Positions 1-64,000 of a DNA stretch of 64,000 nucleotides are shown here, piece after piece. Position numbers and translations under genes: made by a program. The notes under the pieces were generated by a model. The model saw nothing but the letters and a program-made list of their open reading frames with translations. It did not search any database and had not been told where the DNA came from. The first letter of the stretch is position 1. Every line of letters begins with the position of its first letter. This stretch comes from Croceicoccus sp. YJ47 (GTDB lineage: Bacteria > Pseudomonadota > Alphaproteobacteria > Sphingomonadales > Sphingomonadaceae), in contig NZ_CP067087.1 of NCBI RefSeq assembly GCF_016745095.1, positions 3,026,501 to 3,090,500 of the forward strand, in the 5' to 3' direction.

Positions 1-491
1 GATCGGCCAGTCGGTGATCAACGTGACCTCGGGCGGGCGCAAGCGCTTGTCGACCTTCGTCGCAGGCGCATTCCTGCTGTTCCTACTGGTGGCGCTTGGA
101 CCCGTTGTCGGGCAGATCCCGATGCCCGCGCTTGTCGCCGTCATGATCATGGTGTCGATTGGCACATTCAGTTGGAACTCGATCCCCAACCTGAGACGTC
201 ATCCGCCGACGTCGTCGGTGGTCATGCTGGTAACCGTTGCTGTCGTCGTGCTGACCCACGATCTTGCGCAGGGTGTGCTGGCAGGTGTTTTGCTCTCGGG
301 CATCTTTTTTACGGGCAAAGTCCGGAGCATGTTCGCGGTTAGGCGGATCATGGCCGATGACGGCGCGACTGTGGTCTATCAGGTTCGCGGCGAGATTTTC
401 TTTGCTTCGGTAGACCGCTTTGTCCGCTCGTTCGAGGACGAGCAGGGGCGGTCGGTTACAATCGACGTAACACGCGCGCACTTCTGGGACA
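1..491 (+). pseudogene. SulP-family anion permease, 5' part of a gene split by an IS
   Basis: Partial SulP (SLC26) permease, an inner-membrane anion transporter of the sulfate/bicarbonate type. The frame is open from the window edge. It shows the end of the membrane domain (GQSVINVTSGG near the start, then several hydrophobic helices including a GQIPMPALVAVMIMVSIGTF segment), followed by the start of a cytoplasmic STAS domain. The frame breaks after HFWD at about 490, where an IS1182-type element sits. The rest of the STAS domain resumes in frame after the IS near 2066. The 5' end lies outside the window, the substrate cannot be told, and the gene is presumably inactive. Confidence 0.85.
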
Positions 492-507
492 GGTCGTGTA
501 AAAACGC
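491..507. repeat. IS1182 left terminal inverted repeat
   Basis: 17-bp end matching the reverse complement of 2042-2058 at 15 of 17 positions. The inner 12 bases are identical. Confidence 0.75.
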
Positions 508-562
508 GTTGGCAGACGAACGGCGCTGATTTTGGATTGGCGCGGAAGGTTTCCGTCCACCC

Positions 563-1999
563 TCAGGTCTGGATTGCGGCGATCATCGCCGGGACACCGA
601 GGATGGCGACCAGCCTTTTGAAGTTATAGGCCAGGATGTGGAGACTGGCTTCCGTTCTGACGTGTTTTAGCGTCTTCATTTGGAAGTGGGTCGAGCCCAT
701 CCAGGATTTCAGCGTGCCGAACGGATGCTCGACCGTCTGTCGGCGGATTCGCATCGCATCTGGCCTAAGATCGAGGCGACGCTCCATTGCCTCTACGACT
801 GCCTCATGCTCCCATCGTCTGACCCGCCGTTCCTTGCCGGTCGTGCATTGGTCATGGAGCGCGCAACTCTGGCAGTTCGAGCTCCAGTAGCTATGCATCG
901 TCAACCCGTCCTCGACCGAGGTGTAACGATAGATCAGATCTTCGCCGGCGGGGCATCGATAAACGTTTTCCTGCTCCAGGTAGACGAAGTCCGGTTTGCC
1001 GAAGCGGCCTTGTGCCTTTGACCCCGAGGTAAGCGGTCTGGGCACGAAGGCGGTGACGCCCATGCCCTCGCAGGTCCGGATATCCTCACCCTTGAAGTAA
1101 CCCTTGTCGGCAATGGCATCCAGAGCCTTCACGCCCATCGCATCCTTGGCTTTCGCCGCCATGGATGAGAGCTGTCCGCGATCATACCCAGTGTTCAAGA
1201 GCTCGTGCGCGACAATGAGGTGGTGCTCGGCATCGACGGCCGCTTGGAGATTGTAGCCGACGATGCTTGTGCCGCGGCCCGCGCTCGCCATGGCACGCGC
1301 GTCCGGATCGGTCAGCGACACCTGCTGGTCCGGTGCATTCCGGACTTCCTCTTCACGCGTTGCTAGGTCCCGCATCTGTGCACGCAACCGAGCGATCTTC
1401 TCCGTCAGTCGCTTTGCCTTCGGCTCGGCAATGTCGCTTTCTTCGCGGTCGGCACGATCAAGCGCGTCGAGATACCGGTCGATATTGTCCTGCACCTGCT
1501 TCATCCGCGAGGCGACTTTCGCTGCGGTGTAATTCTTGTCGCGGTTGTTAACCGCCTTCATCTTGCTGCCGTCGATCGCGACAACCGCGCGCGTAAACAG
1601 GCCCAATCGCCGGCACAGAACGATGAACTGGCTGCACACAGACTGGATCGCAGCGCTGTTTGCCTGGCGGAAGTTGGCGATCGTCTTGAAGTCGGGCGCC
1701 AATCGCCCCGTCAGCCACATCAACTCAATATTCCGCTGGGCTTCACGCTCGAGCCGCCGGCTCGACTGGACTCGGTTCAGATAGCCGTAGAGGTAAATCT
1801 TGAGCATCGTTGCAGGATGATAGGCGGGACGGCCCGTCTCAGCCGGCGTCATTCCGGCGAACTCCAGCGCCTTCAAATCGAGCGCATCAATGAAGGCCTC
1901 GATCGCCCGAACCGGGTTGTCTTCCGACACGTAATCATCGAGCGATGCTGGCAGCAAATAGTCCTGCCGACGGTCTTCCCCTTGGACGAAACGAGCCAT
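563..1999 (-). CDS. IS1182-family transposase
   Basis: DDE transposase of about 478 residues that cuts and moves the surrounding IS. The N-terminal DUF772-type region contains YHPATMLKIYLYGYLNR. A central catalytic core holds AIDGSKMKAVNN (first Asp) and ADKGYF (second Asp), and an EHPFGTLKSWMG segment carries the final Glu. A cysteine cluster (CQSCALHDQC) precedes the last catalytic segment, as is usual in this family. I chose the ATG giving MARFVQGEDR at 1999 rather than an upstream start at 2035, because MARF is the customary family start. Full length with no internal breaks, so probably active. Confidence 0.92.
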   Translation of the reverse strand: MARFVQGEDRRQDYLLPASLDDYVSEDNPVRAIEAFIDALDLKALEFAGMTPAETGRPAYHPATMLKIYLYGYLNRVQSSRRLEREAQRNIELMWLTGRLAPDFKTIANFRQANSAAIQSVCSQFIVLCRRLGLFTRAVVAIDGSKMKAVNNRDKNYTAAKVASRMKQVQDNIDRYLDALDRADREESDIAEPKAKRLTEKIARLRAQMRDLATREEEVRNAPDQQVSLTDPDARAMASAGRGTSIVGYNLQAAVDAEHHLIVAHELLNTGYDRGQLSSMAAKAKDAMGVKALDAIADKGYFKGEDIRTCEGMGVTAFVPRPLTSGSKAQGRFGKPDFVYLEQENVYRCPAGEDLIYRYTSVEDGLTMHSYWSSNCQSCALHDQCTTGKERRVRRWEHEAVVEAMERRLDLRPDAMRIRRQTVEHPFGTLKSWMGSTHFQMKTLKHVRTEASLHILAYNFKRLVAILGVPAMIAAIQT

Positions 2000-2041
2000 T
2001 CCAAAGCCTCCCGAAACGCGAGAGAACCATAGCATATTTTA

Positions 2042-2058
2042 GCGTTTTTACACAGCCT
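2042..2058. repeat. IS1182 right terminal inverted repeat
   Basis: Inverted copy of the 491-507 end (15 of 17 positions). It is followed by the second GGGACA flank at 2060-2065. Confidence 0.75.
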
Positions 2059-2065
2059 CGGGACA

Positions 2066-2223
2066 TCTCCGGCGTCGGCGCTATGGACAAGATCATAGGG
2101 CGGCTACGCCGTTCTGGCTCCTGCGTTGATGTCATCGGATACAATGAAGCCAGCGCCGATCTCGTTGACCGTTTCGCAATGCACGACAAAACCGGCTTCG
2201 AGCTAGGAGCTGTTCCACACTGA
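2066..2223 (+). pseudogene. SulP permease, 3' part (end of STAS domain)
   Basis: Continuation of the interrupted SulP gene. It resumes with ISGVGAMDKIIGRLRRSG, a typical STAS-domain helix, and ends GFELGAVPH followed by TGA. Together with the part before the IS it forms a plausible SulP C-terminus. Its last 20 bases overlap the 3' end of the convergent recombinase-operon gene (stop at 2203), so the junction with the recombinase module lies at or just before this stop codon and the native C-terminus may have been altered. Confidence 0.8.
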
Positions 2224-2670
2224 ACCAAGTGTGCCCTTCTGCGCGGATGGTTGGGCATGACCCCCATCCGTCCGCGCCAGTAAAGCGGCCAGTCGGCTTT
2301 CAGCTGCTCGGGCTCGATAGAGCAGCGTCAGGTTTTCGCTGGCCAGTGCCCGTCTTTCATCTCCATGTCGCCGCGCCTCGGCCCTAAGCCGAGACAACTC
2401 GTGCTCCAATTCCTCGAACCGTATCGCCAGGTCGCGGGCGGGTATCGGCCCGCCTGCGGCGGCTTCGATTTCATCGAGGATGTCGCGGTGGGTCGCGTAG
2501 AGTGGGTTGCGGCTGCGCCCGGCCTCGCGCGCAACCGACGCCGGCGTGATCCGTACAACTCGCCCGGCATGGTCGGCGTGGCGCCCTTCGCCGCGCACCA
2601 GCCTCGCCAGCGCCGCCCGATAACTCCTTGCTGCGGATTGCCCGCGTGGATCTGCATCAATCTTGCCCAT
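2203..2670 (-). CDS. TnpC-like coiled-coil accessory protein of the recombinase operon (DUF6262-like)
   Basis: Protein of about 155 residues, last gene of the recombinase operon. It has a basic N-terminal region (SYRAALARLVRG), a short putative HTH-like segment (ITPASVAREAGRSRNPLY) and a long charged helix from about residue 85 (FEELEHELSRLRAEARR) likely to form a coiled coil. This build and position match TnpC of Tn554, which influences orientation or efficiency of recombination; the assignment is by architecture only. The ATG at 2670 is chosen because GGAG lies 6 nt upstream. It overlaps the preceding recombinase by 14 nt, suggesting translational coupling. Confidence 0.7.
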   Translation of the reverse strand: MGKIDADPRGQSAARSYRAALARLVRGEGRHADHAGRVVRITPASVAREAGRSRNPLYATHRDILDEIEAAAGGPIPARDLAIRFEELEHELSRLRAEARRHGDERRALASENLTLLYRARAAESRLAALLARTDGGHAQPSAQKGTLGSVWNSS

Positions 2671-4492
2671 CGTCATCTCCGATTTGCGCGAGCACCCGCT
2701 CGCATTGTCCGATCGCCTCATTGAGCACGGCCGCCGTCATGGGATTGGCCTCCGGCAACAGCGCAGCATTGCGTCTCCGGCGATCCCGCCAGTAGGCTCC
2801 GTGCTTCGCTTCGATCACCATGTTGGCGCATGAGAGGCAGACCGCCGGCGCTCGTCCGGCGTCATTCGGTTGCAGTTCGCCGCCGCAGCGGGAGGTCTCC
2901 TGCTGGAACACGCACCAGCCATAGTCGCAGGCATGGATGCGAAGATCCGTCTCCTTGAGGATGAACGCAACATAGTCTCGGCGTAACTGTTCGCCCGCGC
3001 GGCCGCGGAACCGGGCGTTTCCGGCGACGATACGTTCGCCCATCTTGCCGCCGAGCCGTTTGGCGGCGAGCAGGCGGTCGAGGGCGGCTGCGGTTTCGGC
3101 GCGGGCTTCGTGGTCGATGAGGCCATGCAGGTCGAAGTCGTTGCCGACGTAGCCCCGCGCGGTCATGGCAACGGAAGCATGCTTGAAGTGCTCGGCCAGG
3201 CCCAGAAGCTGGGTACGGTCGCGCCTGGCAATAAACCGGGCAAAGGTCTTGCGGAACTGGTGCGTGCTGAACCTCCAGGGTTTCCCATCATGATCGGGGA
3301 TGCCGACATGCCGCGCAAAGTCATTGATGCGCCAGGCGATATGCATGTGCGTCACCGGCACGATTTGGCCATACTGCGTGTTCTTCACCAGGAACAGATC
3401 GTCGCGGCCCGAGGCTTCGCGCAGCGGCGCGCTCAGCTGCTCGAGCAGCTCCACCGCGCGCACGACCGGTGCCGGGGCAACCCAGCGCTCCCTACGGCCA
3501 TCGAGATCGTCGACAGTCTTGAACAGCCGGGACACGACATATGCCTGATTAACGCCGGTTCCGCCGATCGGGTGATGCTCGATTGCCCCTGTTTTCATTG
3601 ACAGGATTTCGCTGGGCCGCATCCCGACGAAGCCCGCGATCAAGATATAACAGGCCTCGACGAGGTGGACGGCGGCGTGCCGAACTGCATAGGCGCCATC
3701 GAGCCGCTCGCCCGATGGTCCGGCCAGCGATGCGAGCCTCAGCGCCGCTCTAACATGATCAGATGCCTGGCGCTTGCAGCGCCGCAGACCCTGCGCTCGC
3801 GCTTCGCGGCGGATCGCTTCGGCTGCGACGATCGTATCGCCATGCTCCTCGACCCACCGCAGGGCTTCGCTCAGGATTGCAACGGCCACGTCTTCGGGGA
3901 TGAACGGTATGACGCCCTGGGTCGCCCTGGTGTGGCCGGCGGCTTCATAAGTCGTTTCCAGCGGCAGCGGATCGACCAGTGGCGCATCGTTCAGCTTCTC
4001 TCGCTGACGATAGAGGTCTTTGATCACGAGCAGATAGTTGGTGATTGTGGCAGTTGAGATATTGCCTTTGCCCCCGCCGGCGCGAGCAGGACGACAGCGC
4101 AACCATTTGCAGAGTTGTTCGACCGAAGCTGGATCGATCCCGGCAAAGCGCGAGTGTCCCTCGCATGCCATCCATTCCAGCAGCGCGCGCAGCAACATTG
4201 CTTTGTGATGGATCGACGCCGGAGACGAGCGTTTGCGCCCTGATGGAGGATGATAGTGCATCGACCAGAGGAAGTGCTTGGCGGCGCGGACAAGCTGAAC
4301 ATGATCACTGTTCCCGATGCGCGTGTGCTCCGGCATGGCCAACGCCCAACTGAACCGCTTCTGATCCGCGCGGCGACCCGCAGTGCGGATATCGAGCCGC
4401 CATTCATCGTCGCCGAACCGGCTCCACGGGGAAAGCCGCGCATCCTCCCAGGATTGCGACGACTGCGTGAGTGGGTGGGGGTGCTGGTTCAT
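2657..4492 (-). CDS. Tyrosine recombinase C (TnpB-like, large)
   Basis: Site-specific tyrosine recombinase of about 611 residues. The catalytic set is visible: box-I Arg in GFVGMRPSEIL, box-II STHQFRKTF (HxxR), a further His in AEHFKHASVAMT, and nucleophile Tyr in ARGYVG. A cysteine-rich tail (CDYGWCVF, CGGEL, CLSCANM) probably binds zinc, as in large TnpB-type recombinases. The start is the ATG at 4492 that overlaps the stop of the previous recombinase (ATGA); a longer upstream reading has no family features. It probably acts with its two partner recombinases on the element ends. Confidence 0.85.
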   Translation of the reverse strand: MNQHPHPLTQSSQSWEDARLSPWSRFGDDEWRLDIRTAGRRADQKRFSWALAMPEHTRIGNSDHVQLVRAAKHFLWSMHYHPPSGRKRSSPASIHHKAMLLRALLEWMACEGHSRFAGIDPASVEQLCKWLRCRPARAGGGKGNISTATITNYLLVIKDLYRQREKLNDAPLVDPLPLETTYEAAGHTRATQGVIPFIPEDVAVAILSEALRWVEEHGDTIVAAEAIRREARAQGLRRCKRQASDHVRAALRLASLAGPSGERLDGAYAVRHAAVHLVEACYILIAGFVGMRPSEILSMKTGAIEHHPIGGTGVNQAYVVSRLFKTVDDLDGRRERWVAPAPVVRAVELLEQLSAPLREASGRDDLFLVKNTQYGQIVPVTHMHIAWRINDFARHVGIPDHDGKPWRFSTHQFRKTFARFIARRDRTQLLGLAEHFKHASVAMTARGYVGNDFDLHGLIDHEARAETAAALDRLLAAKRLGGKMGERIVAGNARFRGRAGEQLRRDYVAFILKETDLRIHACDYGWCVFQQETSRCGGELQPNDAGRAPAVCLSCANMVIEAKHGAYWRDRRRRNAALLPEANPMTAAVLNEAIGQCERVLAQIGDDDGQD

Positions 4493-6117
4493 TCGACTGG
4501 CGGCAGCTGCGGCAGTGACATCCTCGAAACTGCTTCGAGCATCGCCTCGCAGAACCGGGGCAGGATATCGCGCTCGAGGATTTCCAGCTTGGGTGCATAA
4601 AGCAGCCGCCAGCGTTCGGGAGCCATGGCGGCACGCGCGTCGGTGAGCGCTGCCCGCGTCGCCAGCAGGCGAACCAGCACGTCCTCGTTGAGCGGGATCA
4701 CGGCATTGGGGCAGGTGAAGCATCCGAGCCAGGCCGTACACAGCTCGCCCTTGCGCTGTCCTTCGGCAACGCCGGCAAGGGGATCGCTACAGATAAATCC
4801 GGCTGCGGTCGCGTGGCGCAGATCGGGAAGCACCTCCGTCCCGGGCGGGGATTCGACATCGCCCCGGACCATTTCCACAAACCGGGCTTGCAACCTGCCG
4901 ATTGCCAGCGCTTGCGCCTTTCGGACGCGGGGCCGGTCCACATAGCGCTGTGTCGTGTCTGGAGTAGCATGGTTGGCCAGCACCTGCGTCTTCAGGATGT
5001 CATGCCCGAGCCGCTCGTGCGCTAGTGTGAGCCCCGATGCGCGCAGCGCCGCCAGCGTCAGTTTGAGCGGCTTGCCATCGTCGCCCACCAGGCCATGGCG
5101 CATCACAAACCGCCGGGTAAGTTTCGTGGCCAGATAGCCGGGGATCACACCGACTCTGCGAGACCCGTGTATTCTCCCGGTGAGGAAGAGATAATTCTGG
5201 TCGCGGCGTGGCGTATGCGGCACCAGCCTTTCGGTCATAGCCAGAACCTGATCGATCAGCACGGGCACCGAGGAGCCTTTGTCGCGCAGGAAGCTGCGGC
5301 GCTGTTCGCGTCCGGCGCGCCCCTTGCGCCAACTGACGAGAACCCGGCCTTCAAGCAGCAGATGCTCGCTCAGGCAGTCGCGCCGCATCAGCCTGAGGGC
5401 CTCGGCATTTGCAAAGGTTTGCGCGCCGATGGCGATCATATAGGCAACGATCGTATCCGGCAGCGCAAACAGCCGCCCCGCGATTTCGCCCATGCCACCG
5501 TGGCGGATCATGGCGAAGTGGAGATGCCAGAGACCCGCGCCCTTTCTCAACATGTCGCCGACTTTGGGTGGCACGCCGCCGAACCGACCGTCGATCACCG
5601 CGAGCATGACCCCGATATCGTCGAGATCGAGCTTGGCGAGGTCGGGTTCGGAGACAATGGCCTTGCGATCGACCTGAGCCAGCGCAGCGCGGCCTTCCTC
5701 GAACAGTGCCCAGGCTGTTTCGATGTCCCGATGGGCCGCCGTGAGCACGCGTTCCATTTCATCGCGGCTCAGTGCCTCACGCTGGCGCGCTTCCGCATTC
5801 TTGCGGGGGAACGGATTGAACGGGATTTCGAGTTCGGGGTGAACCAGGTCGGGCCGGTTGCGCTTGAGCCAGGCCATGTGCTGCTTGATGATCGACCAGA
5901 CAGTATACCGTGACCCCTTGCTCCAGGGCCTCGTGCCGAGCCAAACGATAAACGCATTGAGACTGCCGCTATCGACGTCGTGCGTGGCTAAGATGGCGGA
6001 ATCGTATTCGGCAAGGAACGCAAACCAGAACTTCAGGGTACGGAACGCTGAGCCTCTGTTGGCCGGTTGTTTGGCAGCATAGTGATGCCGGAACGCGAGC
6101 GCCCACTCGGCAGCCAT
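4489..6117 (-). CDS. Tyrosine recombinase B (catalytically degenerate?)
   Basis: Recombinase-like protein of about 542 residues. The N-terminal SAM-like DNA-binding domain is followed by a catalytic-domain fold with LANHATPDTTQRYV, which keeps the Tyr nucleophile. The usual box-I Arg (RxxE) reads ANAE, the box-II HxxR reads AALR, and LGH reads ANH. By eye the box-I Arg and box-II His are therefore missing. A CxxC-type cluster (CTAWLGCFTC) near the C-terminus suggests zinc binding. The gene starts 3 nt after a 46-codon ORF and ends overlapping recombinase C. It may be a structural partner rather than a catalyst. Confidence 0.8.
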   Translation of the reverse strand: MAAEWALAFRHHYAAKQPANRGSAFRTLKFWFAFLAEYDSAILATHDVDSGSLNAFIVWLGTRPWSKGSRYTVWSIIKQHMAWLKRNRPDLVHPELEIPFNPFPRKNAEARQREALSRDEMERVLTAAHRDIETAWALFEEGRAALAQVDRKAIVSEPDLAKLDLDDIGVMLAVIDGRFGGVPPKVGDMLRKGAGLWHLHFAMIRHGGMGEIAGRLFALPDTIVAYMIAIGAQTFANAEALRLMRRDCLSEHLLLEGRVLVSWRKGRAGREQRRSFLRDKGSSVPVLIDQVLAMTERLVPHTPRRDQNYLFLTGRIHGSRRVGVIPGYLATKLTRRFVMRHGLVGDDGKPLKLTLAALRASGLTLAHERLGHDILKTQVLANHATPDTTQRYVDRPRVRKAQALAIGRLQARFVEMVRGDVESPPGTEVLPDLRHATAAGFICSDPLAGVAEGQRKGELCTAWLGCFTCPNAVIPLNEDVLVRLLATRAALTDARAAMAPERWRLLYAPKLEILERDILPRFCEAMLEAVSRMSLPQLPPVE

Positions 6118-6120
6118 CGT

Positions 6121-6261
6121 CTACTGATCGAAGATCGAGAAGTCGAACGCGCATTCGAGCTGGCCGTCGGCATCTACGACATTGACCAGCAATGCGCCCG
6201 GATTGCCGATCAGCGGCTTCGGCGATGGCTCGACCCGGTAGTCCTTTTGCCGACGCGGCAT
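6121..6261 (-). CDS. 46-residue ORF between recombinases A and B
   Basis: Short ORF whose ATG overlaps the stop of recombinase A (TAATG) and whose TAG lies 3 nt before the ATG of recombinase B, so it fills the gap exactly with coupled start and stop. It begins MPRRQKDYRVEPSPKPLIGN and ends CAFDFSIFDQ. I recognise no family. The perfect fit suggests it is translated, either as a peptide of its own or only to couple translation across the gap. Confidence 0.55.
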   Translation of the reverse strand: MPRRQKDYRVEPSPKPLIGNPGALLVNVVDADGQLECAFDFSIFDQ

Positions 6262-7394
6262 TACAGCAGCGCCGCATAGAGATCGTCGACCGAGGCCTCG
6301 ATTGCCGAGAGGTCGGTTTCGACAACGCGCAGGTATACCGCGGTGGTTGCCAGATCGGCGTGGCCGAGCAGCACCTGCAACGCGAGCAAGGGATTGAGTT
6401 CGGGATTGGCCCGGGCTTCGCGTTGCAGGAACCGCAGCATGGCGGCGGCGAAGGTATGTCGCAGCGCATGGAACGTCGCCGTCACACCCGCTGCCTCGGC
6501 GGCAGCCGTGAACATCGCGCCAACCCTGCGCGGTTTCATGGGCTGCCCCCGACAAGTCAGGAACAGAGCCTCGGGATCGCGATCTGCCCGTTTTGTCGCC
6601 GCACGACGGACGAGGACCGCCCGCTCTTCCCGCACATAGGCACGGGTACGATCGACCAGCGGGGCCGGTGGATATATTATTCGCGACCGCCCACCCTTGG
6701 TTTCGTCGATCTGCACCGGCACCATCGGTTCACTGCCGGCCCCTTTCAGATGACGCACGGTCAGGCCCGCCACTTCCATCCGACGGATTCCCGTAGTCAC
6801 TGCCCATTCAACGATCAGTCTGTCGCGTGCCGGCATTGCGGCCATGATGCGCCGGATCGCTTCCGGCGCGAGCGGGCGCGGCAACATCGGCATATGCCGC
6901 ACGGTAAGCTCGTTGGCCCGGATTTGACCGCCGGTGGCATCGACATGGGCCAGGAACGCCTGCGGGCGACTGCGCGACAACGCGATTTCCTGGCTTGCGA
7001 ACGGGACCTGCTTCATCAGTCCGGTCGCCACGCTCCAGCGGTAGAAACGCCCTATGGTCCTGAGCCGCCCGTTGATTGTACTGCGTGCCAGCGGTCTGCC
7101 GCTGTCGCCACGGGGCCGGAGCATCTGATCGCGATAGGCGGCCAGTTCGCCAGGACCGACCTCGTCCCAGGCCCAGCCATTGGCCTCTAGCGTCTGCCAC
7201 CAGTCGTAGAGAGCTTCAGCGTAGGTTCGCCAGGTCTGCGGGCTGCGGGTCCTGCCGCGCACCAAAGCAACGTGCATCAGCCATGCGCAGGCCGGTTCGA
7301 CGAGCCGCATCCGGGCGTCGAGCAGCATCGGGACATTCTCCACCGATGATCCGTCGGGCCGGAATGCAGGCGTCGAGAACAACAGCTGCGCCAT
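6261..7394 (-). CDS. Tyrosine recombinase A (integrase)
   Basis: Tyrosine recombinase of about 377 residues, first gene of the leftward operon. All catalytic positions are present: box-I Arg in TTGIRRMEVAGL, a Lys-containing beta-hairpin (TKGGRSRIIY), HALRHTF (HxxR), LLGHADLATT and Tyr in AVYLRV. The N-terminal core-binding domain spans roughly residues 45-150. The ATG at 7394 is preceded by GGGAG at suitable spacing. The A-B-C order with a small coiled-coil last gene matches Tn554-like or recombinase-in-trio modules, where the recombinases act together to insert and excise the element. Confidence 0.88.
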   Translation of the reverse strand: MAQLLFSTPAFRPDGSSVENVPMLLDARMRLVEPACAWLMHVALVRGRTRSPQTWRTYAEALYDWWQTLEANGWAWDEVGPGELAAYRDQMLRPRGDSGRPLARSTINGRLRTIGRFYRWSVATGLMKQVPFASQEIALSRSRPQAFLAHVDATGGQIRANELTVRHMPMLPRPLAPEAIRRIMAAMPARDRLIVEWAVTTGIRRMEVAGLTVRHLKGAGSEPMVPVQIDETKGGRSRIIYPPAPLVDRTRAYVREERAVLVRRAATKRADRDPEALFLTCRGQPMKPRRVGAMFTAAAEAAGVTATFHALRHTFAAAMLRFLQREARANPELNPLLALQVLLGHADLATTAVYLRVVETDLSAIEASVDDLYAALL

Positions 7395-7414
7395 ACCCAC
7401 TCCCAAGATTGCAA

Positions 7415-7450
7415 CCGGACAGGAAGGGCCCTCGGGCCCTCCCTGTCCGG
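7415..7450. repeat. 36-bp near-perfect palindrome upstream of the recombinase operon
   Basis: Arms CCGGACAGG and CCTGTCCGG enclose a second GC-rich inverted pair (AGGGCCC/GGGCCCT). The whole 36 bases read nearly the same on both strands. It lies about 20 bp upstream of recombinase A. It could be a recombinase binding/crossover site, an operator or a terminator-like hairpin; there is no T-run. Confidence 0.7.
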
Positions 7451-7477
7451 CAGAGAAGAGGGGGCTCGGATCATGTG

Positions 7478-7513
7478 TCCTGCTTGATTGGCAGAAGAGG
7501 ACAGAAAGGACAC
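7478..7513. repeat. Inverted repeat GTGTCCT...AGGACAC at the ardC junction
   Basis: GTGTCCT and AGGACAC form a spaced dyad immediately before the truncated ardC fragment. It is close to where the recombinase module must end, so it may be part of the element end or an operator. Confidence 0.4.
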
Positions 7514-7516
7514 GTT

Positions 7517-7861
7517 ATGGATGGGACCTACCACGAGCTGTCGCACTGGACCGGCCATGCCAGCCGCCTGGGGCGTGATCTCAAGAACCGCTTCGGCACG
7601 GCGGCCTATGCCGCCGAAGAACTGGTAGCGGAACTATCTAGCGCCATGCTCGGCGCTGAGCTGGGCCTGCCCGTCACACATCTCGACAGCCACGCGAGCT
7701 ACATCGAACATTGGCTCAAGCTTCTGAAGGATGACGATCGCGCCATCCTGACCGCTGCTGCTAAGGCTGAGGAGGCGTCGACCCTGCTGCTGAAGCTTGG
7801 CGGAAGGGTCACCCCTGACCAGATTGACGACGCGTCAGACGACGCTGCGCTCGCGGCCTGA
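7517..7861 (+). pseudogene. ardC: ArdC-like antirestriction protein, C-terminal fragment
   Basis: Only the C-terminal third of an ArdC-type protein (DUF1738 ssDNA-binding plus zincin-like metallopeptidase) remains. The fragment begins with YHELSHWTGH, which is the HExxH zinc site, followed by SRLGRDLKNRFG, YAAEELVAELSSAMLGAELG and SYIEHWLKLLKDD, all typical of the family. The N-terminal ssDNA-binding part is absent, apparently removed at the junction with the recombinase module. An AAAGGA sequence 6 nt before an in-frame ATG could still allow a 114-residue product, so a truncated peptidase domain may be made. ArdC protects incoming plasmid DNA from restriction. Confidence 0.8.
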
Positions 7862-7872
7862 GGGAGGATGTC

Positions 7873-8295
7873 ATGGGCCGATCGGTCAGCTTTCCCAGCG
7901 GCGCAATCGTCGCATTCACGGTTCTCGAGGTCGAAGCTGAAGACGACTGGGAATTCGAATACGAGTGGCTGCGCGAAGACCTGCGGGAGCGAGCGGCCCA
8001 AGCCTTCCCGTCGCTGATCCCGCATGACGGCTGGCGCGGCCGGGAAGACCGGATCCTCATGCGCAATGCCTATGCGGATTTCGGCGTGTCGGTCTATGGC
8101 GGGCTGGTTGCCGTCTGGATCGTCGAACGCGATGATGGGGCCTATTGGGACGCCGATTGGCGCACAGCCCGCTCACCGCGGGCACAGCGCTGGCTGTCAC
8201 AGATCGCATCCCGCTTCGATGCCGTGTTCGGTGACTACGATTGCCTCGGGCACATGTCGAACGGCGAGGGCGTCTACACCAAGCGCGCAGCTTGA
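7873..8295 (+). CDS. Conserved hypothetical protein (140 aa)
   Basis: An acidic soluble protein of 140 residues with an N-terminal beta-rich segment (VSFPSGAIVAFTVLEVE), a charged helix (WEFEYEWLREDLRERA) and a C-terminal YDCLGHMSNGEG. No signal peptide or membrane segment. It starts 11 nt after the ardC fragment behind a GAGGGAGG ribosome site, so it probably was co-transcribed with ardC. I do not recognise a functional domain; the context is the small-gene block common next to ssb on sphingomonad plasmids. Confidence 0.75.
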   Translation: MGRSVSFPSGAIVAFTVLEVEAEDDWEFEYEWLREDLRERAAQAFPSLIPHDGWRGREDRILMRNAYADFGVSVYGGLVAVWIVERDDGAYWDADWRTARSPRAQRWLSQIASRFDAVFGDYDCLGHMSNGEGVYTKRAA

Positions 8296-8390
8296 ACTCC
8301 GCGAGTTGGTCACGCTCAGAGCTTTGGGTTGCCATCCCTGACTGAGCTTTGCCGGCCGCTCATGGTCTGTCGCCATGCGAGAGAGGCCCT

Positions 8391-8527
8391 GGCCAGCCGC
8401 CAGTCTTGCGCAACCCGGCTTGGGCGGGCCCGTGTTGGCCTTCGCCCTTCAGGCTCAAGGCCTGCCCGCGCCAGCCCGCCAAGCCGGGTTCCCCCTGACG
8501 GGTGCGCAATCCTGCCTGAAGCTGGCC
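8391..8527. repeat. Large imperfect hairpin in the leader of the DUF2493 gene
   Basis: The 300-bp gap 8296-8595 holds no convincing gene but contains nested inverted pairs: GGCCAGC (8391) with GCTGGCC (8521), TTGCGCA (8406) with TGCGCAA (8503), and AACCCGGCTTGG...CGGG (8411-8428) with CCCGCCAAGCCGGGTT (8475-8490). The loop itself has GGCCTT/AAGGCC. This could be a structured leader RNA or a DNA hairpin used in transfer or replication. Confidence 0.65.
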
Positions 8528-8595
8528 CTGACGGGCTCTCGCTGGCGCAGCCATGAACGGGTGCGTCGGCGTCACGTCAGTCAGGAGAATACCCC

Positions 8596-9549
8596 ATGCA
8601 CACGTCATTTGCCGACCAACTCGCCGGACTCGATCTTGCCGGTTTCTCGATCGGCCCAGCTCCCCTATCGATAAGCGATTTCCCGGTCCGGGAGGCGGTT
8701 GTCCAAACCCTCGAAGCGGTCTGGTCCGATCTTTTTGCGATGGTGTCCGGGACCGCTCTTGAAGCCGACGCCGAGGATCTTGGCTGGGCCTTCGTCAACA
8801 TCTTTCACCGCTCCGCCGAACGCAAATCGACGGCCGTTGACCGGGCGACCGACGAGGTCCGCGCGCTGATTGCTACGGCCGATGGATCCGAGGTCCACAC
8901 CCATGAACTTGAGACCCAGGTCGAGCGGGCGCAGTGCGCCGAAAGCGCGATGCTGGCGCTCGAAGAGATGCGCGAGGTCGCGGCAGCCCTTTACCTCAAC
9001 GAGTTCGGTTCCTCCTGGAAGCCGGTCTCCAGTTCGCGCTTCAATCACAGCGTCATGCTGACCTCGGCGCTCGTCGAAGGGCGCGACTTTCTGCGCGCCC
9101 GTGCCGAGGCCAAACGCCGTGCAGCGGTGCCCGAAGGAACCCCGGTCGTCTTCGCTGGCGGACGTAGCCGTCATGCCACTGAAGACGATGCACTGACCTT
9201 CGGCAACAACGTCTGGGCAACGCTCGACAAGGTCCGCGACCGCGTGCCCGACATGGTGCTCATCCATGGCGGCGATACCAAGGGCGTCGACCGCCTGGCA
9301 TCGAGCTGGGCTGAACGTCGCGGTATCCCGCAGGTCACGTTCTCGCTCGACATGCGGCTGGGCGCCCGTGCCGGCTTCAAGCGCAACGAGCGGATGCTTT
9401 CCCTCGATCCGCGCTACGTCGTCGCCTTTCCGGGCAATGGGGTCCTCGAACGTCTGGTGATCGAAGCCAAGGCTCGGCGGATCACCGTTGTCGATCGGCG
9501 CGGGCCCCTTGGGACCAATCCGAAGAGCACTTCGGCAGCCACTGACTGA
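8596..9549 (+). CDS. DUF2493 (SLOG-superfamily) protein
   Basis: 317-residue protein. The C-terminal half (from about residue 180) is a DUF2493 domain: VVFAGGRSRH, VLIHGGDTKGVDRLASSWAE, FSLDMRLGARAGFKRNERML and VVAFPGNG, the Rossmann-like SLOG fold thought to bind a nucleotide or related ligand. The N-terminal half is a helical region of no known fold. An AGGAG site precedes the ATG. Copies are common on alphaproteobacterial plasmids and ICEs beside ssb and DUF6878/DUF6915 genes; the cellular role is unknown, with nucleotide-ligand sensing or processing an inference from the fold. Confidence 0.85.
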   Translation: MHTSFADQLAGLDLAGFSIGPAPLSISDFPVREAVVQTLEAVWSDLFAMVSGTALEADAEDLGWAFVNIFHRSAERKSTAVDRATDEVRALIATADGSEVHTHELETQVERAQCAESAMLALEEMREVAAALYLNEFGSSWKPVSSSRFNHSVMLTSALVEGRDFLRARAEAKRRAAVPEGTPVVFAGGRSRHATEDDALTFGNNVWATLDKVRDRVPDMVLIHGGDTKGVDRLASSWAERRGIPQVTFSLDMRLGARAGFKRNERMLSLDPRYVVAFPGNGVLERLVIEAKARRITVVDRRGPLGTNPKSTSAATD

Positions 9550-9567
9550 GGTCATGCCAGTCCTCGC

Positions 9568-9590
9568 GCCAGCGCCGGGTCGGCGCTGGC
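9568..9590. terminator. 9-bp perfect stem-loop after the DUF2493 gene
   Basis: GCCAGCGCC and GGCGCTGGC flank a 5-nt loop 18 bp after the DUF2493 stop. There is no T-run, so it is either a weak terminator or an mRNA-stabilising hairpin. Confidence 0.5.
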
Positions 9591-9670
9591 GTCGTCCTTC
9601 AGAGGGAAGGCGCGCGCCTGTCAGTTTGAGCCAGCGGAGGTCGTTGGCTCCTTTCTACAGGAGGCAGTTC

Positions 9671-10133
9671 ATGATCGATATCGAGGCTGTGATGGCCGAT
9701 TTTGCCGTTCGCCAGGCCGAGCGGCAGATGCAGGTTGCTGAAGAGATTCAGCAGCTCAAGGTCGCCATTCTTCCGCGCTTGCAGGATGCCGGCATCGCCC
9801 GTGTCGAGATCCGCTTTGACGGCTGCGGCGACAGCGGTGCCGTTGAAGAATGTGCATGCCTCGATGCAGCCGGCGCGGGGATCCCGTGCCCGGATGTGAC
9901 CCTCTTGGAAGGCGAAGCAGACAGCGTTGATCGTACCGGTTCCAGAGAGCCGCAATCACTCGGGCAGGCACTCGAACAGCTGACCTACCTGGCGCTCGAA
10001 CGTCACCATCCTGGCTGGGAAGATCAACGACGGTGCCTGCGGCGAATTGGTGATCGATGTGGCTGAAGCGACCTTCGTGCTCGACTGCAGCCTGCGTTTC
10101 ACCGCGACCGATGATCACTCGACCGAGCTCTAG
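9671..10133 (+). pseudogene. DUF6878-like protein, frameshifted near the 3' end
   Basis: Starts at an ATG behind AGGAGG and reads MIDIEAVMADFAVRQAERQ..., a small acidic plasmid protein of the DUF6878 type (by recall). Near 10022 the frame changes: after HHPGWE the reading continues properly only one base later as INDGACGELVIDVAEATFVL, ending DHSTEL at 10133. The length, 154 codons plus one base, fits a single-base insertion. In the uncorrected frame the protein ends in an unrelated basic tail. This is either a genuine mutation or a sequencing error; function is unknown. Confidence 0.7.
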
Positions 10134-10143
10134 GAGACCCGGC

Positions 10144-10569
10144 ATGGCCCACTGCTACTACCACGCCCTCTCTTCGGTCCGGAAATGGGGCGGCACGGTC
10201 GATGACTATCTCCCGCTGCACCAGTGGTTCGACCAGTCCAAGGCAATCCTGGCAGACCCACGGCACCGCGCGCTGCGGCACCATGCCGAGGGGATATTCA
10301 TGCTCGAAACACTCTTCGGCGAGACCCTCGTCAATGCCGATGGCCGGGTCGTTCCGGTGCGTCTGGTCGGCGAACAGCACGTCCGCGAAGACCTGGGCTC
10401 GATCCCCTCCTTTGCGGACTGGGCGCGCTTGATCACGCCGCAGGCCTGGATGCTTCGAGGCAACCCTCTGGACGGCGCTGAAGGGGTGACGATCGATATG
10501 CCTGGCCGCGGAGAAGCAGTTGCGCCCAGGAGCGTGCCACCTGCTGAAGCGGTCGGTACCGTGATCTAA
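10144..10569 (+). CDS. DUF6915-like protein
   Basis: 141-residue protein beginning MAHCYYHALSSVRKWGG, with GEGF-free soluble composition and the helical stretch ADPRHRALRHHAEGIFMLE; histidines are frequent in the first 70 residues. I recall this family as DUF6915, found on plasmids and ICEs of alphaproteobacteria next to DUF6878 and ssb, as here. It starts 10 nt after the preceding frame and probably shares its transcript. The first 100 residues resemble a deduced nuclease-free domain of unknown function; no catalytic motif is evident, and function is unknown. Confidence 0.75.
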   Translation: MAHCYYHALSSVRKWGGTVDDYLPLHQWFDQSKAILADPRHRALRHHAEGIFMLETLFGETLVNADGRVVPVRLVGEQHVREDLGSIPSFADWARLITPQAWMLRGNPLDGAEGVTIDMPGRGEAVAPRSVPPAEAVGTVI

Positions 10570-10738
10570 GAGGGGGTTCTCCGGTGAAGGGGCGGGGTGG
10601 ATGATCCAGCCAAGACCGGATGGAAACGAGGCAGGGCAAACCTGTTCACGGCATCCAGCTCCACCCGGCTTCGATGCAAACCTGTCCCTGAATCACCCCC
10701 CGTCGAGACGCGCAACCCGGATCAGGTCCGACCGAGTT

Positions 10739-10812
10739 GCCGGGCACGATTTTGCGCATCGCTGGTGCCGAAAACCGGTTCCCACTTTTCGGCGCGATGC
10801 TGCGTGCCCGGC
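10739..10812. repeat. RIME/Bru-RS-like palindromic repeat upstream of ssb
   Basis: A 74-nt hairpin with three matching arm pairs: GCCGGGCACG/CGTGCCCGGC, GCATCGC/GCGATGC and GCCGAAAA/TTTTCGGC around CCGGTTCCCAC. The core CGAAAACCGGTTCCCAC closely resembles the dispersed palindromes (RIME, Bru-RS) of rhizobia and relatives. It occupies the otherwise gene-free 10570-10928. Confidence 0.7.
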
Positions 10813-10928
10813 TGCCCGCACCACCCGAACCAGTTCCGGGTTTCCCTTCGGTGCGCTTCGCCATGGGGCGCTTCTGCTCGGGTTTTGCAGCCGGGATGGA
10901 CCCGGAATGCTCGATCAGGAGAAAGCCC

Positions 10929-11318
10929 ATGACCAATCTCGTTATCCTCGTTGGCCGCATCGCTCGCGACCCCGAGACCCGCACCACCCAGGGCGGAACC
11001 AGCATCACATCGATCTCGGTCGTGACCGACCGTCCCGCCCGCAAGGATGGCAAGACCTACAAGGACGAAAACGGCTACACCGCCAAGGACAGCGAATTCC
11101 ACCGGATCACCTGCTTCAACGGCCTCGGCCAGAACGTCGCCAAGTACTGCACCAAGGGCCAGCTCGTGACGGTCGAAGGGCGCATCCACTACACCCAGTG
11201 GGAAGATCAGAGCGGCACCAAGCGCTACGGCTGCGAGATCATCGCCGACAAGGTCGACTTCCTCACCAAGGGCCGCTCCGGCAGCAACGAAGGTGCTCCC
11301 GATATCGATGAGGACTGA
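10929..11318 (+). CDS. ssb: Single-stranded DNA-binding protein
   Basis: 129-residue SSB made of one OB-fold domain: NLVILVGRIARDPETRTTQ at the N-terminus, SEFHRITCFNGLGQNVAKY in the centre and GQLVTVEGRIHYTQWED near residue 80, ending in an acidic tail (APDIDED). It coats the single strand that enters during conjugation and supports plasmid replication and repair. The tail lacks the exact DDDIPF ending of chromosomal SSB, which is common in plasmid copies. A GGAG site precedes the ATG at 10929; a longer in-frame reading upstream is not supported. Confidence 0.95.
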   Translation: MTNLVILVGRIARDPETRTTQGGTSITSISVVTDRPARKDGKTYKDENGYTAKDSEFHRITCFNGLGQNVAKYCTKGQLVTVEGRIHYTQWEDQSGTKRYGCEIIADKVDFLTKGRSGSNEGAPDIDED

Positions 11319-11336
11319 ATGTCCTTGCCTCACGAC

Positions 11337-11376
11337 AAGGCCCCGGTGGCAGACGCCATCGGGGCCTTTTCTTTTG
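11337..11376 (+). terminator. Rho-independent terminator after ssb
   Basis: AAGGCCCC and GGGGCCTT form a strong stem followed by TTCTTTTG, 18 bp after the ssb stop. Confidence 0.8.
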
Positions 11377-11433
11377 TACGCGTGCGATGCGGCGGCGCGG
11401 GGCATCGAACCCCTTGCCGCCGCTGGATGGGCT

Positions 11434-11664
11434 TTACGCGGGAGCAATCCGCTTCAGCGTTTCCTCGATCCCGAGCGCCATCGATGCGCGAACGATCTGG
11501 CGCAACTGTGCCGGTTCGATCGTCTCCGCGCCGCACTCGATCAGCAGCTTTCCGAGTTCGGTCGCTGCTTCTTCGCGAAGACGCGCCTCCTCGTTTTCGA
11601 GTTGGGCACGCTGTTCACGCAGCTTCCTCAGCGCATCGCGGGCAGTGGGTTTGGACCTGGCCAT
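11434..11664 (-). CDS. Small helical protein (DUF6437-like)
   Basis: 76-residue protein reading MARSKPTARDALRKLREQRA, then a run of Glu/Arg-rich helix (ENEEARLREEAATELGKLL) and a C-terminal helix ending GIEETLKRIAPA. The first 45 residues look like a coiled coil. I match it tentatively to DUF6437, small proteins of sphingomonad mobile elements. The ATG at 11664 is preceded by GGAAG. The upstream region carries the 14-mer CATTTTCCTACATG (11724-11737, minus strand) also found before the 46382 regulator gene, suggesting shared control. Confidence 0.6.
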   Translation of the reverse strand: MARSKPTARDALRKLREQRAQLENEEARLREEAATELGKLLIECGAETIEPAQLRQIVRASMALGIEETLKRIAPA

Positions 11665-11723
11665 AGTGCTTCCTTCTTGCTGGCCGTTGGTCCCCTCCGC
11701 TCTCGATCTTGGCATTGCGGGCG

Positions 11724-11737
11724 CATGTAGGAAAATG
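11724..11737 (-). promoter_or_regulatory. CATTTTCCTACATG promoter element
   Basis: 14-mer identical to 46313-46326, lying 60 bp upstream of the start of the small helical protein. A similar TTTTCCTAGAT occurs before the S24 repressor gene and TTTCCTAGATG before traA. Probably a -10 region or operator shared by these promoters. Confidence 0.5.
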
Positions 11738-11849
11738 GTTTGTGGGGCAGGTGTCGCGCTTCTGCGCAGGCGTTGGAGAGGTCTCTCTCGCAGAAAGACC
11801 AAGTTTGATGCGGGCTTTGGGGCTGCGTCAAGGACGACGGGGCCCCACC

Positions 11850-11877
11850 ATTTTTACCGGGCAAGCCCGGCAAAAAT
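11850..11877. terminator. Bidirectional hairpin terminator
   Basis: ATTTTTACCGGGC and GCCCGGCAAAAAT pair around a 2-nt loop with A/T runs on both sides (one mismatch). It lies in the 320-bp gap 11665-11987, which holds no convincing gene. Confidence 0.6.
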
Positions 11878-11949
11878 CGTTGCCCCCATCGCCGCTTCGC
11901 GGCCGCTATCGCGGTCCCTGACCCAGCCCGTCACCCACATCCTTCGCAG

Positions 11950-11979
11950 CTCCTGATGCGACGCATCGAACATCAGGAG
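11950..11979 (+). promoter_or_regulatory. Inverted repeat covering the ribosome binding site
   Basis: CTCCTGATG (11950) and CATCAGGAG (11971) are perfect complements around 12 nt. The right arm contains the AGGAG ribosome site of the gene starting at 11988, so the folded leader would hide it. Confidence 0.55.
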
Positions 11980-11987
11980 GAAAGATC

Positions 11988-12224
11988 ATGTACGCTTCAC
12001 TGAACATTGCCGCTGCCCGTCCTTCAGGCGATCAAGCAGCCTTCATTGCAGCCCTGGATCAGGCCCATGCGCGGTCCTTTCACAGCTACTTCACGCAGTA
12101 CGTCCTGACCGATGACGACGCAGGGTATATCGCGGTCGATGGAGGCGACTACGGCGCCTTGCCCAAGGCCATGCTGGACCGGGTCATAGACACCGTGCCG
12201 GGCCGTCTCAGCGATGAATTCTGA
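11988..12224 (+). CDS. Hypothetical protein (78 aa)
   Basis: A small acidic soluble protein, MYASLNIAAARPSGDQAAF then a YFTQYVLTDDDAGYIAVDGG segment. It has no membrane segment or known motif. A near-ideal CAGGAGGAAAG ribosome site precedes it, itself inside an inverted repeat that could control translation. It stands alone between a terminator and a convergent small gene. Function is unknown. Confidence 0.65.
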   Translation: MYASLNIAAARPSGDQAAFIAALDQAHARSFHSYFTQYVLTDDDAGYIAVDGGDYGALPKAMLDRVIDTVPGRLSDEF

Positions 12225-12326
12225 CCCGCCGGTTTGGGAGGAAGTCCATCAGGGCTTCCTCCTTTCTTTTTGCTCGCAGACCGTTGCGGCATATCCCAAC
12301 CGGTACGGGAAGGCGCGGCGCCAGCG

Positions 12327-12521
12327 TCACTCGGCGATATCAGGACGGTCGAGATCGGTAAGCCGCTCCGGCATATCCAGGACCTTCAATGCCGCGGCCT
12401 CGATTGCCTCTGCCTGCGTCGGGAAAGCCTCGGAAGAACTGATCGACACCCCGCTCGGGTAAGTGACCGTTGCCTGAAAACCGTTGCCCTTCGGCGTCGC
12501 GCTCAATGTGACCTGGCCCAT
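12327..12521 (-). CDS. Hypothetical protein (64 aa)
   Basis: Small protein starting MGQVTLSATPKGNGFQATVT and ending in an acidic helix (VLDMPERLTDLDRPDIAE). The predicted shape is beta-strands followed by one helix. The ATG at 12521 is chosen because AAAGGAAG lies 7 nt upstream; earlier in-frame starts give an unlikely basic extension. It is convergent with the 78-residue gene at 11988. No family is recognised. Confidence 0.55.
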   Translation of the reverse strand: MGQVTLSATPKGNGFQATVTYPSGVSISSSEAFPTQAEAIEAAALKVLDMPERLTDLDRPDIAE

Positions 12522-12710
12522 GCGGCGCTTCCTTTCCGCCCTCATCATTGCCGGCATCATAGGTGTCGATTCCGCCTGTGCCTATCGCGATCCGCAGATC
12601 GGCAACCTGCCAGCGCCCCATAGAATGGGGGCTTGAAAACCGCATCATCCGTTGCAGGCTCAATAGCTGGTTCCTGTCCTCGCAGCTGGGGACTTAGGAG
12701 CACACCCTAC

Positions 12711-12864
12711 GCGACGGGTCGCAGGAATGCTTACCAGAAAAAATACGCAATTACAAAGAAATAGATCGAGTTTTGTGAAATGGCAGCTTCTCCGTCAAAA
12801 ATGACGGGGCGAGGGCGGTTACGTGGATTTGACCAAGGCGAGGCCAAGAATGGCGGAATTCCGC
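12711..12864. other. AT-rich intergenic region with three short palindromes (candidate oriT)
   Basis: The 440-bp gap before the relaxase operon has no gene. It contains GCGACGGGTCGC (12711-12722), an AT-rich stretch (12733-12780), CCGTCAAAAATGACGG (12792-12807) and GCGGAATTCCGC (12853-12864). The mix of palindromes and AT-rich DNA just upstream of coupling-protein and relaxase genes is what an origin of transfer would look like. No nick-site consensus was recognised. Confidence 0.35.
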
Positions 12865-12874
12865 AGTCCTGTAT

Positions 12875-12889
12875 GTTCTTGACATGTTC
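12875..12889 (+). promoter_or_regulatory. LexA-type box upstream of the RHH-traD-traI operon
   Basis: GTTCTTGACATGTTC fits the alphaproteobacterial LexA box GTTC-N7-GTTC exactly and contains a TTGACA -35-like hexamer. It lies 72 bp before the ATG at 12961. Confidence 0.6.
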
Positions 12890-12960
12890 TTGAATCTGAC
12901 TTAGCTTCGATCCTGCCTTTCGCAGTGTGAATCGGGCTCCTGACCACAAGGAGTCCGTGC

Positions 12961-13293
12961 ATGACACGGCCAATCTGTCTCCAGGTTTACATCTCCAGCG
13001 AGCTTAGCTCGCTGATCCGCAAGGCTGCCAAGGCCAAGGGGATCAGCATGAGCGAGTGGGTTCGCACCTTGCTCGCCAATGCCTGCACCGAGGACGAGCT
13101 TGCCTCGCGGCTCGACGCTTCCATTGAGCGCATTTCCCGCCGCTCGGTGTTCCTCATGGTCGGGGTTGATGCGCTGTTGGCAGGGCACCCCGACCACGCG
13201 CTGCGCGGTCGGGCGCACCAGGCTTACGTGCGCAAATGCAAGGAACTCGGTCTTTCCACGGTAGCTGGCGAGGGAGGCTCCGATGAAGCGTAA
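12961..13293 (+). CDS. Ribbon-helix-helix/relaxosome accessory protein upstream of TraD
   Basis: 110-residue protein whose N-terminus (MTRPICLQVYISSELSSLIRK then AKAKGISMSEWVRTLL) has the strand-helix-helix pattern of Arc/MetJ-type DNA-binding proteins. The rest (SIERISRRSVFLMVGVDALL) is helical. It overlaps the TraD start by 11 nt and is therefore co-translated with the coupling protein. Small DNA-binding proteins in this position bind oriT and regulate the transfer genes (TraY/TraM-like role), which is an inference here. The promoter carries a LexA-type box. Confidence 0.7.
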   Translation: MTRPICLQVYISSELSSLIRKAAKAKGISMSEWVRTLLANACTEDELASRLDASIERISRRSVFLMVGVDALLAGHPDHALRGRAHQAYVRKCKELGLSTVAGEGGSDEA

Positions 13294-15679
13294 TCTCGTC
13301 AACTTCACGCGTGGCAGCCAGCTGCTTGGACACTTCAGCTTCATGTTCGCGGCGGGTCTCAAGGGCCCATTGATTGTCGCCGTGCTCGTGATCTCATGGA
13401 CCTCCTGGTGGACCATTTCGGCAGGGCTCACCGACCACGAAGTCTATCTCGTCTGGATGCGGATCTACGCTGCCATCTACGGCTTCATGGAGTTCGATAC
13501 CGCCAAACAGGTCACCCTGAAAACCGCCTTTGGCGCGACCATCCAGTTTCCGATTGCCCAGCTCGAAAGCTACCCCCCGGTGGCCCATGCGTGGGAGAAG
13601 CTGATGGCGCTTCTGACCAGTGCCTTGTGGCGTTCCGGGTTCCTGCTGGTCCCTGCGTTTGCCATCTTCTACTGGTTCGCCGAGCGGTTCGGTGGCCGCT
13701 CCAAGGAGCGCAAACATGAGCGCGGCGCGATGCTCGTCACGCTCCCCGAGCTTGTCGATGAACTGACCGCGCACAACCGGCGCGAGCGCACCCGTGAGCT
13801 CGATTCCGCGCTGGGCTGGAAATGGCGGCTCAGCCTGCCGCGAGAGATCGCCCGGGTCTTTCCCTATCGGCCATCGCACATCGCCACGGTCTCCTATCCC
13901 TGGCGGCTCGAACAAAGCCATGCGATGCTCATTGGCACCACCGGTATGGGCAAGACCGTGGCAATCTCCGACATGATTGCGGAAGCCAGAGCCAAGGGCC
14001 AGCGCTGTGTGGTCTTCGATTTGACCGGCGCCTTTATCGAGCACTTCCATGCGGCCCATTGCGACATCATCCTCAACCCGCTCGATGCGCGTTGCCCCCA
14101 GTGGAGCCTGTTTGACGAATGCCGTTCTGAAGGCGAGTTCTGGGCCGCGGCGGACGCCCTCGTCCCCCATGACGGGGGCGGAGAAGCCCAGTTCTGGGTG
14201 ATCGCTGCACGAGCCCTTTTCGTGGAATTCTGCCTCAAACTTGTGGCCGAGGGCAGGGCGTCCAACGACGCCTTGGCGCGTGAGCTGATGACCGCGGACC
14301 TCTCGCGCGTTCATGCCATGATGCGCGGTACTATCGCCGATCCGCTAACCGCGCCGGAGGCTGCCCGCATGGCAGAGTCGATCCGCGCCGTTTTCAACGT
14401 GAACGCCAAGGCGCTCAAGCTGCTGCCGGCTGCCGGTCCAAGTTTCTCGGTTCGCAAATGGATCGAGGACGGGGCCGATAGCACCCCGAACCAGGGCTCG
14501 ATCCTGTTCATTTCGGCTCGCTATGTCGACATGAGCGTCTGCGCGCAGCTGCTGACGCTATGGCTCGACACGGCCATGAATACGCTGATGACGATGCCCC
14601 GCACCCGCGATCTCAAGTGCTGGTTCTTCGTCGATGAGCTCGGCGCATTGCACCGCCTGCCGGCCCTCGAGAAAGGCTTGCAGACGGCGCGCAATTTCGG
14701 CGGCGCGATTGTTCTTGGCCTGCACGCCTATGCCAAGCTCAAGGAGGTCTACGGCGAGAACATGGCGATGACGCTGGCATCGCTTGCCCGGACCAAGCTG
14801 ATCCTTGGAACCGCCGACCGCGAAACGGCCACCTGGTGTTCCGACTTCATCGGCCATCGCCAGGTCAGGGACATGGAGGAGGGCTACACCTACGGCTACA
14901 ACAATGCGCGCGATGCGGTCAGCCTCACCCCGCGCAAGCACATCGAGCCGCTCTTGCTGCCCGACCAGCTGATGAACCTGCCGCGCCTGTCAGGGTACAT
15001 CAAGTTTCCCGACGGCTTTCCCGCCGCACCGATCAAGCTGAAGCCCGTCGACCGACCCAAGCGGGCGGAGACATTCATTGCCAGGGTCAAGGAAAGCCCG
15101 AAGGCAAGGGTCACGGTGCCCCATTCTGCGGCGGAGCAGGCCGAGCAGAAGGCAGCGCCAACAGGTAGCGAGCATCCCTCGTCCAACGATGACGGAGCGG
15201 GCAAGCCGGTCGTTCCAAAGCAGGGAGAACTGGCCCTGGATCAGGGACCGAAAGCCGCGCCGAGACAGGAGCCTCACGCGCCTGCCAAGGATCTTGGGCG
15301 AGCAGTGGAACGCACACCCGGCAAGACGTCGAAGGAGCGAGAACCGGCAACTCGTTCCGGGCAAGACAAGGCGGGCAAGGCCAAGACGGACCGGTCGAAT
15401 ACCAGAACTGATGCTCCGCCGCGAAAGGCTGGACCTTCCGCCCGCCCACTTCTCCCGACAGGCGAAGCCGCAGCGGCGCGGGATCAGTCGGTTTCGCCTA
15501 AGGGCACGCCTCAGGCCAGCACGCCCGGAACGGAAGGGCTGCAACAGGGCAAGCCAGATAACCCGAAGAGCCAAAGCTCGAGTGATGCTACCGCGCGCAA
15601 GCTGATGATCGAGGATGGTTTGCGGGAGCACGAGCCTCCGCCGATCACTGGTCCCGATCTTGGCGACATGGAGATGTGA
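13283..15679 (+). CDS. traD: Type IV coupling protein TraD
   Basis: 798-residue inner-membrane coupling ATPase that docks the relaxosome onto the secretion channel. Two N-terminal membrane segments lie around residues 25-45 and 110-130. The ATPase domain has Walker A IGTTGMGKTVAIS (about residue 215) and Walker B CWFFVDELGALHRLPALEKG. The last 200 residues are a Lys/Pro/Ala-rich low-complexity tail ending GPDLGDMEM, likely flexible and used to touch the relaxase. It sits between the RHH protein (overlap) and TraI, a common order in sphingomonad F-type elements, and is separate from the main tra operon. Confidence 0.92.
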   Translation: MKRNLVNFTRGSQLLGHFSFMFAAGLKGPLIVAVLVISWTSWWTISAGLTDHEVYLVWMRIYAAIYGFMEFDTAKQVTLKTAFGATIQFPIAQLESYPPVAHAWEKLMALLTSALWRSGFLLVPAFAIFYWFAERFGGRSKERKHERGAMLVTLPELVDELTAHNRRERTRELDSALGWKWRLSLPREIARVFPYRPSHIATVSYPWRLEQSHAMLIGTTGMGKTVAISDMIAEARAKGQRCVVFDLTGAFIEHFHAAHCDIILNPLDARCPQWSLFDECRSEGEFWAAADALVPHDGGGEAQFWVIAARALFVEFCLKLVAEGRASNDALARELMTADLSRVHAMMRGTIADPLTAPEAARMAESIRAVFNVNAKALKLLPAAGPSFSVRKWIEDGADSTPNQGSILFISARYVDMSVCAQLLTLWLDTAMNTLMTMPRTRDLKCWFFVDELGALHRLPALEKGLQTARNFGGAIVLGLHAYAKLKEVYGENMAMTLASLARTKLILGTADRETATWCSDFIGHRQVRDMEEGYTYGYNNARDAVSLTPRKHIEPLLLPDQLMNLPRLSGYIKFPDGFPAAPIKLKPVDRPKRAETFIARVKESPKARVTVPHSAAEQAEQKAAPTGSEHPSSNDDGAGKPVVPKQGELALDQGPKAAPRQEPHAPAKDLGRAVERTPGKTSKEREPATRSGQDKAGKAKTDRSNTRTDAPPRKAGPSARPLLPTGEAAAARDQSVSPKGTPQASTPGTEGLQQGKPDNPKSQSSSDATARKLMIEDGLREHEPPPITGPDLGDMEM

Positions 15680-15716
15680 GCATGTCGCCAACTGCCTTGG
15701 CGTTGGGCACCGATCG

Positions 15717-18644
15717 ATGCTGTCGGTAGCCAATGTCCGCACCGCCGGCGGCGCGGCCAACTACTTCGCTGCCGACAATTACTACACGCGGGCGGATGCC
15801 GATCGCTCGGGTGAATGGCTGGGGAAGGGCGCTGCCGCGCTCGGGCTTACTGGTTCCGTAGACGCACGGCAATTCGAGGCGGTCCTTAAGGGACTGCTGC
15901 CCGATGGTAGCCGCGTGGGCAGTGACAACCGGGCGCACCGGGCGGGGACCGACCTCACCTTTTCGATGCCGAAAAGCTGGTCGGTCCTGGTTCTGGTGGG
16001 CGGCGACAAACGGATCCTCGATGCCTACGGGTCGGCCGTCCGGGAAACCCTGCGTTGGGCCGAAAAGAACCTAGCCGAAACCCGGATGGCGGTTCGCGGA
16101 AAGGAGCGTACCGTCCAGACCGGCAACCTTGCGATCGCGCTGTTCCAGCACGACACCAATCGCAACCAGGAGCCCAACGCGCACTTTCATGCCGTCATTG
16201 CCAATGTGACGCGAGGGGGCGACGGCAAATGGCGGGCGCTGCGCAATGACAAGCTCTGGCAGCACAATACCTTGCTCAATGCCATGACGATGGCGCGATT
16301 TCGCCTGAGCGTCGAGAAGCTCGGCTACGAGGTTGGTGAGTTCGGCAAGCATGGCACTTTCGAGGCCGTAGGTGTGCCCAAGGCGGTCCGCGATTCCTTC
16401 AGTTCCCGGCGAGCGGAAATCCTGGAAGCGGCCTCCCAGATGAACTTCTCAGGGCCAGGCGTGCTCGATGCTGCAACCTTGATGACCCGGGCCGACAAGG
16501 GGCGGATCGAAGATCGCGATGCGCTGACGCAGCAGTGGCAGGAAGCGTCCGCGAGGCTGGGCTTTGATCCAGCCACGGTGATTGCCAGAGCCAATGCTCG
16601 CAGTGCGCAGGATCTTGGCAATGTGACCGGCTTGAGGCCAACGATGCGCGCGCTTGTCCGCAATGTTCAGGCCCTCGCAACCACCTTTGCCGAGCGCCTT
16701 GGCCTGCGCGAAGGTGACCCGCTGATACCTTCCCGGCTGACCAACCGCAGTGTCGAGCAGGTCGCCGCAATTCATGCAGTCGCCTCGGCTGTGCGGCATC
16801 TGGGCGAGCGGGAGGCGGCTTTCACCCGGGCCGACATCTACCGTGCAGCGCTTAGCTTTGCGCTCCCAACCTCGCTCGCTGACATCGAGCACCGCGTCGA
16901 CCAGCTGCTTCGCCAGGGACATCTGGAGAAGGGCAGGGGCGCTGACCGGGAACTGCTGACGACACGCGACGCTATAAGCCTCGAACAGCGCATCATTGCC
17001 GGGGTCGAAGACGGGCGCGGCGCCGCGCCGGCGATTGTTTCTCCCGACCTTGCGGGGTCCCGGCTGCAGGCCCTGTCCCAGATCAAATACGGCATGACCT
17101 TGAACGCCGGACAGGAAGGGGCAGGGCGTTTGCTGCTTGGCTCGAACAACCGCATCGTCGCGATCCAGGGCGTCGCGGGCGCAGGCAAGAGCACGGTCCT
17201 CAAACCCGTCGCTGAAATCCTGCGCGAGGAGGGTAGGGGCGTGCTTGGGCTCGCGGTGCAGAACACGCTGGTTCAGATGCTCGAGCGCGACACGGGTATT
17301 CCATCGATGACGGTGTCGCGGTTCCTCGCCCGGCACCGCGATCTCCTTGAAGGGCCCGATGCGGACCGTCTCGCCGAGGCGCGGGCCGACATGCGCGGCA
17401 CCGTCGTGCTGCTCGACGAGGCCTCGATGGTCGGCAATGCCGACAAGGAGAAGCTGGTGCGGCTGGCCAACCTGCTCGAGATCGGCCGCTTTGCCAGCAT
17501 TGGCGACCGCAAGCAACTGGGTGCCGTCGATGCCGGAAAGCCGTTCGATGTGATGCAGCAAGCCGGGATTGAGACGGCCGTCATGAGCACCAATCTCCGC
17601 GCACGGACAGAGGGCCTTCGAGAAGCACAGAAGGCGGCGCAAGAAGGGCGCATCGAAGACGCCATGCGCCATTTGGCACCCCAGGTGATCGAGGTGGGGA
17701 ACGACGTTGCTATCGAAGCGGCCGCCGCCTGGCTGTTGCTTTCGACCGCCGAGCGCGAGGCAACCGCGATCTATGCCTCAGGCCGAACCCTTCGCAGCGC
17801 CGTGAACGATGCTGTGCAGACCGGCCTAAAGGCGAGCGGAGAGCTCGGTCCTGAAACCATGCGGCTCCAGACCCTGTCGCGCGTCAATGTAACCCGCGAG
17901 GAGCTGCGCTATGCGAGCACCTATGCGCCCGGCATGGTGGTCGATGTCGCGCGGCGTCAGCGCAGCCAGGGCCTTGCAGCAGGCGAATACCGTGTGGTCG
18001 GAACCGATGTGGCGCGCGAGCGGGTCACGCTGGAGAACGCGCGTGGCCGCCAGTTCGAGTTTCGTCCTGGTCAGATCCGGCTACAAGGTGAGCAGGATCC
18101 GCTACGCCTGTTCGAAGTCCGCGCCCTCGACATTTACACCGGCGACAGGATCCGGTGGACCGAGACGGATCACCAGCGGGGCCTGCTCAATGCCGACCAG
18201 GCCCGGATTATCGCAGTCGACAAAGGGACTGTCGTGGTGAAGACATCCTTGGGCGCAGAGCACAGGCTCGAGCAGGGCGACCCGATGCTGCGACGTCTCG
18301 ATCTTGCCTATGCGCTGAATGCCCATATGGCGCAGGGGCTGACCTCCGATCGCGGCATTGCGGTGATGGACAGCCGCGAGCGCAATCTGGCCAATCAGCA
18401 GACGTTCCTGGTGACAGTCACGCGGCTGCGCGATGGCCTAACCTTATATGTCGACAATGCTGGCAAGCTTGAAACTGCGGTCGAACGCAATGCCGGCATG
18501 AAGCGCTCGGCGCTTGAAACGGTCGATCTCCTCCGCGATGCGGCATCCAAAGGTCAGGCCAAAGATCGCGTGGCTCCTGCACCGGAACGCAAGCCGCCAG
18601 AACTTGACCGTTCGATCACGAAGCCGTTCGAGATCGGCATCTAG
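15717..18644 (+). CDS. traI: TraI, MobF-family relaxase/helicase
   Basis: About 975 residues. The N-terminal TrwC-type relaxase domain shows the tyrosine cluster (ANYFAADNYYTRAD) and HFHAVIANVT of the metal-binding histidine triad. The central/C-terminal part is a RecD-like helicase with Walker A AIQGVAGAGKSTVL and Walker B VVLLDEASMVGNADKEKL, then GDRKQLGAVDAG. It nicks oriT, attaches to the 5' end and unwinds the strand for transfer. The ATG at 15717 gives the family-typical MLSVANVRTAGGAANYF; it follows traD by 37 nt and shares its transcript. Confidence 0.92.
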   Translation: MLSVANVRTAGGAANYFAADNYYTRADADRSGEWLGKGAAALGLTGSVDARQFEAVLKGLLPDGSRVGSDNRAHRAGTDLTFSMPKSWSVLVLVGGDKRILDAYGSAVRETLRWAEKNLAETRMAVRGKERTVQTGNLAIALFQHDTNRNQEPNAHFHAVIANVTRGGDGKWRALRNDKLWQHNTLLNAMTMARFRLSVEKLGYEVGEFGKHGTFEAVGVPKAVRDSFSSRRAEILEAASQMNFSGPGVLDAATLMTRADKGRIEDRDALTQQWQEASARLGFDPATVIARANARSAQDLGNVTGLRPTMRALVRNVQALATTFAERLGLREGDPLIPSRLTNRSVEQVAAIHAVASAVRHLGEREAAFTRADIYRAALSFALPTSLADIEHRVDQLLRQGHLEKGRGADRELLTTRDAISLEQRIIAGVEDGRGAAPAIVSPDLAGSRLQALSQIKYGMTLNAGQEGAGRLLLGSNNRIVAIQGVAGAGKSTVLKPVAEILREEGRGVLGLAVQNTLVQMLERDTGIPSMTVSRFLARHRDLLEGPDADRLAEARADMRGTVVLLDEASMVGNADKEKLVRLANLLEIGRFASIGDRKQLGAVDAGKPFDVMQQAGIETAVMSTNLRARTEGLREAQKAAQEGRIEDAMRHLAPQVIEVGNDVAIEAAAAWLLLSTAEREATAIYASGRTLRSAVNDAVQTGLKASGELGPETMRLQTLSRVNVTREELRYASTYAPGMVVDVARRQRSQGLAAGEYRVVGTDVARERVTLENARGRQFEFRPGQIRLQGEQDPLRLFEVRALDIYTGDRIRWTETDHQRGLLNADQARIIAVDKGTVVVKTSLGAEHRLEQGDPMLRRLDLAYALNAHMAQGLTSDRGIAVMDSRERNLANQQTFLVTVTRLRDGLTLYVDNAGKLETAVERNAGMKRSALETVDLLRDAASKGQAKDRVAPAPERKPPELDRSITKPFEIGI

Positions 18645-18689
18645 CGTCCCGCTGTCCCCATGCGTCCGCGCATGGCCGGTTGACGCGAA

Positions 18690-18704
18690 GTTCTTTATTT
18701 GTTC
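18690..18704 (+). promoter_or_regulatory. LexA-type box before the 79-aa gene
   Basis: GTTCTTTATTTGTTC matches GTTC-N7-GTTC and ends 10 bp before the ATG at 18715. Confidence 0.55.
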
Positions 18705-18714
18705 TCATAGACCC

Positions 18715-18954
18715 ATGCCCCGAATCTCCGACGATATCCTTCTTACCCATCTCGAAGTTGCGCTGGCTGTTGCGCCGGAGCACACGCTCGTCCGGCTCAA
18801 TGCCGATGATCCGCGCGCTCAGCGCAGCGCCAGGGTCGATCTTGCTCGTCATCTGGTCGAACGCATGCGCGGCTTCACCATCGAAGGCGACAGCCAGGGC
18901 GGCCCGGCCGCGCAGTCGTGTTTGTTTCCGGGCGATCTGTCGCCGATCGGATGA
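18715..18954 (+). CDS. Hypothetical protein (79 aa), LexA-box associated
   Basis: A short soluble protein, MPRISDDILLTHLEVALAVA then ARVDLARHLVERMRGFTIEG, mostly helical. No family is recognised. It follows the relaxase gene by 70 bp and has its own LexA-type box immediately before the ATG, so it may be induced by DNA damage together with the transfer genes. It is convergent with the DUF6961 gene. It is supported by its start position and regulatory site rather than by homology. Confidence 0.55.
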   Translation: MPRISDDILLTHLEVALAVAPEHTLVRLNADDPRAQRSARVDLARHLVERMRGFTIEGDSQGGPAAQSCLFPGDLSPIG

Positions 18955-18977
18955 ACTGGTAGTCTTGTCGAGGAGGT

Positions 18978-19175
18978 TTACTGCAGTGGCCGGTCCGTGG
19001 CGTTGGAGCTCAGCTGGACAATCCGCTCGGCGATAGCCTGCCATGTCCGAATGCCCGCCTCATCGCCAGCTAGTGCGAGAGCCCCAATCTGTTCGGCGAC
19101 GTGCACGGGTGCCTTGTCCCCATGGGTCTGTAGAACATGGTTTGCGCAGGCCCAGAGCTCCCAGTCGCTCAGCAT
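18978..19175 (-). CDS. DUF6961-like small protein
   Basis: 65-residue helical protein: MLSDWELWACANHVLQTHGD, then VAEQIGALALAGDEAGIRTW and AIAERIVQL. This pattern matches what I recall as DUF6961, small proteins of sphingomonad plasmids. The ATG overlaps the stop of the upstream DUF5818 gene (TGATG), so it is the last gene of the S24 repressor operon. Function unknown. Confidence 0.7.
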   Translation of the reverse strand: MLSDWELWACANHVLQTHGDKAPVHVAEQIGALALAGDEAGIRTWQAIAERIVQLSSNATDRPLQ

Positions 19176-19480
19176 CAGCCGAGCGCGCTCACGACCCCGC
19201 CAACCGTCGCGTAAAGACCGTAGGCGACGAAGGCTGCGGCAAGTATGAATTCGAGCCGGAGTTTGAATGCAGTCGGTCGAGGCTGTCCGACCGACCATAT
19301 CTGGTCACAGACAAACCCGTTGAACCCCGAACGCTCGCCGACCACTTCGACGCGAGAGCCGATGAATTTGCGTACCTGGCGGGTGTTGTCGAGCTCCCAG
19401 GTCCCGCCACCATCGGTTTGCAGCACCGGCCCGTTAGCCGCCCGCTCAACGATGCCGATTAGATGTGTGGTGCTGCTCAC
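19175..19480 (-). CDS. DUF5818-like protein with C-terminal membrane anchor
   Basis: About 101 residues from a GTG that overlaps the stop of the upstream gene (GTGA). The N-terminal two-thirds form a small beta domain: HLIGIVERAANGPVLQTDGG, WELDNTRQVRKFIGSRVEVV. This matches the DUF5818 type of OB-like fold. A C-terminal hydrophobic helix (FILAAAFVAYGLYATVGGVV) is a probable membrane anchor. It sits between a SNase-like gene and DUF6961 in the repressor operon. Role unknown. Confidence 0.65.
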   Translation of the reverse strand: MSSTTHLIGIVERAANGPVLQTDGGGTWELDNTRQVRKFIGSRVEVVGERSGFNGFVCDQIWSVGQPRPTAFKLRLEFILAAAFVAYGLYATVGGVVSALG

Positions 19481-19902
19481 CGGCAAGCCGGGCCTTTCCA
19501 GTAGCGATCCCAGCGCATGACAGTGCCGGTCTTGATCATGGCGCATGACAAATCGGCACCTGACGGCAGGCGGCACCAGGCAGCGGTCCTGTTTCCGCCT
19601 GCGGACCCCTCGGAGCGGCATGTTAGCCGCGGACCTCTGACCACCACATGACCGGTCGAAATTGTTCCCTTCGCGCCGCCCATCAGATGTACAAGGGCGT
19701 CGCGCGCCTCGATTGCCGTGGCATTTGGGCAGGGCTGATTGGTGCGGCAGGTGCCGTCCATTTCCCGGGCAGCGATACCGGCGATCCGAAGGTGAGGGCC
19801 TTCCGCACACCAGACGGGACCATCGCCATCCCAGACATGGGTTGGCGTGCAGGTAAAGGTCTGCCCGAAAGCGACGATCGAAGCGGCAAGCCGGGCAAGC
19901 AT
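19477..19902 (-). CDS. Exported SNase-like (thermonuclease-fold) protein
   Basis: 141 residues. The N-terminal segment LARLAASIVAFGQTFTC looks like a signal peptide. VWDGDGPVWC, LRIAGIAARE and EARDAL match the positions of the staphylococcal-nuclease fold (DGD..., RLxGIxAxE, ARxxL). Seven or so cysteines suggest disulfides in the periplasm. It is likely a periplasmic nuclease-like protein, but the catalytic Arg pattern is incomplete by eye, so activity is uncertain. It lies 12 nt after the S24 repressor gene and overlaps the next gene by 4 nt, so it belongs to the repressor operon. Confidence 0.6.
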   Translation of the reverse strand: MLARLAASIVAFGQTFTCTPTHVWDGDGPVWCAEGPHLRIAGIAAREMDGTCRTNQPCPNATAIEARDALVHLMGGAKGTISTGHVVVRGPRLTCRSEGSAGGNRTAAWCRLPSGADLSCAMIKTGTVMRWDRYWKGPACR

Positions 19903-19914
19903 CAGAAGGCCACC

Positions 19915-20556
19915 TTAGAGCGCCCGTCCGAACCAGAGAACCCGTCCGACGATGTTGAGCGTGCGTTTCTCCAGGCCGCGCCAGCTTGGATAGGCAGGGT
20001 TGTCGCTCAGAACCGACGCGCGCTTGCCCTGCGGTTCGAGGGCAATGCGCTTTACGCTCAACATGTCGTCCATCCGCAGGACATAGATCCCGTCTCTCAG
20101 CCGCGACTGGCCATCCCCGAGATCGACCATAACCTCGTCGCCATCGTGGAGGGTGGGCTCCATGGAGTCCCCATGGACCGCGATAATCGAGAGGCTCGAT
20201 GCCTTGCTCGCGGTCAGTCGGCGCAGCCACTTCTCGTCGAAGCCGAACTGCGCGGACTTGGCTTCCATTTCGGCCAGAGCGCCGTGGCCGGCTGATGCCT
20301 CGACATTGAGCAAAGGCACATGGACGAGCTCGACCACCGGCCCTGAGCGGCGGGCAGGGGCTCCGAGAACCTTCTCATCGACTCCGAAAAATCGCGCCAG
20401 GACCGAGCGATCCTGCTCGTCCAGCTGACGCGGGCTGCCGCGCCGAATATACTGCTGGATGTACGCTGCATTGCGCCCCAGCAGACGCGAAACCGAGGAA
20501 TAGTTCACTCCTCGTTGCTGGATCAGTTCATCCAGTGCTCTTCGTGCGTCGTCCAT
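19915..20556 (-). CDS. S24-family (CI/LexA-like) transcriptional repressor
   Basis: 213 residues. An N-terminal helix-turn-helix (VSRLLGRNAAYIQQYIRRG) is followed by a linker and a C-terminal S24 peptidase domain with the catalytic Ser in VHGDSMEPTLHDGD and Lys in MLSVKRIAL. Such repressors cut themselves when RecA is activated and release the element from repression. The cleavage Ala-Gly site may be in EASAGHGA. The promoter region carries two palindromic operators and a LexA-type box shared with the divergent Cro-like gene, and a related operator lies in the traA promoter, so this is probably the master switch of transfer. Confidence 0.88.
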   Translation of the reverse strand: MDDARRALDELIQQRGVNYSSVSRLLGRNAAYIQQYIRRGSPRQLDEQDRSVLARFFGVDEKVLGAPARRSGPVVELVHVPLLNVEASAGHGALAEMEAKSAQFGFDEKWLRRLTASKASSLSIIAVHGDSMEPTLHDGDEVMVDLGDGQSRLRDGIYVLRMDDMLSVKRIALEPQGKRASVLSDNPAYPSWRGLEKRTLNIVGRVLWFGRAL

Positions 20557-20580
20557 GACTGCCAGTCCTATCGCGGGTAT

Positions 20581-20599
20581 CTAGGAAAATCCATCCTAG
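20581..20599. promoter_or_regulatory. Operator O1 of the S24 repressor
   Basis: CTAGGAAAATCCATCCTAG: inverted CTAGGA/TCCTAG arms with a 7-nt centre, 25 bp upstream of the repressor ATG. Confidence 0.65.
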
Positions 20600-20602
20600 A
20601 CT

Positions 20603-20619
20603 CTAGGAAGCATTCCTAG
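20603..20619. promoter_or_regulatory. Operator O2 of the S24 repressor
   Basis: CTAGGAAGCATTCCTAG: perfect 7-bp arms around 3 nt, adjacent to O1 in the divergent promoter. Confidence 0.7.
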
Positions 20620-20622
20620 TAA

Positions 20623-20637
20623 GAACATAACAAGAAC
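20623..20637 (-). promoter_or_regulatory. LexA-type box in the divergent repressor promoter
   Basis: On the minus strand GTTCTTGTTATGTTC fits GTTC-N7-GTTC. It lies between operator O2 and the Cro-like gene. Confidence 0.55.
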
Positions 20638-20662
20638 ACAAGCCTAAAGCGAGTCGAGGGCG

Positions 20663-20851
20663 ATGGAGCTACTGGAGCAGATCGAGGCATATCTGGCGCG
20701 AACCCAGACGTCGCCAAGCACCTTCGGCAGGTTGGTAGTTGGGGACCCAAGGCTGGTGTCCGATCTGAAGTCGGGTCGGCGGCCTCGTCGGCGCACCGAA
20801 GAGCGGTTGCAGAGGTATCTAAATGCAATCAGCTCAATTGATGAAGTCTGA
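20663..20851 (+). CDS. Small Cro-like HTH protein, divergent from the S24 repressor
   Basis: 62 residues: MELLEQIEAYLARTQTSPST, then FGRLVVGDPRLVSDLKSGRR and a basic tail RPRRRTEERLQRYL. It has the size and helix pattern of a single helix-turn-helix domain; similar tiny proteins are common in sphingomonads. Its divergent position across two operators from the S24 repressor copies the cI/cro layout of phage switches, so an antagonist role is a reasonable inference. The 20852-21010 stretch downstream shows no gene. Confidence 0.65.
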   Translation: MELLEQIEAYLARTQTSPSTFGRLVVGDPRLVSDLKSGRRPRRRTEERLQRYLNAISSIDEV

Positions 20852-21012
20852 CAGACTGTGCGATGCATTCGCAACCGTTAGGCTCGCGTTAAATGAGAAC
20901 AACACAGGTTGAGGACAGGTGTTCGTGAGCGCGCCACGGGTAGGCTTGGCCGCGCTCCATCGCTAATCACGGAGCTAATAAGGGTTCCGGCGGTCTACCT
21001 TTTGTGTAATAA

Positions 21013-21034
21013 CGCAAATGCACAGACATTTGCG
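21013..21034. promoter_or_regulatory. Inverted repeat operator before the RM operon
   Basis: CGCAAATG and CATTTGCG, perfect 8-bp arms with a CACAGA centre, 10 bp before the RHH gene. It probably binds the RHH product and autoregulates the operon. Confidence 0.65.
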
Positions 21035-21043
21035 GGGCAGGCC

Positions 21044-21286
21044 ATGCGTTTCACTGACACCAAGAGCGAAACCCTGAATCTCCGGGTTTCCCCGACATTC
21101 AAGCAGGCCTTGAAAGAAGCCGCGGATCATGAGCAGCGCAGCATGGTGAACATGCTAGAGGTGTTGCTGGGTGACTACTGCGATAGCAAGGGGATCGTAC
21201 CCCCTGGATCGACAACCATAATGACCCCCGCACCAAAACCGACGCGTTCGAGCCGCAGGTCAGAGGCTGGAGCGGCTGCAGAATGA
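21044..21286 (+). CDS. Ribbon-helix-helix regulator of the RM operon
   Basis: 80 residues. The start MRFTDTKSETLNLRVSPTFK and KEAADHEQRSMVNMLEVLLGD give a strand-helix-helix (Arc/CopG) fold, followed by a Pro/Thr/Arg-rich tail. It is the first gene of the restriction-modification operon; its stop overlaps the methyltransferase start (ATGA). An inverted repeat (21013-21034) sits at the expected operator position. It likely acts like a controller protein that delays restriction until the methyltransferases are made. Confidence 0.75.
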   Translation: MRFTDTKSETLNLRVSPTFKQALKEAADHEQRSMVNMLEVLLGDYCDSKGIVPPGSTTIMTPAPKPTRSSRRSEAGAAAE

Positions 21287-22377
21287 CCTTTCGCTATATT
21301 GGCTCGAAATCGAGGCTGGTCGACCAAATCATCGATTACATAGGGGAGCCTAAAGCTGGGGGCTTCTTTGTAGACGCCTTCTGCGGCACCGGTGTAGTAG
21401 CCGAGGCCGCATCTGCTCAAGGTTGGAATGTACGGATAAACGACAGCTTACACTCGGCAGTTATTTCCGCCGGGGCACGACTTATCAGCCGTGAGCAAGC
21501 TACGTTCAAGAAACTCGGCGGCTATTCGGGTGCCATTGCTAAACTCAATGCCGCAAAGCCTGTGTTTGGCTTCATGTGGCGTGCATACAGTCCGGCATCG
21601 TTTGGCTCTTGTGGTCTCGAGCGGCGTTACTTCACTGAAGAGAATGCTGCACGTATCGACGCCATGCGGATCCTGATCGCATGCTGGCGAGCTGCCGGTG
21701 ACATTAATGAAGTCGAAGAGCGGCTGCTAATTGCTGACCTCTTTGGCGCCCTCAATCGCGTGGCAAATATCGCTGGGACCTTCGGGTGCTTTCTCTCCAA
21801 GTGGACGAGTCAGTCTCGAGGAAAGATCGACATGCGCTGCCGGGAATTGAAATCTAACAATGTTCTCGTTGAGGCCTCGGTTGGCGATGTTTTCGACGTA
21901 GGCAATGAGGTCCAAGACTTAGTGTACCTCGACCCACCATACACAAAGCGCCAGTACGCCAGTTACTATCACATTCTTGAAACCGTGGCTTTGGGAGACG
22001 AGCCAGAGGTCGAGGGCGTAGCAGGTCTGCGGCCGTGGAAAGATCGAGCATCAGATTTTTGCTACAAAAGCCGTGCACTTAAGACTCTATCACATTTGGT
22101 GCAGAGCTTGAGGGCTTCAAAAGTTCTTTTGTCGTATAGTAGCGAAGGCCACATATCCATGGATGGTATGAAAGAGGAACTCTCAAAAATTGGAAAGTTC
22201 ACCATACATCCACTTGGATCAGTAGGTCGTTACCGCCCCAATAAAGTGGCAAGCAAATCTGCATCGGATGTAAACGAGTTTTTGGTTATTATTGAGAAGC
22301 CTCAGGTTGCATCGGGTAGTTTTGAGGTCGGAGCCTTTAATGGCGCAAAATCGGTTCTTGTGGAGAACTATGTATGA
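21283..22377 (+). CDS. D12-class adenine-N6 DNA methyltransferase
   Basis: 364 residues of the Dam/D12 class. Motif I reads FVDAFCGTGVVAEAA near the N-terminus (after FRYIGSKSRLVDQII), and motif IV reads VYLDPPYTKRQYASYYH. FRYIGSKSR-like starts are typical of this class. It transfers a methyl group to adenine at the system's own target to protect host DNA. The gene overlaps the RHH gene and the second methyltransferase by 4 nt each. Codon use and GC (about 52%) are below the rest of the window, a sign of separate acquisition. Target sequence is unknown. Confidence 0.85.
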   Translation: MTFRYIGSKSRLVDQIIDYIGEPKAGGFFVDAFCGTGVVAEAASAQGWNVRINDSLHSAVISAGARLISREQATFKKLGGYSGAIAKLNAAKPVFGFMWRAYSPASFGSCGLERRYFTEENAARIDAMRILIACWRAAGDINEVEERLLIADLFGALNRVANIAGTFGCFLSKWTSQSRGKIDMRCRELKSNNVLVEASVGDVFDVGNEVQDLVYLDPPYTKRQYASYYHILETVALGDEPEVEGVAGLRPWKDRASDFCYKSRALKTLSHLVQSLRASKVLLSYSSEGHISMDGMKEELSKIGKFTIHPLGSVGRYRPNKVASKSASDVNEFLVIIEKPQVASGSFEVGAFNGAKSVLVENYV

Positions 22378-24605
22378 GCGCTCCCCGGCCGTTTGAAGCT
22401 GAGTGCCTCGCTCCGGCAGAAGCAGCCCTTACCGAAGCTTGTGGCGGCGCGCATGGGATGGCCAGCTTTGAGCTCCGACTGCAGGTATTAGAAGCTGCTT
22501 CGGCTCGCTTTGGCGGCTTTGACCTAGCATCGTATCATGAGGCGTTCGGCATTCGCAGCAAGAGGCGACCTGGGGAGCTGATGGCGCTTGCCGCACCCGT
22601 CGCCAGTGCAATCCAACGATCGCCAATCCATCACGCTCTTGCATTGAGCGCACTTGCTAGGGAATCCTTGCATGAACATAACCGGAAGAACACCGGCGCC
22701 TATCACACAGACTTCCGACTAGCCACGAGGCTGGCGCAGCTGGCAGCGCCAAAACTGACTCATGAAAGCCGGGTGATCGATCCGGCCTGCGGCGCGGGTA
22801 TTCTGTTGGCTGCTCTGACCCACGCGGTGTGCGGCCTAGATCGGGCTAAAGCGGCTGAGTGGCTAGCCCGCGGTGTCAACGCAGCTGACTTGTCGGCCAA
22901 CTCGTTGCGGGCCGCCCTACTGAGCCTGGCGTCCTTTACCGATGATGTCGCCGTCCTCAAAGCCATGAGAGCACGTTGGTATTGCGGCGACAGCCTAATT
23001 GCGGATCGCAAAATCTGGGCGTCCATGTCTCCTGATGGCTTCGATGCCGTGATCGGCAATCCCCCTTGGGAGAAGGTTAAACTGTCTCGGCATGAGTTCC
23101 TAAAATCTTCAGGCACCCAGCGTCACTACGGAGCCCAAATTCATGAAATCGACGAACAGCGCTTCGCCCAAGACCGCGACGAAGTTGCGAGTTATTCACG
23201 TGTCCTGCTCGAGCGCTATCCCGATTTAGGTAACGGCGAACCCGATCTTTATATTGCCTTCACCGACCTCTTTTTTGAGCTCTGCAAACCGAAGGGGATC
23301 GTAGCTGCACTCGTGCCCGGTGGTCTAATTCGCTCCCAAGGCACCCAGGCCATACGCCAGAAGATCATCAATGCGAGCCAGAGCGTGTCCATGTCGATCA
23401 TCGACAATCGCGCTCGGTTCTTTGCGATCGATACACGCTTCAAGTTTCTCGCGGTCGCTCTGGTCAAGGCTGGCTCAGCCAAATGCAAGCGTGAGCCTAT
23501 CCAGCTCTTGCACGAACGCGGCACAGCGAATGGCTTGGAAACGACAGGAGCAGCAACGATCGGCCGCACTGCCTTGGCTTCTGTAAGGGCTGATCTAAGT
23601 TTGCCTGAGGTGCGCAGCGTTGCCGAATGGAAGCTCTTCTGCAAGATCGTAGAGGCAGGCATTCCGTGGGATGAACCGGGCTTTGGCTGGGCGCCAAAGT
23701 TCTGCCGCGAAGTCGATATGACTAAAGAGCGATCGAAATTTCTGAGTCATGCAGGTTCTGGAGCCATGCCACTGATTGAGGGGCGCATGGTCCAGGCTCA
23801 TCGATTTGGTGTGAAAGGGCATGTGTCGGGCACAGGCCGTAGGGCTGTGTGGGACGCCTACCCCATTGGCGGCTCACAGATCTCACCACAGTTTTGGATT
23901 CGCCGCTCGGATATGCCCAAGGCAAGCCAGTATAGGACGGATTTGGTGCGGGTGGGCTTTTGTGACGTTGCGGGTCAAACCAATGAACGTTCGCTGATGG
24001 CCGCCTTGATTCCTCCCGGCGTGGTCTGCGGCAACAAGGTCCCCACGATCCTTTTTCCTGATGACCCTACCGAAGATAGGCTGTTGGTCTGGACAGCAAT
24101 AGCCAACAGCTTTGTCTTCGATTGGATGTTGAGGCGCGTGCTCACAACCACCGTGAATTACTTCCTGCTGCAAAGTGTGCCGCTGCCGAGGCTAGCCATA
24201 GAGGGCTTGCCGTGGAAAAAGCTGGCAAGCGCAGCCCGCGAACTACGAACGATCGACAACGCTGGAGCTTCGCGCGAGACGTATGAACGCATGGCCCAGC
24301 TTCGCGGGGAAATTGATGCTGAAGTGGCCGTAGCCTATGGGTTAGATCTGAAGGACATGGAATTGGTACTGCAAGACTTTCCAATTTTGGATCGAGGCCA
24401 AATTCCACTAAAGGGCGAGGCCAGATCGACGATCACACGAGACAGCGCGTTGGTAGCCGTGGCAAAGCGCGCAGGGGGGAGGTCTACAGTTTGGGCTCGT
24501 CGTGCGGCAGAGGCAAAAGCGCTTGGCGCCCTGGCTTACGTCCCATCGGAACTCGCCTTGGGCGGAGAAGAGATTGAAGAAGGGGGAAGCCAAAGTCATG
24601 GCTAG
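22374..24605 (+). CDS. Eco57I/N6_Mtase-type DNA adenine methyltransferase
   Basis: 743 residues. After a 100-residue helical N-terminus, motif X/I reads GAYHTDFRLATRL and VIDPACGAGILLAAL, and motif IV reads VIGNPPWEKVKLSRHEF, the NPPW catalytic site of gamma-type adenine methyltransferases. The C-terminal 300 residues likely carry target recognition. A fused nuclease domain was not seen, so this is a stand-alone modification enzyme, unlike full type IIG proteins. It overlaps both neighbours. With the D12 enzyme it forms a pair, perhaps methylating the two strands of an asymmetric target. Confidence 0.82.
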   Translation: MSAPRPFEAECLAPAEAALTEACGGAHGMASFELRLQVLEAASARFGGFDLASYHEAFGIRSKRRPGELMALAAPVASAIQRSPIHHALALSALARESLHEHNRKNTGAYHTDFRLATRLAQLAAPKLTHESRVIDPACGAGILLAALTHAVCGLDRAKAAEWLARGVNAADLSANSLRAALLSLASFTDDVAVLKAMRARWYCGDSLIADRKIWASMSPDGFDAVIGNPPWEKVKLSRHEFLKSSGTQRHYGAQIHEIDEQRFAQDRDEVASYSRVLLERYPDLGNGEPDLYIAFTDLFFELCKPKGIVAALVPGGLIRSQGTQAIRQKIINASQSVSMSIIDNRARFFAIDTRFKFLAVALVKAGSAKCKREPIQLLHERGTANGLETTGAATIGRTALASVRADLSLPEVRSVAEWKLFCKIVEAGIPWDEPGFGWAPKFCREVDMTKERSKFLSHAGSGAMPLIEGRMVQAHRFGVKGHVSGTGRRAVWDAYPIGGSQISPQFWIRRSDMPKASQYRTDLVRVGFCDVAGQTNERSLMAALIPPGVVCGNKVPTILFPDDPTEDRLLVWTAIANSFVFDWMLRRVLTTTVNYFLLQSVPLPRLAIEGLPWKKLASAARELRTIDNAGASRETYERMAQLRGEIDAEVAVAYGLDLKDMELVLQDFPILDRGQIPLKGEARSTITRDSALVAVAKRAGGRSTVWARRAAEAKALGALAYVPSELALGGEEIEEGGSQSHG

Positions 24606-25194
24606 CAACGCTTACCAAGTGGCCCGTATTCTGTACAAAGAAATTGTTCCTGGAGACCTCAGGAAGATCCTCGCTCAATCAAATGATGCCGATACAGGTG
24701 GCGGCGCTCGCGATTTTAGGTTTGGCTCGTACGATTTGCTTTTGCCAGTCATCAAGCGGATGTTTCCAAACACGATCAAAGAAAATCGGAAACGTAATGG
24801 ATCTGTAATTCAGATTGACGTGTTCCAGGGGAAGTTCTTCTGGCATAATGTTAGCAACCAGGTTGTCGGCAAAGACTCATTTTTTGAACCGCCAACCGAT
24901 GTGCGCCCCTCGGAAGGGCGCATCGCTCGAGTACATGAGTATGGCTGCTTCGATACCAGCCGTGTCCCCAGTGGGGGCGCTGGCAACCGGGTTTTGCTGT
25001 TGTTGATCCAGCTAACTGACGGATCAGTATGGCCTTATTATGCTGAGGAAAAGACGCTCCGCACGCCGGGGGTTTGGGACCCCGTGGTGGCTAAAGAAAT
25101 CTTGGACTGCTTGGACGCCGTGCGTCCCAGTAACCGTGCCGTAATCGGATACAGGGATTTCACTAATGCGGGTCGTTACTGCAATGGCAAGTGA
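24598..25194 (+). CDS. Unknown third restriction subunit (198 aa)
   Basis: A soluble protein of 198 residues, not assignable by eye. Visible features are FRFGSYDLLLPVIKRMFP, IQIDVFQGKFFWHNVSNQ, VLLLLIQLTDGSVWPYYAEE and a C-terminal YRDFTNAGRYCNGK, giving alternating strands and helices with several aromatics. The ATG at 24598 overlaps the methyltransferase by 8 nt and the McrB gene overlaps its 3' end, so it is an integral part of the operon. BsuMI has an extra small restriction gene in the same place, so this could be a subunit needed for cleavage or recognition; that is inference. Confidence 0.6.
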   Translation: MASNAYQVARILYKEIVPGDLRKILAQSNDADTGGGARDFRFGSYDLLLPVIKRMFPNTIKENRKRNGSVIQIDVFQGKFFWHNVSNQVVGKDSFFEPPTDVRPSEGRIARVHEYGCFDTSRVPSGGAGNRVLLLLIQLTDGSVWPYYAEEKTLRTPGVWDPVVAKEILDCLDAVRPSNRAVIGYRDFTNAGRYCNGK

Positions 25195-26320
25195 TGATTG
25201 CCGGCAGGCCTTAAAGCTTCTCGCGCGCTCGCGAAACGTACTGGTGTCAGGCGCGCCGGGAACTGGTAAATCGAGGCTCTTGGCAGAAGTTGCGCTGGCC
25301 TTTGAGACAGCCTTTGGCTTAGCCCCTGCAGGGGGGCCGCCTCAACACAACCCTGTTGGAGGCATCCCCATCCCACCTGCGGCAGGTGGGACTGCCCATG
25401 AAATTCCGGCTCCCACCAAGATGAACCGAAAGGTTTTTCGAACAGTATTTCACCAGAACTCTAAATACCGCGATTTTGTTTCTGGCATCACGCCGGCAGT
25501 TAATAAGACTGCAGGAAGTCCAGATTTCGTAATCGTTAAAGGTACTTTATATCGAGCTAGCGAACATGCCAAGGTTGCCAATGGGGCTGCGCTCTTAATC
25601 ATCGATGAGATCAATCGAGGGCCTGCTGTGCAAGTATTTGGTGGCGCCATTGTGGCCATCGAATCTGACAAACGATTGGCCGCTGATGGCTCTAGGCGGG
25701 CCGAAACCCAGTTTTTTGAGATCCTTGATCCAGTCAGCGGCGATGTGATTGAGTACGCTTTGCCCCACGACCTATACATCTTGGCAGCGATGAACCAGGC
25801 AGACGCCTCTGTTGAGCCTCTCGATGTAGCGTTTTTGCGCCGTTGGGAGCCGTTGCGGCTGGAACCCGATGAAAAAACTTTGAGAGCCTACTACGGCCTT
25901 GGAGCGAAGGGCGCACATGCGCTGCCCGAGGAACCTGTCAACTCGGCTGATGCTTTGGAAGCTTCAGTAAGAGCGTGGGTCGCTGTCAACGAGCAAATCG
26001 CCCTCGGCAGAGGCCCTGAGTTCCAGATCGGCCATGGCGTACTCATGTCGGACGTGAAGCCTCAGGCACTGTCTTTGAACGAAGCTTTGGGGATGCTTTG
26101 TGTTGGATGGGCCAAAGTGCGGGCCCACATCGAAGAGGTATTCTTCGGCGATACCCGAGGAATTGCTGCCACCCTCAACGCGTTGGATGGCCCGCTCTTC
26201 AATCCCTTTAAATTCAGCGAGACAACTTTTGCCGACGACCTGCGGTTCCGGCTTGAAGGCCCTACAAACTTCAACGAGGAAAACATCTATGCGGCCCTCA
26301 GGGCCTTTGCGAGGGGGTAG
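25184..26320 (+). CDS. McrB-like AAA+ NTPase
   Basis: About 378 residues. Walker A is VLVSGAPGTGKSRLL (near residue 30), Walker B ALLIIDEINRGPAVQVFGG, and the McrB-type signature reads LAAMNQADASVEPLDVAFLRRW (MNxxD). McrB hexamers use GTP to move along DNA and switch on the McrC nuclease; here the partner follows immediately. There is no N-terminal modified-base-binding domain, so target choice must come from elsewhere, perhaps the 198-residue protein. An earlier ATG at 25166 is possible. MoxR-type chaperone is the alternative, made unlikely by the McrC neighbour. Confidence 0.82.
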   Translation: MASDDCRQALKLLARSRNVLVSGAPGTGKSRLLAEVALAFETAFGLAPAGGPPQHNPVGGIPIPPAAGGTAHEIPAPTKMNRKVFRTVFHQNSKYRDFVSGITPAVNKTAGSPDFVIVKGTLYRASEHAKVANGAALLIIDEINRGPAVQVFGGAIVAIESDKRLAADGSRRAETQFFEILDPVSGDVIEYALPHDLYILAAMNQADASVEPLDVAFLRRWEPLRLEPDEKTLRAYYGLGAKGAHALPEEPVNSADALEASVRAWVAVNEQIALGRGPEFQIGHGVLMSDVKPQALSLNEALGMLCVGWAKVRAHIEEVFFGDTRGIAATLNALDGPLFNPFKFSETTFADDLRFRLEGPTNFNEENIYAALRAFARG

Positions 26321-26323
26321 CGT

Positions 26324-27628
26324 TTGGCGCACACTCGCATTCGGTTGTCGCTTGTAGAATATGGCTCACCAGTCGATCTGAGTCATGAGATCGCAGCATC
26401 TGTCGGCGTGGATCGCACCAAAGCGAACAGCCTGCTGACTGACGCAGGTGCCCGCGCTGCTTCAAGCCTTGGGTTAAATTACAACCCAATCAGTGTGGAT
26501 GGTAAGGGTGCGCGAGCCATCGACTTTGCAGGTCTCATCCGCTTGGCCCCCTCTGTCGAATTGGAAGTGGCACCGAAATTCTTGGGGCTTGATGAAGCCG
26601 ACTCTGCTTGGCGAGAGGACTTTTTCTTTCTCTCCACACTTTCCCGGCATGGCTTCCGGTTGGCCACAGAGCGCTTGTCAGCTGCAAGTGGCGCACCTCG
26701 TGACCTTTCCACTTTGGTGGCCAGATCGATCACGAGCATGTACGATTCGCGGAAGCGAAGACCTCTCCGCAGTTACCGCAGGGTCAAGGAGGCTGACTTC
26801 TTTATTGATGGGGATCCAGATCCATTGGACCTCATTTTTCCTTCGCCTGATGGTTTCGAACAGGAGCTAACCCGCTTTGATCGGCGCAACGGGTGGAACG
26901 CCGACATTGTGGCCGCCGCTAGAGAGCTACTGCCCGAGGTGAGCGACCCATCAGTTGTCAGCGCTTTGGTGCGACTGATTGAAGATTTGTCCCCACAGAA
27001 CACTCCAAGCAATCGCCGAAAGCCGATTCCAGCAAGGCACCGGGCCTGGAAGCCGCTGCACGAGCTCTCAGTCGACGTGCTTGGAGGCCTTGGAATTAGC
27101 TACAAGCAAGGCAGCGCACATGCCCCTGGCTATCTCGTCAGCACTTGGCGTGTTTGGGAGGACCTGTTGACGCTGGCAACGCGAATGGGCTTTGGTCGTT
27201 CAGCTGTTATGCCGCAAAAGGGCTTCCAACTAGGCACTAAGACCAATTTCAGCACAGGCAAAGTGAGCAAACTATCAGTTTATCCTGACTGCGTGCTTTT
27301 GGCTGATGGTTCTAGGCCTACCATGCTATTGGACGCCAAATATAAAGGTCACGTAGAAAAGAGCCAGCTTCGTATTAGCGAGGCTGATATCTACGAATCT
27401 CTGGCGTTCTCGCGAGCCACGGGCTGTAACCTTGTGGTGCTCGCTTATCCCGCTCAGCCAAACGAACCACCTCGACCTGTTGGCACATGCGTTGTTTTCG
27501 AACGGGCCTTGGTTGATGACGTGCACATTGTGGGTATAGAGATCGAAGGTAGATTTATCTCCAGAAAGGGAGCCCTACGGGAGTTCTCTGTCAACGTGTC
27601 TGCAGGCATTGCCGGACTATTCCTTTAA
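26324..27628 (+). CDS. McrC-like nuclease subunit
   Basis: 434 residues from a TTG start 3 nt after the McrB-like stop. An N-terminal McrC domain (GLIRLAPSVELEVAPKFLG) is followed by helices and a C-terminal PD-(D/E)xK nuclease with SVYPDCVLLADGSRPTMLLD then AKYKG, giving Asp...Asp-x-Lys. It cuts DNA when activated by the McrB-like motor. The last gene of the RM operon; GC content drops here as in the other members. No hairpin terminator is evident within 60 bp downstream. Confidence 0.82.
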   Translation: MAHTRIRLSLVEYGSPVDLSHEIAASVGVDRTKANSLLTDAGARAASSLGLNYNPISVDGKGARAIDFAGLIRLAPSVELEVAPKFLGLDEADSAWREDFFFLSTLSRHGFRLATERLSAASGAPRDLSTLVARSITSMYDSRKRRPLRSYRRVKEADFFIDGDPDPLDLIFPSPDGFEQELTRFDRRNGWNADIVAAARELLPEVSDPSVVSALVRLIEDLSPQNTPSNRRKPIPARHRAWKPLHELSVDVLGGLGISYKQGSAHAPGYLVSTWRVWEDLLTLATRMGFGRSAVMPQKGFQLGTKTNFSTGKVSKLSVYPDCVLLADGSRPTMLLDAKYKGHVEKSQLRISEADIYESLAFSRATGCNLVVLAYPAQPNEPPRPVGTCVVFERALVDDVHIVGIEIEGRFISRKGALREFSVNVSAGIAGLFL

Positions 27629-27706
27629 AACAGAGTATATGAGTACGAGTCTTCAGGCGTCCGTCAAATTGTCCTAGCCCAGCTGGTGCGTTTCCCCTAT
27701 GTTCCA

Positions 27707-27949
27707 ATGAGAAACGTGACGGATGCGATTATGGCGAACCTAGAGACTGAAAGCGCCCAGACGCCCGGATCTCTCAAGTGGGAAGGACTGTCTGAAATTG
27801 ATCAGGCAATCCGCGACAACAGCTTGATGGAGTATCGGATCAAGAAGTCTTGGGCCGACCCCTGGGCGCGCAGTCTGACGATAGCGGTCCTAGTCGTCAT
27901 TGCGGCTGGTTTTTCGTACTTGGCTGGCGCGTCTTTCGGACTGTGGTGA
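27707..27949 (+). CDS. Small single-membrane-segment protein (80 aa)
   Basis: MRNVTDAIMANLETESAQ..., ending in a hydrophobic helix (LTIAVLVVIAAGFSYLAGAS) about 45-65 residues in, so probably an inner-membrane protein with a soluble N-terminus. No family recognised and no strong ribosome site; other starts (GTG 27686, ATG 27731) are possible. It lies directly next to the end of traG, where F-like elements carry entry-exclusion genes, but such a role is only a guess from position. Confidence 0.45.
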   Translation: MRNVTDAIMANLETESAQTPGSLKWEGLSEIDQAIRDNSLMEYRIKKSWADPWARSLTIAVLVVIAAGFSYLAGASFGLW

Positions 27950-27966
27950 CCGTTGCAGGTCACCAC
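27943..27966. terminator. Palindrome joining the ends of the 80-aa gene and traG
   Basis: GTGGTGACC and GGTCACCAC are perfect 9-bp arms around GTTGCA. Both convergent stop codons lie inside it. No T-run follows, so it may block or stabilise both transcripts. Confidence 0.6.
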
Positions 27967-30662
27967 TCCTTCACATCATCCGCTGCTTCTGCACTTGCAC
28001 CTTGGGCTCCCTCGGTGATCGCGTCCAGACGTCCCCTAGAGCCGGTAATCTTTTGGCGACCAGCCGCCTGAGCCCTTTGCACCTCTTCATGAAGATCGCC
28101 GGCACCTACGCGAGGCACTGAACCGGAGCCCCCGCCGCCGGTCTGTGCCCGGCCGCGCACTGAGCCTGCGCTTAAGATAGCCGTTCGGGATACGGGCAGT
28201 CCGGGGGCGAGTACGAGACGATCGTCGATTCCGTCGCGAAGTCGCTCTGCATAGCTTTCAATGAACTTTGCCTGCAATGCTTGGCCTTCCGGGCTGAGCT
28301 GGAAAGTGACGTCGTCGAACCGCGCAGTGCCGTAGAAATCGCGGTTGCTCTCGATCTCGGCCAGACCCCATTCTCGGTAGGCCTGCGACAGATTGAGGCT
28401 GCCTGCAGCGCTGTTTCCTTCGAAGAATGACGCCTGGCTTTCGAGCCGGTTGGCGAGCTCCTCAGCTCGGCGTGCCTCCCGGCTGTAGCTCTGCGCTTCG
28501 GTCAGCGATGCGCTCATGCCACTCGCGGTGCTCGAGATTGACGAGCTTGATGAGGTACTGACCGAGCGGATGAACCCATCGCGGGTGCTCGACCAATTGC
28601 GGCTGTCAGACATCTGGGACAGGCTCCCAAAGATCCGGGAACGGTCTTCGGACGCGATGCCGATGTCGCTGTCGGTCCATGTGCGTGTCCCACCGCCCTT
28701 CAGGCCGACGTTGGCCGAAGCTACTCCATTTGAAATGCCCGCTTTGGCGCCGGCCTCGCCACCCAGGAACCAGGCGGTAGAGATGTCATCGGCGGCCCTG
28801 CGCGACAGCCCGAATTGTCGCTGCAGACTGGTCGATGCCTGATCGACCTCGCTGAATGCGGTCTGGATGCTGTCCGAATTCGAGGTGCCGGTCGCGCTCT
28901 CGAAGGATGCGCCTCGGCTGAACTGGTCCCTGAGTTCGCGGAACTTCGTCACGGCGCTAGTCGTCGATTCCGTCGCGACATTCGCATAGGTCTCGCTGTT
29001 GGCGCGGGCCTGCGATGCCATCGTCGAAAGGCGCGCCGTGAACTCCTGGCCCAGCGTCGGCGTGAAGGGATAGCTGGAATTCGGGATCTGGTCGTAGCTG
29101 CCGTCCGGAAAGCTCGTGGTCATTGCCCCGGTGTCGCTGAAGGTCCGAGTCTGCGGCGCGCCGTACGTGAAGCTCGGCGCGATCGTGCCTTGTGCAAACT
29201 GGCGGGTGAGGACGCTCGAGTTTTCGAAGCTGGTGTTGCCGAGCGAGACATTGCCGGTGCTCGCCTCCCGGGCAGCTTCCTCGACCGCGTTCTGGCTCGG
29301 GTTGAGGTAGCTCGTGGCATGGTGGGAAATCGCCATGGCGCCCTTGGCCACACCCCCTGCCAAGAACGGCACCGATGCGATGAGATAGCCTGCCAGCAGA
29401 CCGATATCGCTGTTGACGTCGGCCATGCCGGTAAAGCTCGCCAGGCTGAGGCCGTTGCTGCCCGTGACCGCGCTCATGTCAGCCGCGCCCTTGTACATCA
29501 GCATCATGTGGAGGATCACGAACAGGGGTCCCCAGGCCGCGAGATAGAAGAAGCCCGTCACGTAGCCCTTGAGTGCGACAGGCCCGGTCTTGGGAAGCAG
29601 GAACAGGGGAAACAGGACCGGGAAGAGGGCGTAGAACAGCACGGTCAGCACGACGTTCAGGAGCGGGACCCACTTCATCGCGTTGCTCGCAATCGAGCCA
29701 TAGGTCCGCTCGGTCTGAATGTCGGCGCGGGTCTGGGCGTAGACGTCGACATTGCCCGCGCCGCTGGTGCCGGACATTGAATGCATGGCCTGGCTCATCG
29801 CGTTGATTGTCAGCGTCTGCTTGAAGATTTCGGTCGCGTTGGCCGAGACGCCGGTCAGGTACTGATAGGCCACCGGCAGGTCGGCAAAGAGCTTCGCCTT
29901 GGCGAGCGCGGCCGTCTGGTTGGGGTAAAGTTGACGGCCAAACACCGATCCCATCGCATCGACGAGGCCAGCCCACTGCGCATTGAGCGTGTCATAGGCC
30001 TCGCGGCAGGTCACGATGTTCGAGCTCACCTGGCCTGAAGTGGCATCCCGGGTCAGGAACCGCTGCGCGCGCGCCTGACTGCCCGGCGCGATCGTCGCCC
30101 AGATGTCGCCGGTTTCCGCCAGCTCCTTCATCGAGTAGCGGCCGAGCAGAACGTCGTAGAACACGCATTGCCGGAAATGCTCGTCGAGATTGGCAGCAAA
30201 CTCCGGATCGGAAATCCGCAAGGACCGGGTCGCATCGTAGAGCCGGGCGCCGTAGATCATGCCGTTCTTAGAATAGTTGAGATCGCCGGGCAGGCCGAAC
30301 ACAACTTCTGCCGAGCCCGTCAGATAGTCGCCGACCTGGCTGGTAAAGCTCGCCATCAACGCAAGACCCAACGGCACGTTGCTGACATTGGCCGGGGCAA
30401 GGCTCGGGTTGAGCCGGTCGGTCACATGGACATCGAGCCGCGGCACCATGAGGCAGGAGTAGATGAGCGTTGCGCCGAGGAACCAGTTGATCCAGGCGCG
30501 CCAGTCCTGATTGAACGCGAGGGTCAGGGCGGACAAGCCCAGCCCCATTACCATCACCACCTGGAGCAGGCTCTTGTAGCCCCCGTTGCCGGTCCAGGCG
30601 GCGACCGCCTGGAAGACGTTGACCAGATAGTCCCCGCCGCCGACCGTGAATATCTCGACCAT
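27960..30662 (-). CDS. traG: TraG, mating-pair stabilisation and channel protein
   Basis: 900 residues, close to F TraG (938). The N-terminus carries several membrane segments (LLQVVMVMGLGLSALTLAF, AWINWFLGATLIYSCLM and others up to about residue 450). The long C-terminal half is periplasmic/cytoplasmic, rich in Ser/Thr/Gln and predicted coiled helix (SREARRAEELANRLESQ). TraG works with TraN to hold mating cells together and with TraA in pilus assembly. It is the last gene of the leftward tra operon, 33 nt after traH. Confidence 0.9.
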   Translation of the reverse strand: MVEIFTVGGGDYLVNVFQAVAAWTGNGGYKSLLQVVMVMGLGLSALTLAFNQDWRAWINWFLGATLIYSCLMVPRLDVHVTDRLNPSLAPANVSNVPLGLALMASFTSQVGDYLTGSAEVVFGLPGDLNYSKNGMIYGARLYDATRSLRISDPEFAANLDEHFRQCVFYDVLLGRYSMKELAETGDIWATIAPGSQARAQRFLTRDATSGQVSSNIVTCREAYDTLNAQWAGLVDAMGSVFGRQLYPNQTAALAKAKLFADLPVAYQYLTGVSANATEIFKQTLTINAMSQAMHSMSGTSGAGNVDVYAQTRADIQTERTYGSIASNAMKWVPLLNVVLTVLFYALFPVLFPLFLLPKTGPVALKGYVTGFFYLAAWGPLFVILHMMLMYKGAADMSAVTGSNGLSLASFTGMADVNSDIGLLAGYLIASVPFLAGGVAKGAMAISHHATSYLNPSQNAVEEAAREASTGNVSLGNTSFENSSVLTRQFAQGTIAPSFTYGAPQTRTFSDTGAMTTSFPDGSYDQIPNSSYPFTPTLGQEFTARLSTMASQARANSETYANVATESTTSAVTKFRELRDQFSRGASFESATGTSNSDSIQTAFSEVDQASTSLQRQFGLSRRAADDISTAWFLGGEAGAKAGISNGVASANVGLKGGGTRTWTDSDIGIASEDRSRIFGSLSQMSDSRNWSSTRDGFIRSVSTSSSSSISSTASGMSASLTEAQSYSREARRAEELANRLESQASFFEGNSAAGSLNLSQAYREWGLAEIESNRDFYGTARFDDVTFQLSPEGQALQAKFIESYAERLRDGIDDRLVLAPGLPVSRTAILSAGSVRGRAQTGGGGSGSVPRVGAGDLHEEVQRAQAAGRQKITGSRGRLDAITEGAQGASAEAADDVKEW

Positions 30663-30695
30663 GTCTGTTGTCCCGCCTGGATGTGGTTGGTTCGG

Positions 30696-32144
30696 TCAGT
30701 GGGTGAGGGCGCGGCTCTGGACGCCGCGCGACCAGTCCAGCGAGGCGGCCATTCCGGGCGACATCGAGGCGGCCAGCACGTTCTCGATGAACGCCGTCTT
30801 CTCGATGATCTGCAGCACCGCATTGACCTTGAGATGCGTGTTGGCCTGCCGGTCAGCGAGCGCCTGACGCACGACATTGACCTGATTCTGCCACATCGCG
30901 ATCTTGGCTTCGTCGGCCCCGATGAAGCTCGACATCGAGCGGCCCGCCTCGCTCACGATCCGGTCGAGCACGGCAAACAGGAGGTCGACACTGGCGATCT
31001 CGGCCAGGGTCTCCCGGTCGTCGGTCGGCATGCCCCGGCCATATGCCGCCTGGACGGTCAGGATCTTGTAGAGCGGGATGGACGCGACTTGCAGCAGTTC
31101 CTTCTGCTCTTCGCTGATCGCCGTGTCGTCGCGGATGGCCTGAACCATCCCGCCTATGAGCGCAGCCACCCGCGGCCGCAGCGCTTTCGATGCCGGCAGG
31201 CTCAGCGACTTGAAGCCCGGGTTGAGGCACTTCTCTGTCTCGTCGCAGTCAAAGATGAGGACGTTGCCATTCGTCGTGCCATCCAGCAGCGAAGTCACGA
31301 GGGTTGACGATGCCTCACCGACGATCGGCACGAACTTGCCCGGCTCGTCGTCCTTGGGGGGCACGTAGATGATCGTGCCCAGCAGCGTCATCGCATATTC
31401 GGCGAGCTCCTCGTCGAAGCGGCCGCCAGGCGAGAAGAACGCCGACTTCTTGAGGATCGTCCAGGTGTAGTTGCGCGGCACGCCGGGATTGACGTCGTCA
31501 TACTTGCCCGACCCCTGCGCGGTCGTGCTCGATCTCTGCCCCCTGGTGCCGCACCCATGCTTGGCCGCGGCATAGTCGGTGAAGATCCCTTCGGAGTTGC
31601 CGATCGCTTCGCAGATCGCCTTGTCGGCAAGGTCGCCCTTCGGCCAGATCCCGCCCACCAGACCCTGCGCCATCTCGCAGGAGTTGATGTTGAGGTTGTT
31701 CATGAGTTGAGCCTTCTGGCTGAACTCCTGCATGATCTTCGAGCATTCCGGGCAGACCGTGTCGATCGCTAGGCTGAAGGCGAAGCCAACTGCATTGTTC
31801 GCGACTGCCTTCAGCATCGCGACGATCTCGCTGGCGTTGATGAAGCTGAAGGACCCGGCAAAGATGTCGATGCCGCCGCAACCGGCGCGGGCGCGCGGCA
31901 GCTGCAGATTGGCGATGTTGGTGGTCTTCTGCGGGAACCGCGTCCAGACATTGCCGAGGCTGTAATAGCCGGCCGACTGCCCCTGGAACGCGGTCGGTCC
32001 GTTGACGTTTGCAGCGCCTCCGACGTCGTTCAGAAACGAGTCCATCGAACTGCCGACGTCGGCCGATGCGCCAGACAGCGGGAGGGCGAGGGGGATGGTG
32101 GCTGCAAGGAGCGCAGCGACGGCTCTTTTCATCCTAGTAGTCAC
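30696..32144 (-). CDS. traH: TraH, pilus assembly protein
   Basis: 482 residues with an N-terminal signal peptide (AVAALLAATIPLALPLSGASA). The mature part has the TraH features QGQSAGYYSLGNVWTRFP and GCGGIDIFAGSFSFIN, plus paired cysteines needing oxidation. TraH is a periplasmic part of the F-type outer core needed for pilus extension. It overlaps the 3' end of traF by 11 nt and precedes traG, the usual F-type order. Confidence 0.92.
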   Translation of the reverse strand: MTTRMKRAVAALLAATIPLALPLSGASADVGSSMDSFLNDVGGAANVNGPTAFQGQSAGYYSLGNVWTRFPQKTTNIANLQLPRARAGCGGIDIFAGSFSFINASEIVAMLKAVANNAVGFAFSLAIDTVCPECSKIMQEFSQKAQLMNNLNINSCEMAQGLVGGIWPKGDLADKAICEAIGNSEGIFTDYAAAKHGCGTRGQRSSTTAQGSGKYDDVNPGVPRNYTWTILKKSAFFSPGGRFDEELAEYAMTLLGTIIYVPPKDDEPGKFVPIVGEASSTLVTSLLDGTTNGNVLIFDCDETEKCLNPGFKSLSLPASKALRPRVAALIGGMVQAIRDDTAISEEQKELLQVASIPLYKILTVQAAYGRGMPTDDRETLAEIASVDLLFAVLDRIVSEAGRSMSSFIGADEAKIAMWQNQVNVVRQALADRQANTHLKVNAVLQIIEKTAFIENVLAASMSPGMAASLDWSRGVQSRALTH

Positions 32145-32985
32145 GTCCAGCTTCCTTCGATGTGAGGAGGTAAATCCGGTCCTGCAGCTCGTCGGCGCTC
32201 ATGACGCCGTAGCCGATCGGGATGGGGCGGCCGGTCTGCGCGTCCCAGAGCACGACCGCTGGCGTGATCTTGGGCTCGAGCCCCATGCGGCTGCGCTGGT
32301 TGGTCTCGACCGTGTAGTTCGGGAAATGCCGCGACGGGCCGCCATCGGTCGAAATCGCGCGTACCGCGATATGCCAGGTCGAGGCAACGCTCTGCACGAT
32401 TGGCGACATGACTTCGCAGGCGCCGCAGCTCTGGGCGAAGAAGTAGAACAGCCCGTAGCGCTCGGAAAGCTGGGCCATCGCGGCGTTCCGTTCCGCGCTT
32501 CGCGAATCCTGCCACTGGCGCTTGCCAAGCGTCGAGACCGGGCGCTGCAGCGTGTAGTCGAGCTCGGGGTCCTGCCAGATCGCCCGCTGCCAGACGTCGC
32601 TGAAGAGCGACGCGCGGTCGAGCTGGGCGCGCTGGAAGCGGATATAGGCCGTCACATTCGCCGGCGTCGGCTCGAGGATCGCCTTGGCCTTCAGTTCGCG
32701 CAACGTCGCAGTGATCGCGTCGAGTTGGCTAGTCGCGCTGGCCGCAGGCGCTGGCGAGGGCGAATTCTGGTCCGGCGTCTTGGGCCCCTCACAGTAGAAC
32801 CAGTATCCGAGCCGCCGCTCCTCGCAATAGAAGCTATCCTGGCGCTCGGCCGATTGTGCGCTGGGCGGCGCATCGGTCCGGCTTGCGACCGGCTGGGCGG
32901 TCGCCGGAGAAAGCTGGCAAACGGAATTGGCAATCGCGCAGGCGGCGAGCAGCCGCCACGCGGCCTTACTGGCGGGCGCGGGCAT
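32134..32985 (-). CDS. traF: TraF, thioredoxin-like conjugal pilus assembly protein
   Basis: 283 residues with a signal peptide at the start (AACAIANSVCQLSPATA). The C-terminal thioredoxin-like domain has LFYFFAQSCGACEVMSPI, with an intact CxxC pair, and PAVVLWDAQTGRPIPIGYG. F plasmid TraF lacks the CxxC, so this protein may really catalyse disulfide exchange for cysteine-rich TraN, TraU and TraH. The N-terminal part has FYCEERRLGYWFYCE. It overlaps traN and traH. Confidence 0.9.
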   Translation of the reverse strand: MPAPASKAAWRLLAACAIANSVCQLSPATAQPVASRTDAPPSAQSAERQDSFYCEERRLGYWFYCEGPKTPDQNSPSPAPAASATSQLDAITATLRELKAKAILEPTPANVTAYIRFQRAQLDRASLFSDVWQRAIWQDPELDYTLQRPVSTLGKRQWQDSRSAERNAAMAQLSERYGLFYFFAQSCGACEVMSPIVQSVASTWHIAVRAISTDGGPSRHFPNYTVETNQRSRMGLEPKITPAVVLWDAQTGRPIPIGYGVMSADELQDRIYLLTSKEAGRDY

Positions 32986-34693
32986 AGTAGTCCTCGATCT
33001 TCTGTTGGATGTCCTGGGTTGCCTGCAGCTCGTCAGGCAGGCGGGCGGCGTCGGTAAACTCGGCGTAGACCTCGCTGAAGTCCATTTTCGAGAGGTCGAG
33101 CCGGGCGAACTCGTCGATGGTGAAGCCCTGGCATTGCTCGGTCTTCGGTTTGCCCCAGGGCTTGTTCAGCTGCTGGCGGCCTTGCTCCTGCAGGATCCGC
33201 GAGAGCTTGGATTCAAAGCAGCAGTAGACCTTGCGCTTGGTCAGGCACACGCCAAGGAAGGAGGACGAGCAATAAGTGCCGACGTAGGCGCACAGACCCT
33301 GCGCATCCTTCTGATGCAGCAGCATCTCCTCGCGGCTGCAGCCCAGCGCCACGAGCAGCTGGATGCCCGGGATGAGCGGGAAACCCTTGCCTTTGCAGCA
33401 GTTGAGCACGCCGAAGACCTTGGACGAGCAGCTTTCTCGGGTCCCCTTGAACAGAGTGAGGTTGTCCGGATCGAATTCGCGGCGCGCCTGGTTCATCGCG
33501 TTCAAGGCGACGGCCGCATCCTTGAACTCGTCGTTGGCCTCGCGCTGGATGGTCTCGCACGAGCCATCGATGCAGTAGACATCACCGTCGCAGATGAACT
33601 GGTTGGTGTTCGCAGGCTGGTCTGGAACCGGGCAATCATAGACCCGCTCCCAGGTGCGGCAGGGCTCCCCCGCGAGGCAGTCTTCGCGCACCAGCTTGCA
33701 GCCCGGAGTGGCTTCAAGTGTCTGGCAGTCCTGTGCCTCGGTGAACTGCGCGCAGCTGTAATTGCGGCTCCACGCCCAGCAAGGCTGCGTCACGGCGATG
33801 CCATCGACGATGCGGGTCACCGGATCGCTGTCCGTGCACGTCTCGGTGTCTTGCTGGCACGAGGTATCAGCCGCGAGACCAGCACACTGGCTTTCATCGA
33901 GCGTGGTCGTGACGACGTTCTCGCCTGTCACCGTGTAGGGCGTCGCGCCATCGACCGGCGCCGTGCAACTAACGAGATCGACCCTTAGATTGCCCGAGTT
34001 ACAGCCCCAGTAGATCCCGAAATAGGGGTCGCACAGATTGATCGGATAGGACTGCGTGACCGTGCATTGCGGAGCGGGGTAGCGGTTGCAGTTGTAGACC
34101 GAAGCCGGGTCGACCCCGCTACCACCAACACAGTAGTAGCCGTAGACCTGCCGCTGCTCGACACGCGCGGTCAACGTCACGGGGCAGGTCCGTGTTTCCT
34201 GTGTTGCGGTAAAGCCAACATTGCAGGTCGCCATGTAGCGCGCCGCGGTTCCGCTGGTAAGCGGCAAGGGCACGCAGCGTCCCTGCGAGCCGCCGATGGC
34301 CATTCCGCTCGTATAGGCGAGCGGGTCATCGCTGATCACATTGCTGCGCGCGATCGTTGCATCGAGATCCTGCGGCGCAAACCGGGCGCGCCGGTCCATC
34401 GAATCCCGCATGGCCTTGTAGCCGGTGTTGCTCGTCGCCTGGCTCGCCGCTTCGCGGCTCATCCGGTCAGGATCGTCGAAATAACCCGACTGGCTCGGCG
34501 TGCCGCCGAAATTGGGGATGCGGCTTGCATCCGGGTTCGTCGTTGCCGCGCTTTGCGCCGCGGCTGTCTTGTCCCGCCCGAAAGCCTTGCCGTCGGCTTT
34601 GGCAGCATCGGTTGTAGTCTGGGCGTAGAGCGGGCCGGCGAGGGCGAGCAGAAGCGCGCCCACGCCAGCGAGAGAGATGACTGGTCGTTTCAT
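32966..34693 (-). CDS. traN: TraN, outer-membrane mating-pair stabilisation adhesin
   Basis: 575 residues with a signal peptide (SLAGVGALLLALAGPLYA). The mature protein has about 32 cysteines, many in CxxxxC or CC pairs (VLNCCKGKG, VYCCFES), typical of TraN, which sits on the recipient-facing surface and stabilises the mating pair. The count explains why two thiol-disulfide proteins (DsbC-like and TraF with CxxC) are encoded nearby. The ATG overlaps the stop of trbC (ATGA). Receptor specificity cannot be read from sequence. Confidence 0.92.
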   Translation of the reverse strand: MKRPVISLAGVGALLLALAGPLYAQTTTDAAKADGKAFGRDKTAAAQSAATTNPDASRIPNFGGTPSQSGYFDDPDRMSREAASQATSNTGYKAMRDSMDRRARFAPQDLDATIARSNVISDDPLAYTSGMAIGGSQGRCVPLPLTSGTAARYMATCNVGFTATQETRTCPVTLTARVEQRQVYGYYCVGGSGVDPASVYNCNRYPAPQCTVTQSYPINLCDPYFGIYWGCNSGNLRVDLVSCTAPVDGATPYTVTGENVVTTTLDESQCAGLAADTSCQQDTETCTDSDPVTRIVDGIAVTQPCWAWSRNYSCAQFTEAQDCQTLEATPGCKLVREDCLAGEPCRTWERVYDCPVPDQPANTNQFICDGDVYCIDGSCETIQREANDEFKDAAVALNAMNQARREFDPDNLTLFKGTRESCSSKVFGVLNCCKGKGFPLIPGIQLLVALGCSREEMLLHQKDAQGLCAYVGTYCSSSFLGVCLTKRKVYCCFESKLSRILQEQGRQQLNKPWGKPKTEQCQGFTIDEFARLDLSKMDFSEVYAEFTDAARLPDELQATQDIQQKIEDYYARARQ

Positions 34694-35454
34694 GGAACCT
34701 GCCTTTCAAGACGGGCGAGGTGCTGGGCGGCGAGCAAAGCGCCGGGGCCGCCGCCGCGCACGAAGGTCTCGAGCGCGTAAGCTGCGCTGACATTGCCGCT
34801 CATCCGGTCGTGCGGCGGAGCTTGCGTCCGGCAGTCGAACCCGTCGCACAGATCGAAGTCGCTGCTGGTGACGACGTAGGTGGGCACCGCCTCGATCCCG
34901 AAGGCGCGGAACAGTCGCGGGTCGATGCCGACGCCGTCCAGTTGCTCGCCGGGCTTGGCAACTTTGGCCAATGCCGCCGTGAGAGCCTTGGCGCTGTTGC
35001 CGGGCAGCCCACGCAAGGCAACAACACCGCCAGCCTTGGTCACGTCGTCGATCATCGCACGCAGCGCTGCAGGCGGCATCGATAGCGAAGCAAAGGCGAT
35101 GAACCTCGGCGCCTCGCCCATGCCTTCGCTGGTCATGGCGCCGGCATCGGCCACCATCCGGTCAAAATCGAATGTGCTGGCCTCACCAGGCTTCGCGTTC
35201 GCGGCGGCCTCACGGGTGTAGCGGCGAGCGTGCGCCTCGGCCTCGTCGGAGCTGGTCCTCGCTTCCCGCGCCAGGGCTTCGGCTCTGGCGCGGGCATTGG
35301 CAGACAGCGCGTCGGCATCGGGGGCACCAGTAATGGCCCGCGCCCGGATAGCGGCCAGATCGAGGTCCGGTTCGGCCGTCTGCGCCGAGGCGCCAGCCAA
35401 AGCAGCAAGGCTGGAAAGCGAGGCGACTACAAGAAGATGAGGAAGTTTGTTCAT
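34690..35454 (-). CDS. trbC: TrbC, F-type pilus assembly protein
   Basis: 254 residues with a signal peptide (HLLVVASLSSLAALAGASA). The C-terminal two-thirds contain the TrbC fold: RFIAFASLSMPPAALRAMID, VALRGLPGNS and FGIEAVPTYVV, a thioredoxin-like shape without CxxC. It interacts with TraW in F-type assembly. The ATG at 35454 overlaps the traU stop (ATGA). A charged helix (ARARAEALAREARTSSDEAE) fills residues 45-75. Confidence 0.9.
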   Translation of the reverse strand: MNKLPHLLVVASLSSLAALAGASAQTAEPDLDLAAIRARAITGAPDADALSANARARAEALAREARTSSDEAEAHARRYTREAAANAKPGEASTFDFDRMVADAGAMTSEGMGEAPRFIAFASLSMPPAALRAMIDDVTKAGGVVALRGLPGNSAKALTAALAKVAKPGEQLDGVGIDPRLFRAFGIEAVPTYVVTSSDFDLCDGFDCRTQAPPHDRMSGNVSAAYALETFVRGGGPGALLAAQHLARLERQVP

Positions 35455-36479
35455 AGCGCACAGCAATTCCGCTTGCGCCAGACCAGGTAGCCCATGTCCT
35501 CGCCAATGGCGGGATAGACCTGGCCTGCCGACATGAAGGTGGTGGAGGCACCAATGGGCGCGCAGGCGTAGCGGCCCTTGGTCTGCGGATTGGGATTGGT
35601 GGCCTGGAAGCGGTATTGCTGCTTGCGCATCACCGGCATCAGGTACTTGCCGCAAAGCCCTTTGCTGCCCATCGTCCCCCAAGCGACGAGCTCGCGGTGG
35701 AGCTTGTAGGAGAACCGGGCGAGCGCGAGCCGCGATGCCTGCACATGGCCGATCGTTGCCGAGACATTGCCGTTGAGCGGATACATCGTGCCCTGGCAGC
35801 CCGCGCACCAGAACAGTTCATCGGTCGGCAGCTTGGCCGTTGCCGCCACGCAGTCCGCTGCACAGGCGGCAAGCGCCAAGGGATTGGCGAAGAGGACCGC
35901 CTCGGGATTGATGATCGCGGTTAGCTCGCTGTCCTGCCAGAGCGGATCAATCTCGGTGATGTAGAGTATGTCGATCGAGCCGGACTCGAGGCACAGGAAA
36001 TCGGCGACGATCTCCATCCAGTAGATCAGCGGATAGGCATACCAGTGGACATGCCACTGCGAGTTGTACTGGGTGTTGCCGCCAACCGCCGATGGCCCCG
36101 CCATCGACTTGAAGCCGATGTCGAACCCCGGATCGAGCTTCATCCCGCCGAGATTGACGAAGCACCATGGCTTCATGCTGACGTCGGCAAGCCGGACCGG
36201 CTCCCAGAACCCCATGGCGATGCCGGGCCGCAAACCGCACAGGCAAACGGGGAGAACCGGGTTGCTCGTATCGGGACGGCTCGACGGCCAGATCTTCAGG
36301 CCACCGATCGAGATCGGAAACAGGCACGACCAGCAGATGTCCGTGATCGGATTGACGAACTTGCCAGTGCAGCGCCCGGGGCCGGCCGCAGCCTGGGCAG
36401 GAGCACTGGACACGACGCTCAGGCTGGTGAGCAGAAATGCTCCGCAAAGCCATGACAGAAGGCGTTTTTTCTTGCTCAT
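35451..36479 (-). CDS. traU: TraU, conjugal DNA transfer/pilus protein
   Basis: 342 residues with a signal peptide (CGAFLLTSLSVVSSAPAQA). The family signature GKFVNPITDICWSCLFPISI stands right after it; NSQWHVHWYAYPLIYWMEI and ELFWCAGCQGTMYP follow. Many cysteines imply disulfide bonding in the periplasm. TraU is needed for DNA transfer more than for pilus formation. It overlaps traW (ATGA) and trbC. Confidence 0.93.
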   Translation of the reverse strand: MSKKKRLLSWLCGAFLLTSLSVVSSAPAQAAAGPGRCTGKFVNPITDICWSCLFPISIGGLKIWPSSRPDTSNPVLPVCLCGLRPGIAMGFWEPVRLADVSMKPWCFVNLGGMKLDPGFDIGFKSMAGPSAVGGNTQYNSQWHVHWYAYPLIYWMEIVADFLCLESGSIDILYITEIDPLWQDSELTAIINPEAVLFANPLALAACAADCVAATAKLPTDELFWCAGCQGTMYPLNGNVSATIGHVQASRLALARFSYKLHRELVAWGTMGSKGLCGKYLMPVMRKQQYRFQATNPNPQTKGRYACAPIGASTTFMSAGQVYPAIGEDMGYLVWRKRNCCAL

Positions 36480-37123
36480 GACGGCGCATGCTCCTTGAGA
36501 GGCACGGGCAGTTCGGTGATGATGAGCGCGCGGCCCTGCTGCTCGACGGTTGCGGGCACCGCGCGAATGCCGAAGTGTTTCACCAGCGTGCCGCCCTGAT
36601 CGAAGTAGAAGCGCCGCTGACGGGCCTTCATGAGTTCGAGCGGCGCACCCCGCACGAGGATGAGCTTGGCCTTTGTGCTGGCATAGCGACGGGTGGCCCA
36701 GGCGAGCTGTGCCGGGTCGTCCCCATCGAGAAAGACGAGGGGAGCCCGGAGCGGCACGGTATCGAGCGGATTGACCCGCGTGCCTGCGGCAATGATGAGC
36801 CGGCCTTTGTCGTCGGCAATATCGCGCTCGACGGTGATCGTCGGATCGAAACGCCAGCTGCGCAGCGCCGAGGCGAGGGTAACGCCCGCGACCGGCTCTG
36901 GCCGGTTGACCCGGGCGATTGTCCGCCGCTTCAGCTCTTCGTTGAGACGGGCCGTTTCGCCGGTCTTCTCAAGCTGGGTGAGCCTGGCATGGATCTGCTG
37001 AAGCAGGTCCGGTTCGATGACCGGCCATACCGCGCCGTGCTGGCCGTAATCGCGAGCCATTGCCTGTGGTGCGATGGCCAGCGCCAGCGCAGTGGTGCAA
37101 ACCGGCAGAGTGAGGAGCCTCAC
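36476..37123 (-). CDS. traW: TraW, F-type periplasmic assembly protein
   Basis: About 215 residues. I use the GTG at 37123, which overlaps the stop of traF(S26) (GTGA) and gives a proper signal peptide (LLTLPVCTTALALAIAPQAMA). The mature part has the TraW features WPVIEPDLLQQIHARL, SWRFDPTITVERDIAD and FDQGGTLVKHFGIRAVPATV. It partners TrbC. A longer upstream reading would lack a signal peptide. Confidence 0.9.
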   Translation of the reverse strand: MRLLTLPVCTTALALAIAPQAMARDYGQHGAVWPVIEPDLLQQIHARLTQLEKTGETARLNEELKRRTIARVNRPEPVAGVTLASALRSWRFDPTITVERDIADDKGRLIIAAGTRVNPLDTVPLRAPLVFLDGDDPAQLAWATRRYASTKAKLILVRGAPLELMKARQRRFYFDQGGTLVKHFGIRAVPATVEQQGRALIITELPVPLKEHAPS

Positions 37124-37644
37124 AGGATTGGCCTCCCGACCCCGAGTATGCGCGGTCCACAGATCCAACCGATCGCGGCATAGCGACTGTCGAAGCCATC
37201 CTTGTGTTCGCTGGTGACGAAGTAGCAGCCTTTCGGCACGCGCCCCGTAGGTCCAAGCGCCAGCGGTTCGCCGAGGCGGCTCTCAAGCTTGGCCTTGGCC
37301 ACGGCCTCACCGTTGACGAAGTAGATGCGGTTTTGCTCGGTGATGATGTCGCCCGGAACACCGCTCACCCGCTTGCCGAACGGCTTGGGCTTCGCCCCGA
37401 AATGCTTGACCAACAAAGGCGAGGTGGGTGGGTCGAACAGGATGATGTCCCCGCGATGCACGGGTGCCCCCCGCGTGACCCAGATGGCCCAGTAGGGCAG
37501 GCTGGGGCTCACATTGATCATAAGCGCATGGCCCTGCGCGAAGGCGGCAAGCGAGGAGAGCGCCAGTGCCCCGGCGCCGAGCCCGCCCCAAAGCACGAGC
37601 CGGCGCGCCAAAGCTGAGCGGATCAAGAGATCAGCGGGCTGCAT
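37120..37644 (-). CDS. traF: S26-family signal peptidase (TraF of Ti/RP4 type)
   Basis: 174 residues. One N-terminal membrane segment is followed by MINVSPSLPYWAIWVTRG, with the catalytic Ser in SPSLPYW, and a Lys in GKRVSGVPGDIITEQNRI, the SppF/LepB dyad. It probably trims the pilin or matures other transfer proteins. The ATG at 37644 gives MQPADLLIRS and overlaps trbI by 14 nt. The name clashes with the thioredoxin-like TraF downstream; this one is the peptidase. Confidence 0.88.
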   Translation of the reverse strand: MQPADLLIRSALARRLVLWGGLGAGALALSSLAAFAQGHALMINVSPSLPYWAIWVTRGAPVHRGDIILFDPPTSPLLVKHFGAKPKPFGKRVSGVPGDIITEQNRIYFVNGEAVAKAKLESRLGEPLALGPTGRVPKGCYFVTSEHKDGFDSRYAAIGWICGPRILGVGRPIL

Positions 37645-38038
37645 TGGGAATGGCTCCCATGCGGCGCACGACGTCGGCACGCACAGACCCGGTCAGGTCC
37701 GGTGTGCTCCCGGCGACCACTGCTTCGGCAACCAGAACTGTCCGGCCTTCGCGTCCGAGCTTCTGTACCGAGGCTTCCACGGCCTTGAGGTAGGCCTGGA
37801 CGCGCAGTCTGGTTTCTTCAGGCGGCCGACCGGCACGCGCTTCGGCTTCGATGAAGTCGCCCATGATCCGGCTCAGCTGGACCGTGACGACCTCGCGTTT
37901 TTCCAGGGTGAGCAGCTTGTCCGTCGCCCAGACACCCCACAGCACCTGACCGATCATGCCGGCGCCGACCACGACAGCGGTGAAATTGATCGATGCAAGC
38001 CGCCAGCGCAGGCCCGATGTTGCCAGAATGTTCTTCAC
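37631..38038 (-). CDS. trbI: TrbI (F-type), pilus retraction-related protein
   Basis: 135 residues. A GTG at 38038 overlaps the stop of the preceding membrane-protein gene (GTGA). An N-terminal membrane helix (FTAVVVGAGMIGQVLWGVW) is followed by a periplasmic helix (REVVTVQLSRIMGDFIEAEA). This matches F TrbI, which influences pilus outgrowth or retraction. Its position before the S26 peptidase and TraW is conserved in sphingomonad F-type operons. Confidence 0.82.
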   Translation of the reverse strand: MKNILATSGLRWRLASINFTAVVVGAGMIGQVLWGVWATDKLLTLEKREVVTVQLSRIMGDFIEAEARAGRPPEETRLRVQAYLKAVEASVQKLGREGRTVLVAEAVVAGSTPDLTGSVRADVVRRMGAIPNAAR

Positions 38039-38427
38039 AGCTTTTCTCCCGAAAGTTCGCGGTCGAGATCGCGGATGAAGCGCGGCATGCGCCACACGAC
38101 GACGAGCGTCGCGAGACCGATCAGAACGAACTTGCACTGGCCGAGGAAGGTCACGCGGCGTGCGAGGTCGGCCGCCAGGAAGCGGTCACCGAGATTGGCG
38201 ACATGGGCGAAGAAGGCATCGGGATTGCCGCCCGACAACAGCAAGAAGAAGAGCAGCGGCAGGCCCAGCGCCATCAGGTAGGACGAGCCGAGAAACAGGC
38301 AGCCGCGAAGCAGAATGTAGCAGCCATCGGCCACGCGCGAGCGCAATGTCCGCACCGGCTGGCTGACGGGGTGTTCGTCTTCGGACGGGTCGGTCCGGTC
38401 GAAGGGGGTGACGAGGTGGAGAGGCAT
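38035..38427 (-). CDS. Two-helix membrane protein between traC and trbI
   Basis: 130 residues. Membrane segments lie around FLGSSYLMALGLPLLFFLLL and CKFVLIGLATLVVVW, separated by a periplasmic loop. No F-plasmid protein matches clearly. It begins 29 nt after traC and overlaps trbI, so it is likely a system-specific channel component. Confidence 0.7.
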   Translation of the reverse strand: MPLHLVTPFDRTDPSEDEHPVSQPVRTLRSRVADGCYILLRGCLFLGSSYLMALGLPLLFFLLLSGGNPDAFFAHVANLGDRFLAADLARRVTFLGQCKFVLIGLATLVVVWRMPRFIRDLDRELSGEKL

Positions 38428-38456
38428 GGAGATAGGGATCCTTTGGTGATGGGGTG

Positions 38457-41000
38457 TCAGCGGTTGGGATGAGCGATGCGCTCGATGGCATCGGCGAGCT
38501 GGTGCCCGCGCGCGATCTCGGCATCGATGGCGGCAAAGGTCTGGGGCGAACTCGAGAAGAGCGTTGCCGAATAGTCATCGAGCACGAGCCGCCCGATCGC
38601 CTCGGTCTCCGGCCCCTTGATGAACACCTCGGAATAGTCGCTCCCGGAGCGCTTGAGACTGCGGATCAGCGTCTCGGTGCGATCGTCCATATCGAGGCGC
38701 TTGCTTGCCTTGAAATCGGCGATCGTCTCCGGCTTTTGCTGTAGGATCAGCATCCAGTCGCTGTTCTCGAGCGCCGCCGTCGCCCCGTCGGACTTGTAGT
38801 AGTCGTTGAGCGACTGGGTAGCGGTCGCCAGCGCGCCGCCATATTTGCGACAGGTGCGGGCGTAGGTTTCGACGAATTCGCCCATCGAGCCGCCCTTCAG
38901 CATCGACCAGGCTTCATCGATCAGCAGGAGCTTGCGCAGCGACCTTGGGCTTCGCGTCATGGCCTGGCTGGTCATGAACATGATGGCTGAGAGCACGACG
39001 CTGCGCAGATCCTCCCGGCTCGCGAGGTCGGACATCTCGAAAACCGTGAAGTCTGCATCGAGGTCGAGGCTTGCCTGGCCCTCGAAGAAGGCGCCGTAAG
39101 TCCCGCCCGCCATGTAGGGGGCAAGCGCGGTTGCGATGTCCGTCGCTGTGTCATGGCCGAGACTGGCCAGCATTTCGCCGACGGTCGTGACCGTGGCAGC
39201 CGCGCCGTGCTGCGCCCAGACGAGGTTGACCGCCCGGTCGATCAATCCGCGTTCGATATCGGTCAGCTTCGCGCTGTGGCGAGCCATTTGCCCGACGATG
39301 GCCTTGATCATCCCGAAGCAGTCGAGGCGGTAGTCCTCGTCCTCGGCGGCGCGGGTCCCATCGATCATCGAGAACGGGTTGAGGCAGAAGCCCGCTTTCA
39401 TCGTGAACTCGACAAAGCGGCCGCCCTGCAGCTTGACCGAGTGCTCGAAGCTGCGGCCATCGTCGATCACGACAACCTGCGCGCCGGCGCCGCGCAGCGC
39501 GGCGCACATCTCCTGGAGCAGCACCGACTTGCCCGATCCCGACTTGCCGCAGATCGCGACATTGTGGTTGCCGGCATCGTTCTCGAACGGGGACCAAAAG
39601 AAGGGCTGGCCGCGACGGCCGACGAACAGCAGGTGGGGGTGGGCGCTGCCGAGATACTCGCCCTGCATGGGCGCGATATTGGCAGCGGTCGTCGACAACA
39701 CGGTCTTGAACCGCTTCAGCCGTTCCATATCGGCGCCGAGCCCGTCAGCCAGGGTGAGCGGCATCGCGGCCAGGAATCCCTGGATCTGGAGGTAGCGCTC
39801 GTCGGTGAGGTCCCAGCCCGCCGCCTTGTAGATTGACTTGATCGCGCGTTCGTGGCGATCACCCTGACCCAGCGGTGAATAGGCCGTCACACCGTAGAAG
39901 ACCCGCACGAGACGGCGGCCTTCCTGGAGCTCGGCCTGAACATGTTGCCACTCGGCGGCCTGTTCCCCGATCCGCGGCAGGAACCGGGCGCTGCGGGTCC
40001 CGGCGAGGCTGGTTGTCCGCATGAACTTGAAGCCAGCCTTCGCCGATGCAGCCTCCTGGTCCGGATAGACGAGACACAGCATGGTGGCGGCGGGGCAGGG
40101 GAAGCGCAGCTTGTCGGTGAACAGGTCGCCGATCAGCCGCGCGCATTCCCACGGGGCCCAGCGCGATGGCATGTTGCGTACGGCAAAATGCCGGACATCG
40201 AAGGCATCGGGATAGACTGTCCCGATCTCGGGCACGCCGTCATTGACCTTGCCAGTGGGGCGGAAACGCTCGGTCACGAGCCGCATGCGATCTTCAGCCA
40301 CCACCAGTTCGATGTCGTGGCGGATCGCCTGGGAGGCGATTGGATCATTCGGGTTGTAGGGCACCGCATCGTCCTGCGGGGCGGTGGTGGGCGAAGTCAG
40401 ATCATCGATGACAGCGATGAGCGCTTCCGGCCCGACTTCGACCACGCCGAGATTGAGCGACTTGAGCATCGCCACCAGGCCATCGCGGGTCTGCTTGAGA
40501 TCCTCATTGCTGACCGATTTGGACGTCGGCACCCCGACCGAGACGATGACCTGGTGATGCCGCGCATGGAAGGGCGCGTCCGGCGAGCCGGACTCCCAGA
40601 CGAGCGAATAGAGCCGCCGCGCCCGGTGCCGGGCAATCGCTTCGTACACCCCGCCCTGAATGTACCGTGGGGCGAACCACGGGGCGATGATCCTGCTGAT
40701 GCGCGGGCTTGCAAGGTGGAGCACCTGCAGGCAGGCGCCTGCTGGCAGTCCTTCCGAGAAGAACTGTCCCAGGATTTCCCCGGTGCGCTCGTCGGCTCCG
40801 ATCAGCGGCGTAACCGAAAGGACAAAGCCCTTCGAGCGTGCGTTGAAGTAAAGGCGTGTTGCCGGATCGTAGACCCGGTAGGGGAGCCAGTCGGAGAGCA
40901 TGTCGACCATGAGCTGCGGGCGGGCTTTGTCAGCGTGCTCGGCATCACCCAGCAATCCACTGAGCAGCCGATCGACGACGGTCTTGAGTTGTTCGGCCAT
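38457..41000 (-). CDS. traC: TraC, VirB4-family conjugation ATPase
   Basis: About 847 residues. Walker A reads VAICGKSGSGKSVLLQEM (near residue 480), Walker B KLLLIDEAWSMLKGGSM, and the Gln-rich NTPase motif SQAMTRSPRSLRKL lies between. The N-terminal half is a TraC_F-IV-type domain (LNPFSM appears between). It powers pilus assembly at the inner membrane. The ATG at 41000 overlaps the traV stop (TGATG). It is complete and apparently functional. Confidence 0.93.
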   Translation of the reverse strand: MAEQLKTVVDRLLSGLLGDAEHADKARPQLMVDMLSDWLPYRVYDPATRLYFNARSKGFVLSVTPLIGADERTGEILGQFFSEGLPAGACLQVLHLASPRISRIIAPWFAPRYIQGGVYEAIARHRARRLYSLVWESGSPDAPFHARHHQVIVSVGVPTSKSVSNEDLKQTRDGLVAMLKSLNLGVVEVGPEALIAVIDDLTSPTTAPQDDAVPYNPNDPIASQAIRHDIELVVAEDRMRLVTERFRPTGKVNDGVPEIGTVYPDAFDVRHFAVRNMPSRWAPWECARLIGDLFTDKLRFPCPAATMLCLVYPDQEAASAKAGFKFMRTTSLAGTRSARFLPRIGEQAAEWQHVQAELQEGRRLVRVFYGVTAYSPLGQGDRHERAIKSIYKAAGWDLTDERYLQIQGFLAAMPLTLADGLGADMERLKRFKTVLSTTAANIAPMQGEYLGSAHPHLLFVGRRGQPFFWSPFENDAGNHNVAICGKSGSGKSVLLQEMCAALRGAGAQVVVIDDGRSFEHSVKLQGGRFVEFTMKAGFCLNPFSMIDGTRAAEDEDYRLDCFGMIKAIVGQMARHSAKLTDIERGLIDRAVNLVWAQHGAAATVTTVGEMLASLGHDTATDIATALAPYMAGGTYGAFFEGQASLDLDADFTVFEMSDLASREDLRSVVLSAIMFMTSQAMTRSPRSLRKLLLIDEAWSMLKGGSMGEFVETYARTCRKYGGALATATQSLNDYYKSDGATAALENSDWMLILQQKPETIADFKASKRLDMDDRTETLIRSLKRSGSDYSEVFIKGPETEAIGRLVLDDYSATLFSSSPQTFAAIDAEIARGHQLADAIERIAHPNR

Positions 41001-41809
41001 CACTTGGGCTCCTTCGGCTGCGAGGTGCTGACGATCGGCTGTTCGCCGGTTCTGACTGCCGGGCGGATTGCAGCTTTCGCGGCTTCAATCGCCGCTGCGC
41101 TGGGGAACAGCGGAGCGCTCTGCCCCGCCTCAGGCCGAGGGGCTCGATCACGCGGGGGAGGCGACGTGTCGAACCCCTCGACCGCCGGTGCCTTGGCACC
41201 GGCAACGGCCTCGCGCGCCGTGGAGGGGAGGACCAGCGGCGAGGCATCTGAAGTTTCGTTGAAGGGACTGGGGGCATCGGCGCCCGAGATGCCGCCAGCC
41301 TGACCCGCGTCGTCGCGTGCAGACGAGAAGGGCGACGCCTCATCAGGTGCGTTCGGGTCTCCTTCCGCACCGTCCGGTGCTGGGGCTCTCTGGGCGGCTT
41401 TCAGCTGCCGACGGACCTGGCGCATCAGGGATCCGCCCTGGTCCTCACCCGCCTTGCGGCGCAGCTCGGTGGCCCAGCGCGGATTTTCGACGACGGTCCA
41501 GGCGACCGCTTCGTCATGCAGCGTTCCAGCTTCATCGACATGAGCGGGGAAGACGACGCGCAAGGTGCGTTCCGCCGTGCGGCTGGTGTCGGCATCCACG
41601 ACGCCTGACCTCTGCCGCGCGACAGCATGGAGCAGCGTGCCGTTCGACAGATTGTCCGTCGCCTTGGCATCGATGATATGGGCTGGTGCGCAGTCGCCCT
41701 TCGGCGCGCGGCAGGTGAAATCGCCCTCGACGTTGGTGCCGAACGTGGCGCAGCCACTGGCAAGACCGACCAGACAGGCGCAGGCAAGGAGACGTGTCGG
41801 AAAACGCAT
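41000..41809 (-). CDS. traV: TraV, lipoprotein of the outer core
   Basis: 269 residues. Signal peptide with lipobox LASGC gives a lipidated cysteine at about residue 20, then GTNVEGDFTCRAPKGDC. The C-terminal half is a Pro/Ala-rich linker with SPPPRDRAPRPEAGQ and a final helix. TraV anchors the TraB-TraK outer core in the outer membrane. The ATG at 41809 is chosen because it starts the signal peptide (MRFPTRLLACACLVG). Confidence 0.88.
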   Translation of the reverse strand: MRFPTRLLACACLVGLASGCATFGTNVEGDFTCRAPKGDCAPAHIIDAKATDNLSNGTLLHAVARQRSGVVDADTSRTAERTLRVVFPAHVDEAGTLHDEAVAWTVVENPRWATELRRKAGEDQGGSLMRQVRRQLKAAQRAPAPDGAEGDPNAPDEASPFSSARDDAGQAGGISGADAPSPFNETSDASPLVLPSTAREAVAGAKAPAVEGFDTSPPPRDRAPRPEAGQSAPLFPSAAAIEAAKAAIRPAVRTGEQPIVSTSQPKEPK

Positions 41810-41813
41810 TGGT

Positions 41814-42716
41814 CTATCCTTTGGGAGCAGGGGTGGGGGCAGCGCGCAGGAATTCCCGGAGCACGGCGGCAGGCCGGAAGCCCTCGAGAACGGCGCCATC
41901 GGCGGGGCGCACGATCACAGGCGTGCCGCCAAAGCCGTGGGCTCGCGCGAAGGCCTCGTTGGCATCGAGCCCGCTCGTGTCGCAGGGTTTGGGATTGGCG
42001 AGCGCCAGACCCGAATAGGCCATATGCAGCGCCAGCTCAGGCCGGGGCGAGCACAGAACCCGTTCAGCATCGCGCCGGCTTTCGGCCCCGAAGATCGAGA
42101 TCGGCCGCTCTTCAACCCGCGCTCCGATCGCCTTCAATTCGGCCTCGAGCTTCTTGCAATAGCCGCAGTGGAAGTCCGAAAAGACGACGACATGCGGACC
42201 GTTGGCAGGACCCCAAGTGATCGCGCCTTTGGCTGGAAGATTGCCGAGCGGGACATGGCGCGGCGGGGTGGTCCGGGCTGACGCTGCGGCTGCGCTCGGG
42301 CCGCCTTCCGCTTGTGTTTCAGGATTGCTGCGCCGCGCTGCCCCCGCTGCCAACAGGTCCGGATTGAGGGCAAGCAACCGGGCAGCCGTCAGATCCTGAC
42401 GGGCTTCCATGTCGTAGACCCGGTAGATCACTAAATACTTCGCAGCGCGGTCGACGTAGAAAAGCGTCGATTTGGACGCGACCTCGCACAGGCCGCCAAG
42501 GCCCTTGCAGTTGATCGCGTCGATCGGCGTCTTGGGCAGGCGCAGCTTGAGCGCCTCTCGAACCTTCGCCGTGTCCGGAGCGGCAGCAGGGGCAGCAAGG
42601 CTTGCCACACCCCATCCCGTCGCGGCCGACACGGCGATGATCGCCGCCAGTCCGGCCGCCGGGCGCAACCAGCGGCGCCGACGATTGTCCTGCTCGAGGA
42701 GAGTATTTTCGATCAT
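41814..42716 (-). CDS. DsbC-like disulfide isomerase of the T4SS
   Basis: 300 residues. One N-terminal membrane segment (LAAIIAVSAATGWGVASLAA) is followed by a dimerisation-like region and a thioredoxin domain with VVVFSDFHCGYCKKLEAEL, an active-site CGYC. The end has FGGTPVIVRPADG with the cis-Pro. In F-type systems such proteins (TrbB/DsbC) correct disulfides in TraN, TraU and TraH. It overlaps traB and precedes traV by 4 nt. Confidence 0.9.
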   Translation of the reverse strand: MIENTLLEQDNRRRRWLRPAAGLAAIIAVSAATGWGVASLAAPAAAPDTAKVREALKLRLPKTPIDAINCKGLGGLCEVASKSTLFYVDRAAKYLVIYRVYDMEARQDLTAARLLALNPDLLAAGAARRSNPETQAEGGPSAAAASARTTPPRHVPLGNLPAKGAITWGPANGPHVVVFSDFHCGYCKKLEAELKAIGARVEERPISIFGAESRRDAERVLCSPRPELALHMAYSGLALANPKPCDTSGLDANEAFARAHGFGGTPVIVRPADGAVLEGFRPAAVLREFLRAAPTPAPKG

Positions 42717-44053
42717 TGGGAGTTCCTCACGTAGACGCCGTCGAGGAACACGATCTCGACATCGATGCCGGTCGGCATCTCGACGACGGGTTGGTACTGT
42801 TCGGCGCGCTCGATCAGGTATTTGCTGACCGTGTCGGCAGCGTCGGCGGCGCCCTGGCCAAGCCCGCCACCGAGAATGTCGCCGGCCGAGAGCTTGGAGC
42901 GACTGCCGTCGGGGTTGGTCGTGACGCCGGAGAAGACGCTGTTGGCGTTGGCCGAGAAGCCGCGCCCGAAGCCGCCGACGATCCCGGCCAGCAGGGCCTG
43001 GCTGATGAGGCTGCCTTCGCGGCTTACGACGCGGCCGCGGACCCCGGACTTGCCAGCGAAGCTGATGAAGCCTTTGACCTCGCTCACTGCGACCCTGCCG
43101 CCAGGCTGATCGCAGGTCATGCGGGCGAGCTTCACATAGACCTTCTCACTGCTGAGATCCCCGCGTGCCGCGCCGTTGACAATGCAGCCCTGGATCCGGG
43201 TGGTCAGAACTTTTCCGTTCTGCATGACCGAACGAGCAGGGCCGGTAATCCGAAGCACCACAGGCAGCGGATCGGTCTGGCTGGCGACGCCTGCCGAGGC
43301 ATCGACGCCGACGATTACGCGTGCCGGCGCGTAGGAGTTGGGCGGCAGGTAATCGGGCGAATCCTCGACGACGACCGGCGGTGCATCGGGACGGCCCACT
43401 CTCAGACCGCTCACCCCAGCCTTGTCAGAGCTGAAGCTCATCAGCTTCACCTCGCCAGGCGACGGGATCATTCCGCCCTGCGGGTCGCCTGCTGCGGCGA
43501 CGGCGCTAGTTTGAGGTGAACGGGCCCGTGCGTCATAGCCGCCTGCCTGCGGCCCATAGGCCGGTGGCGGTACAGCCGGTGCCGGCGATGCAGGCTGCGC
43601 GGCAAGCCGGGTCTTGAGCTCAGCGTTCTCTGCCGAGATGGCATCGATCGCGGACTGTCCATCGACCCGCATGGCCTGGTTCTCGGCCTTGAGAGCCGCC
43701 AGCTGCGCTTCGATCTCGCTTCGTGGAATGCTGCCGTCTTTGAGCGCCTTCTGTTCGCGCGTGACCGCATCCAGACGGTTGCCATAAGTCGCGACGAACT
43801 CGCGCTGGGACAGATCGCGGTTGACCAGACCCGCCGTGTCGATCGTCTGCGCCGCATTGGGATCGCCGGTCTTGGCCTTGTCATCGCCGCCAAGGATGAA
43901 CCAGCATCCGCCGATGAGGGCGAGTGCTCCCAGCGATCCCAGCAGCAGCTTCTGACGGCGCGCGGTGCGGGTGTTGAGCCCGGAAAGTTCGGACGATGCC
44001 GCGCTCTCGGCCTGCAAAGGGGCAGTGCCTGTCGTATTGGCTGCATCAGTCAT
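42713..44053 (-). CDS. traB: TraB, VirB10-like outer-core scaffold
   Basis: 446 residues. The cytoplasmic N-terminus is followed by a single membrane helix (LLLGSLGALALIGGCWFIL), a coiled region (IEAQLAALKAENQAMRVDGQ), a Pro-rich stretch and the C-terminal TraB/VirB10 domain with VIVGVDASAGVASQTDPLPV and ISFAGKSGVRGRVVSREG. It spans both membranes linking TraC/TraD to the TraK-TraV ring. The ATG at 44053 gives MTDAANTTG and overlaps traK by 8 nt. Confidence 0.92.
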   Translation of the reverse strand: MTDAANTTGTAPLQAESAASSELSGLNTRTARRQKLLLGSLGALALIGGCWFILGGDDKAKTGDPNAAQTIDTAGLVNRDLSQREFVATYGNRLDAVTREQKALKDGSIPRSEIEAQLAALKAENQAMRVDGQSAIDAISAENAELKTRLAAQPASPAPAVPPPAYGPQAGGYDARARSPQTSAVAAAGDPQGGMIPSPGEVKLMSFSSDKAGVSGLRVGRPDAPPVVVEDSPDYLPPNSYAPARVIVGVDASAGVASQTDPLPVVLRITGPARSVMQNGKVLTTRIQGCIVNGAARGDLSSEKVYVKLARMTCDQPGGRVAVSEVKGFISFAGKSGVRGRVVSREGSLISQALLAGIVGGFGRGFSANANSVFSGVTTNPDGSRSKLSAGDILGGGLGQGAADAADTVSKYLIERAEQYQPVVEMPTGIDVEIVFLDGVYVRNSQ

Positions 44054-44804
44054 GGCCGGTCTCCCCGTTTGCGCCGACAACAAAGGCCGTGGTGCTGGCC
44101 CCGGGTTCGAGCTTTGGTTCGGCGATCGAGACGGCGAGCGTGTCGCGCGGTGCCAGATCGCGTTCGGCGAGCGTCACGCTCTTCGATCCGCGATTGTGGA
44201 TGCGGACGACTTTCCCGGTGAGGCTGGCGCCGCGATAATCGGCGATGAGCTGGAGCTCGAGATCGCCAACGCGCGCAGGGCTAGCGGTAGCCTGGCGTAC
44301 CTCGAAGCCATCGACCGACCGGTCATTGGCCATCGCCTGAATGAGCCTGACGGCGCTTGTTTCGAGCGGGGTCTGGCTTTCCCAGTCAGCGGCACGGTTC
44401 TTCGCGATCGCCGGGTTGGTAACGAAGATCTGCGCTGCCGGGATCTGCTCGACCCGGCACACGACCTTGTAGACGAAGCCTTTTTTGGTCGTGGCGAAGA
44501 AGCTGATGGCCCGCGCCGCGTAGGTTTCGGGCACGGACACGTAGATGTCGCCGCGCACCGGCTCGTTGGTCACGGCAAAGTCGTTGTACGGCGTGCCGGT
44601 CGAGATCTTCGAGACGCTGGCGAACTGGTCGTCGACCAATGCGAAGCGGGTGAGCTCGCGTGCCGAAACGCTGCATTCGATCGCGGCGCCATCGGCGGCC
44701 TGTTTGAACTGGTCGGCCGCATGGGCAGGCTCGGCTGCTGCGGCGAGCAGCGCTGCCACGCTCAGAAGTAAGGCCCGCGTCTGGGCCCCTGATCGGTAAG
44801 CCAT
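44046..44804 (-). CDS. traK: TraK, VirB9-like secretin-type outer-core protein
   Basis: 252 residues with a signal peptide (ALLLSVAALLAAAAEPAHA). Beta-rich mature part with YVSVPETYAARAISFFATTK and VYKVVCRVEQIPAAQIFVTN. It forms the outer-membrane ring with TraV. The ATG overlaps the traE stop (TGATG), so I use 44804 rather than the GTG one codon earlier. Confidence 0.9.
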   Translation of the reverse strand: MAYRSGAQTRALLLSVAALLAAAAEPAHAADQFKQAADGAAIECSVSARELTRFALVDDQFASVSKISTGTPYNDFAVTNEPVRGDIYVSVPETYAARAISFFATTKKGFVYKVVCRVEQIPAAQIFVTNPAIAKNRAADWESQTPLETSAVRLIQAMANDRSVDGFEVRQATASPARVGDLELQLIADYRGASLTGKVVRIHNRGSKSVTLAERDLAPRDTLAVSIAEPKLEPGASTTAFVVGANGETGHD

Positions 44805-45376
44805 CACTGGGCCTCCTTCGATTTATCCTGTGGGGGGAGCTGCGCAAACCCGGAGAGCGCCAGGCGCAGACCGCGGTAAGTCCAACTGAAGCGGAAGCGG
44901 CGCTCGTCACTCGCAATCACCTGCGCGCCGACGAAGGTCTTGAGGGTCCCGGTCACATCCGAGGTGAGGCCCTTGGGGTCGACAGTCATCGACCGGATCA
45001 CGAAAGCCTGCGTGACGTCCGAGCCCCGCTGCTCGTCGACGATCCGGACGAGCTCGGCCTTGAGGCGGCCATAGCTTGCGGGATCAGCGAGCTTCAGGAT
45101 CTCGTTCATCCAATAATCGAGGCCTTCCGGACTGCGATTGAGGAGAACAAGGGCCGCATCGCGGGTGACGAGCTCGAGATAATCGGCCTCGACCCCGGCA
45201 CTGCTCACGGTGAGCGCTTTCGGAACGGTCGGAACCAGCACCACCTCGCGGTCGCGGGTAGCGGCAAGGCTCCCAGCGACGACCAGTGCGAGGCCAAGCC
45301 CCGCGCTGGTGAGCGCAAAGAGGTTCCGCTGGCGCAGCAGCGATTGCTGACGTTCGTGGGATATGTCGGAAAACAT
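44804..45376 (-). CDS. traE: TraE, VirB5/VirB8-like pilus assembly protein
   Basis: 190 residues. One N-terminal membrane segment (LFALTSAGLGLALVVAGSLA) and a periplasmic domain with VSSAGVEADYLELVTRDAAL and LNRSPEGLDYWMNEILKLAD, both TraE-typical. It helps assemble the pilus base. The ATG at 45376 lies 11 nt after traL ends and gives the family start MFSDISHERQQ. Confidence 0.9.
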   Translation of the reverse strand: MFSDISHERQQSLLRQRNLFALTSAGLGLALVVAGSLAATRDREVVLVPTVPKALTVSSAGVEADYLELVTRDAALVLLNRSPEGLDYWMNEILKLADPASYGRLKAELVRIVDEQRGSDVTQAFVIRSMTVDPKGLTSDVTGTLKTFVGAQVIASDERRFRFSWTYRGLRLALSGFAQLPPQDKSKEAQ

Positions 45377-45387
45377 GGGAGTGCCCC

Positions 45388-45675
45388 TCAACCGGCGAGT
45401 AGTCGGCAGTGGGAAGGCGGCGTTGCCTTGAGGCCCAGAAATCCCGCAGGCAGATACCAGTATGCGGCATGGGCTACCCAGGAGCTGGCGCGTCCTGCTT
45501 TTGCCTTTCGCAATGCGAACCAGGCGCCGAAGGCGACTATGATGCCGATAAAGATATGCTGGGTGAGGATCCCCCAGGTGAAGGGGGCCAGCATTCCCGC
45601 GAACTCGTCGATGGTCCAGAAGCCGATAAGCTCCGGGTCATCGAGCCGTCGAGGAATGATGTATGGGTCTGCCAT
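45388..45675 (-). CDS. traL: TraL, small membrane protein of pilus assembly
   Basis: 95 residues. The N-terminus PYIIPRRLDDPELIGFWTID is the TraL signature, followed by one hydrophobic segment (HIFIGIIVAFGAWFALRKA) and a second near the end. It sits between traA and traE as in F. It probably connects the pilin pool to the channel. Confidence 0.93.
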   Translation of the reverse strand: MADPYIIPRRLDDPELIGFWTIDEFAGMLAPFTWGILTQHIFIGIIVAFGAWFALRKAKAGRASSWVAHAAYWYLPAGFLGLKATPPSHCRLLAG

Positions 45676-45701
45676 GGCGACGCCGCCTTCCCTTGCCGCG
45701 C

Positions 45702-46031
45702 TCAGATGACCGCGGTCACAACCGAGGTGACGATCGGAACACCCGTGCCGACACCGATGCCGACACCCACCGGAACGGCGACCTGGCCGAGCGAAAAACG
45801 CCCGGATGCAAGACCGATCAGGCCGCCAGCGAGGCTGAGAACCGTGATGATCTTGCCGCCCGAGCCTTCCAGAAAGTCGGTGAACTTCGTGAGGGCAGGG
45901 GTGAAGGTCGTGTCAGCGCCGGCATAGGCGGCGCTCGCCGCAAGCGCCGCGATTGCGACCGGGATGGCAATGTTGAGGGTCTTGCCGAGACCCTTGACGC
46001 TGGCGGGCCGGGGGAGGGTGAGAGACTGCAT
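45702..46031 (-). CDS. traA: TraA, F-type pilin precursor
   Basis: 109 residues, the first gene of the tra operon. A long leader ending SAAYA is followed by mature pilin GADTTFTPALTKFTDFLEGS and two hydrophobic helices (IITVLSLAGGLIGLASG, GIGVGTGVPIVTSVVTAV). Cleavage is expected after AYA, perhaps by the operon's S26 peptidase. Mature pilin polymerises into the conjugative pilus. The promoter upstream carries a repressor-type operator and a LexA-type box. Confidence 0.9.
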   Translation of the reverse strand: MQSLTLPRPASVKGLGKTLNIAIPVAIAALAASAAYAGADTTFTPALTKFTDFLEGSGGKIITVLSLAGGLIGLASGRFSLGQVAVPVGVGIGVGTGVPIVTSVVTAVI

Positions 46032-46070
46032 GTGAAGCTCCGGTTGGAGGGGTGGTCACAGCGTTCTTGC

Positions 46071-46085
46071 GTTCGCTGTGTGTTC
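46071..46085 (+). promoter_or_regulatory. LexA-type box in the traA promoter region
   Basis: GTTCGCTGTGTGTTC fits GTTC-N7-GTTC, 40 bp upstream of the traA ATG. Confidence 0.55.
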
Positions 46086-46094
46086 CACATGCAT

Positions 46095-46111
46095 CTAGGA
46101 AATGTTCGTAG
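46095..46111. promoter_or_regulatory. Operator O3: S24-repressor-like site before traA
   Basis: CTAGGAAATGTTCGTAG has the same 7-3-7 layout as O2 at 20603 (CTAGGAAGCATTCCTAG), with one arm mismatch. It lies 64 bp upstream of traA and suggests direct control of the tra operon by the S24 repressor. Confidence 0.6.
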
Positions 46112-46293
46112 GAAAGTGTTCAGCGGCAATACCGTCCGGAGGTGGAAAGATGCGGACGCATCTTTTCCAGCTCAACGCATAAAATCGACGATAAGAACGT
46201 AAATTTAGTCTTTTTGTGTCGGTTAACGCCGTCACGGTAGCCGGGATTTGGCGACGACTCGGATAGAGGAACTGATTCGCCTCTAAACGAGAT

Positions 46294-46308
46294 GTTCCAT
46301 GTATGTTC
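46294..46308 (+). promoter_or_regulatory. LexA-type box before the 46382 regulator
   Basis: GTTCCATGTATGTTC fits GTTC-N7-GTTC. It lies inside a CCATGTA/TACATGG dyad, 74 bp before the regulator ATG. Confidence 0.55.
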
Positions 46309-46312
46309 TTTT

Positions 46313-46326
46313 CATTTTCCTACATG
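46313..46326 (+). promoter_or_regulatory. CATTTTCCTACATG promoter element
   Basis: Same 14-mer as 11724-11737, here 56 bp before the ATG at 46382, following the LexA-type box. Confidence 0.5.
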
Positions 46327-46381
46327 GGATGCTTCGCGATATGCCTGCGAATCGCATCAGTGCAGATGCAAGGAGACAGCC

Positions 46382-46843
46382 ATGCACCATCCAACCACCG
46401 TTGCCAGACCGGCTAATCAAAGTCTGGCTCGCGTGCTCGCCCATGCGATCGATGCCGGCGGCAAACCCCGCCACAGGATTGCCAGTGAATGTGGGATGCA
46501 CCGCGAGACCCTGCTTCGCGTAGCGCGTGGCGAGCGGCCTATCGGGCTCGACGAAGCGGCACTAGTGCTCGCCGCCTGTGGAGCGCACCCCCGCGCGACC
46601 ATTATCCTTGCTCTTGCCGGGCAAGAAGAGCTCGCTTGCGAGTGGATGCATGGCGAGATGGGCGAATTTCTCGAAGAGTTCTTCACCAGCCTCCCAGTCC
46701 ATCTTCAGCGGACCCTGGGGCGACGGATTGAGGATCTGCGGCCTCGGTGGGCCAACGGCACCTCACAGCTCGTGGCACGAATGCTTGCCAAGCACATCGA
46801 TGATTTCGTGGGCCGAGACATCACGATGTCACTGTCGCGGTAG
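46382..46843 (+). CDS. Helix-turn-helix regulator (XRE-like), divergent from traA
   Basis: 153 residues. A helix-turn-helix lies around RHRIASECGMHRETLLRVAR (residues 30-50), then a helical body with FLEEFFTSLPVHLQRTLGRR and a C-terminal VARMLAKHIDDFVGRDI. An AGGAGA site precedes the ATG. It stands divergent from the tra operon across a 350-bp region holding two LexA-type boxes and one repressor-type operator, so it likely helps regulate transfer. No close family is recognised beyond the XRE-type DNA-binding part. Confidence 0.75.
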   Translation: MHHPTTVARPANQSLARVLAHAIDAGGKPRHRIASECGMHRETLLRVARGERPIGLDEAALVLAACGAHPRATIILALAGQEELACEWMHGEMGEFLEEFFTSLPVHLQRTLGRRIEDLRPRWANGTSQLVARMLAKHIDDFVGRDITMSLSR

Positions 46844-46956
46844 CCTGAGAGTTCGGAGGGGACCGAACCCAAGCAAATGAGATCAACAATGCCGCATGCA
46901 ACACCAGATGAAATGCACATGCCTCAACCGCCCGAAGCAGCGCCGCCGGCGAGGCT

Positions 46957-47127
46957 TTGCGCCTGCCGGAAGTGATCGCCCGCGTCGGACTGCGCCGCTC
47001 CGCCATCTATCAGCGTATGAGCGAGGGGCGGTTCCCGAGATCGCGATCGCTGGGGCCGAAATGCGCAGTTTGGGTTGAAGCCGAGATCGATGAATGGATC
47101 CGCGCCATCTCCCAAATTCCAAGCTGA
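46957..47127 (+). pseudogene. AlpA-family DNA-binding protein (TTG start or frameshifted)
   Basis: 56 codons from a TTG: LRLPEVIARVGLRRSAIYQ, MSEGRFPRSRSLGPKCAVWV, EAEIDEWIRAISQIPS, a complete AlpA/MerR-like winged helix as in phage- and ICE-type regulators and excisionases. Upstream in another frame an ATG at 46877 gives MRSTMPHATPDEMHMPQPPE...PPARLC, which looks like the true N-terminus but is shifted by one base near 46953. The gene is therefore either read from TTG or broken by a small deletion. Confidence 0.65.
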
Positions 47128-47175
47128 TGTCGCTGTGATCTATTCGGTTAGGATTCCCCGCGCTAAGCTGTGCCA

Positions 47176-47868
47176 ATGGTTTACCGTTACCCCCTTGGCA
47201 ATTCTCTCCATCCCGAAGCCTTGAAAGAGAAGCAGCGCTCGCTGCGCGACGGCTTTCAGACCCCCTTGGCACTGCGCGTTCATCGCGCGCTATCCTGGCT
47301 TCGGCGTGCGGAAGCCGAGGATCAGGACCATGACGTCCGCTTCATTCTTCTCTGGATCGGGTTCAACGCGGCCTATGCCGGTGATGTTGAGGCTTCAGCC
47401 AGTAGCTCTGCACCGGAAGGCGAACGCGGACTGTTCCAGGCTTTCTTCTCGACCTTGGTGAAGTTCGACGCGCGCCACCGGGTCTACGATGCTGTTTGGC
47501 AGCGGTTCAGTCAGGAAATACGGCTGTTGCTGGACAATCGCTATGTCTATCACCCGTTCTGGCAGCACCAGAATGGGGCCGCTGGCCACGCGGATTGGGA
47601 GCAGAAGCTTGAACGCAGCCGAACCGCGATCAAGCATGCCTTGCGCGATCATGACACCGCTCGGATCCTCTCGATCTTGTTCGATCGGCTCTATGTCCTG
47701 AGGAACCAATTGGTACATGGCGGCGCAACCTGGAACAGCGATGTCAATCGCGATCAAGTGAGGGATGGCGCATCAATTCTGGGCTGCCTGCTGCCAATCT
47801 TCATCGATCTGATGATGGATAACCCGGAACACAGGTGGCCGATGCCGAACTATCCTGTGGTCGACTAA
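47176..47868 (+). CDS. HEPN-domain protein
   Basis: 230 residues. The C-terminal half is a helical domain with YVLRNQLVHGGATWNSDVNR, a typical HEPN Rx4H motif (R-N...H). The N-terminal half has RVHRALSWLRRAEAED and FILLWIGFNAAYAG. HEPN proteins are often metal-independent RNases used in toxin or defence systems. No obvious antitoxin gene follows; the neighbour is a convergent AAA+ gene. Ribosome site is weak at the ATG. Substrate is unknown and an Apea-like role is possible. Confidence 0.65.
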   Translation: MVYRYPLGNSLHPEALKEKQRSLRDGFQTPLALRVHRALSWLRRAEAEDQDHDVRFILLWIGFNAAYAGDVEASASSSAPEGERGLFQAFFSTLVKFDARHRVYDAVWQRFSQEIRLLLDNRYVYHPFWQHQNGAAGHADWEQKLERSRTAIKHALRDHDTARILSILFDRLYVLRNQLVHGGATWNSDVNRDQVRDGASILGCLLPIFIDLMMDNPEHRWPMPNYPVVD

Positions 47869-47889
47869 CGCTGGTCGATTCTCTCGGTT

Positions 47890-49965
47890 TTATGCTGCTT
47901 CGTCGAACCGCTCTGCTCGTCGGCATGGCGCAGTGTCCGAGTGGATGTGAAACCCCATCGTGCCCCTTGCGTGGTCGCCGCGTGCTTCAATCTCGTCACG
48001 CAGCCAGCGCACCAGGACAGCAGGATCTCGTTCCGCGAGTAGATTTGCGCGGTGCGCAACGACGGCAAAGTCGCCGGGGGTTTGGCCATGGTGGATGGGC
48101 CACTCCAAAGGCCAGTCGAGTCCGAATCTGGCTTTGAAAAGCTGGCTGGCCTGAGCGGGTGTCATGGCATTGAACGTGGCACGGATCGTGAAGCGGCGCT
48201 GTGTTGCCGGATCAAGGTTATCGGCCAGATTGGTCGTCGCGACGAAGGGAGTACGGAGGTGTTCGAGCTGCACCAGCATCTCGTTGACCTGGCTGACCTC
48301 CCAGCTCCTCTGACCGGCCTCGCGGCGATACAGGAAGCTGTCGACCTCGTCGATCAACAGCAGTGCGCCGCGCTCTGCCGCCCTGGCAAAGGCTTCGGCG
48401 ATGTTCTGTTCGGTCTCACCTACATAGGGGCTCATGAGGTCCGAGCACCGCCGCTCTTCGATCTCCAATCCCATGACCTGGGCGAGATGCCTTGCAAAAG
48501 CGGATTTGCCAGTACCTGAAGGCCCAGACAGCAGCAGGCTCCAACCGCGGTCTGGGGTGGCGGCAAGGCGCTCAGCAAGGCGAGACAAGTCCGTGTCCGC
48601 ACGCGACAGATTGGGGTCGTAGACTGAGCAGCCGGACGCTTCCGGCGTGCAGGACTGTCCCAGAACGCGCATGACGCTATGGATCGCAGTCTTCGCGACA
48701 TCTGCCCCGCCATTGGCAAGATGGGCCGCCTTCATACCTGCAGCCACCACGGCAGGGGGCGCTTTCAGGCAAGCAATATCACGCAGTTCAGCATCGCTGA
48801 GGTCAACCGATGCGGCTTCAGCGGACCTTTGTGCTACTCGCTCTCGCACAGCCAGGCGCGGGCGATCGAAGCCGATTGCAAGGGTCATGCGTCGCAGGAC
48901 GGCGGGGTCCAATCGCGAACGCTGGTTGACGATCCAGATCGTGGGAACCTGCGGTGCTTCGACGAGACGGTTAATCCATTGCTTGGAACTGCCTTTGCGC
49001 TCGCTCATCATCAGGACATCGTCCGCTTCATCGACAACGATGACCCTTTCGCGGTGATGACGGCACATCGCCCGCAAAATCATCAGATGATCGAGGCGCT
49101 CAGAGCGATCGGGCTCGTTGCCGAAATCGTCGCTCAAACCGGCAAAGATCGCGCCGCTTCCGGCCTCCGTGGCAAGGGTGCGCGCAAATTCGGTTTTGCC
49201 GGTGCCCGGCTCCCCGAACAGCAAGATGCTGACAGGCTCTTTGCTCGTGAGGACTTTGAGAGCGATGCTCCGCAGTGGATCGAGGTGCTCGAAGTCATCC
49301 CACAGCAATCCCCCTCGCTCCGGTTCGGGCATGAGCCAGCGCAGCATCTCGTCCCGGCTTTCCGCGTGGACCCGAATCAGGCGCCTGAGCAGGGGGCTCA
49401 GGCTGTATTCTCCGTCGCGGTCGTCATGCAGAAGGCGCGAGGAAAACAGCGGTGCACCGGGCATCAGTTTTCGGTCGACGGTGTTGCCGGAGAGACCGGA
49501 GAGTTGGGCGACAGCACTCGGGGTGAGGTTGCTGCATGAGATGGGTGCCCGGCGCACGAGCTCTCGCCAGCACTCAAATTTTCCCCAGCGGGCAAAGATG
49601 CTGAGAATGGTGACCTCGGCGGAATCGAGGCCGAACAGCTCGCCGACCCATGTAAACACGCTGTCCAATTGGGTTGGCGCGGCGCGCTTCGCTGTCAATT
49701 GCCGAGCGACAGCCCGCATTTCGGCCACTGAAGGCTTTTCCCGATTGGAGAGCTTATGCAAGGCAGCAACGGGCACCTCACGGTCAATCAGATCAATCAG
49801 ATCCTCGCCGCACCGCTTGACCTGATTGACACTCATCGCCTGAAGAACCCTTGCAGCAGCGTGAGCGAAATGCGTTGCTTCACCCTGCTCGCTCTGGCTG
49901 AATTCCGCCTGTGCTGCCCTTTGACGTGCCATCTTGCGCGCAATCTCCCTGAGTTCTGGTTCCAT
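47890..49965 (-). CDS. Tandem AAA+ ATPase (Cdc48/FtsH-like double domain)
   Basis: 691 residues with two AAA+ modules. First: SILLFGEPGTGKTEFARTLA (Walker A) and RVIVVDEADDVLMMSER (Walker B). Second: SLLLSGPSGTGKSAFARHLA, with LLLIDEVDSFLYRREAGQRS. The 230-residue N-terminal region is helical and unassigned. The second module has a Cdc48-like sensor region (FVATTNLADNLDPATQRRF). It probably unfolds or remodels a protein or nucleoprotein target. It is convergent with the HEPN gene and divergent from the WYL gene, so its partner is unclear. Confidence 0.75.
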   Translation of the reverse strand: MEPELREIARKMARQRAAQAEFSQSEQGEATHFAHAAARVLQAMSVNQVKRCGEDLIDLIDREVPVAALHKLSNREKPSVAEMRAVARQLTAKRAAPTQLDSVFTWVGELFGLDSAEVTILSIFARWGKFECWRELVRRAPISCSNLTPSAVAQLSGLSGNTVDRKLMPGAPLFSSRLLHDDRDGEYSLSPLLRRLIRVHAESRDEMLRWLMPEPERGGLLWDDFEHLDPLRSIALKVLTSKEPVSILLFGEPGTGKTEFARTLATEAGSGAIFAGLSDDFGNEPDRSERLDHLMILRAMCRHHRERVIVVDEADDVLMMSERKGSSKQWINRLVEAPQVPTIWIVNQRSRLDPAVLRRMTLAIGFDRPRLAVRERVAQRSAEAASVDLSDAELRDIACLKAPPAVVAAGMKAAHLANGGADVAKTAIHSVMRVLGQSCTPEASGCSVYDPNLSRADTDLSRLAERLAATPDRGWSLLLSGPSGTGKSAFARHLAQVMGLEIEERRCSDLMSPYVGETEQNIAEAFARAAERGALLLIDEVDSFLYRREAGQRSWEVSQVNEMLVQLEHLRTPFVATTNLADNLDPATQRRFTIRATFNAMTPAQASQLFKARFGLDWPLEWPIHHGQTPGDFAVVAHRANLLAERDPAVLVRWLRDEIEARGDHARGTMGFHIHSDTAPCRRAERFDEAA

Positions 49966-50069
49966 GTGGAGATTTCAAACACAGGCGTGCGACAAATATG
50001 GTCGTATAACTTGGGGGTTGTGCGTGATGCGACTTGCGCTTGCAGGACAGGCAGTTAGCAGTGGCTGTA

Positions 50070-51062
50070 ATGACAAAGCGCCTCAGTAACCTCGATCGTA
50101 CACTCAAACTCGTGCATGCGTTGACGCAAAGCATCGAAGGCTTGTCGCTCGATGAGATGGCTGCACTGCTTGGGGTGAACCGCCGAACTGTTGAGCGACT
50201 CCGCAACGTCATACTCATTCATTTCGACCTCGACGAAACCGTCGATGGGCGCATCAAACGATTCAGGATCAAGGATAGCCCGGGCCGGGCCTATGCTAGG
50301 CCAAACGCTGCCGAAGTCGCCGCGCTCCAGGCAGTGGTCGAAGCCGGGCGGATCGAGGGCACAGCCAACACCGAAGCGCTTGAGAAGCTGCTCTCCAAGA
50401 TCAAGATCGCCTTTGACAGCGCTGAGCGGCGCCGGTTGGACAATGACCTCGATCTGCTCACCCGGTTGCAGCGATCCCGCGTTGCGGCAGGGCCAGCCGT
50501 CATCGCTTCGCCCGAGGATCTGACAACAATCCAGTCAGCGATCCTTGCCGCCCATTGTGTGGATTTCGATTATCAGCCCGATTGGGCTGCTGCGCCAGCA
50601 TGGCGGCGGGTCGTCCCATACGGCCTGATCCATGGCCCCATTACCTATCTGCTTGGCAAAATGCCTGACCGGGATGATCCCCCATTCACCTTTCGGCTCG
50701 ATCGCATGAGCAACGTTCGAGATAGCGGGGTAGTCGGTTGCCCACCGGATGATTGGGATCTCGACGTCTGGATGTCCCGCAGCTTCGGCATCTGGCAAGA
50801 GGAAGATCACGATATTGTGCTGCGGGTCCGCCCGCATGCGGTCGAGCGAGCGCGGGCATGGAGGTTCCACCCGCATCAGCAATTCGAAGATGATGGCGAG
50901 GAGCTGCTGGTGCGATTTCGATCCGGAGGGCTCTTTGAGCTCGCCAATCACCTGTTTGGATGGGCGGGCGATTTGGTGATCGAAGGGCCAGCGGCATTGC
51001 AGGACACGATGGAGCAGCGGCTCGCGGCGGCTCAGGAAATGTTGCGACCGAAATTGTCGTAG
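50070..51062 (+). CDS. WYL-domain transcriptional regulator
   Basis: About 330 residues. An N-terminal winged helix (LSLDEMAALLGVNRRTVERL) is followed by a WYL domain (VDFDYQPDWAAAPAWRRVVP, VVPYGLIHGPITYLLGK) and a WCX-like C-terminus (FELANHLFGWAGDLVI). Such regulators sense ssDNA or nucleotides and control defence operons. It starts the rightward nuclease-helicase operon, 57 nt before the AddB-like gene. An earlier ATG at 50034 is possible. Confidence 0.82.
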   Translation: MTKRLSNLDRTLKLVHALTQSIEGLSLDEMAALLGVNRRTVERLRNVILIHFDLDETVDGRIKRFRIKDSPGRAYARPNAAEVAALQAVVEAGRIEGTANTEALEKLLSKIKIAFDSAERRRLDNDLDLLTRLQRSRVAAGPAVIASPEDLTTIQSAILAAHCVDFDYQPDWAAAPAWRRVVPYGLIHGPITYLLGKMPDRDDPPFTFRLDRMSNVRDSGVVGCPPDDWDLDVWMSRSFGIWQEEDHDIVLRVRPHAVERARAWRFHPHQQFEDDGEELLVRFRSGGLFELANHLFGWAGDLVIEGPAALQDTMEQRLAAAQEMLRPKLS

Positions 51063-51119
51063 CTGGTGGGCAGAGAACGTGTTGGGCGTGGCGTGACCGT
51101 CGTCGGGGGATTGGTTTGA

Positions 51120-53834
51120 ATGTTTGAGAACTGCCATCTGCGGATCGGCTACGCGCCATTTGTGAGCTGCATGCCGCTCAGTCCGCAGCTCCTGGCGAGC
51201 CTCTATGCCTTGCCTCATTGTGCCGAGATGCCGCTGCGCGAGGTTCTGGAAGCGCAGAGTAAGGATGCCCCATGGGCGGAGAGCTTTACTGTTGCCCCCG
51301 AACAGACCGCCACGGCTGTTGCCGCAATGCTGCGCCATCTGATGATGGCCACGCGGGACCTCCAGCCTGGATCGATTGCGACCGAGGCCCTGGCAACTGG
51401 CGGGAGGGCGCGCACCCATATCGAGGCGCTACGGGATCTTTGGCTTGGCAATCCAGCGATTGTTCCGTCCGAACTGGCGATATTGAAGGCATTCCTCGCC
51501 TGTGAGGCAGGCGATGCGTTGCAGTCGCTTCACGTGATCTGGGATCGGAATAGCACCCAGCTGACATCTCTCGAGCGCGCTGTGCTCGAGCATCTCGAAA
51601 GTCACCACGGCAAGCTGGACGAGGAAGATATTGATTACGTCCGCCTGATCTCGACCCCCAAGACGTGCCGAGCGCCTGAATCGATCCTCGCCGGGCATGT
51701 CCAAAGGCATCTGCTTGATCCGTCGGCGCCAACAGTACCCATGGACGACAGCCTCGCGGTTTGTTCCGTCCGCGATGCACTCACGGAATGCGAAGCCGCC
51801 GCCGCCATCATCCAGCACTGGCTTGCCGAAGATCGAACTCAGTTGGCGAGCGAGATCGGCATCATCCTGCCATCGGGGCCGGAGTATACGCATTACCTGT
51901 CGGAAGCCTTCGCGAATGCGGGCCTTACGGCATCATCGCTCCCTGCTGCGCCGGATCGCAGAAATGTCGGGGGTGAAGCGCTCCTGCATTTCCTGCAGTG
52001 CAGGCGGCGGCCTGCCCCCGCCATGGCGCTCGCCTCGCTATACTGTTCCCCCGTTCTGTGCTGGTCCCCGGATGTTGGATCGGCCTTGGCAAATGCGGTC
52101 ATGGCCTACGATTTTCAGCCCATATTGGTGCAAGACTTGAACGGAAAGCAGGCTGCGCTCTTCTCGCTGATCCGTTCAGCGTCACCTACGACGAACGGTC
52201 AGCTCAAGGAGCAAATCCGTTCCTTCCTGAGATTGCTCAGTGAGGACGAGTTGCTTGCGTCCGATGTCGCTGAGACGAAGCAGCTGGCTTCGCGCCTTTT
52301 GGCCGCCCTCGGCAACGCCAATGATGCCGCCGAAGCGGAACTTGAAAAGGCCATCCAATTGGCCGCAGCATACCAGGCACCGCCTTGCCCACGTGGACCT
52401 TACTACCTGGGCGGTATCTCGGTCATGTTGGCGCATGAAATGCCTAAGCGGCAGTTTCGCAAACTTCTCATCCTCGGCTTCAACGACGGTGCCTATCCGC
52501 CCCCGCCTTCGGGGAATCCGTTCTTCCTCGACAGCGAGGTTGAGGCGATCTCAAACACGATCGGCTTGCAGCTCCCGTCCCAGGCCAAGCAGCTCGATGC
52601 ATCGCTCAACCTTTTCGCGCGGCAGATTGGAGCCGCAAGTGACCAGGTCATATTCCTCCTGTCAGAACGCGATCGCAGCGGCAGCTTTCTCTCCGCCTCG
52701 TCAAGTTTGCCACTCATCTCCCGGCTCATCACCGGCATGGATGATCCTGAATCTTTGGTCGTACCGCTCACGCATAGTGAAGGTACGATCTGGGACAGGC
52801 TGGTGGCCTGGAAGCCGCGGCCTGTGGTCGACCCCCTCGAGCCCATCGAAGTGCCAACGCACTATGAGTTTGATCTTGATCTCCTGAGCCTGCGCAAGAA
52901 GGATGATGGTACCCCGAGAGCGCAGAGCCCGAGCCGGCTTGAAAAGCTCCTCATCAGCCCGCTGGCCTGGGTCTTGGCTGAACTCGGCGCCGAGCACGTC
53001 TCGTGGCAGCCGGAAGCGCTGGACGTCATGCTGCGCGGCTCGCTCGCCCACGAGGTGTTCGAACGTCTGTTCCCGCCGGGCAAGGACCACCCGTCCGACG
53101 AAGTGATCGAAGAAAAGGTGCCCGAGCTTCTTCTGGAACGCATTCGTGCGATTGCGCCGTTCCTGCAGACATCGGCCTGGGCTGTCGAACGCAACACGCT
53201 GGAGGCGGAAATCACCAAGTCCGCCAAGCACTGGTCGATGGTACTGAAATCCCTCGACGCCGAGATCGTGGGCAACGAATTCTGGCTCTCCGGGACCCTG
53301 TTTGACCATCCCGTACATGGCAAAGCGGATTGCCTGCTTCGCCTTCCCGATGGGCAGCCGATCGTCGTCGATTACAAAAAGAGCAGCTCCGGAACCCGCA
53401 GACAGCGCTTGCAGAAGGGCTGGGACCTGCAGGTCGATCTCTATCGGCGCATGACCGTTCGGATCGATGAGCGCAGTCACGAAGCTGTTGTTCGCATTGG
53501 CGAGACCTTGAACGGCTGGTTCAAGCAGCCGGCCGTCGCCTATCACACGCTCAACGACGGCAACGTCCTCCTCAATGGCATCGAGGTGTTTGACAGCACT
53601 GATGTCGAACTCGTCGCAGGTGACATCGCCGCGAATGCACTTGCGCTGATTTCGGCGAGATTCGACGCCCTCAAGGCTGGCCTACTCGAAACGAACACCA
53701 CGGCAGACGCCAAATTCTTCCAGAAAGCCGCCGCACTTGGCACTTACGCTCTCGAAGACAGTCCGTTGATCACCGCATTCATGCGTGACGACACCGCTCC
53801 TTCTGTAACCCTCCCGGACGAACTCGATGACTGA
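51120..53834 (+). CDS. AddB-like PD-(D/E)xK nuclease
   Basis: 904 residues. The C-terminal 300 residues contain a RecB/AddB-type nuclease: HGKADCLLRLPDGQPIVVDY then KKSSSG (Asp...Asp-x-Lys) and a QVDLYRRM helix. The N-terminal 600 residues have an AddB-like inactive helicase fold with LLILGFNDGAYPPPPSGNPF, and no Walker A was found by eye, so any motor activity must come from the partner. It overlaps the AddA-like gene by 8 nt. Chromosomal AddB is the closest known role model; here the gene belongs to a defence-like operon. Confidence 0.75.
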   Translation: MFENCHLRIGYAPFVSCMPLSPQLLASLYALPHCAEMPLREVLEAQSKDAPWAESFTVAPEQTATAVAAMLRHLMMATRDLQPGSIATEALATGGRARTHIEALRDLWLGNPAIVPSELAILKAFLACEAGDALQSLHVIWDRNSTQLTSLERAVLEHLESHHGKLDEEDIDYVRLISTPKTCRAPESILAGHVQRHLLDPSAPTVPMDDSLAVCSVRDALTECEAAAAIIQHWLAEDRTQLASEIGIILPSGPEYTHYLSEAFANAGLTASSLPAAPDRRNVGGEALLHFLQCRRRPAPAMALASLYCSPVLCWSPDVGSALANAVMAYDFQPILVQDLNGKQAALFSLIRSASPTTNGQLKEQIRSFLRLLSEDELLASDVAETKQLASRLLAALGNANDAAEAELEKAIQLAAAYQAPPCPRGPYYLGGISVMLAHEMPKRQFRKLLILGFNDGAYPPPPSGNPFFLDSEVEAISNTIGLQLPSQAKQLDASLNLFARQIGAASDQVIFLLSERDRSGSFLSASSSLPLISRLITGMDDPESLVVPLTHSEGTIWDRLVAWKPRPVVDPLEPIEVPTHYEFDLDLLSLRKKDDGTPRAQSPSRLEKLLISPLAWVLAELGAEHVSWQPEALDVMLRGSLAHEVFERLFPPGKDHPSDEVIEEKVPELLLERIRAIAPFLQTSAWAVERNTLEAEITKSAKHWSMVLKSLDAEIVGNEFWLSGTLFDHPVHGKADCLLRLPDGQPIVVDYKKSSSGTRRQRLQKGWDLQVDLYRRMTVRIDERSHEAVVRIGETLNGWFKQPAVAYHTLNDGNVLLNGIEVFDSTDVELVAGDIAANALALISARFDALKAGLLETNTTADAKFFQKAAALGTYALEDSPLITAFMRDDTAPSVTLPDELDD

Positions 53835-56800
53835 ACTTTCGATTGTGCCCGCAGGAGCCGGGGCTGGCAAAACACACCATATCCAGGAAACGCTCACCCA
53901 ATGGGTCAGGGACGGCAGGGTTCGCCCAGAGAAGATCCTCGCAGTCACCTTCACAGAAGCCGCCGCCGGGGAATTGCGGCAGCGGATCCGGGGCGCTCTG
54001 ATTGCCGACAGCAATCTGTCGGCAGCGCTGGCTGTCGAGAGAGCTTATGTCTCCACCATTCACGGGCTGGGGCGCCGATTGCTGATCGAGCACGCCTTCG
54101 CATCGGGTTCATCTCCGCAGCAGCGTCTGATCGCTGAAGACGAGCAGGACTTGCTGATCCGTCGCTCGATCGAAGAAAATCCTGCATTGAGCGAGCTTTC
54201 CCGAAACCTCGCAGCCCTTGGCTATCAAGGAAGCTTCTCCTCGGACGAAACCGCAGAGGACAGCTTCCGCAAGAAGTTGCTCGGCGTCATCGCCTTGCTG
54301 CGAACGCTCGGTCCGCGAGGCAGCGATCCGGCGATGGCCGACTTTGTCGAGGCATCCATCCGGACCGGATACGGTGCACCGATCGGCAAACCTGAGACTT
54401 TGGCTGCAGCGCTCCAGAAGGCTGTCGATGCCTTGCTTCAGGCCTTTCCTCGCTCGCTCGCTGACGATGCTGGTAGTGCCACCGCCAAGACAGCATTCCG
54501 CGAGAACTTCCGCGCTTTGAAGCAAGCTCAGCAGCTGCTCGCATCCGGCGGTACAGACTGGCGGCTGTGGCAGAAGCTGCGGGGCCTGCGTCTGTCGATG
54601 CGCGGCAGTCCGACCCCTGACGGCTACGACGATCATGCAGCTGCGGTCATGCTGGCAGCTGACAACCTGGTTTTTCACCCCGGACCGCTCAAGGATGCGG
54701 TTTCGCATGCGCGCGCTCTCGTCGAAGGCGCACAGTCGGCGATGACCGACTACGAGACCCGTAAACGCGAGCTCGGCGTCATCGACTTTAGCGACATGGT
54801 GACCAACGCTGCGCGGATACTCGATGAAAAGCCCGCCGTGCTTGGCGCCATCATGGACGAGGTCGACTGCGTCATTGTCGACGAGTTCCAGGATACCAAC
54901 CCGATCCAGTTCACCTTTCTCTGGGCGCTGGCCCGCAAGGCTAAGCGCGCATTGATCGTCGGCGACACCAAGCAGGCGATCATGGGCTTCCAGGGCGCAG
55001 ATCCGCGACTAACTGTCGCCCTTACGCAGCAATTTGAAACCAGCCCGCTCGACCGGAACTGGCGCTCCGATCCGCGCATCATGGATTTTGTGAACGCACT
55101 GGGGCCATGCCTTTTCGGTGAAGACTATACGGCGCTTGCCGCGCAGAATGCCTCAGGACACGAAACCGCTCTGGAGGTCATCGAGCTGGCCAACAAGCGC
55201 GGTGCCCGCTCCGGCGGAAAGCCCCAGCATTTCATCGCTGATCGTCTCCTTTCTCTGGTGACGGATGATCGGGTGACCATCGTGGACAGGCATTCCAAGG
55301 CCTTGCGCGATCTGGAGCCCCGAGACGTTGCCATCCTATGCCCGACGCACAGCCACTGCGCGAGCTATGCGGCCGCGCTGCGGGCCCTGGGCTTGCCGGT
55401 CCGCGTTGCGGAAGGAGGCTGGTGGCAGAGCAAGATCGTTCAGGCAGCATGCTTCGCGCTTCGTTTCGCCGTCGATCCGGCAGACAATCATGCAGCGATC
55501 TGCACGGCAACGCTCGGCCCGGGCGCAACGCCGCTCGGCGATGCTCTTGGCGCTCTGGCCCGCGACGGCCGGATCGAGACACCAGAACTCATGGCGTTGC
55601 AGGGACTTTGGGCTGACTCGCTTGCAACGCCCGTGGACAGACTGGTGCATCAGGTGATCCAGGTTGCCGGGCTACGGGACTGGTGCGACCGGCTCGACGA
55701 TCCCGCCCAAATGAGAGCGGACCTTCTTCGCTTCGAGGCTGAAGCGGCGGCATTCATGGATGCACACCGGGATATGCGTGAAGCCTCCGGTTTCTATGGC
55801 CAGAGTGCCAACGTTTTCCTTGGCTGGCTCGAAAACAAGGTCGGCCTGAAGGGTGAGGATCTACGCCCGAACCCCGCTGGCGCCGAGGCCGATGGCATCG
55901 AGATTGTAACCTGGCACGCCTCGAAGGGGCGGGAGTGGCCGGTCGTGGTCGTTTGCGGCCTCGATCACAAACTCGACCCGCGCGCCGGAACTTTCAGCAC
56001 AAAGTTTCCTGGTTTCGACGATCTCGATCATGTGATCGAACAGGCGACACTTGCCTATGCGCCTGACTTTGCTGCTCCCGAAGCGACAGCTCGTTTTCTA
56101 AATGGACTGTATCCCGAGTGCGAGGAAACAGCGCGCCGATTGCTTTACGTCGCTCTGACCCGTGCGCGTAATCGCCTGATCATCGAATGGCCGCAGGACG
56201 ACGACAAGGTTGAGCCGCCACTACCGATCACGGCGCGCCGTCTTTTGAACGACGGCTGTGGCATCAAGTTGCAGGGCAATCAGATCACTGTCGGTTCGGC
56301 GCACTTCCCGTCGCGCATGACGATTTGTGGCAAGGAGATCCCAGCGTCGTTCGACGGGGAAGGCAGAGTTCGCATTGAGAGGAATGATCGCGAACCGAGG
56401 TTTGCCATTGAAAGGCGAGCTGTCGGCCAGCTTGCCCCGGTCATCAGTCCTTCCCAGACAATCGCCACCACTCGGCCGCTGCCTTTGCAAATTGAGACCC
56501 GGCCGATTTCAGCGGGTGTCCGGCTCACCGGATCGGATCTCGCGCTGGCAACGGATAAGGGGACTGCGGTCCACGAAGCCTTGCGGATTTTGCTGTGCAG
56601 GCCGGATCTGCGGCACCGGGTGGGCCAGCATTGCCGGATCGCCGAGGCTGAAGTCGAGCTGCTCGCGCAACAGGCGCAAGCTCTTCGGCAGACACTCAAT
56701 GAGCTTGGTTATTCGCGCCTACATGTCGAACAACCAATCGAAATCGAACTGGCAGACGGTGGACGTCAGAGCATCATAGTCGACCTGATCGCTGAGAGCA

Positions 56801-57039
56801 CGAATGGCTTCATGATCGTGGATCACAAGAGTGGGCTGATTGCAGACCATACAGCTCGATTTGCAACATATTGGCCTCAGCTAGCGGCTTACATCGCTGC
56901 CGTTGAGTTTAAGGCTGGCAAGGCCGTCCAAAGCGTTGCTGTGTTCTGGACCGAGACTGGTGAGTTGACATTAGGACAAGTGTTGTGTGGCACTAACGAA
57001 CTCAGCGATCTTACTACGCCTGACCGGGGGATGCGATGA
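53827..57039 (+). CDS. AddA/UvrD-like helicase-nuclease
   Basis: 1070 residues. SF1A helicase motifs: I PAGAGAGKTHHIQ, II CVIVDEFQDTNPIQ, III LIVGDTKQAIMGFQGA, IV LDRNWRSDPRIMDFV, V EIVTWHASKGREWPVVVV, VI RRLLYVALTRARNRLIIE. The C-terminal nuclease has IIVDLIAESTNGFMIVDHKS (Asp...Asp-x-Lys) and YWPQLAAYIAAVE. It would unwind DNA and cut it together with the AddB-like protein, as AddAB does for double-strand ends. It overlaps the next gene (ATGA). It is not the usual chromosomal addA, being embedded with PLD and SNF2 genes. Confidence 0.82.
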   Translation: MTELSIVPAGAGAGKTHHIQETLTQWVRDGRVRPEKILAVTFTEAAAGELRQRIRGALIADSNLSAALAVERAYVSTIHGLGRRLLIEHAFASGSSPQQRLIAEDEQDLLIRRSIEENPALSELSRNLAALGYQGSFSSDETAEDSFRKKLLGVIALLRTLGPRGSDPAMADFVEASIRTGYGAPIGKPETLAAALQKAVDALLQAFPRSLADDAGSATAKTAFRENFRALKQAQQLLASGGTDWRLWQKLRGLRLSMRGSPTPDGYDDHAAAVMLAADNLVFHPGPLKDAVSHARALVEGAQSAMTDYETRKRELGVIDFSDMVTNAARILDEKPAVLGAIMDEVDCVIVDEFQDTNPIQFTFLWALARKAKRALIVGDTKQAIMGFQGADPRLTVALTQQFETSPLDRNWRSDPRIMDFVNALGPCLFGEDYTALAAQNASGHETALEVIELANKRGARSGGKPQHFIADRLLSLVTDDRVTIVDRHSKALRDLEPRDVAILCPTHSHCASYAAALRALGLPVRVAEGGWWQSKIVQAACFALRFAVDPADNHAAICTATLGPGATPLGDALGALARDGRIETPELMALQGLWADSLATPVDRLVHQVIQVAGLRDWCDRLDDPAQMRADLLRFEAEAAAFMDAHRDMREASGFYGQSANVFLGWLENKVGLKGEDLRPNPAGAEADGIEIVTWHASKGREWPVVVVCGLDHKLDPRAGTFSTKFPGFDDLDHVIEQATLAYAPDFAAPEATARFLNGLYPECEETARRLLYVALTRARNRLIIEWPQDDDKVEPPLPITARRLLNDGCGIKLQGNQITVGSAHFPSRMTICGKEIPASFDGEGRVRIERNDREPRFAIERRAVGQLAPVISPSQTIATTRPLPLQIETRPISAGVRLTGSDLALATDKGTAVHEALRILLCRPDLRHRVGQHCRIAEAEVELLAQQAQALRQTLNELGYSRLHVEQPIEIELADGGRQSIIVDLIAESTNGFMIVDHKSGLIADHTARFATYWPQLAAYIAAVEFKAGKAVQSVAVFWTETGELTLGQVLCGTNELSDLTTPDRGMR

Positions 57040-58208
57040 GCGTCCAGTGGGGTACGTTTGCTCCCGACTCAGCTCCGTCATGCCGTCGCCTGCAGACGCT
57101 CGGACTGACGGTCGCAATCCGACACTACAACGACCGATCCGTCCCAGGGCTAGGTGGGCTGAGCTTCGGCATGCCCATCGCGTGGTCGCTACTCGGCGTC
57201 TGGTTAGCTGAGGAGATTGGCAATCAGGTTCGGCTACTCTCGTGTGCCAATGCGATCGAAGCTGCGATCATGGTCCAAGCATTGAAGGAAGGGCGCAAGA
57301 GAGCGCGAGGCCACCGTAAGCTTACAGGTGTCTCTGATACAAGCTTCAAAGCCTTGAGCGCACGCGGGGCATATGTGACACAGCCCTATCGGATGGGGAC
57401 TGTCGAACCGCTGCTGCGATTGGGACTCGTTGTTGGCACGAGTCAGCGGTTTAATATGTATCGTCTCGCGCCGTCGGGTGAACGAATTCTACAAAGCCTG
57501 AAGGGAGAACAGAACAAATTGAGAGCTTGGGCCACCGGCTCAAAGCTGACGCGACTCGCGCGGTTGGCTCCCGACGTCCCCTTACCGACTGGTTCTGCCA
57601 AGCTCCTCGAGAGACAATTGCGTGATTATGGTGATGCGCATCGGCGCAGAGCCCTTCTTGATCTTTCAGATGAAGTTCTGCGCCAGACAAACATTGAGAG
57701 CACGGAGCCCCCTGCAGGGATCGAGCAACCTCACTGGAATGACATTCGCAGCGGTGTGGCTTTGATCCAGCTTCGCGACGCTGCCCTAGACGTCATTTCC
57801 GCGATTGAAAACCGACTTACGTCAAGCCGACAAGCTGGCCTGACTGTGCACCAGGCAGCGCAGGCGGCTAGCAGCTCAATGGAGCTAACGGCAGTTCGGG
57901 CGAGTACAATGCTCGCTCGCGATGACACCAGCCCGGGTCAGCTAGCCCACGAATTTGCTCGAGCTTGCCGCTCACCGGCGGAGGACGCCGTAGCTGAGCT
58001 CGCGAAGCGCGACGGAACTGTGATCAGGCTGTTGCCGAATGGGCAGGTGGGCCTCGGCCCAGCTGGTGGACAGCTCGATACGAGAATGGACGACGAGGTA
58101 GAACAAGAAGGGCTTGGGCAGAACGATACGGTTATTCCTGAGCTTCCCAGGATCACCAATCTGTACGCGCTCAAGCGCGACCTGCAGCTCAGCATGGCGG
58201 ATCATTGA
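57036..58208 (+). CDS. Unknown winged-helix protein of the defence operon (390 aa)
   Basis: A soluble protein, not assignable by eye. Features: FGMPIAWSLLGVWLAEEIGN near the N-terminus, a winged-helix-like segment ARGAYVTQPYRMGTVEPLLR then LGLVVGTSQRFNMYRLAPSG, and a helical C-terminus (AALDVISAIENRLTSSRQAG). It overlaps the AddA-like gene and directly abuts the PLD gene (TGAGTG). Its place in the middle of the operon suggests a DNA-binding or assembly subunit of the complex. No other clue. Confidence 0.6.
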   Translation: MSVQWGTFAPDSAPSCRRLQTLGLTVAIRHYNDRSVPGLGGLSFGMPIAWSLLGVWLAEEIGNQVRLLSCANAIEAAIMVQALKEGRKRARGHRKLTGVSDTSFKALSARGAYVTQPYRMGTVEPLLRLGLVVGTSQRFNMYRLAPSGERILQSLKGEQNKLRAWATGSKLTRLARLAPDVPLPTGSAKLLERQLRDYGDAHRRRALLDLSDEVLRQTNIESTEPPAGIEQPHWNDIRSGVALIQLRDAALDVISAIENRLTSSRQAGLTVHQAAQAASSSMELTAVRASTMLARDDTSPGQLAHEFARACRSPAEDAVAELAKRDGTVIRLLPNGQVGLGPAGGQLDTRMDDEVEQEGLGQNDTVIPELPRITNLYALKRDLQLSMADH

Positions 58209-60032
58209 GTGGAACGAACAACTATACTCAGTTGCTTCGCGCCTCCTGAAGGGTTCGAGGGCAATTTCGGATGGGTTTGCGGCTTCACCGCGAATGCTAC
58301 AGTCTTGGAGGAGATGGCCGATCGGTTCACCTCCGGCGTGCGGCGGCGGCGCTCGTCACTCGCAGTCTTTTTGCATCCCACATCTTTCCACTATCCGGTC
58401 CTGCGCGGTGTCTCGGTTCCTTTCTGGCGTCCAAGTGCCAACAGGTCATTCAACCTGCTCCACGCAAAGGTGGCGCTGCTCCATTTTGTGGGTCAGCAAG
58501 GCTCTCGGCTGCGCCTAATCGTATCTACCGGGAATTGGACCTACGATCCAATGTCGACCAGCCTCGACATGTTCTGGATCGTCGAATGGGATGAATCTAC
58601 TCCCGATCGCCAAGCTGCCTCCGACATCAGAGCCGCAGCGGCGATGTTTGTATGGCTTAGGCAGCTGTTTGATACGTCGGCTCTCGAGGCCGATTGGGGC
58701 CATGGAACACCTGAAAACGGACTGCAACGGGCTGTGAATCGCCTGCCTGCCAAGCGCCTTCCTCCCAGCCGTTTTTTGGACACGCGCAAGGATTCGTTGC
58801 AGGAGCAAGTTTTGAAAGGGCTCGCCCAGGCACCACGCAAGCGCAACCGCGTGCTCATGGGATCAGGGTACTTCGAAACGGGAGAGCAGGCCGATAGCGG
58901 CGTGTTGTCCGAATTTGTTCGACAGCTCTCGGAGCGCGGATTTGCCACCGCTAGGCCGCGCGTCGATGTCATACTGAACCACGACGCCTGTCAGGGGCTC
59001 GCCGCGCAGCGTCCGGAATTGGAGAAGCTTGAGTGGCAGTTCCGGCGCCCGTTTAGTCGCGACCTGCCGGGAGCTAAGCTCCACGCTAAGTTCATTTTCA
59101 GCGCGGGAGGATCGCAGAACTGCTCCAACCCGTGGTGCTACATCGGGTCAGGAAACCTTAGTCGCGTCGGTTTTACGCGTAGCGTCCGGAACGGCGGCAA
59201 TCTGGAAGCAGGTGTCCTCTTCTTTCCTGAGGAACCTCTGACCTGGCAGGGAGATGGGGAAACGACCTTGTCCCGCCGGCTGCCAATCGATTTGAACAGC
59301 ACGGTAGCGGTCGATGACCTTAAAGACGGGGATCCCTACCAAGCGCCGGCACCTGCCATCGCTCCCCCTCCGGTCAGTTACCTCGTATGGCGCAATGCCA
59401 CTTTGCAGCTGCCCGATGGAGCGCCAAGCGACACTACCGTTACTGTTCGTGTCGGCAGCGAGTGGCTGCCCCTGCCACTTTCGATGCCTGATCCCCGCCC
59501 GACGGCCGTACTCGGCCCGTCGGGCGCGGAAGTCCCAATCCTCACCGACGGAGGTTTCATTCTTCCTCCCCCGGCGCCGAAACGAGTCGAGGATGTCCTG
59601 CACGAGCTTGCGATTTTTCCGCAAAGAACACCCCGTGAGCGCGATCGTGACCTCGCGCCCGACGATGCGGGTGATGAGGATTTTCCCAGTCCTGAGAATG
59701 CAGCGGCCAACTACCCGATAAGGCGGGCTATGGGCCTGGTCGCTAAAGTTACCGAATACCAGGGTGTGCGAACTCCTGCTGAGTGGGAGCGATGGACCAA
59801 CCGGCTGGATGAGCTCCTCGAAGCGGTAAGCGAACCTGAAGGCGAAATGATCGCTGCCCTGCGCCAGTGCGGAATTGACCCCCTCTCCGCGCTGCTTGAG
59901 CCCATGTTCCAGCCAGCCGGCCTGTCGGCGGAGCAGCGAGATCGGCTCGTTCCGGTGATCGCGCGAATCCGCAAAAGCTGGCAGCTGGAACAATGCGCGT
60001 CGCTCGTACCGGTCAAAGGCAAAACTGCATGA
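58209..60032 (+). CDS. Phospholipase D/Tdp1-like nuclease
   Basis: 607 residues from a GTG that follows the upstream stop directly. Two HxK motifs in a PLD superfamily pattern: NLLHAKVALLHF followed by STGNWTYDP, and AKLHAKFIFSAGG followed by IGSGNLSRVGF. The spacing and HxK...GSGN form fit Tdp1-like HKN motifs. PLD-type nucleases of defence systems cut nucleic acid without a metal. The C-terminal 250 residues are a separate region rich in Pro. It overlaps the SNF2 gene (ATGA). Confidence 0.8.
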   Translation: MERTTILSCFAPPEGFEGNFGWVCGFTANATVLEEMADRFTSGVRRRRSSLAVFLHPTSFHYPVLRGVSVPFWRPSANRSFNLLHAKVALLHFVGQQGSRLRLIVSTGNWTYDPMSTSLDMFWIVEWDESTPDRQAASDIRAAAAMFVWLRQLFDTSALEADWGHGTPENGLQRAVNRLPAKRLPPSRFLDTRKDSLQEQVLKGLAQAPRKRNRVLMGSGYFETGEQADSGVLSEFVRQLSERGFATARPRVDVILNHDACQGLAAQRPELEKLEWQFRRPFSRDLPGAKLHAKFIFSAGGSQNCSNPWCYIGSGNLSRVGFTRSVRNGGNLEAGVLFFPEEPLTWQGDGETTLSRRLPIDLNSTVAVDDLKDGDPYQAPAPAIAPPPVSYLVWRNATLQLPDGAPSDTTVTVRVGSEWLPLPLSMPDPRPTAVLGPSGAEVPILTDGGFILPPPAPKRVEDVLHELAIFPQRTPRERDRDLAPDDAGDEDFPSPENAAANYPIRRAMGLVAKVTEYQGVRTPAEWERWTNRLDELLEAVSEPEGEMIAALRQCGIDPLSALLEPMFQPAGLSAEQRDRLVPVIARIRKSWQLEQCASLVPVKGKTA

Positions 60033-62599
60033 CGCTACAATGGACTGACGTTGCCGACCGCCTCGAGGAGACCGCCCTTGGTGATACCTTAGCCGATGGA
60101 ACGATACTGCAAGATGGTCAGCGCGCGGCGCTCCTGGCCATCTGCGAGCGACTGCGCGGTGGTCAACGGGCGCTATTACTCGCCGACGAAGTGGGGATGG
60201 GCAAAACTCTCATCGCCGCTGCGCTGATCAAAGCCGTGCAACGCAGCGGCGGGCGAGCCGCGATCATCATACCGCCAGGCCTTGGAGCTCAGTGGCAGGC
60301 TGAGCTGAGACGATTTGACACAGCCGATCACACGTTATCTCCGCTGCGGTCCTATTGGGGCTTCATTCAGGCATATACCCGCGCAGAACACCTTTCAGAT
60401 CGACAGCTTTTGCGCGAACGACGTGAGCGAGAGTTGGCGGATCGGCGCCTGCAGCTGCAGCTGCCTTCCGGGACCTGGGCACAGGAGCCTCTGCTATTGC
60501 TGTCGCACACCCTTGGCCGTCTCGTGCAAACGGAAGGTACTCAGACCGAGTATCAGGCGCTACTTGACGCTATCTTGAAGGTGCACGCAGGGACGCGCGC
60601 TTATCGTCGCGATCCGGCCAAAGCAGCCTATCAGAACGTTGCTCGCGCTGCCGCAGAGCGTATCCTCGCCGGGCTTTCCTCTCGCGAGCAGCGGCAGCTT
60701 TGCGAAGGTCTTACGCATCGAGCACCCGACCTTCGCAAGGTTGTCTGCTTTGCCATGGGACGCGCTCTGGGCAGGTTTGATCTCATCGTCATCGACGAAG
60801 CTCACAAGACTCGCGGCGCCGAGAGCTCCTTGTCACGCGTATTGGACGCACTGGTTTGGAAGTCAGAGACTGCGTTCCACCTAGGCATGACCGCCACGCC
60901 GGTTGAACTCGACCCCGAGCAATGGACAAACACGCTCGCTCGGTTGAGTGTTCGAAGCGAACATCTGACGGAAATGGCTGATGCGATCCAGCGTTACGAT
61001 CGCGAGGTCCAGAACATTCAGGCTGACGAGGCCCTTACTTCGGATTTGGTCAACCGATATGCTGAAGCTTCCCGCATTTTACATGCTGCACTTGCGCCGT
61101 GGGTGTTGCGGCGAGACAAGCGAGAGGACCACCTGCTCCAGCGTTTCGGGAAAGTTTGTGGCTCGCATCGCGAGATTGTTCCCATCGAAGTGCCGATCTC
61201 GAAAATGCCCCTCGCATGGCGGCGGATCTTCCTCGCCAGCGAAGCGCTCTCCCAACTGCACGAAGAGCGCTTGAGTCCTCAAGATCGGCGGATGCGGCTG
61301 TCGTTGCCCAGCGGGCGCTATCTGCGTGACGTGGCTGAGGAAATGGCTCGATTGCAGGCATTTGACGACGAGATAATGCAGGATGATTCGCCAGGCGAGC
61401 CGATCGGTCCCTGGCAACGCCTTAGCCGCGAACTGCTTGGTGAGGAGGGCATCAGTCTGTTTGATCATCCGGCGGTAATCCGTACGGCTGAGGAAATCGA
61501 GCATGCCGTACGCGCGGGGCACAAGGTTCTCGTATTTGGCAGGTTCATCAAACCGATGCGCGCTCTCACATTCTTGCTCGACGCGCGTGAGATGGTTCGA
61601 CGCCTCTGTGCCGAAGACAAAGTAGAAAACAGATGGCCTCAGGCTGCGCTTGGCGAGCTCGACAGTGAACGAGAAGCTGCGCTGAAGGTCGCGCTGAGCG
61701 ACCCAGCCGTGAACACGCGCGGGCTCGATCGCAAGGCCGTGGATGAGCGCCTTCGCGAGCGCGCCAGCCGCTTTGAGGCAGCGCGCCGAGCCAATCTCGA
61801 AGCCATGCGCCGAGAACTTGTCGGCGACCCGGCAGCGGCCGACCTCAGAGAGTTCTGGCTTGCAGACGCTGGACGACGCGATGGCAACTCTGCGCTCCTA
61901 GCTGCGCTTGAAGATCAGCGCAGTTTCTCCGAGCGACATCAACCTTGGAGCAAAGACGCTTTGTTGGCGGCTTTTCGCTCCCTCGTTGGAGAAGTTACGA
62001 TTGCGGACCAGGTGGACGATTCTGAAATTAACGTGAAGGCGCGGCTGGCGGAGCATCTGTTAGACTTCGCGGGCCGTGAAGGACACTTCGCCCGTTTAAT
62101 GTATGGCGATACAGCACCACAAACGCGGCGGCTCTTGCAGGCAGCGTTCAATCGCGCAGGAAGCTGGCCGCAAGTTCTCGTGGCGCAATCACTCGTAGGA
62201 CGAGAGGGCCTCAATCTCCACCAGGCGTGCCGAATGGTTGTGCTATTTCACCTTGAGTGGAACCCGGCCCACGTCGAGCAGCAAATTGGCCGTGTCGACC
62301 GGATCGACAGTAAATGGGCACGCGAAGCGGATGCCTATTTGGGCACAGAAAATACTTCGAGCCCACCACCAAAAATTATAATTCGTCCGGTCATTATATC
62401 TGGTTCCTATGATGACCATCATTGGTCCATACTCAAGCGCAGATGGGATAGCATGCGCGCACAGCTTAACGGCGATATCATATCAGAGGCTCAGGTTGAT
62501 GCATCGGAACCAGAGCGGCAGGCACTGTTTGACAAGATCAGAACTGCAACGCCTACCTTCGCGCCACCTCCGCTGGCGAACCGCCAAAAGAGAGTGTGA
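60029..62599 (+). CDS. SNF2-family DNA-dependent ATPase (helicase)
   Basis: 856 residues. SNF2 motifs: I LADEVGMGKTLIAAALI, II LIVIDEAHKTRGAESS, III HLGMTATPVE, and helicase-C VLVFGRFIKPMRALTFLLD with VVLFHLEWNPAHVEQQIGRV then DRID. Such motors translocate along double-stranded DNA and remodel bound proteins. The start at 60029 overlaps the PLD stop. It resembles DrmD of DISARM in being an SNF2 motor next to a PLD gene, but no DrmA, DrmB or methylase is present. Confidence 0.82.
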   Translation: MTLQWTDVADRLEETALGDTLADGTILQDGQRAALLAICERLRGGQRALLLADEVGMGKTLIAAALIKAVQRSGGRAAIIIPPGLGAQWQAELRRFDTADHTLSPLRSYWGFIQAYTRAEHLSDRQLLRERRERELADRRLQLQLPSGTWAQEPLLLLSHTLGRLVQTEGTQTEYQALLDAILKVHAGTRAYRRDPAKAAYQNVARAAAERILAGLSSREQRQLCEGLTHRAPDLRKVVCFAMGRALGRFDLIVIDEAHKTRGAESSLSRVLDALVWKSETAFHLGMTATPVELDPEQWTNTLARLSVRSEHLTEMADAIQRYDREVQNIQADEALTSDLVNRYAEASRILHAALAPWVLRRDKREDHLLQRFGKVCGSHREIVPIEVPISKMPLAWRRIFLASEALSQLHEERLSPQDRRMRLSLPSGRYLRDVAEEMARLQAFDDEIMQDDSPGEPIGPWQRLSRELLGEEGISLFDHPAVIRTAEEIEHAVRAGHKVLVFGRFIKPMRALTFLLDAREMVRRLCAEDKVENRWPQAALGELDSEREAALKVALSDPAVNTRGLDRKAVDERLRERASRFEAARRANLEAMRRELVGDPAAADLREFWLADAGRRDGNSALLAALEDQRSFSERHQPWSKDALLAAFRSLVGEVTIADQVDDSEINVKARLAEHLLDFAGREGHFARLMYGDTAPQTRRLLQAAFNRAGSWPQVLVAQSLVGREGLNLHQACRMVVLFHLEWNPAHVEQQIGRVDRIDSKWAREADAYLGTENTSSPPPKIIIRPVIISGSYDDHHWSILKRRWDSMRAQLNGDIISEAQVDASEPERQALFDKIRTATPTFAPPPLANRQKRV

Positions 62600-62725
62600 G
62601 AATGCTACTATCTCGATCAACCTTCTAAAGGCCGGTCTGCTTGAGCGTCTGGTGGCGTACCTTCATCGACTTTGACGGGGGCGCGGAATGAATGATGCGA
62701 GGATCTGGATGAAGGAGCATCCGGC

Positions 62726-63313
62726 GTGAGGATTCAAGGCCAGCTAATCACCGCTGTCGATCTGGCCATTGCGAGTGGAATGGATCCGAAGCGCTTTCGA
62801 GTTGCCCTACGAGCCGCAAGTCTTGATTGGCATCCGAACAACGGACGTTGGGAGGTCGTGCGAGGGAGCGATGAGCACCAAGACATGGAACTGGTCATGG
62901 CGCAGCTAGGCGGAGCAAGTGGCAGGCTGCGATCGACGTCACAGGCTGCAAACGGCACGTCCGAAGTCGCAATTCGCGACGAGCAGTACGTACTGGATCT
63001 CTGCGACGCAGTTCTCGGGCTGAAGGCCGTCCGGCAGCACTGCTTTGAGTTTCTTACCGGCGATCCAGATCGGCGTGGTTACCGAAAGCCGCTGCCTGTC
63101 GACGGATTTTATCCTACTCTTGGCCTGGTCGTGGAATATCATGAGCGCCAACACCGCGAACGTGTCGGCTTCTTCGACGATAAGCCAACGGTTTCCGGCA
63201 TTCCTCGCGGCGAACAACGCCGACGATATGATGAGCGCCGCGCCGATTTTCTGCCGAGGCATGGCTACAGTTTAGTCGTTCTCGAGGTAGATGAACCCAC
63301 ATTCTCCAAGTAA
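62726..63313 (+). CDS. Vsr/DUF559-like nuclease
   Basis: 195 residues from a GTG behind AAGGAG. The C-terminal part resembles the Vsr/DUF559 PD-(D/E)xK family: KPLPVDGFYPTLGLVVEYHE (catalytic-type Asp and Glu) and RQHRERVGFF, then GEQRRRYDERRADFL and SLVVLEV. The N-terminal 80 residues may be a helix-turn-helix part. It follows SNF2 by 126 bp and probably completes the operon. The C-terminus PTFSK lies close to the IS1380 element and may have been altered by it. Confidence 0.65.
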   Translation: MRIQGQLITAVDLAIASGMDPKRFRVALRAASLDWHPNNGRWEVVRGSDEHQDMELVMAQLGGASGRLRSTSQAANGTSEVAIRDEQYVLDLCDAVLGLKAVRQHCFEFLTGDPDRRGYRKPLPVDGFYPTLGLVVEYHERQHRERVGFFDDKPTVSGIPRGEQRRRYDERRADFLPRHGYSLVVLEVDEPTFSK

Positions 63314-63389
63314 GTCGCTGATTTCGCTGTCGTAATCGTGATATTTCGCATATAAATCATGGCGTTGACGGCTGCGAGGGGCGCGTTTC

Positions 63390-64000
63390 ATGGATCACCT
63401 GGAGGGTGCGGGCTTGGCGCGGGGAGATCGGGTTGATTTCGACCGCCGTGTGCGTCTGGAGTTCCGTGGTGCGCAGATCAGTTCAGACGGTGGCCTGCTG
63501 GTGATGCGCGAGCTTGATGACGTGCTCGGCCTGTCCAATCTGGCGTCGGAGGCGCTGCGAGACAGCCGCACCGGGAAGAACACGCTCCATCGGCTTGACG
63601 GATTGTTCCGGCAATCGGTGTTCGGACGACTGGCCGGATACGAGGATGTGAACGATGCCGACCGCTTGGCCCTCGATCCCGTGATGCGTCAGGTCGTTGG
63701 CGGCAGGGCCGTCGAGGCGCAAGCTGCTTCGGCATCGCAGATGGGACGGTTCGAGACCGAGACGCTGGCTCTGGCCGCGAACCGGGCGGCGCTGGCCGAT
63801 CTGAACGGCCAATGGATCGACCGGTTTCATGACCGCAACGGGTTGAAATACATCGTGCTGGACATGGACAGCTCGGTCAGCCCCACCCACGGCGATCAGG
63901 AAGGTGCTGCCTGGAACGGGCATTTCGACTGCACCTGCTATCACCCCATCTTCTTGTTCAACCAGTTTGGCATGCTGGAGCGCTGCGCCCTGCGTAACGG
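63390..64000 (+). CDS. IS1380-family transposase (5' part, runs off the window)
   Basis: Open frame of at least 203 codons from an ATG. The start RRVRLEFRGAQISSDGGLLV, then LNGQWIDRF and VLDMDSSVSPTHGDQEGAAW, match the IS1380 DDE transposases (first Asp in DMDSS). It bounds the defence operon on the right. The left terminal repeat could not be identified; the gap 63314-63389 must contain it. Confidence 0.88.
   Translation, partial: MDHLEGAGLARGDRVDFDRRVRLEFRGAQISSDGGLLVMRELDDVLGLSNLASEALRDSRTGKNTLHRLDGLFRQSVFGRLAGYEDVNDADRLALDPVMRQVVGGRAVEAQAASASQMGRFETETLALAANRAALADLNGQWIDRFHDRNGLKYIVLDMDSSVSPTHGDQEGAAWNGHFDCTCYHPIFLFNQFGMLERCALRN

Follow-up and report, generated by a model that had tools for sequence, protein, structure and literature searches.

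Several described systems share parts with the locus analysed here. In DISARM, DrmC is a PLD protein and DrmD is an SNF2 protein. AddAB-type machines are known as repair enzymes. PLD proteins of the Tdp1 (HKN) type have HxK...N twice and lack the Asp of HKD; besides Tdp1 itself, the restriction enzyme BfiI is of this form. The nearest known layout, which the original prediction for this DNA had not considered, is that of Azaca, where a protein of about 400 aa (ZacA, which is DUF6361 in Pfam), a PLD protein (ZacB) and an SNF2-type motor (ZacC) are encoded by three genes that resemble those in one half of our locus in size and order. As far as passages of the respective papers describe them, an AddB repeat-array candidate has an AddB-like PD-(D/E)xK protein (PMC10910872), ARMADA and other YprA-helicase systems have a YprA helicase and a PglX-like methyltransferase (PMC12458937), and the passages on BREX backup effectors (PMC12839542) hold no description of the AddAB-core set reported here.

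The claim of the original prediction that the locus matches no known system stands, as no named system fitted it in profile searches that included Pfam and PADLOC, and its wHTH-PLD-SNF2 core is without a name in the PADLOC 2023 and Pfam 2025 libraries. In searches of the open-access PMC literature no description of the operon was found among the titles and abstract openings listed, and subscription papers or preprints may hold one. In our view this is probably a mobile locus for defence by DNA degradation, in which two modules cooperate.

Layout of the locus and the genes of Module A

The window, which is the whole stretch of 64,000 nucleotides that was analysed, is part of a 3.35 Mb single-contig genome. 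The seven reading frames of the operon first proposed (50070..63313) are all on the + strand as had been stated, and the domain calls made for them (WYL, AddB-type PD-(D/E)xK, UvrD/AddA-type helicase-nuclease, PLD and SNF2) hold in profile searches. Where five junctions had been said to overlap or abut, we found four of six, namely AddB/AddA, AddA/wHTH, wHTH/PLD and PLD/SNF2, the gaps between WYL and AddB and between SNF2 and the Vsr-like gene being 57 bp and 126 bp, respectively. The genes had also been taken as a single seven-gene unit; instead there are two separable modules, each of which also occurs alone, whose identities are only loosely correlated with each other and whose cassettes are swapped, and two linked genes lie just beyond the earlier range. 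Module A is the divergent tandem-AAA+ ATPase, WYL, AddB-like and AddA-like genes, often with a HEPN-like gene, and Module B, the conserved core, is the wHTH, PLD and SNF2 genes. The features are as follows.

47170..47868, + strand: HEPN-like protein, 232 aa, Module A accessory (homologues near AddAB or the core; RNQxxH)
47890..49965, - strand: tandem AAA+ ATPase, 691 aa, Module A, divergent from WYL (Pfam AAA 1.4e-36)
49989..50005, no strand: palindrome GCGACAANNNTGGTCGY, possible WYL operator, located in the AAA/WYL promoter region (at the corresponding position in L045 and L158)
50070..51062, + strand: WYL-WCX regulator, Module A (Pfam WYL 3.1e-12, WCX 6.6e-10)
51120..53834, + strand: AddB-like protein with PD-(D/E)xK nuclease, Module A (PDDEXK_1 7.9e-13)
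53827..57039, + strand: AddA-like UvrD helicase-nuclease, Module A (UvrD-helicase 1.4e-48, PDDEXK_1 3.4e-5)
57036..58208, + strand: wHTH protein, 390 aa, unnamed family, Module B (AlphaFold2 pLDDT 89.5)
58209..60032, + strand: PLD-superfamily protein with two HxK...N motifs, Module B (invariant motif residues; Pfam)
60029..62599, + strand: SNF2 ATPase of RapA/BrxHII/DrmD type, Module B (profile matches; RapA best PDB match); the frame spans 59993-62599 and the ATG at 60029 is better placed
62726..63313, + strand: Vsr-like gene, probably a passenger outside the system (no homologue in 87 loci)

Homologues of the AAA+ protein adjoin WYL and either AddAB or the core in L004, L005 and L008-L010 (L numbers denote individual loci) and also in L045 (82%) and L158 (62%), and because AAA and WYL recur at related loci we assign the minus-strand AAA+ gene to the system. 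The palindrome at the AAA/WYL promoters is retained in L045 and L158 as well as in the window, and its search pattern was built from these same three sequences; at 2 mismatches the pattern shows no enrichment in the window, with 3 copies found versus 2.37 expected. The AddB-like protein has a PDB match to Bacillus AddB (E 0.0011), and its nuclease residues G640, H644, D737, D751, K753, Q771 and Y775 are invariant in 28 of 28 sequences; in AddA, 29 sequences retain the Walker A motif together with D999, K1001, Q1018 and Y1022. Homologues of the HEPN-like protein lie near AddAB in L009, L161 and L162 and near the core in L049 and L055, and all six aligned sequences, that of the window included, have the RNQxxH motif; at E 0.01 this protein gave no Pfam match, RiboL-PSP-HEPN being matched only at E 0.066. 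At L005:6551-8116 and in nine other loci there is a 522-aa protein with a DSP-type phosphatase region and an ADP-ribosylglycohydrolase domain, which in several alphaproteobacterial loci sits between WYL and AddB and which is not in the window.

The Vsr-like gene had originally been included as the last member. The ORFs of the 87 related loci include no homologue of it, its 11 matches in the plasmid collection are all actinobacterial, and it was therefore rejected as a member of the system and is probably a passenger; in Pfam it gave no match other than a weak one to MoeA_C. The frame beside it at 63390-64000, which is cut by the window end, presumably resembles an IS1380-type transposase. Elsewhere in the window, F-type conjugation genes, named from plasmid annotation as traC, traU, traN, traF, traB, traK, traE and traL, lie at 32000-46000, and their closest plasmid relatives come mostly from sphingomonads. 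Two genes with type II methyltransferase matches and a type II restriction-enzyme match are at 21283-26317, where the GC content is lower (0.54-0.57), and this is likely a separate RM system. Two long + strand genes at 13283-18644 gave mad8/HerA-like and RecD-like/typeIV_RecD matches.

The wHTH-PLD-SNF2 core and its relatives

A tblastn search with the wHTH protein led to seven plasmids, and a scan with the PLD alignment of one genome per species in 84,980 species gave 126 relatives, the best 80 of which were taken; the loci found through the PLD or the wHTH protein are the 87 related loci. When the same gene order was looked for in these, co-occurrence was confirmed, with wHTH, PLD and SNF2 in order on one strand in 84 of the 87 loci (which include the best 80 of the 126 relatives), and the three exceptions, L048, L075 and L076, are all at contig ends. 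The hosts, as named in record titles, include Alpha-, Beta- and Gammaproteobacteria, relatives of Desulfovibrio and Desulfosarcina, Planctomycetota, Nitrospirota and Acidobacteriales, some of them being MAGs, and at 70% PLD identity the window and the 87 loci form 58 clusters. In L004 (Paracoccus versutus) wHTH and PLD are fused in one frame of 1004 aa. In L007 (15209-19518) the PLD gene is split by about 2.3 kb with two minus-strand frames, probably an insertion. AAA, WYL, AddA and AddB all went undetected in 40 of the 87 loci, some of which are incomplete, and it is for this reason that we regard the Module B core as a unit of its own. No relatives of the PLD protein were found in phage records, and in IMG/VR just one contig has one.

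No Pfam family was found at E 0.01 in any of 34 wHTH members, in PADLOC there were two marginal matches alone (E 0.025 and 0.046, one member each), and the wHTH profile gave nothing significant against PDB (best E 0.19). The AlphaFold2 model of this protein is confident (pLDDT 89.5) and mostly helical, and in it residues 117-166 or so, which run helix-strand-strand-helix, would fit a winged helix. The winged-helix call first made for the fourth protein is thus a tentative one.

In the PLD protein H85, K87, N109, H292, K294, N316 and E333 are invariant in 86 of 86 sequences and the Asp of the classic HKD motif is missing, position 91 being L, M or I in these 86 sequences. With H, K and N invariant throughout, the protein is of the Tdp1 (HKN) type. 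Because this motif is present in both Tdp1 and BfiI it leaves undecided whether the protein cuts DNA or removes adducts, and its chemistry is compatible with adduct repair too. In Pfam, 24 of 38 PLD members matched PLDc_2 and 14 matched Tyr-DNA_phospho. The PLD profile had no match in PDB, and its AlphaFold2 model is confident (pLDDT 87.8). In the SNF2 protein, the best PDB match of which is RapA, the sixteen motif residues checked show 99-100% conservation across 83 sequences. As far as aligned residues can tell, the nuclease and motor sites of both modules are intact.

Pairing and exchange of the two modules

AddA and AddB are present with the core in 27 of the 87 loci, and in 26 of the 87 AddA is directly upstream of wHTH. 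Six more loci (L015, L022, L042, L046, L053 and L064) have AddA-type matches only; three of these are at locus ends and three are low-scoring and may be other UvrD helicases. In a sample of 385 alphaproteobacterial genomes wHTH was found in one, and AddB at E 1e-40 in one, which is the window itself, and since each is this rare their co-location is not due to chance. Both modules were also found alone. A Novosphingobium humi plasmid has Module A in the same divergent arrangement and without the core, its AAA, WYL, AddB and AddA proteins being 62, 76, 63 and 70% identical, respectively, to those of the window. Four more plasmids have AddAB without wHTH or PLD matches, and two of these pairs are near TIR genes; overall, AddB led to 10 plasmids, of which 5 have the core. 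The TIR-domain genes near core-less AddAB pairs are at L159:10724-11434 and L160:17859-20441, and L160 also carries a 124-aa SNF2-like fragment.

When pairwise protein identities were compared for the window and 26 loci, broken genes being represented by their best-scoring piece, the correlations within modules were 0.994 for PLD-SNF2, 0.988 for PLD-wHTH, 0.990 for SNF2-wHTH and 0.993 for AddA-AddB, and between modules they were 0.574-0.615. wHTH-PLD-SNF2 is a conserved three-gene unit whose members diverge together, and AddB-AddA is a second such unit. What this means for a single pair of loci can be seen in the window and L045, where AAA, WYL, AddB and AddA are 82, 89, 82 and 85% identical but wHTH, PLD and SNF2 only 31, 31 and 34%. 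In Stagnihabitans L013 and Tabrizicola L079 the DNA is 96.7% identical over 8,533 bp until 126 bp before the AddA stop codon; after this break a 225-bp stretch alone matches until downstream homology resumes (78%, 774 bp), and the proteins of the two cassettes are 29-36% identical. Cassette swaps were found between L013 and L079, L005 and L032, L006 and L009, the window and L045, and L013 and L082, and in the five two-cassette pairs compared the long match stops 46-142 bp before the AddA stop. As the long match ends before the AddA stop, the AddA tail travels with the cassette. The C-terminal tails of AddA in L013, L079, L082 and L005 resemble those of loci with the same cassette and not those of loci with the same AddA body. 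A docking role for this tail is a lead, and the pattern also follows from the recombination point alone. The same gene set is found in other orders in L004, L012 and L163. These data show that AddAB and the core were repeatedly paired, re-paired and reordered, and that cassettes are replaced near the 3' end of AddA.

The finding of both modules alone and the loose correlation of their divergence would also be expected if AddAB and wHTH-PLD-SNF2 were two unrelated and independent defence units that merely share islands. This does not sit well with the position of AddA directly upstream of wHTH in more than a quarter of the loci, with the set staying together after the rearrangements just described, or with swaps that fall at the same point each time, and we hold such independence to be rather unlikely. 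Two cooperating modules is the reading that we carry forward.

Genomic context, proposed role and comparison with known systems

In nine loci the AddAB-core set is directly downstream of brxL, starting 124 bp after it, and BREX-1 is annotated in L006; since all nine are in one 70% PLD cluster they count as about one event. In this cluster L031 has AddAB and the core without detected BREX, and L017 has the core without AddAB. Unlike in these loci, no BREX gene was found among the scanned proteins of the window operon. For other neighbours, 122 of 124 chosen proteins next to the core in 50 AddAB-free representatives were compared with PADLOC at E 1e-20, the control being 116 proteins from 20 stretches of 15 other genomes that were not host-matched. 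Families matched, counted as families and not as distinct proteins, were 34 for the 122 neighbours versus 4 for the 116 controls, and among the 25 neighbour families listed are BrxL, RmrA, RmrT, LmuA, Hhe, Avs1a, a DRT protein and LeoA. The defence role proposed earlier fits this genomic context, and it is because of the BREX embedding and the defence neighbours that we favour defence.

A different role for the same proteins is as a set that serves the repair or maintenance of mobile elements, in which PLD, SNF2 and AddAB would mend damaged or protein-blocked DNA of the element or its host and have no immune role. Such a set would account for the Tdp1-type HKN motifs, for the Tyr-DNA_phospho matches of 14 of the 38 PLD members, for the ancestry of AddAB and for the RapA-like motor. 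It is hard to reconcile with the rare and patchy occurrence and the cassette swapping, with BREX and Azaca as partners and defence genes as neighbours, and with a host that has a canonical addA, and we find it unlikely. The operon pair does have an AddA helicase-nuclease and an AddB-type nuclease as in AddAB/RecBCD, with nuclease residues kept, but its AddA is far below the equivalog cut-off (135 versus 860.75 bits for addA_alphas), and the host's own addA elsewhere in the genome is canonical alphaproteobacterial with 960 bits. Because of the latter the operon AddAB is not the host's repair pair, and with scores below both the AddA and AddB equivalog cut-offs canonical repair AddAB was rejected.

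For a defence locus that degrades DNA, we propose that the WYL protein would control expression from the palindrome before it and that the wHTH protein would bind DNA and tether the SNF2 motor and the PLD protein to each other. The motor would travel on invading DNA or strip its proteins and the PLD protein would cut or open this DNA, upon which the AddAB-like helicase-nuclease would load on the exposed ends and degrade them. As a fail-safe, the HEPN protein may act as an RNase. No gene for self-protection or modification was found in either module.

As to DISARM, with which the operon shares PLD and SNF2 functions, its SNF2 protein matches DrmD at 81 bits but this is far under the cut-off of 610, and neither DrmB nor a methyltransferase was matched among the ten scanned proteins. 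The original prediction had DISARM share only PLD and SNF2 genes with the operon; with no DrmB, no methyltransferase with DrmA, and SNF2 giving weak DrmA/DrmD matches only, DISARM was rejected. The repeat-array candidate, as the passages of PMC10910872 describe it, resembles the operon in its AddB-like PD-(D/E)xK protein and differs in its array, as no tandem array is present at the window, L045, L158 or L162 and no interspersed array was found among the direct repeats listed for these (for L045 and L158 the five largest families); with no array among the repeats listed it was rejected. Membership of ARMADA or of other YprA-helicase systems, as far as passages of PMC12458937 define them, is not supported, no methyltransferase having been found in the operon.

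Azaca has to be weighed more closely. With the ZacB model at E 0.001 there were matches in 58 of 398 genomes of the phylum, and four loci scored >390 bits. In one of these four, L123, an AddB/AddA pair of the same families (500 and 1268 bits) directly precedes ZacA with a TGATG overlap, as such a pair precedes wHTH in the window; in the other three no AddAB was found in the 14 kb read. Full-length AddB in the 398-genome sample is limited to the window and the L123 genome, the matches in 20 other genomes being partial with at most 73 bits. The AAA and wHTH models had no match in the four Azaca loci.

Module B could itself be a divergent Azaca, its wHTH protein a far-diverged ZacA and the whole an Azaca subtype. 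The three genes are laid out in the same way, all 34 PLD members match ZacB weakly and all 32 SNF2 members match ZacC, and the AddAB partner is common to one of the four Azaca loci. Yet ZacA and wHTH have no profile similarity (hhalign probability 0.1), the similarity of ZacB to the window-type PLD is marginal (hhalign probability 37, first motif only) and the window PLD scores 27.5 bits versus >390 bits for genuine ZacB; the window SNF2 scores 57 bits with ZacC, and PDC-M27C, BrxHI, DrmD and DpdE score higher, the SNF2 proteins matching several other families equally or better. We think an Azaca subtype quite unlikely, and because the wHTH protein does not match ZacA (DUF6361) Module B is placed outside Azaca. 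A third layout is found at L125:3267-9467, where an unrelated 434-aa protein precedes a PLD-like gene (16 bits with the window model) and an SNF2 gene (157 bits with the window model); profile comparison of wHTH with this first protein was negative, and this layout suggests that it is in their first gene that such systems vary.

For a mobile defence locus of two cooperating modules, a speculative extension is chassis-and-cartridge immunity, in which AAA-WYL-AddAB would serve as the regulated chassis that degrades ends, and interchangeable cartridges of three genes, be they one of several wHTH-PLD-SNF2 types or Azaca, would select the target DNA and make its ends ready. Taken to its boldest, the idea is that the SNF2 and Tdp1-like proteins would remove or unlink the protein guards of DNA ends, for example the terminal proteins of phages and conjugative relaxases, so that the AddAB-like nuclease could load on the stripped ends, which would be immunity by end-deprotection. 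The swaps on 96.7%-identical backbones are ready natural comparisons for what sets the target. What this comparison with known systems defines is an unnamed and widespread three-gene nuclease-motor core. Its layout and that of Azaca are, by sequence comparison, parallel, and an AddAB-type machine can be the partner common to both PLD-SNF2 layouts, this exchangeable pairing being the surprising part.
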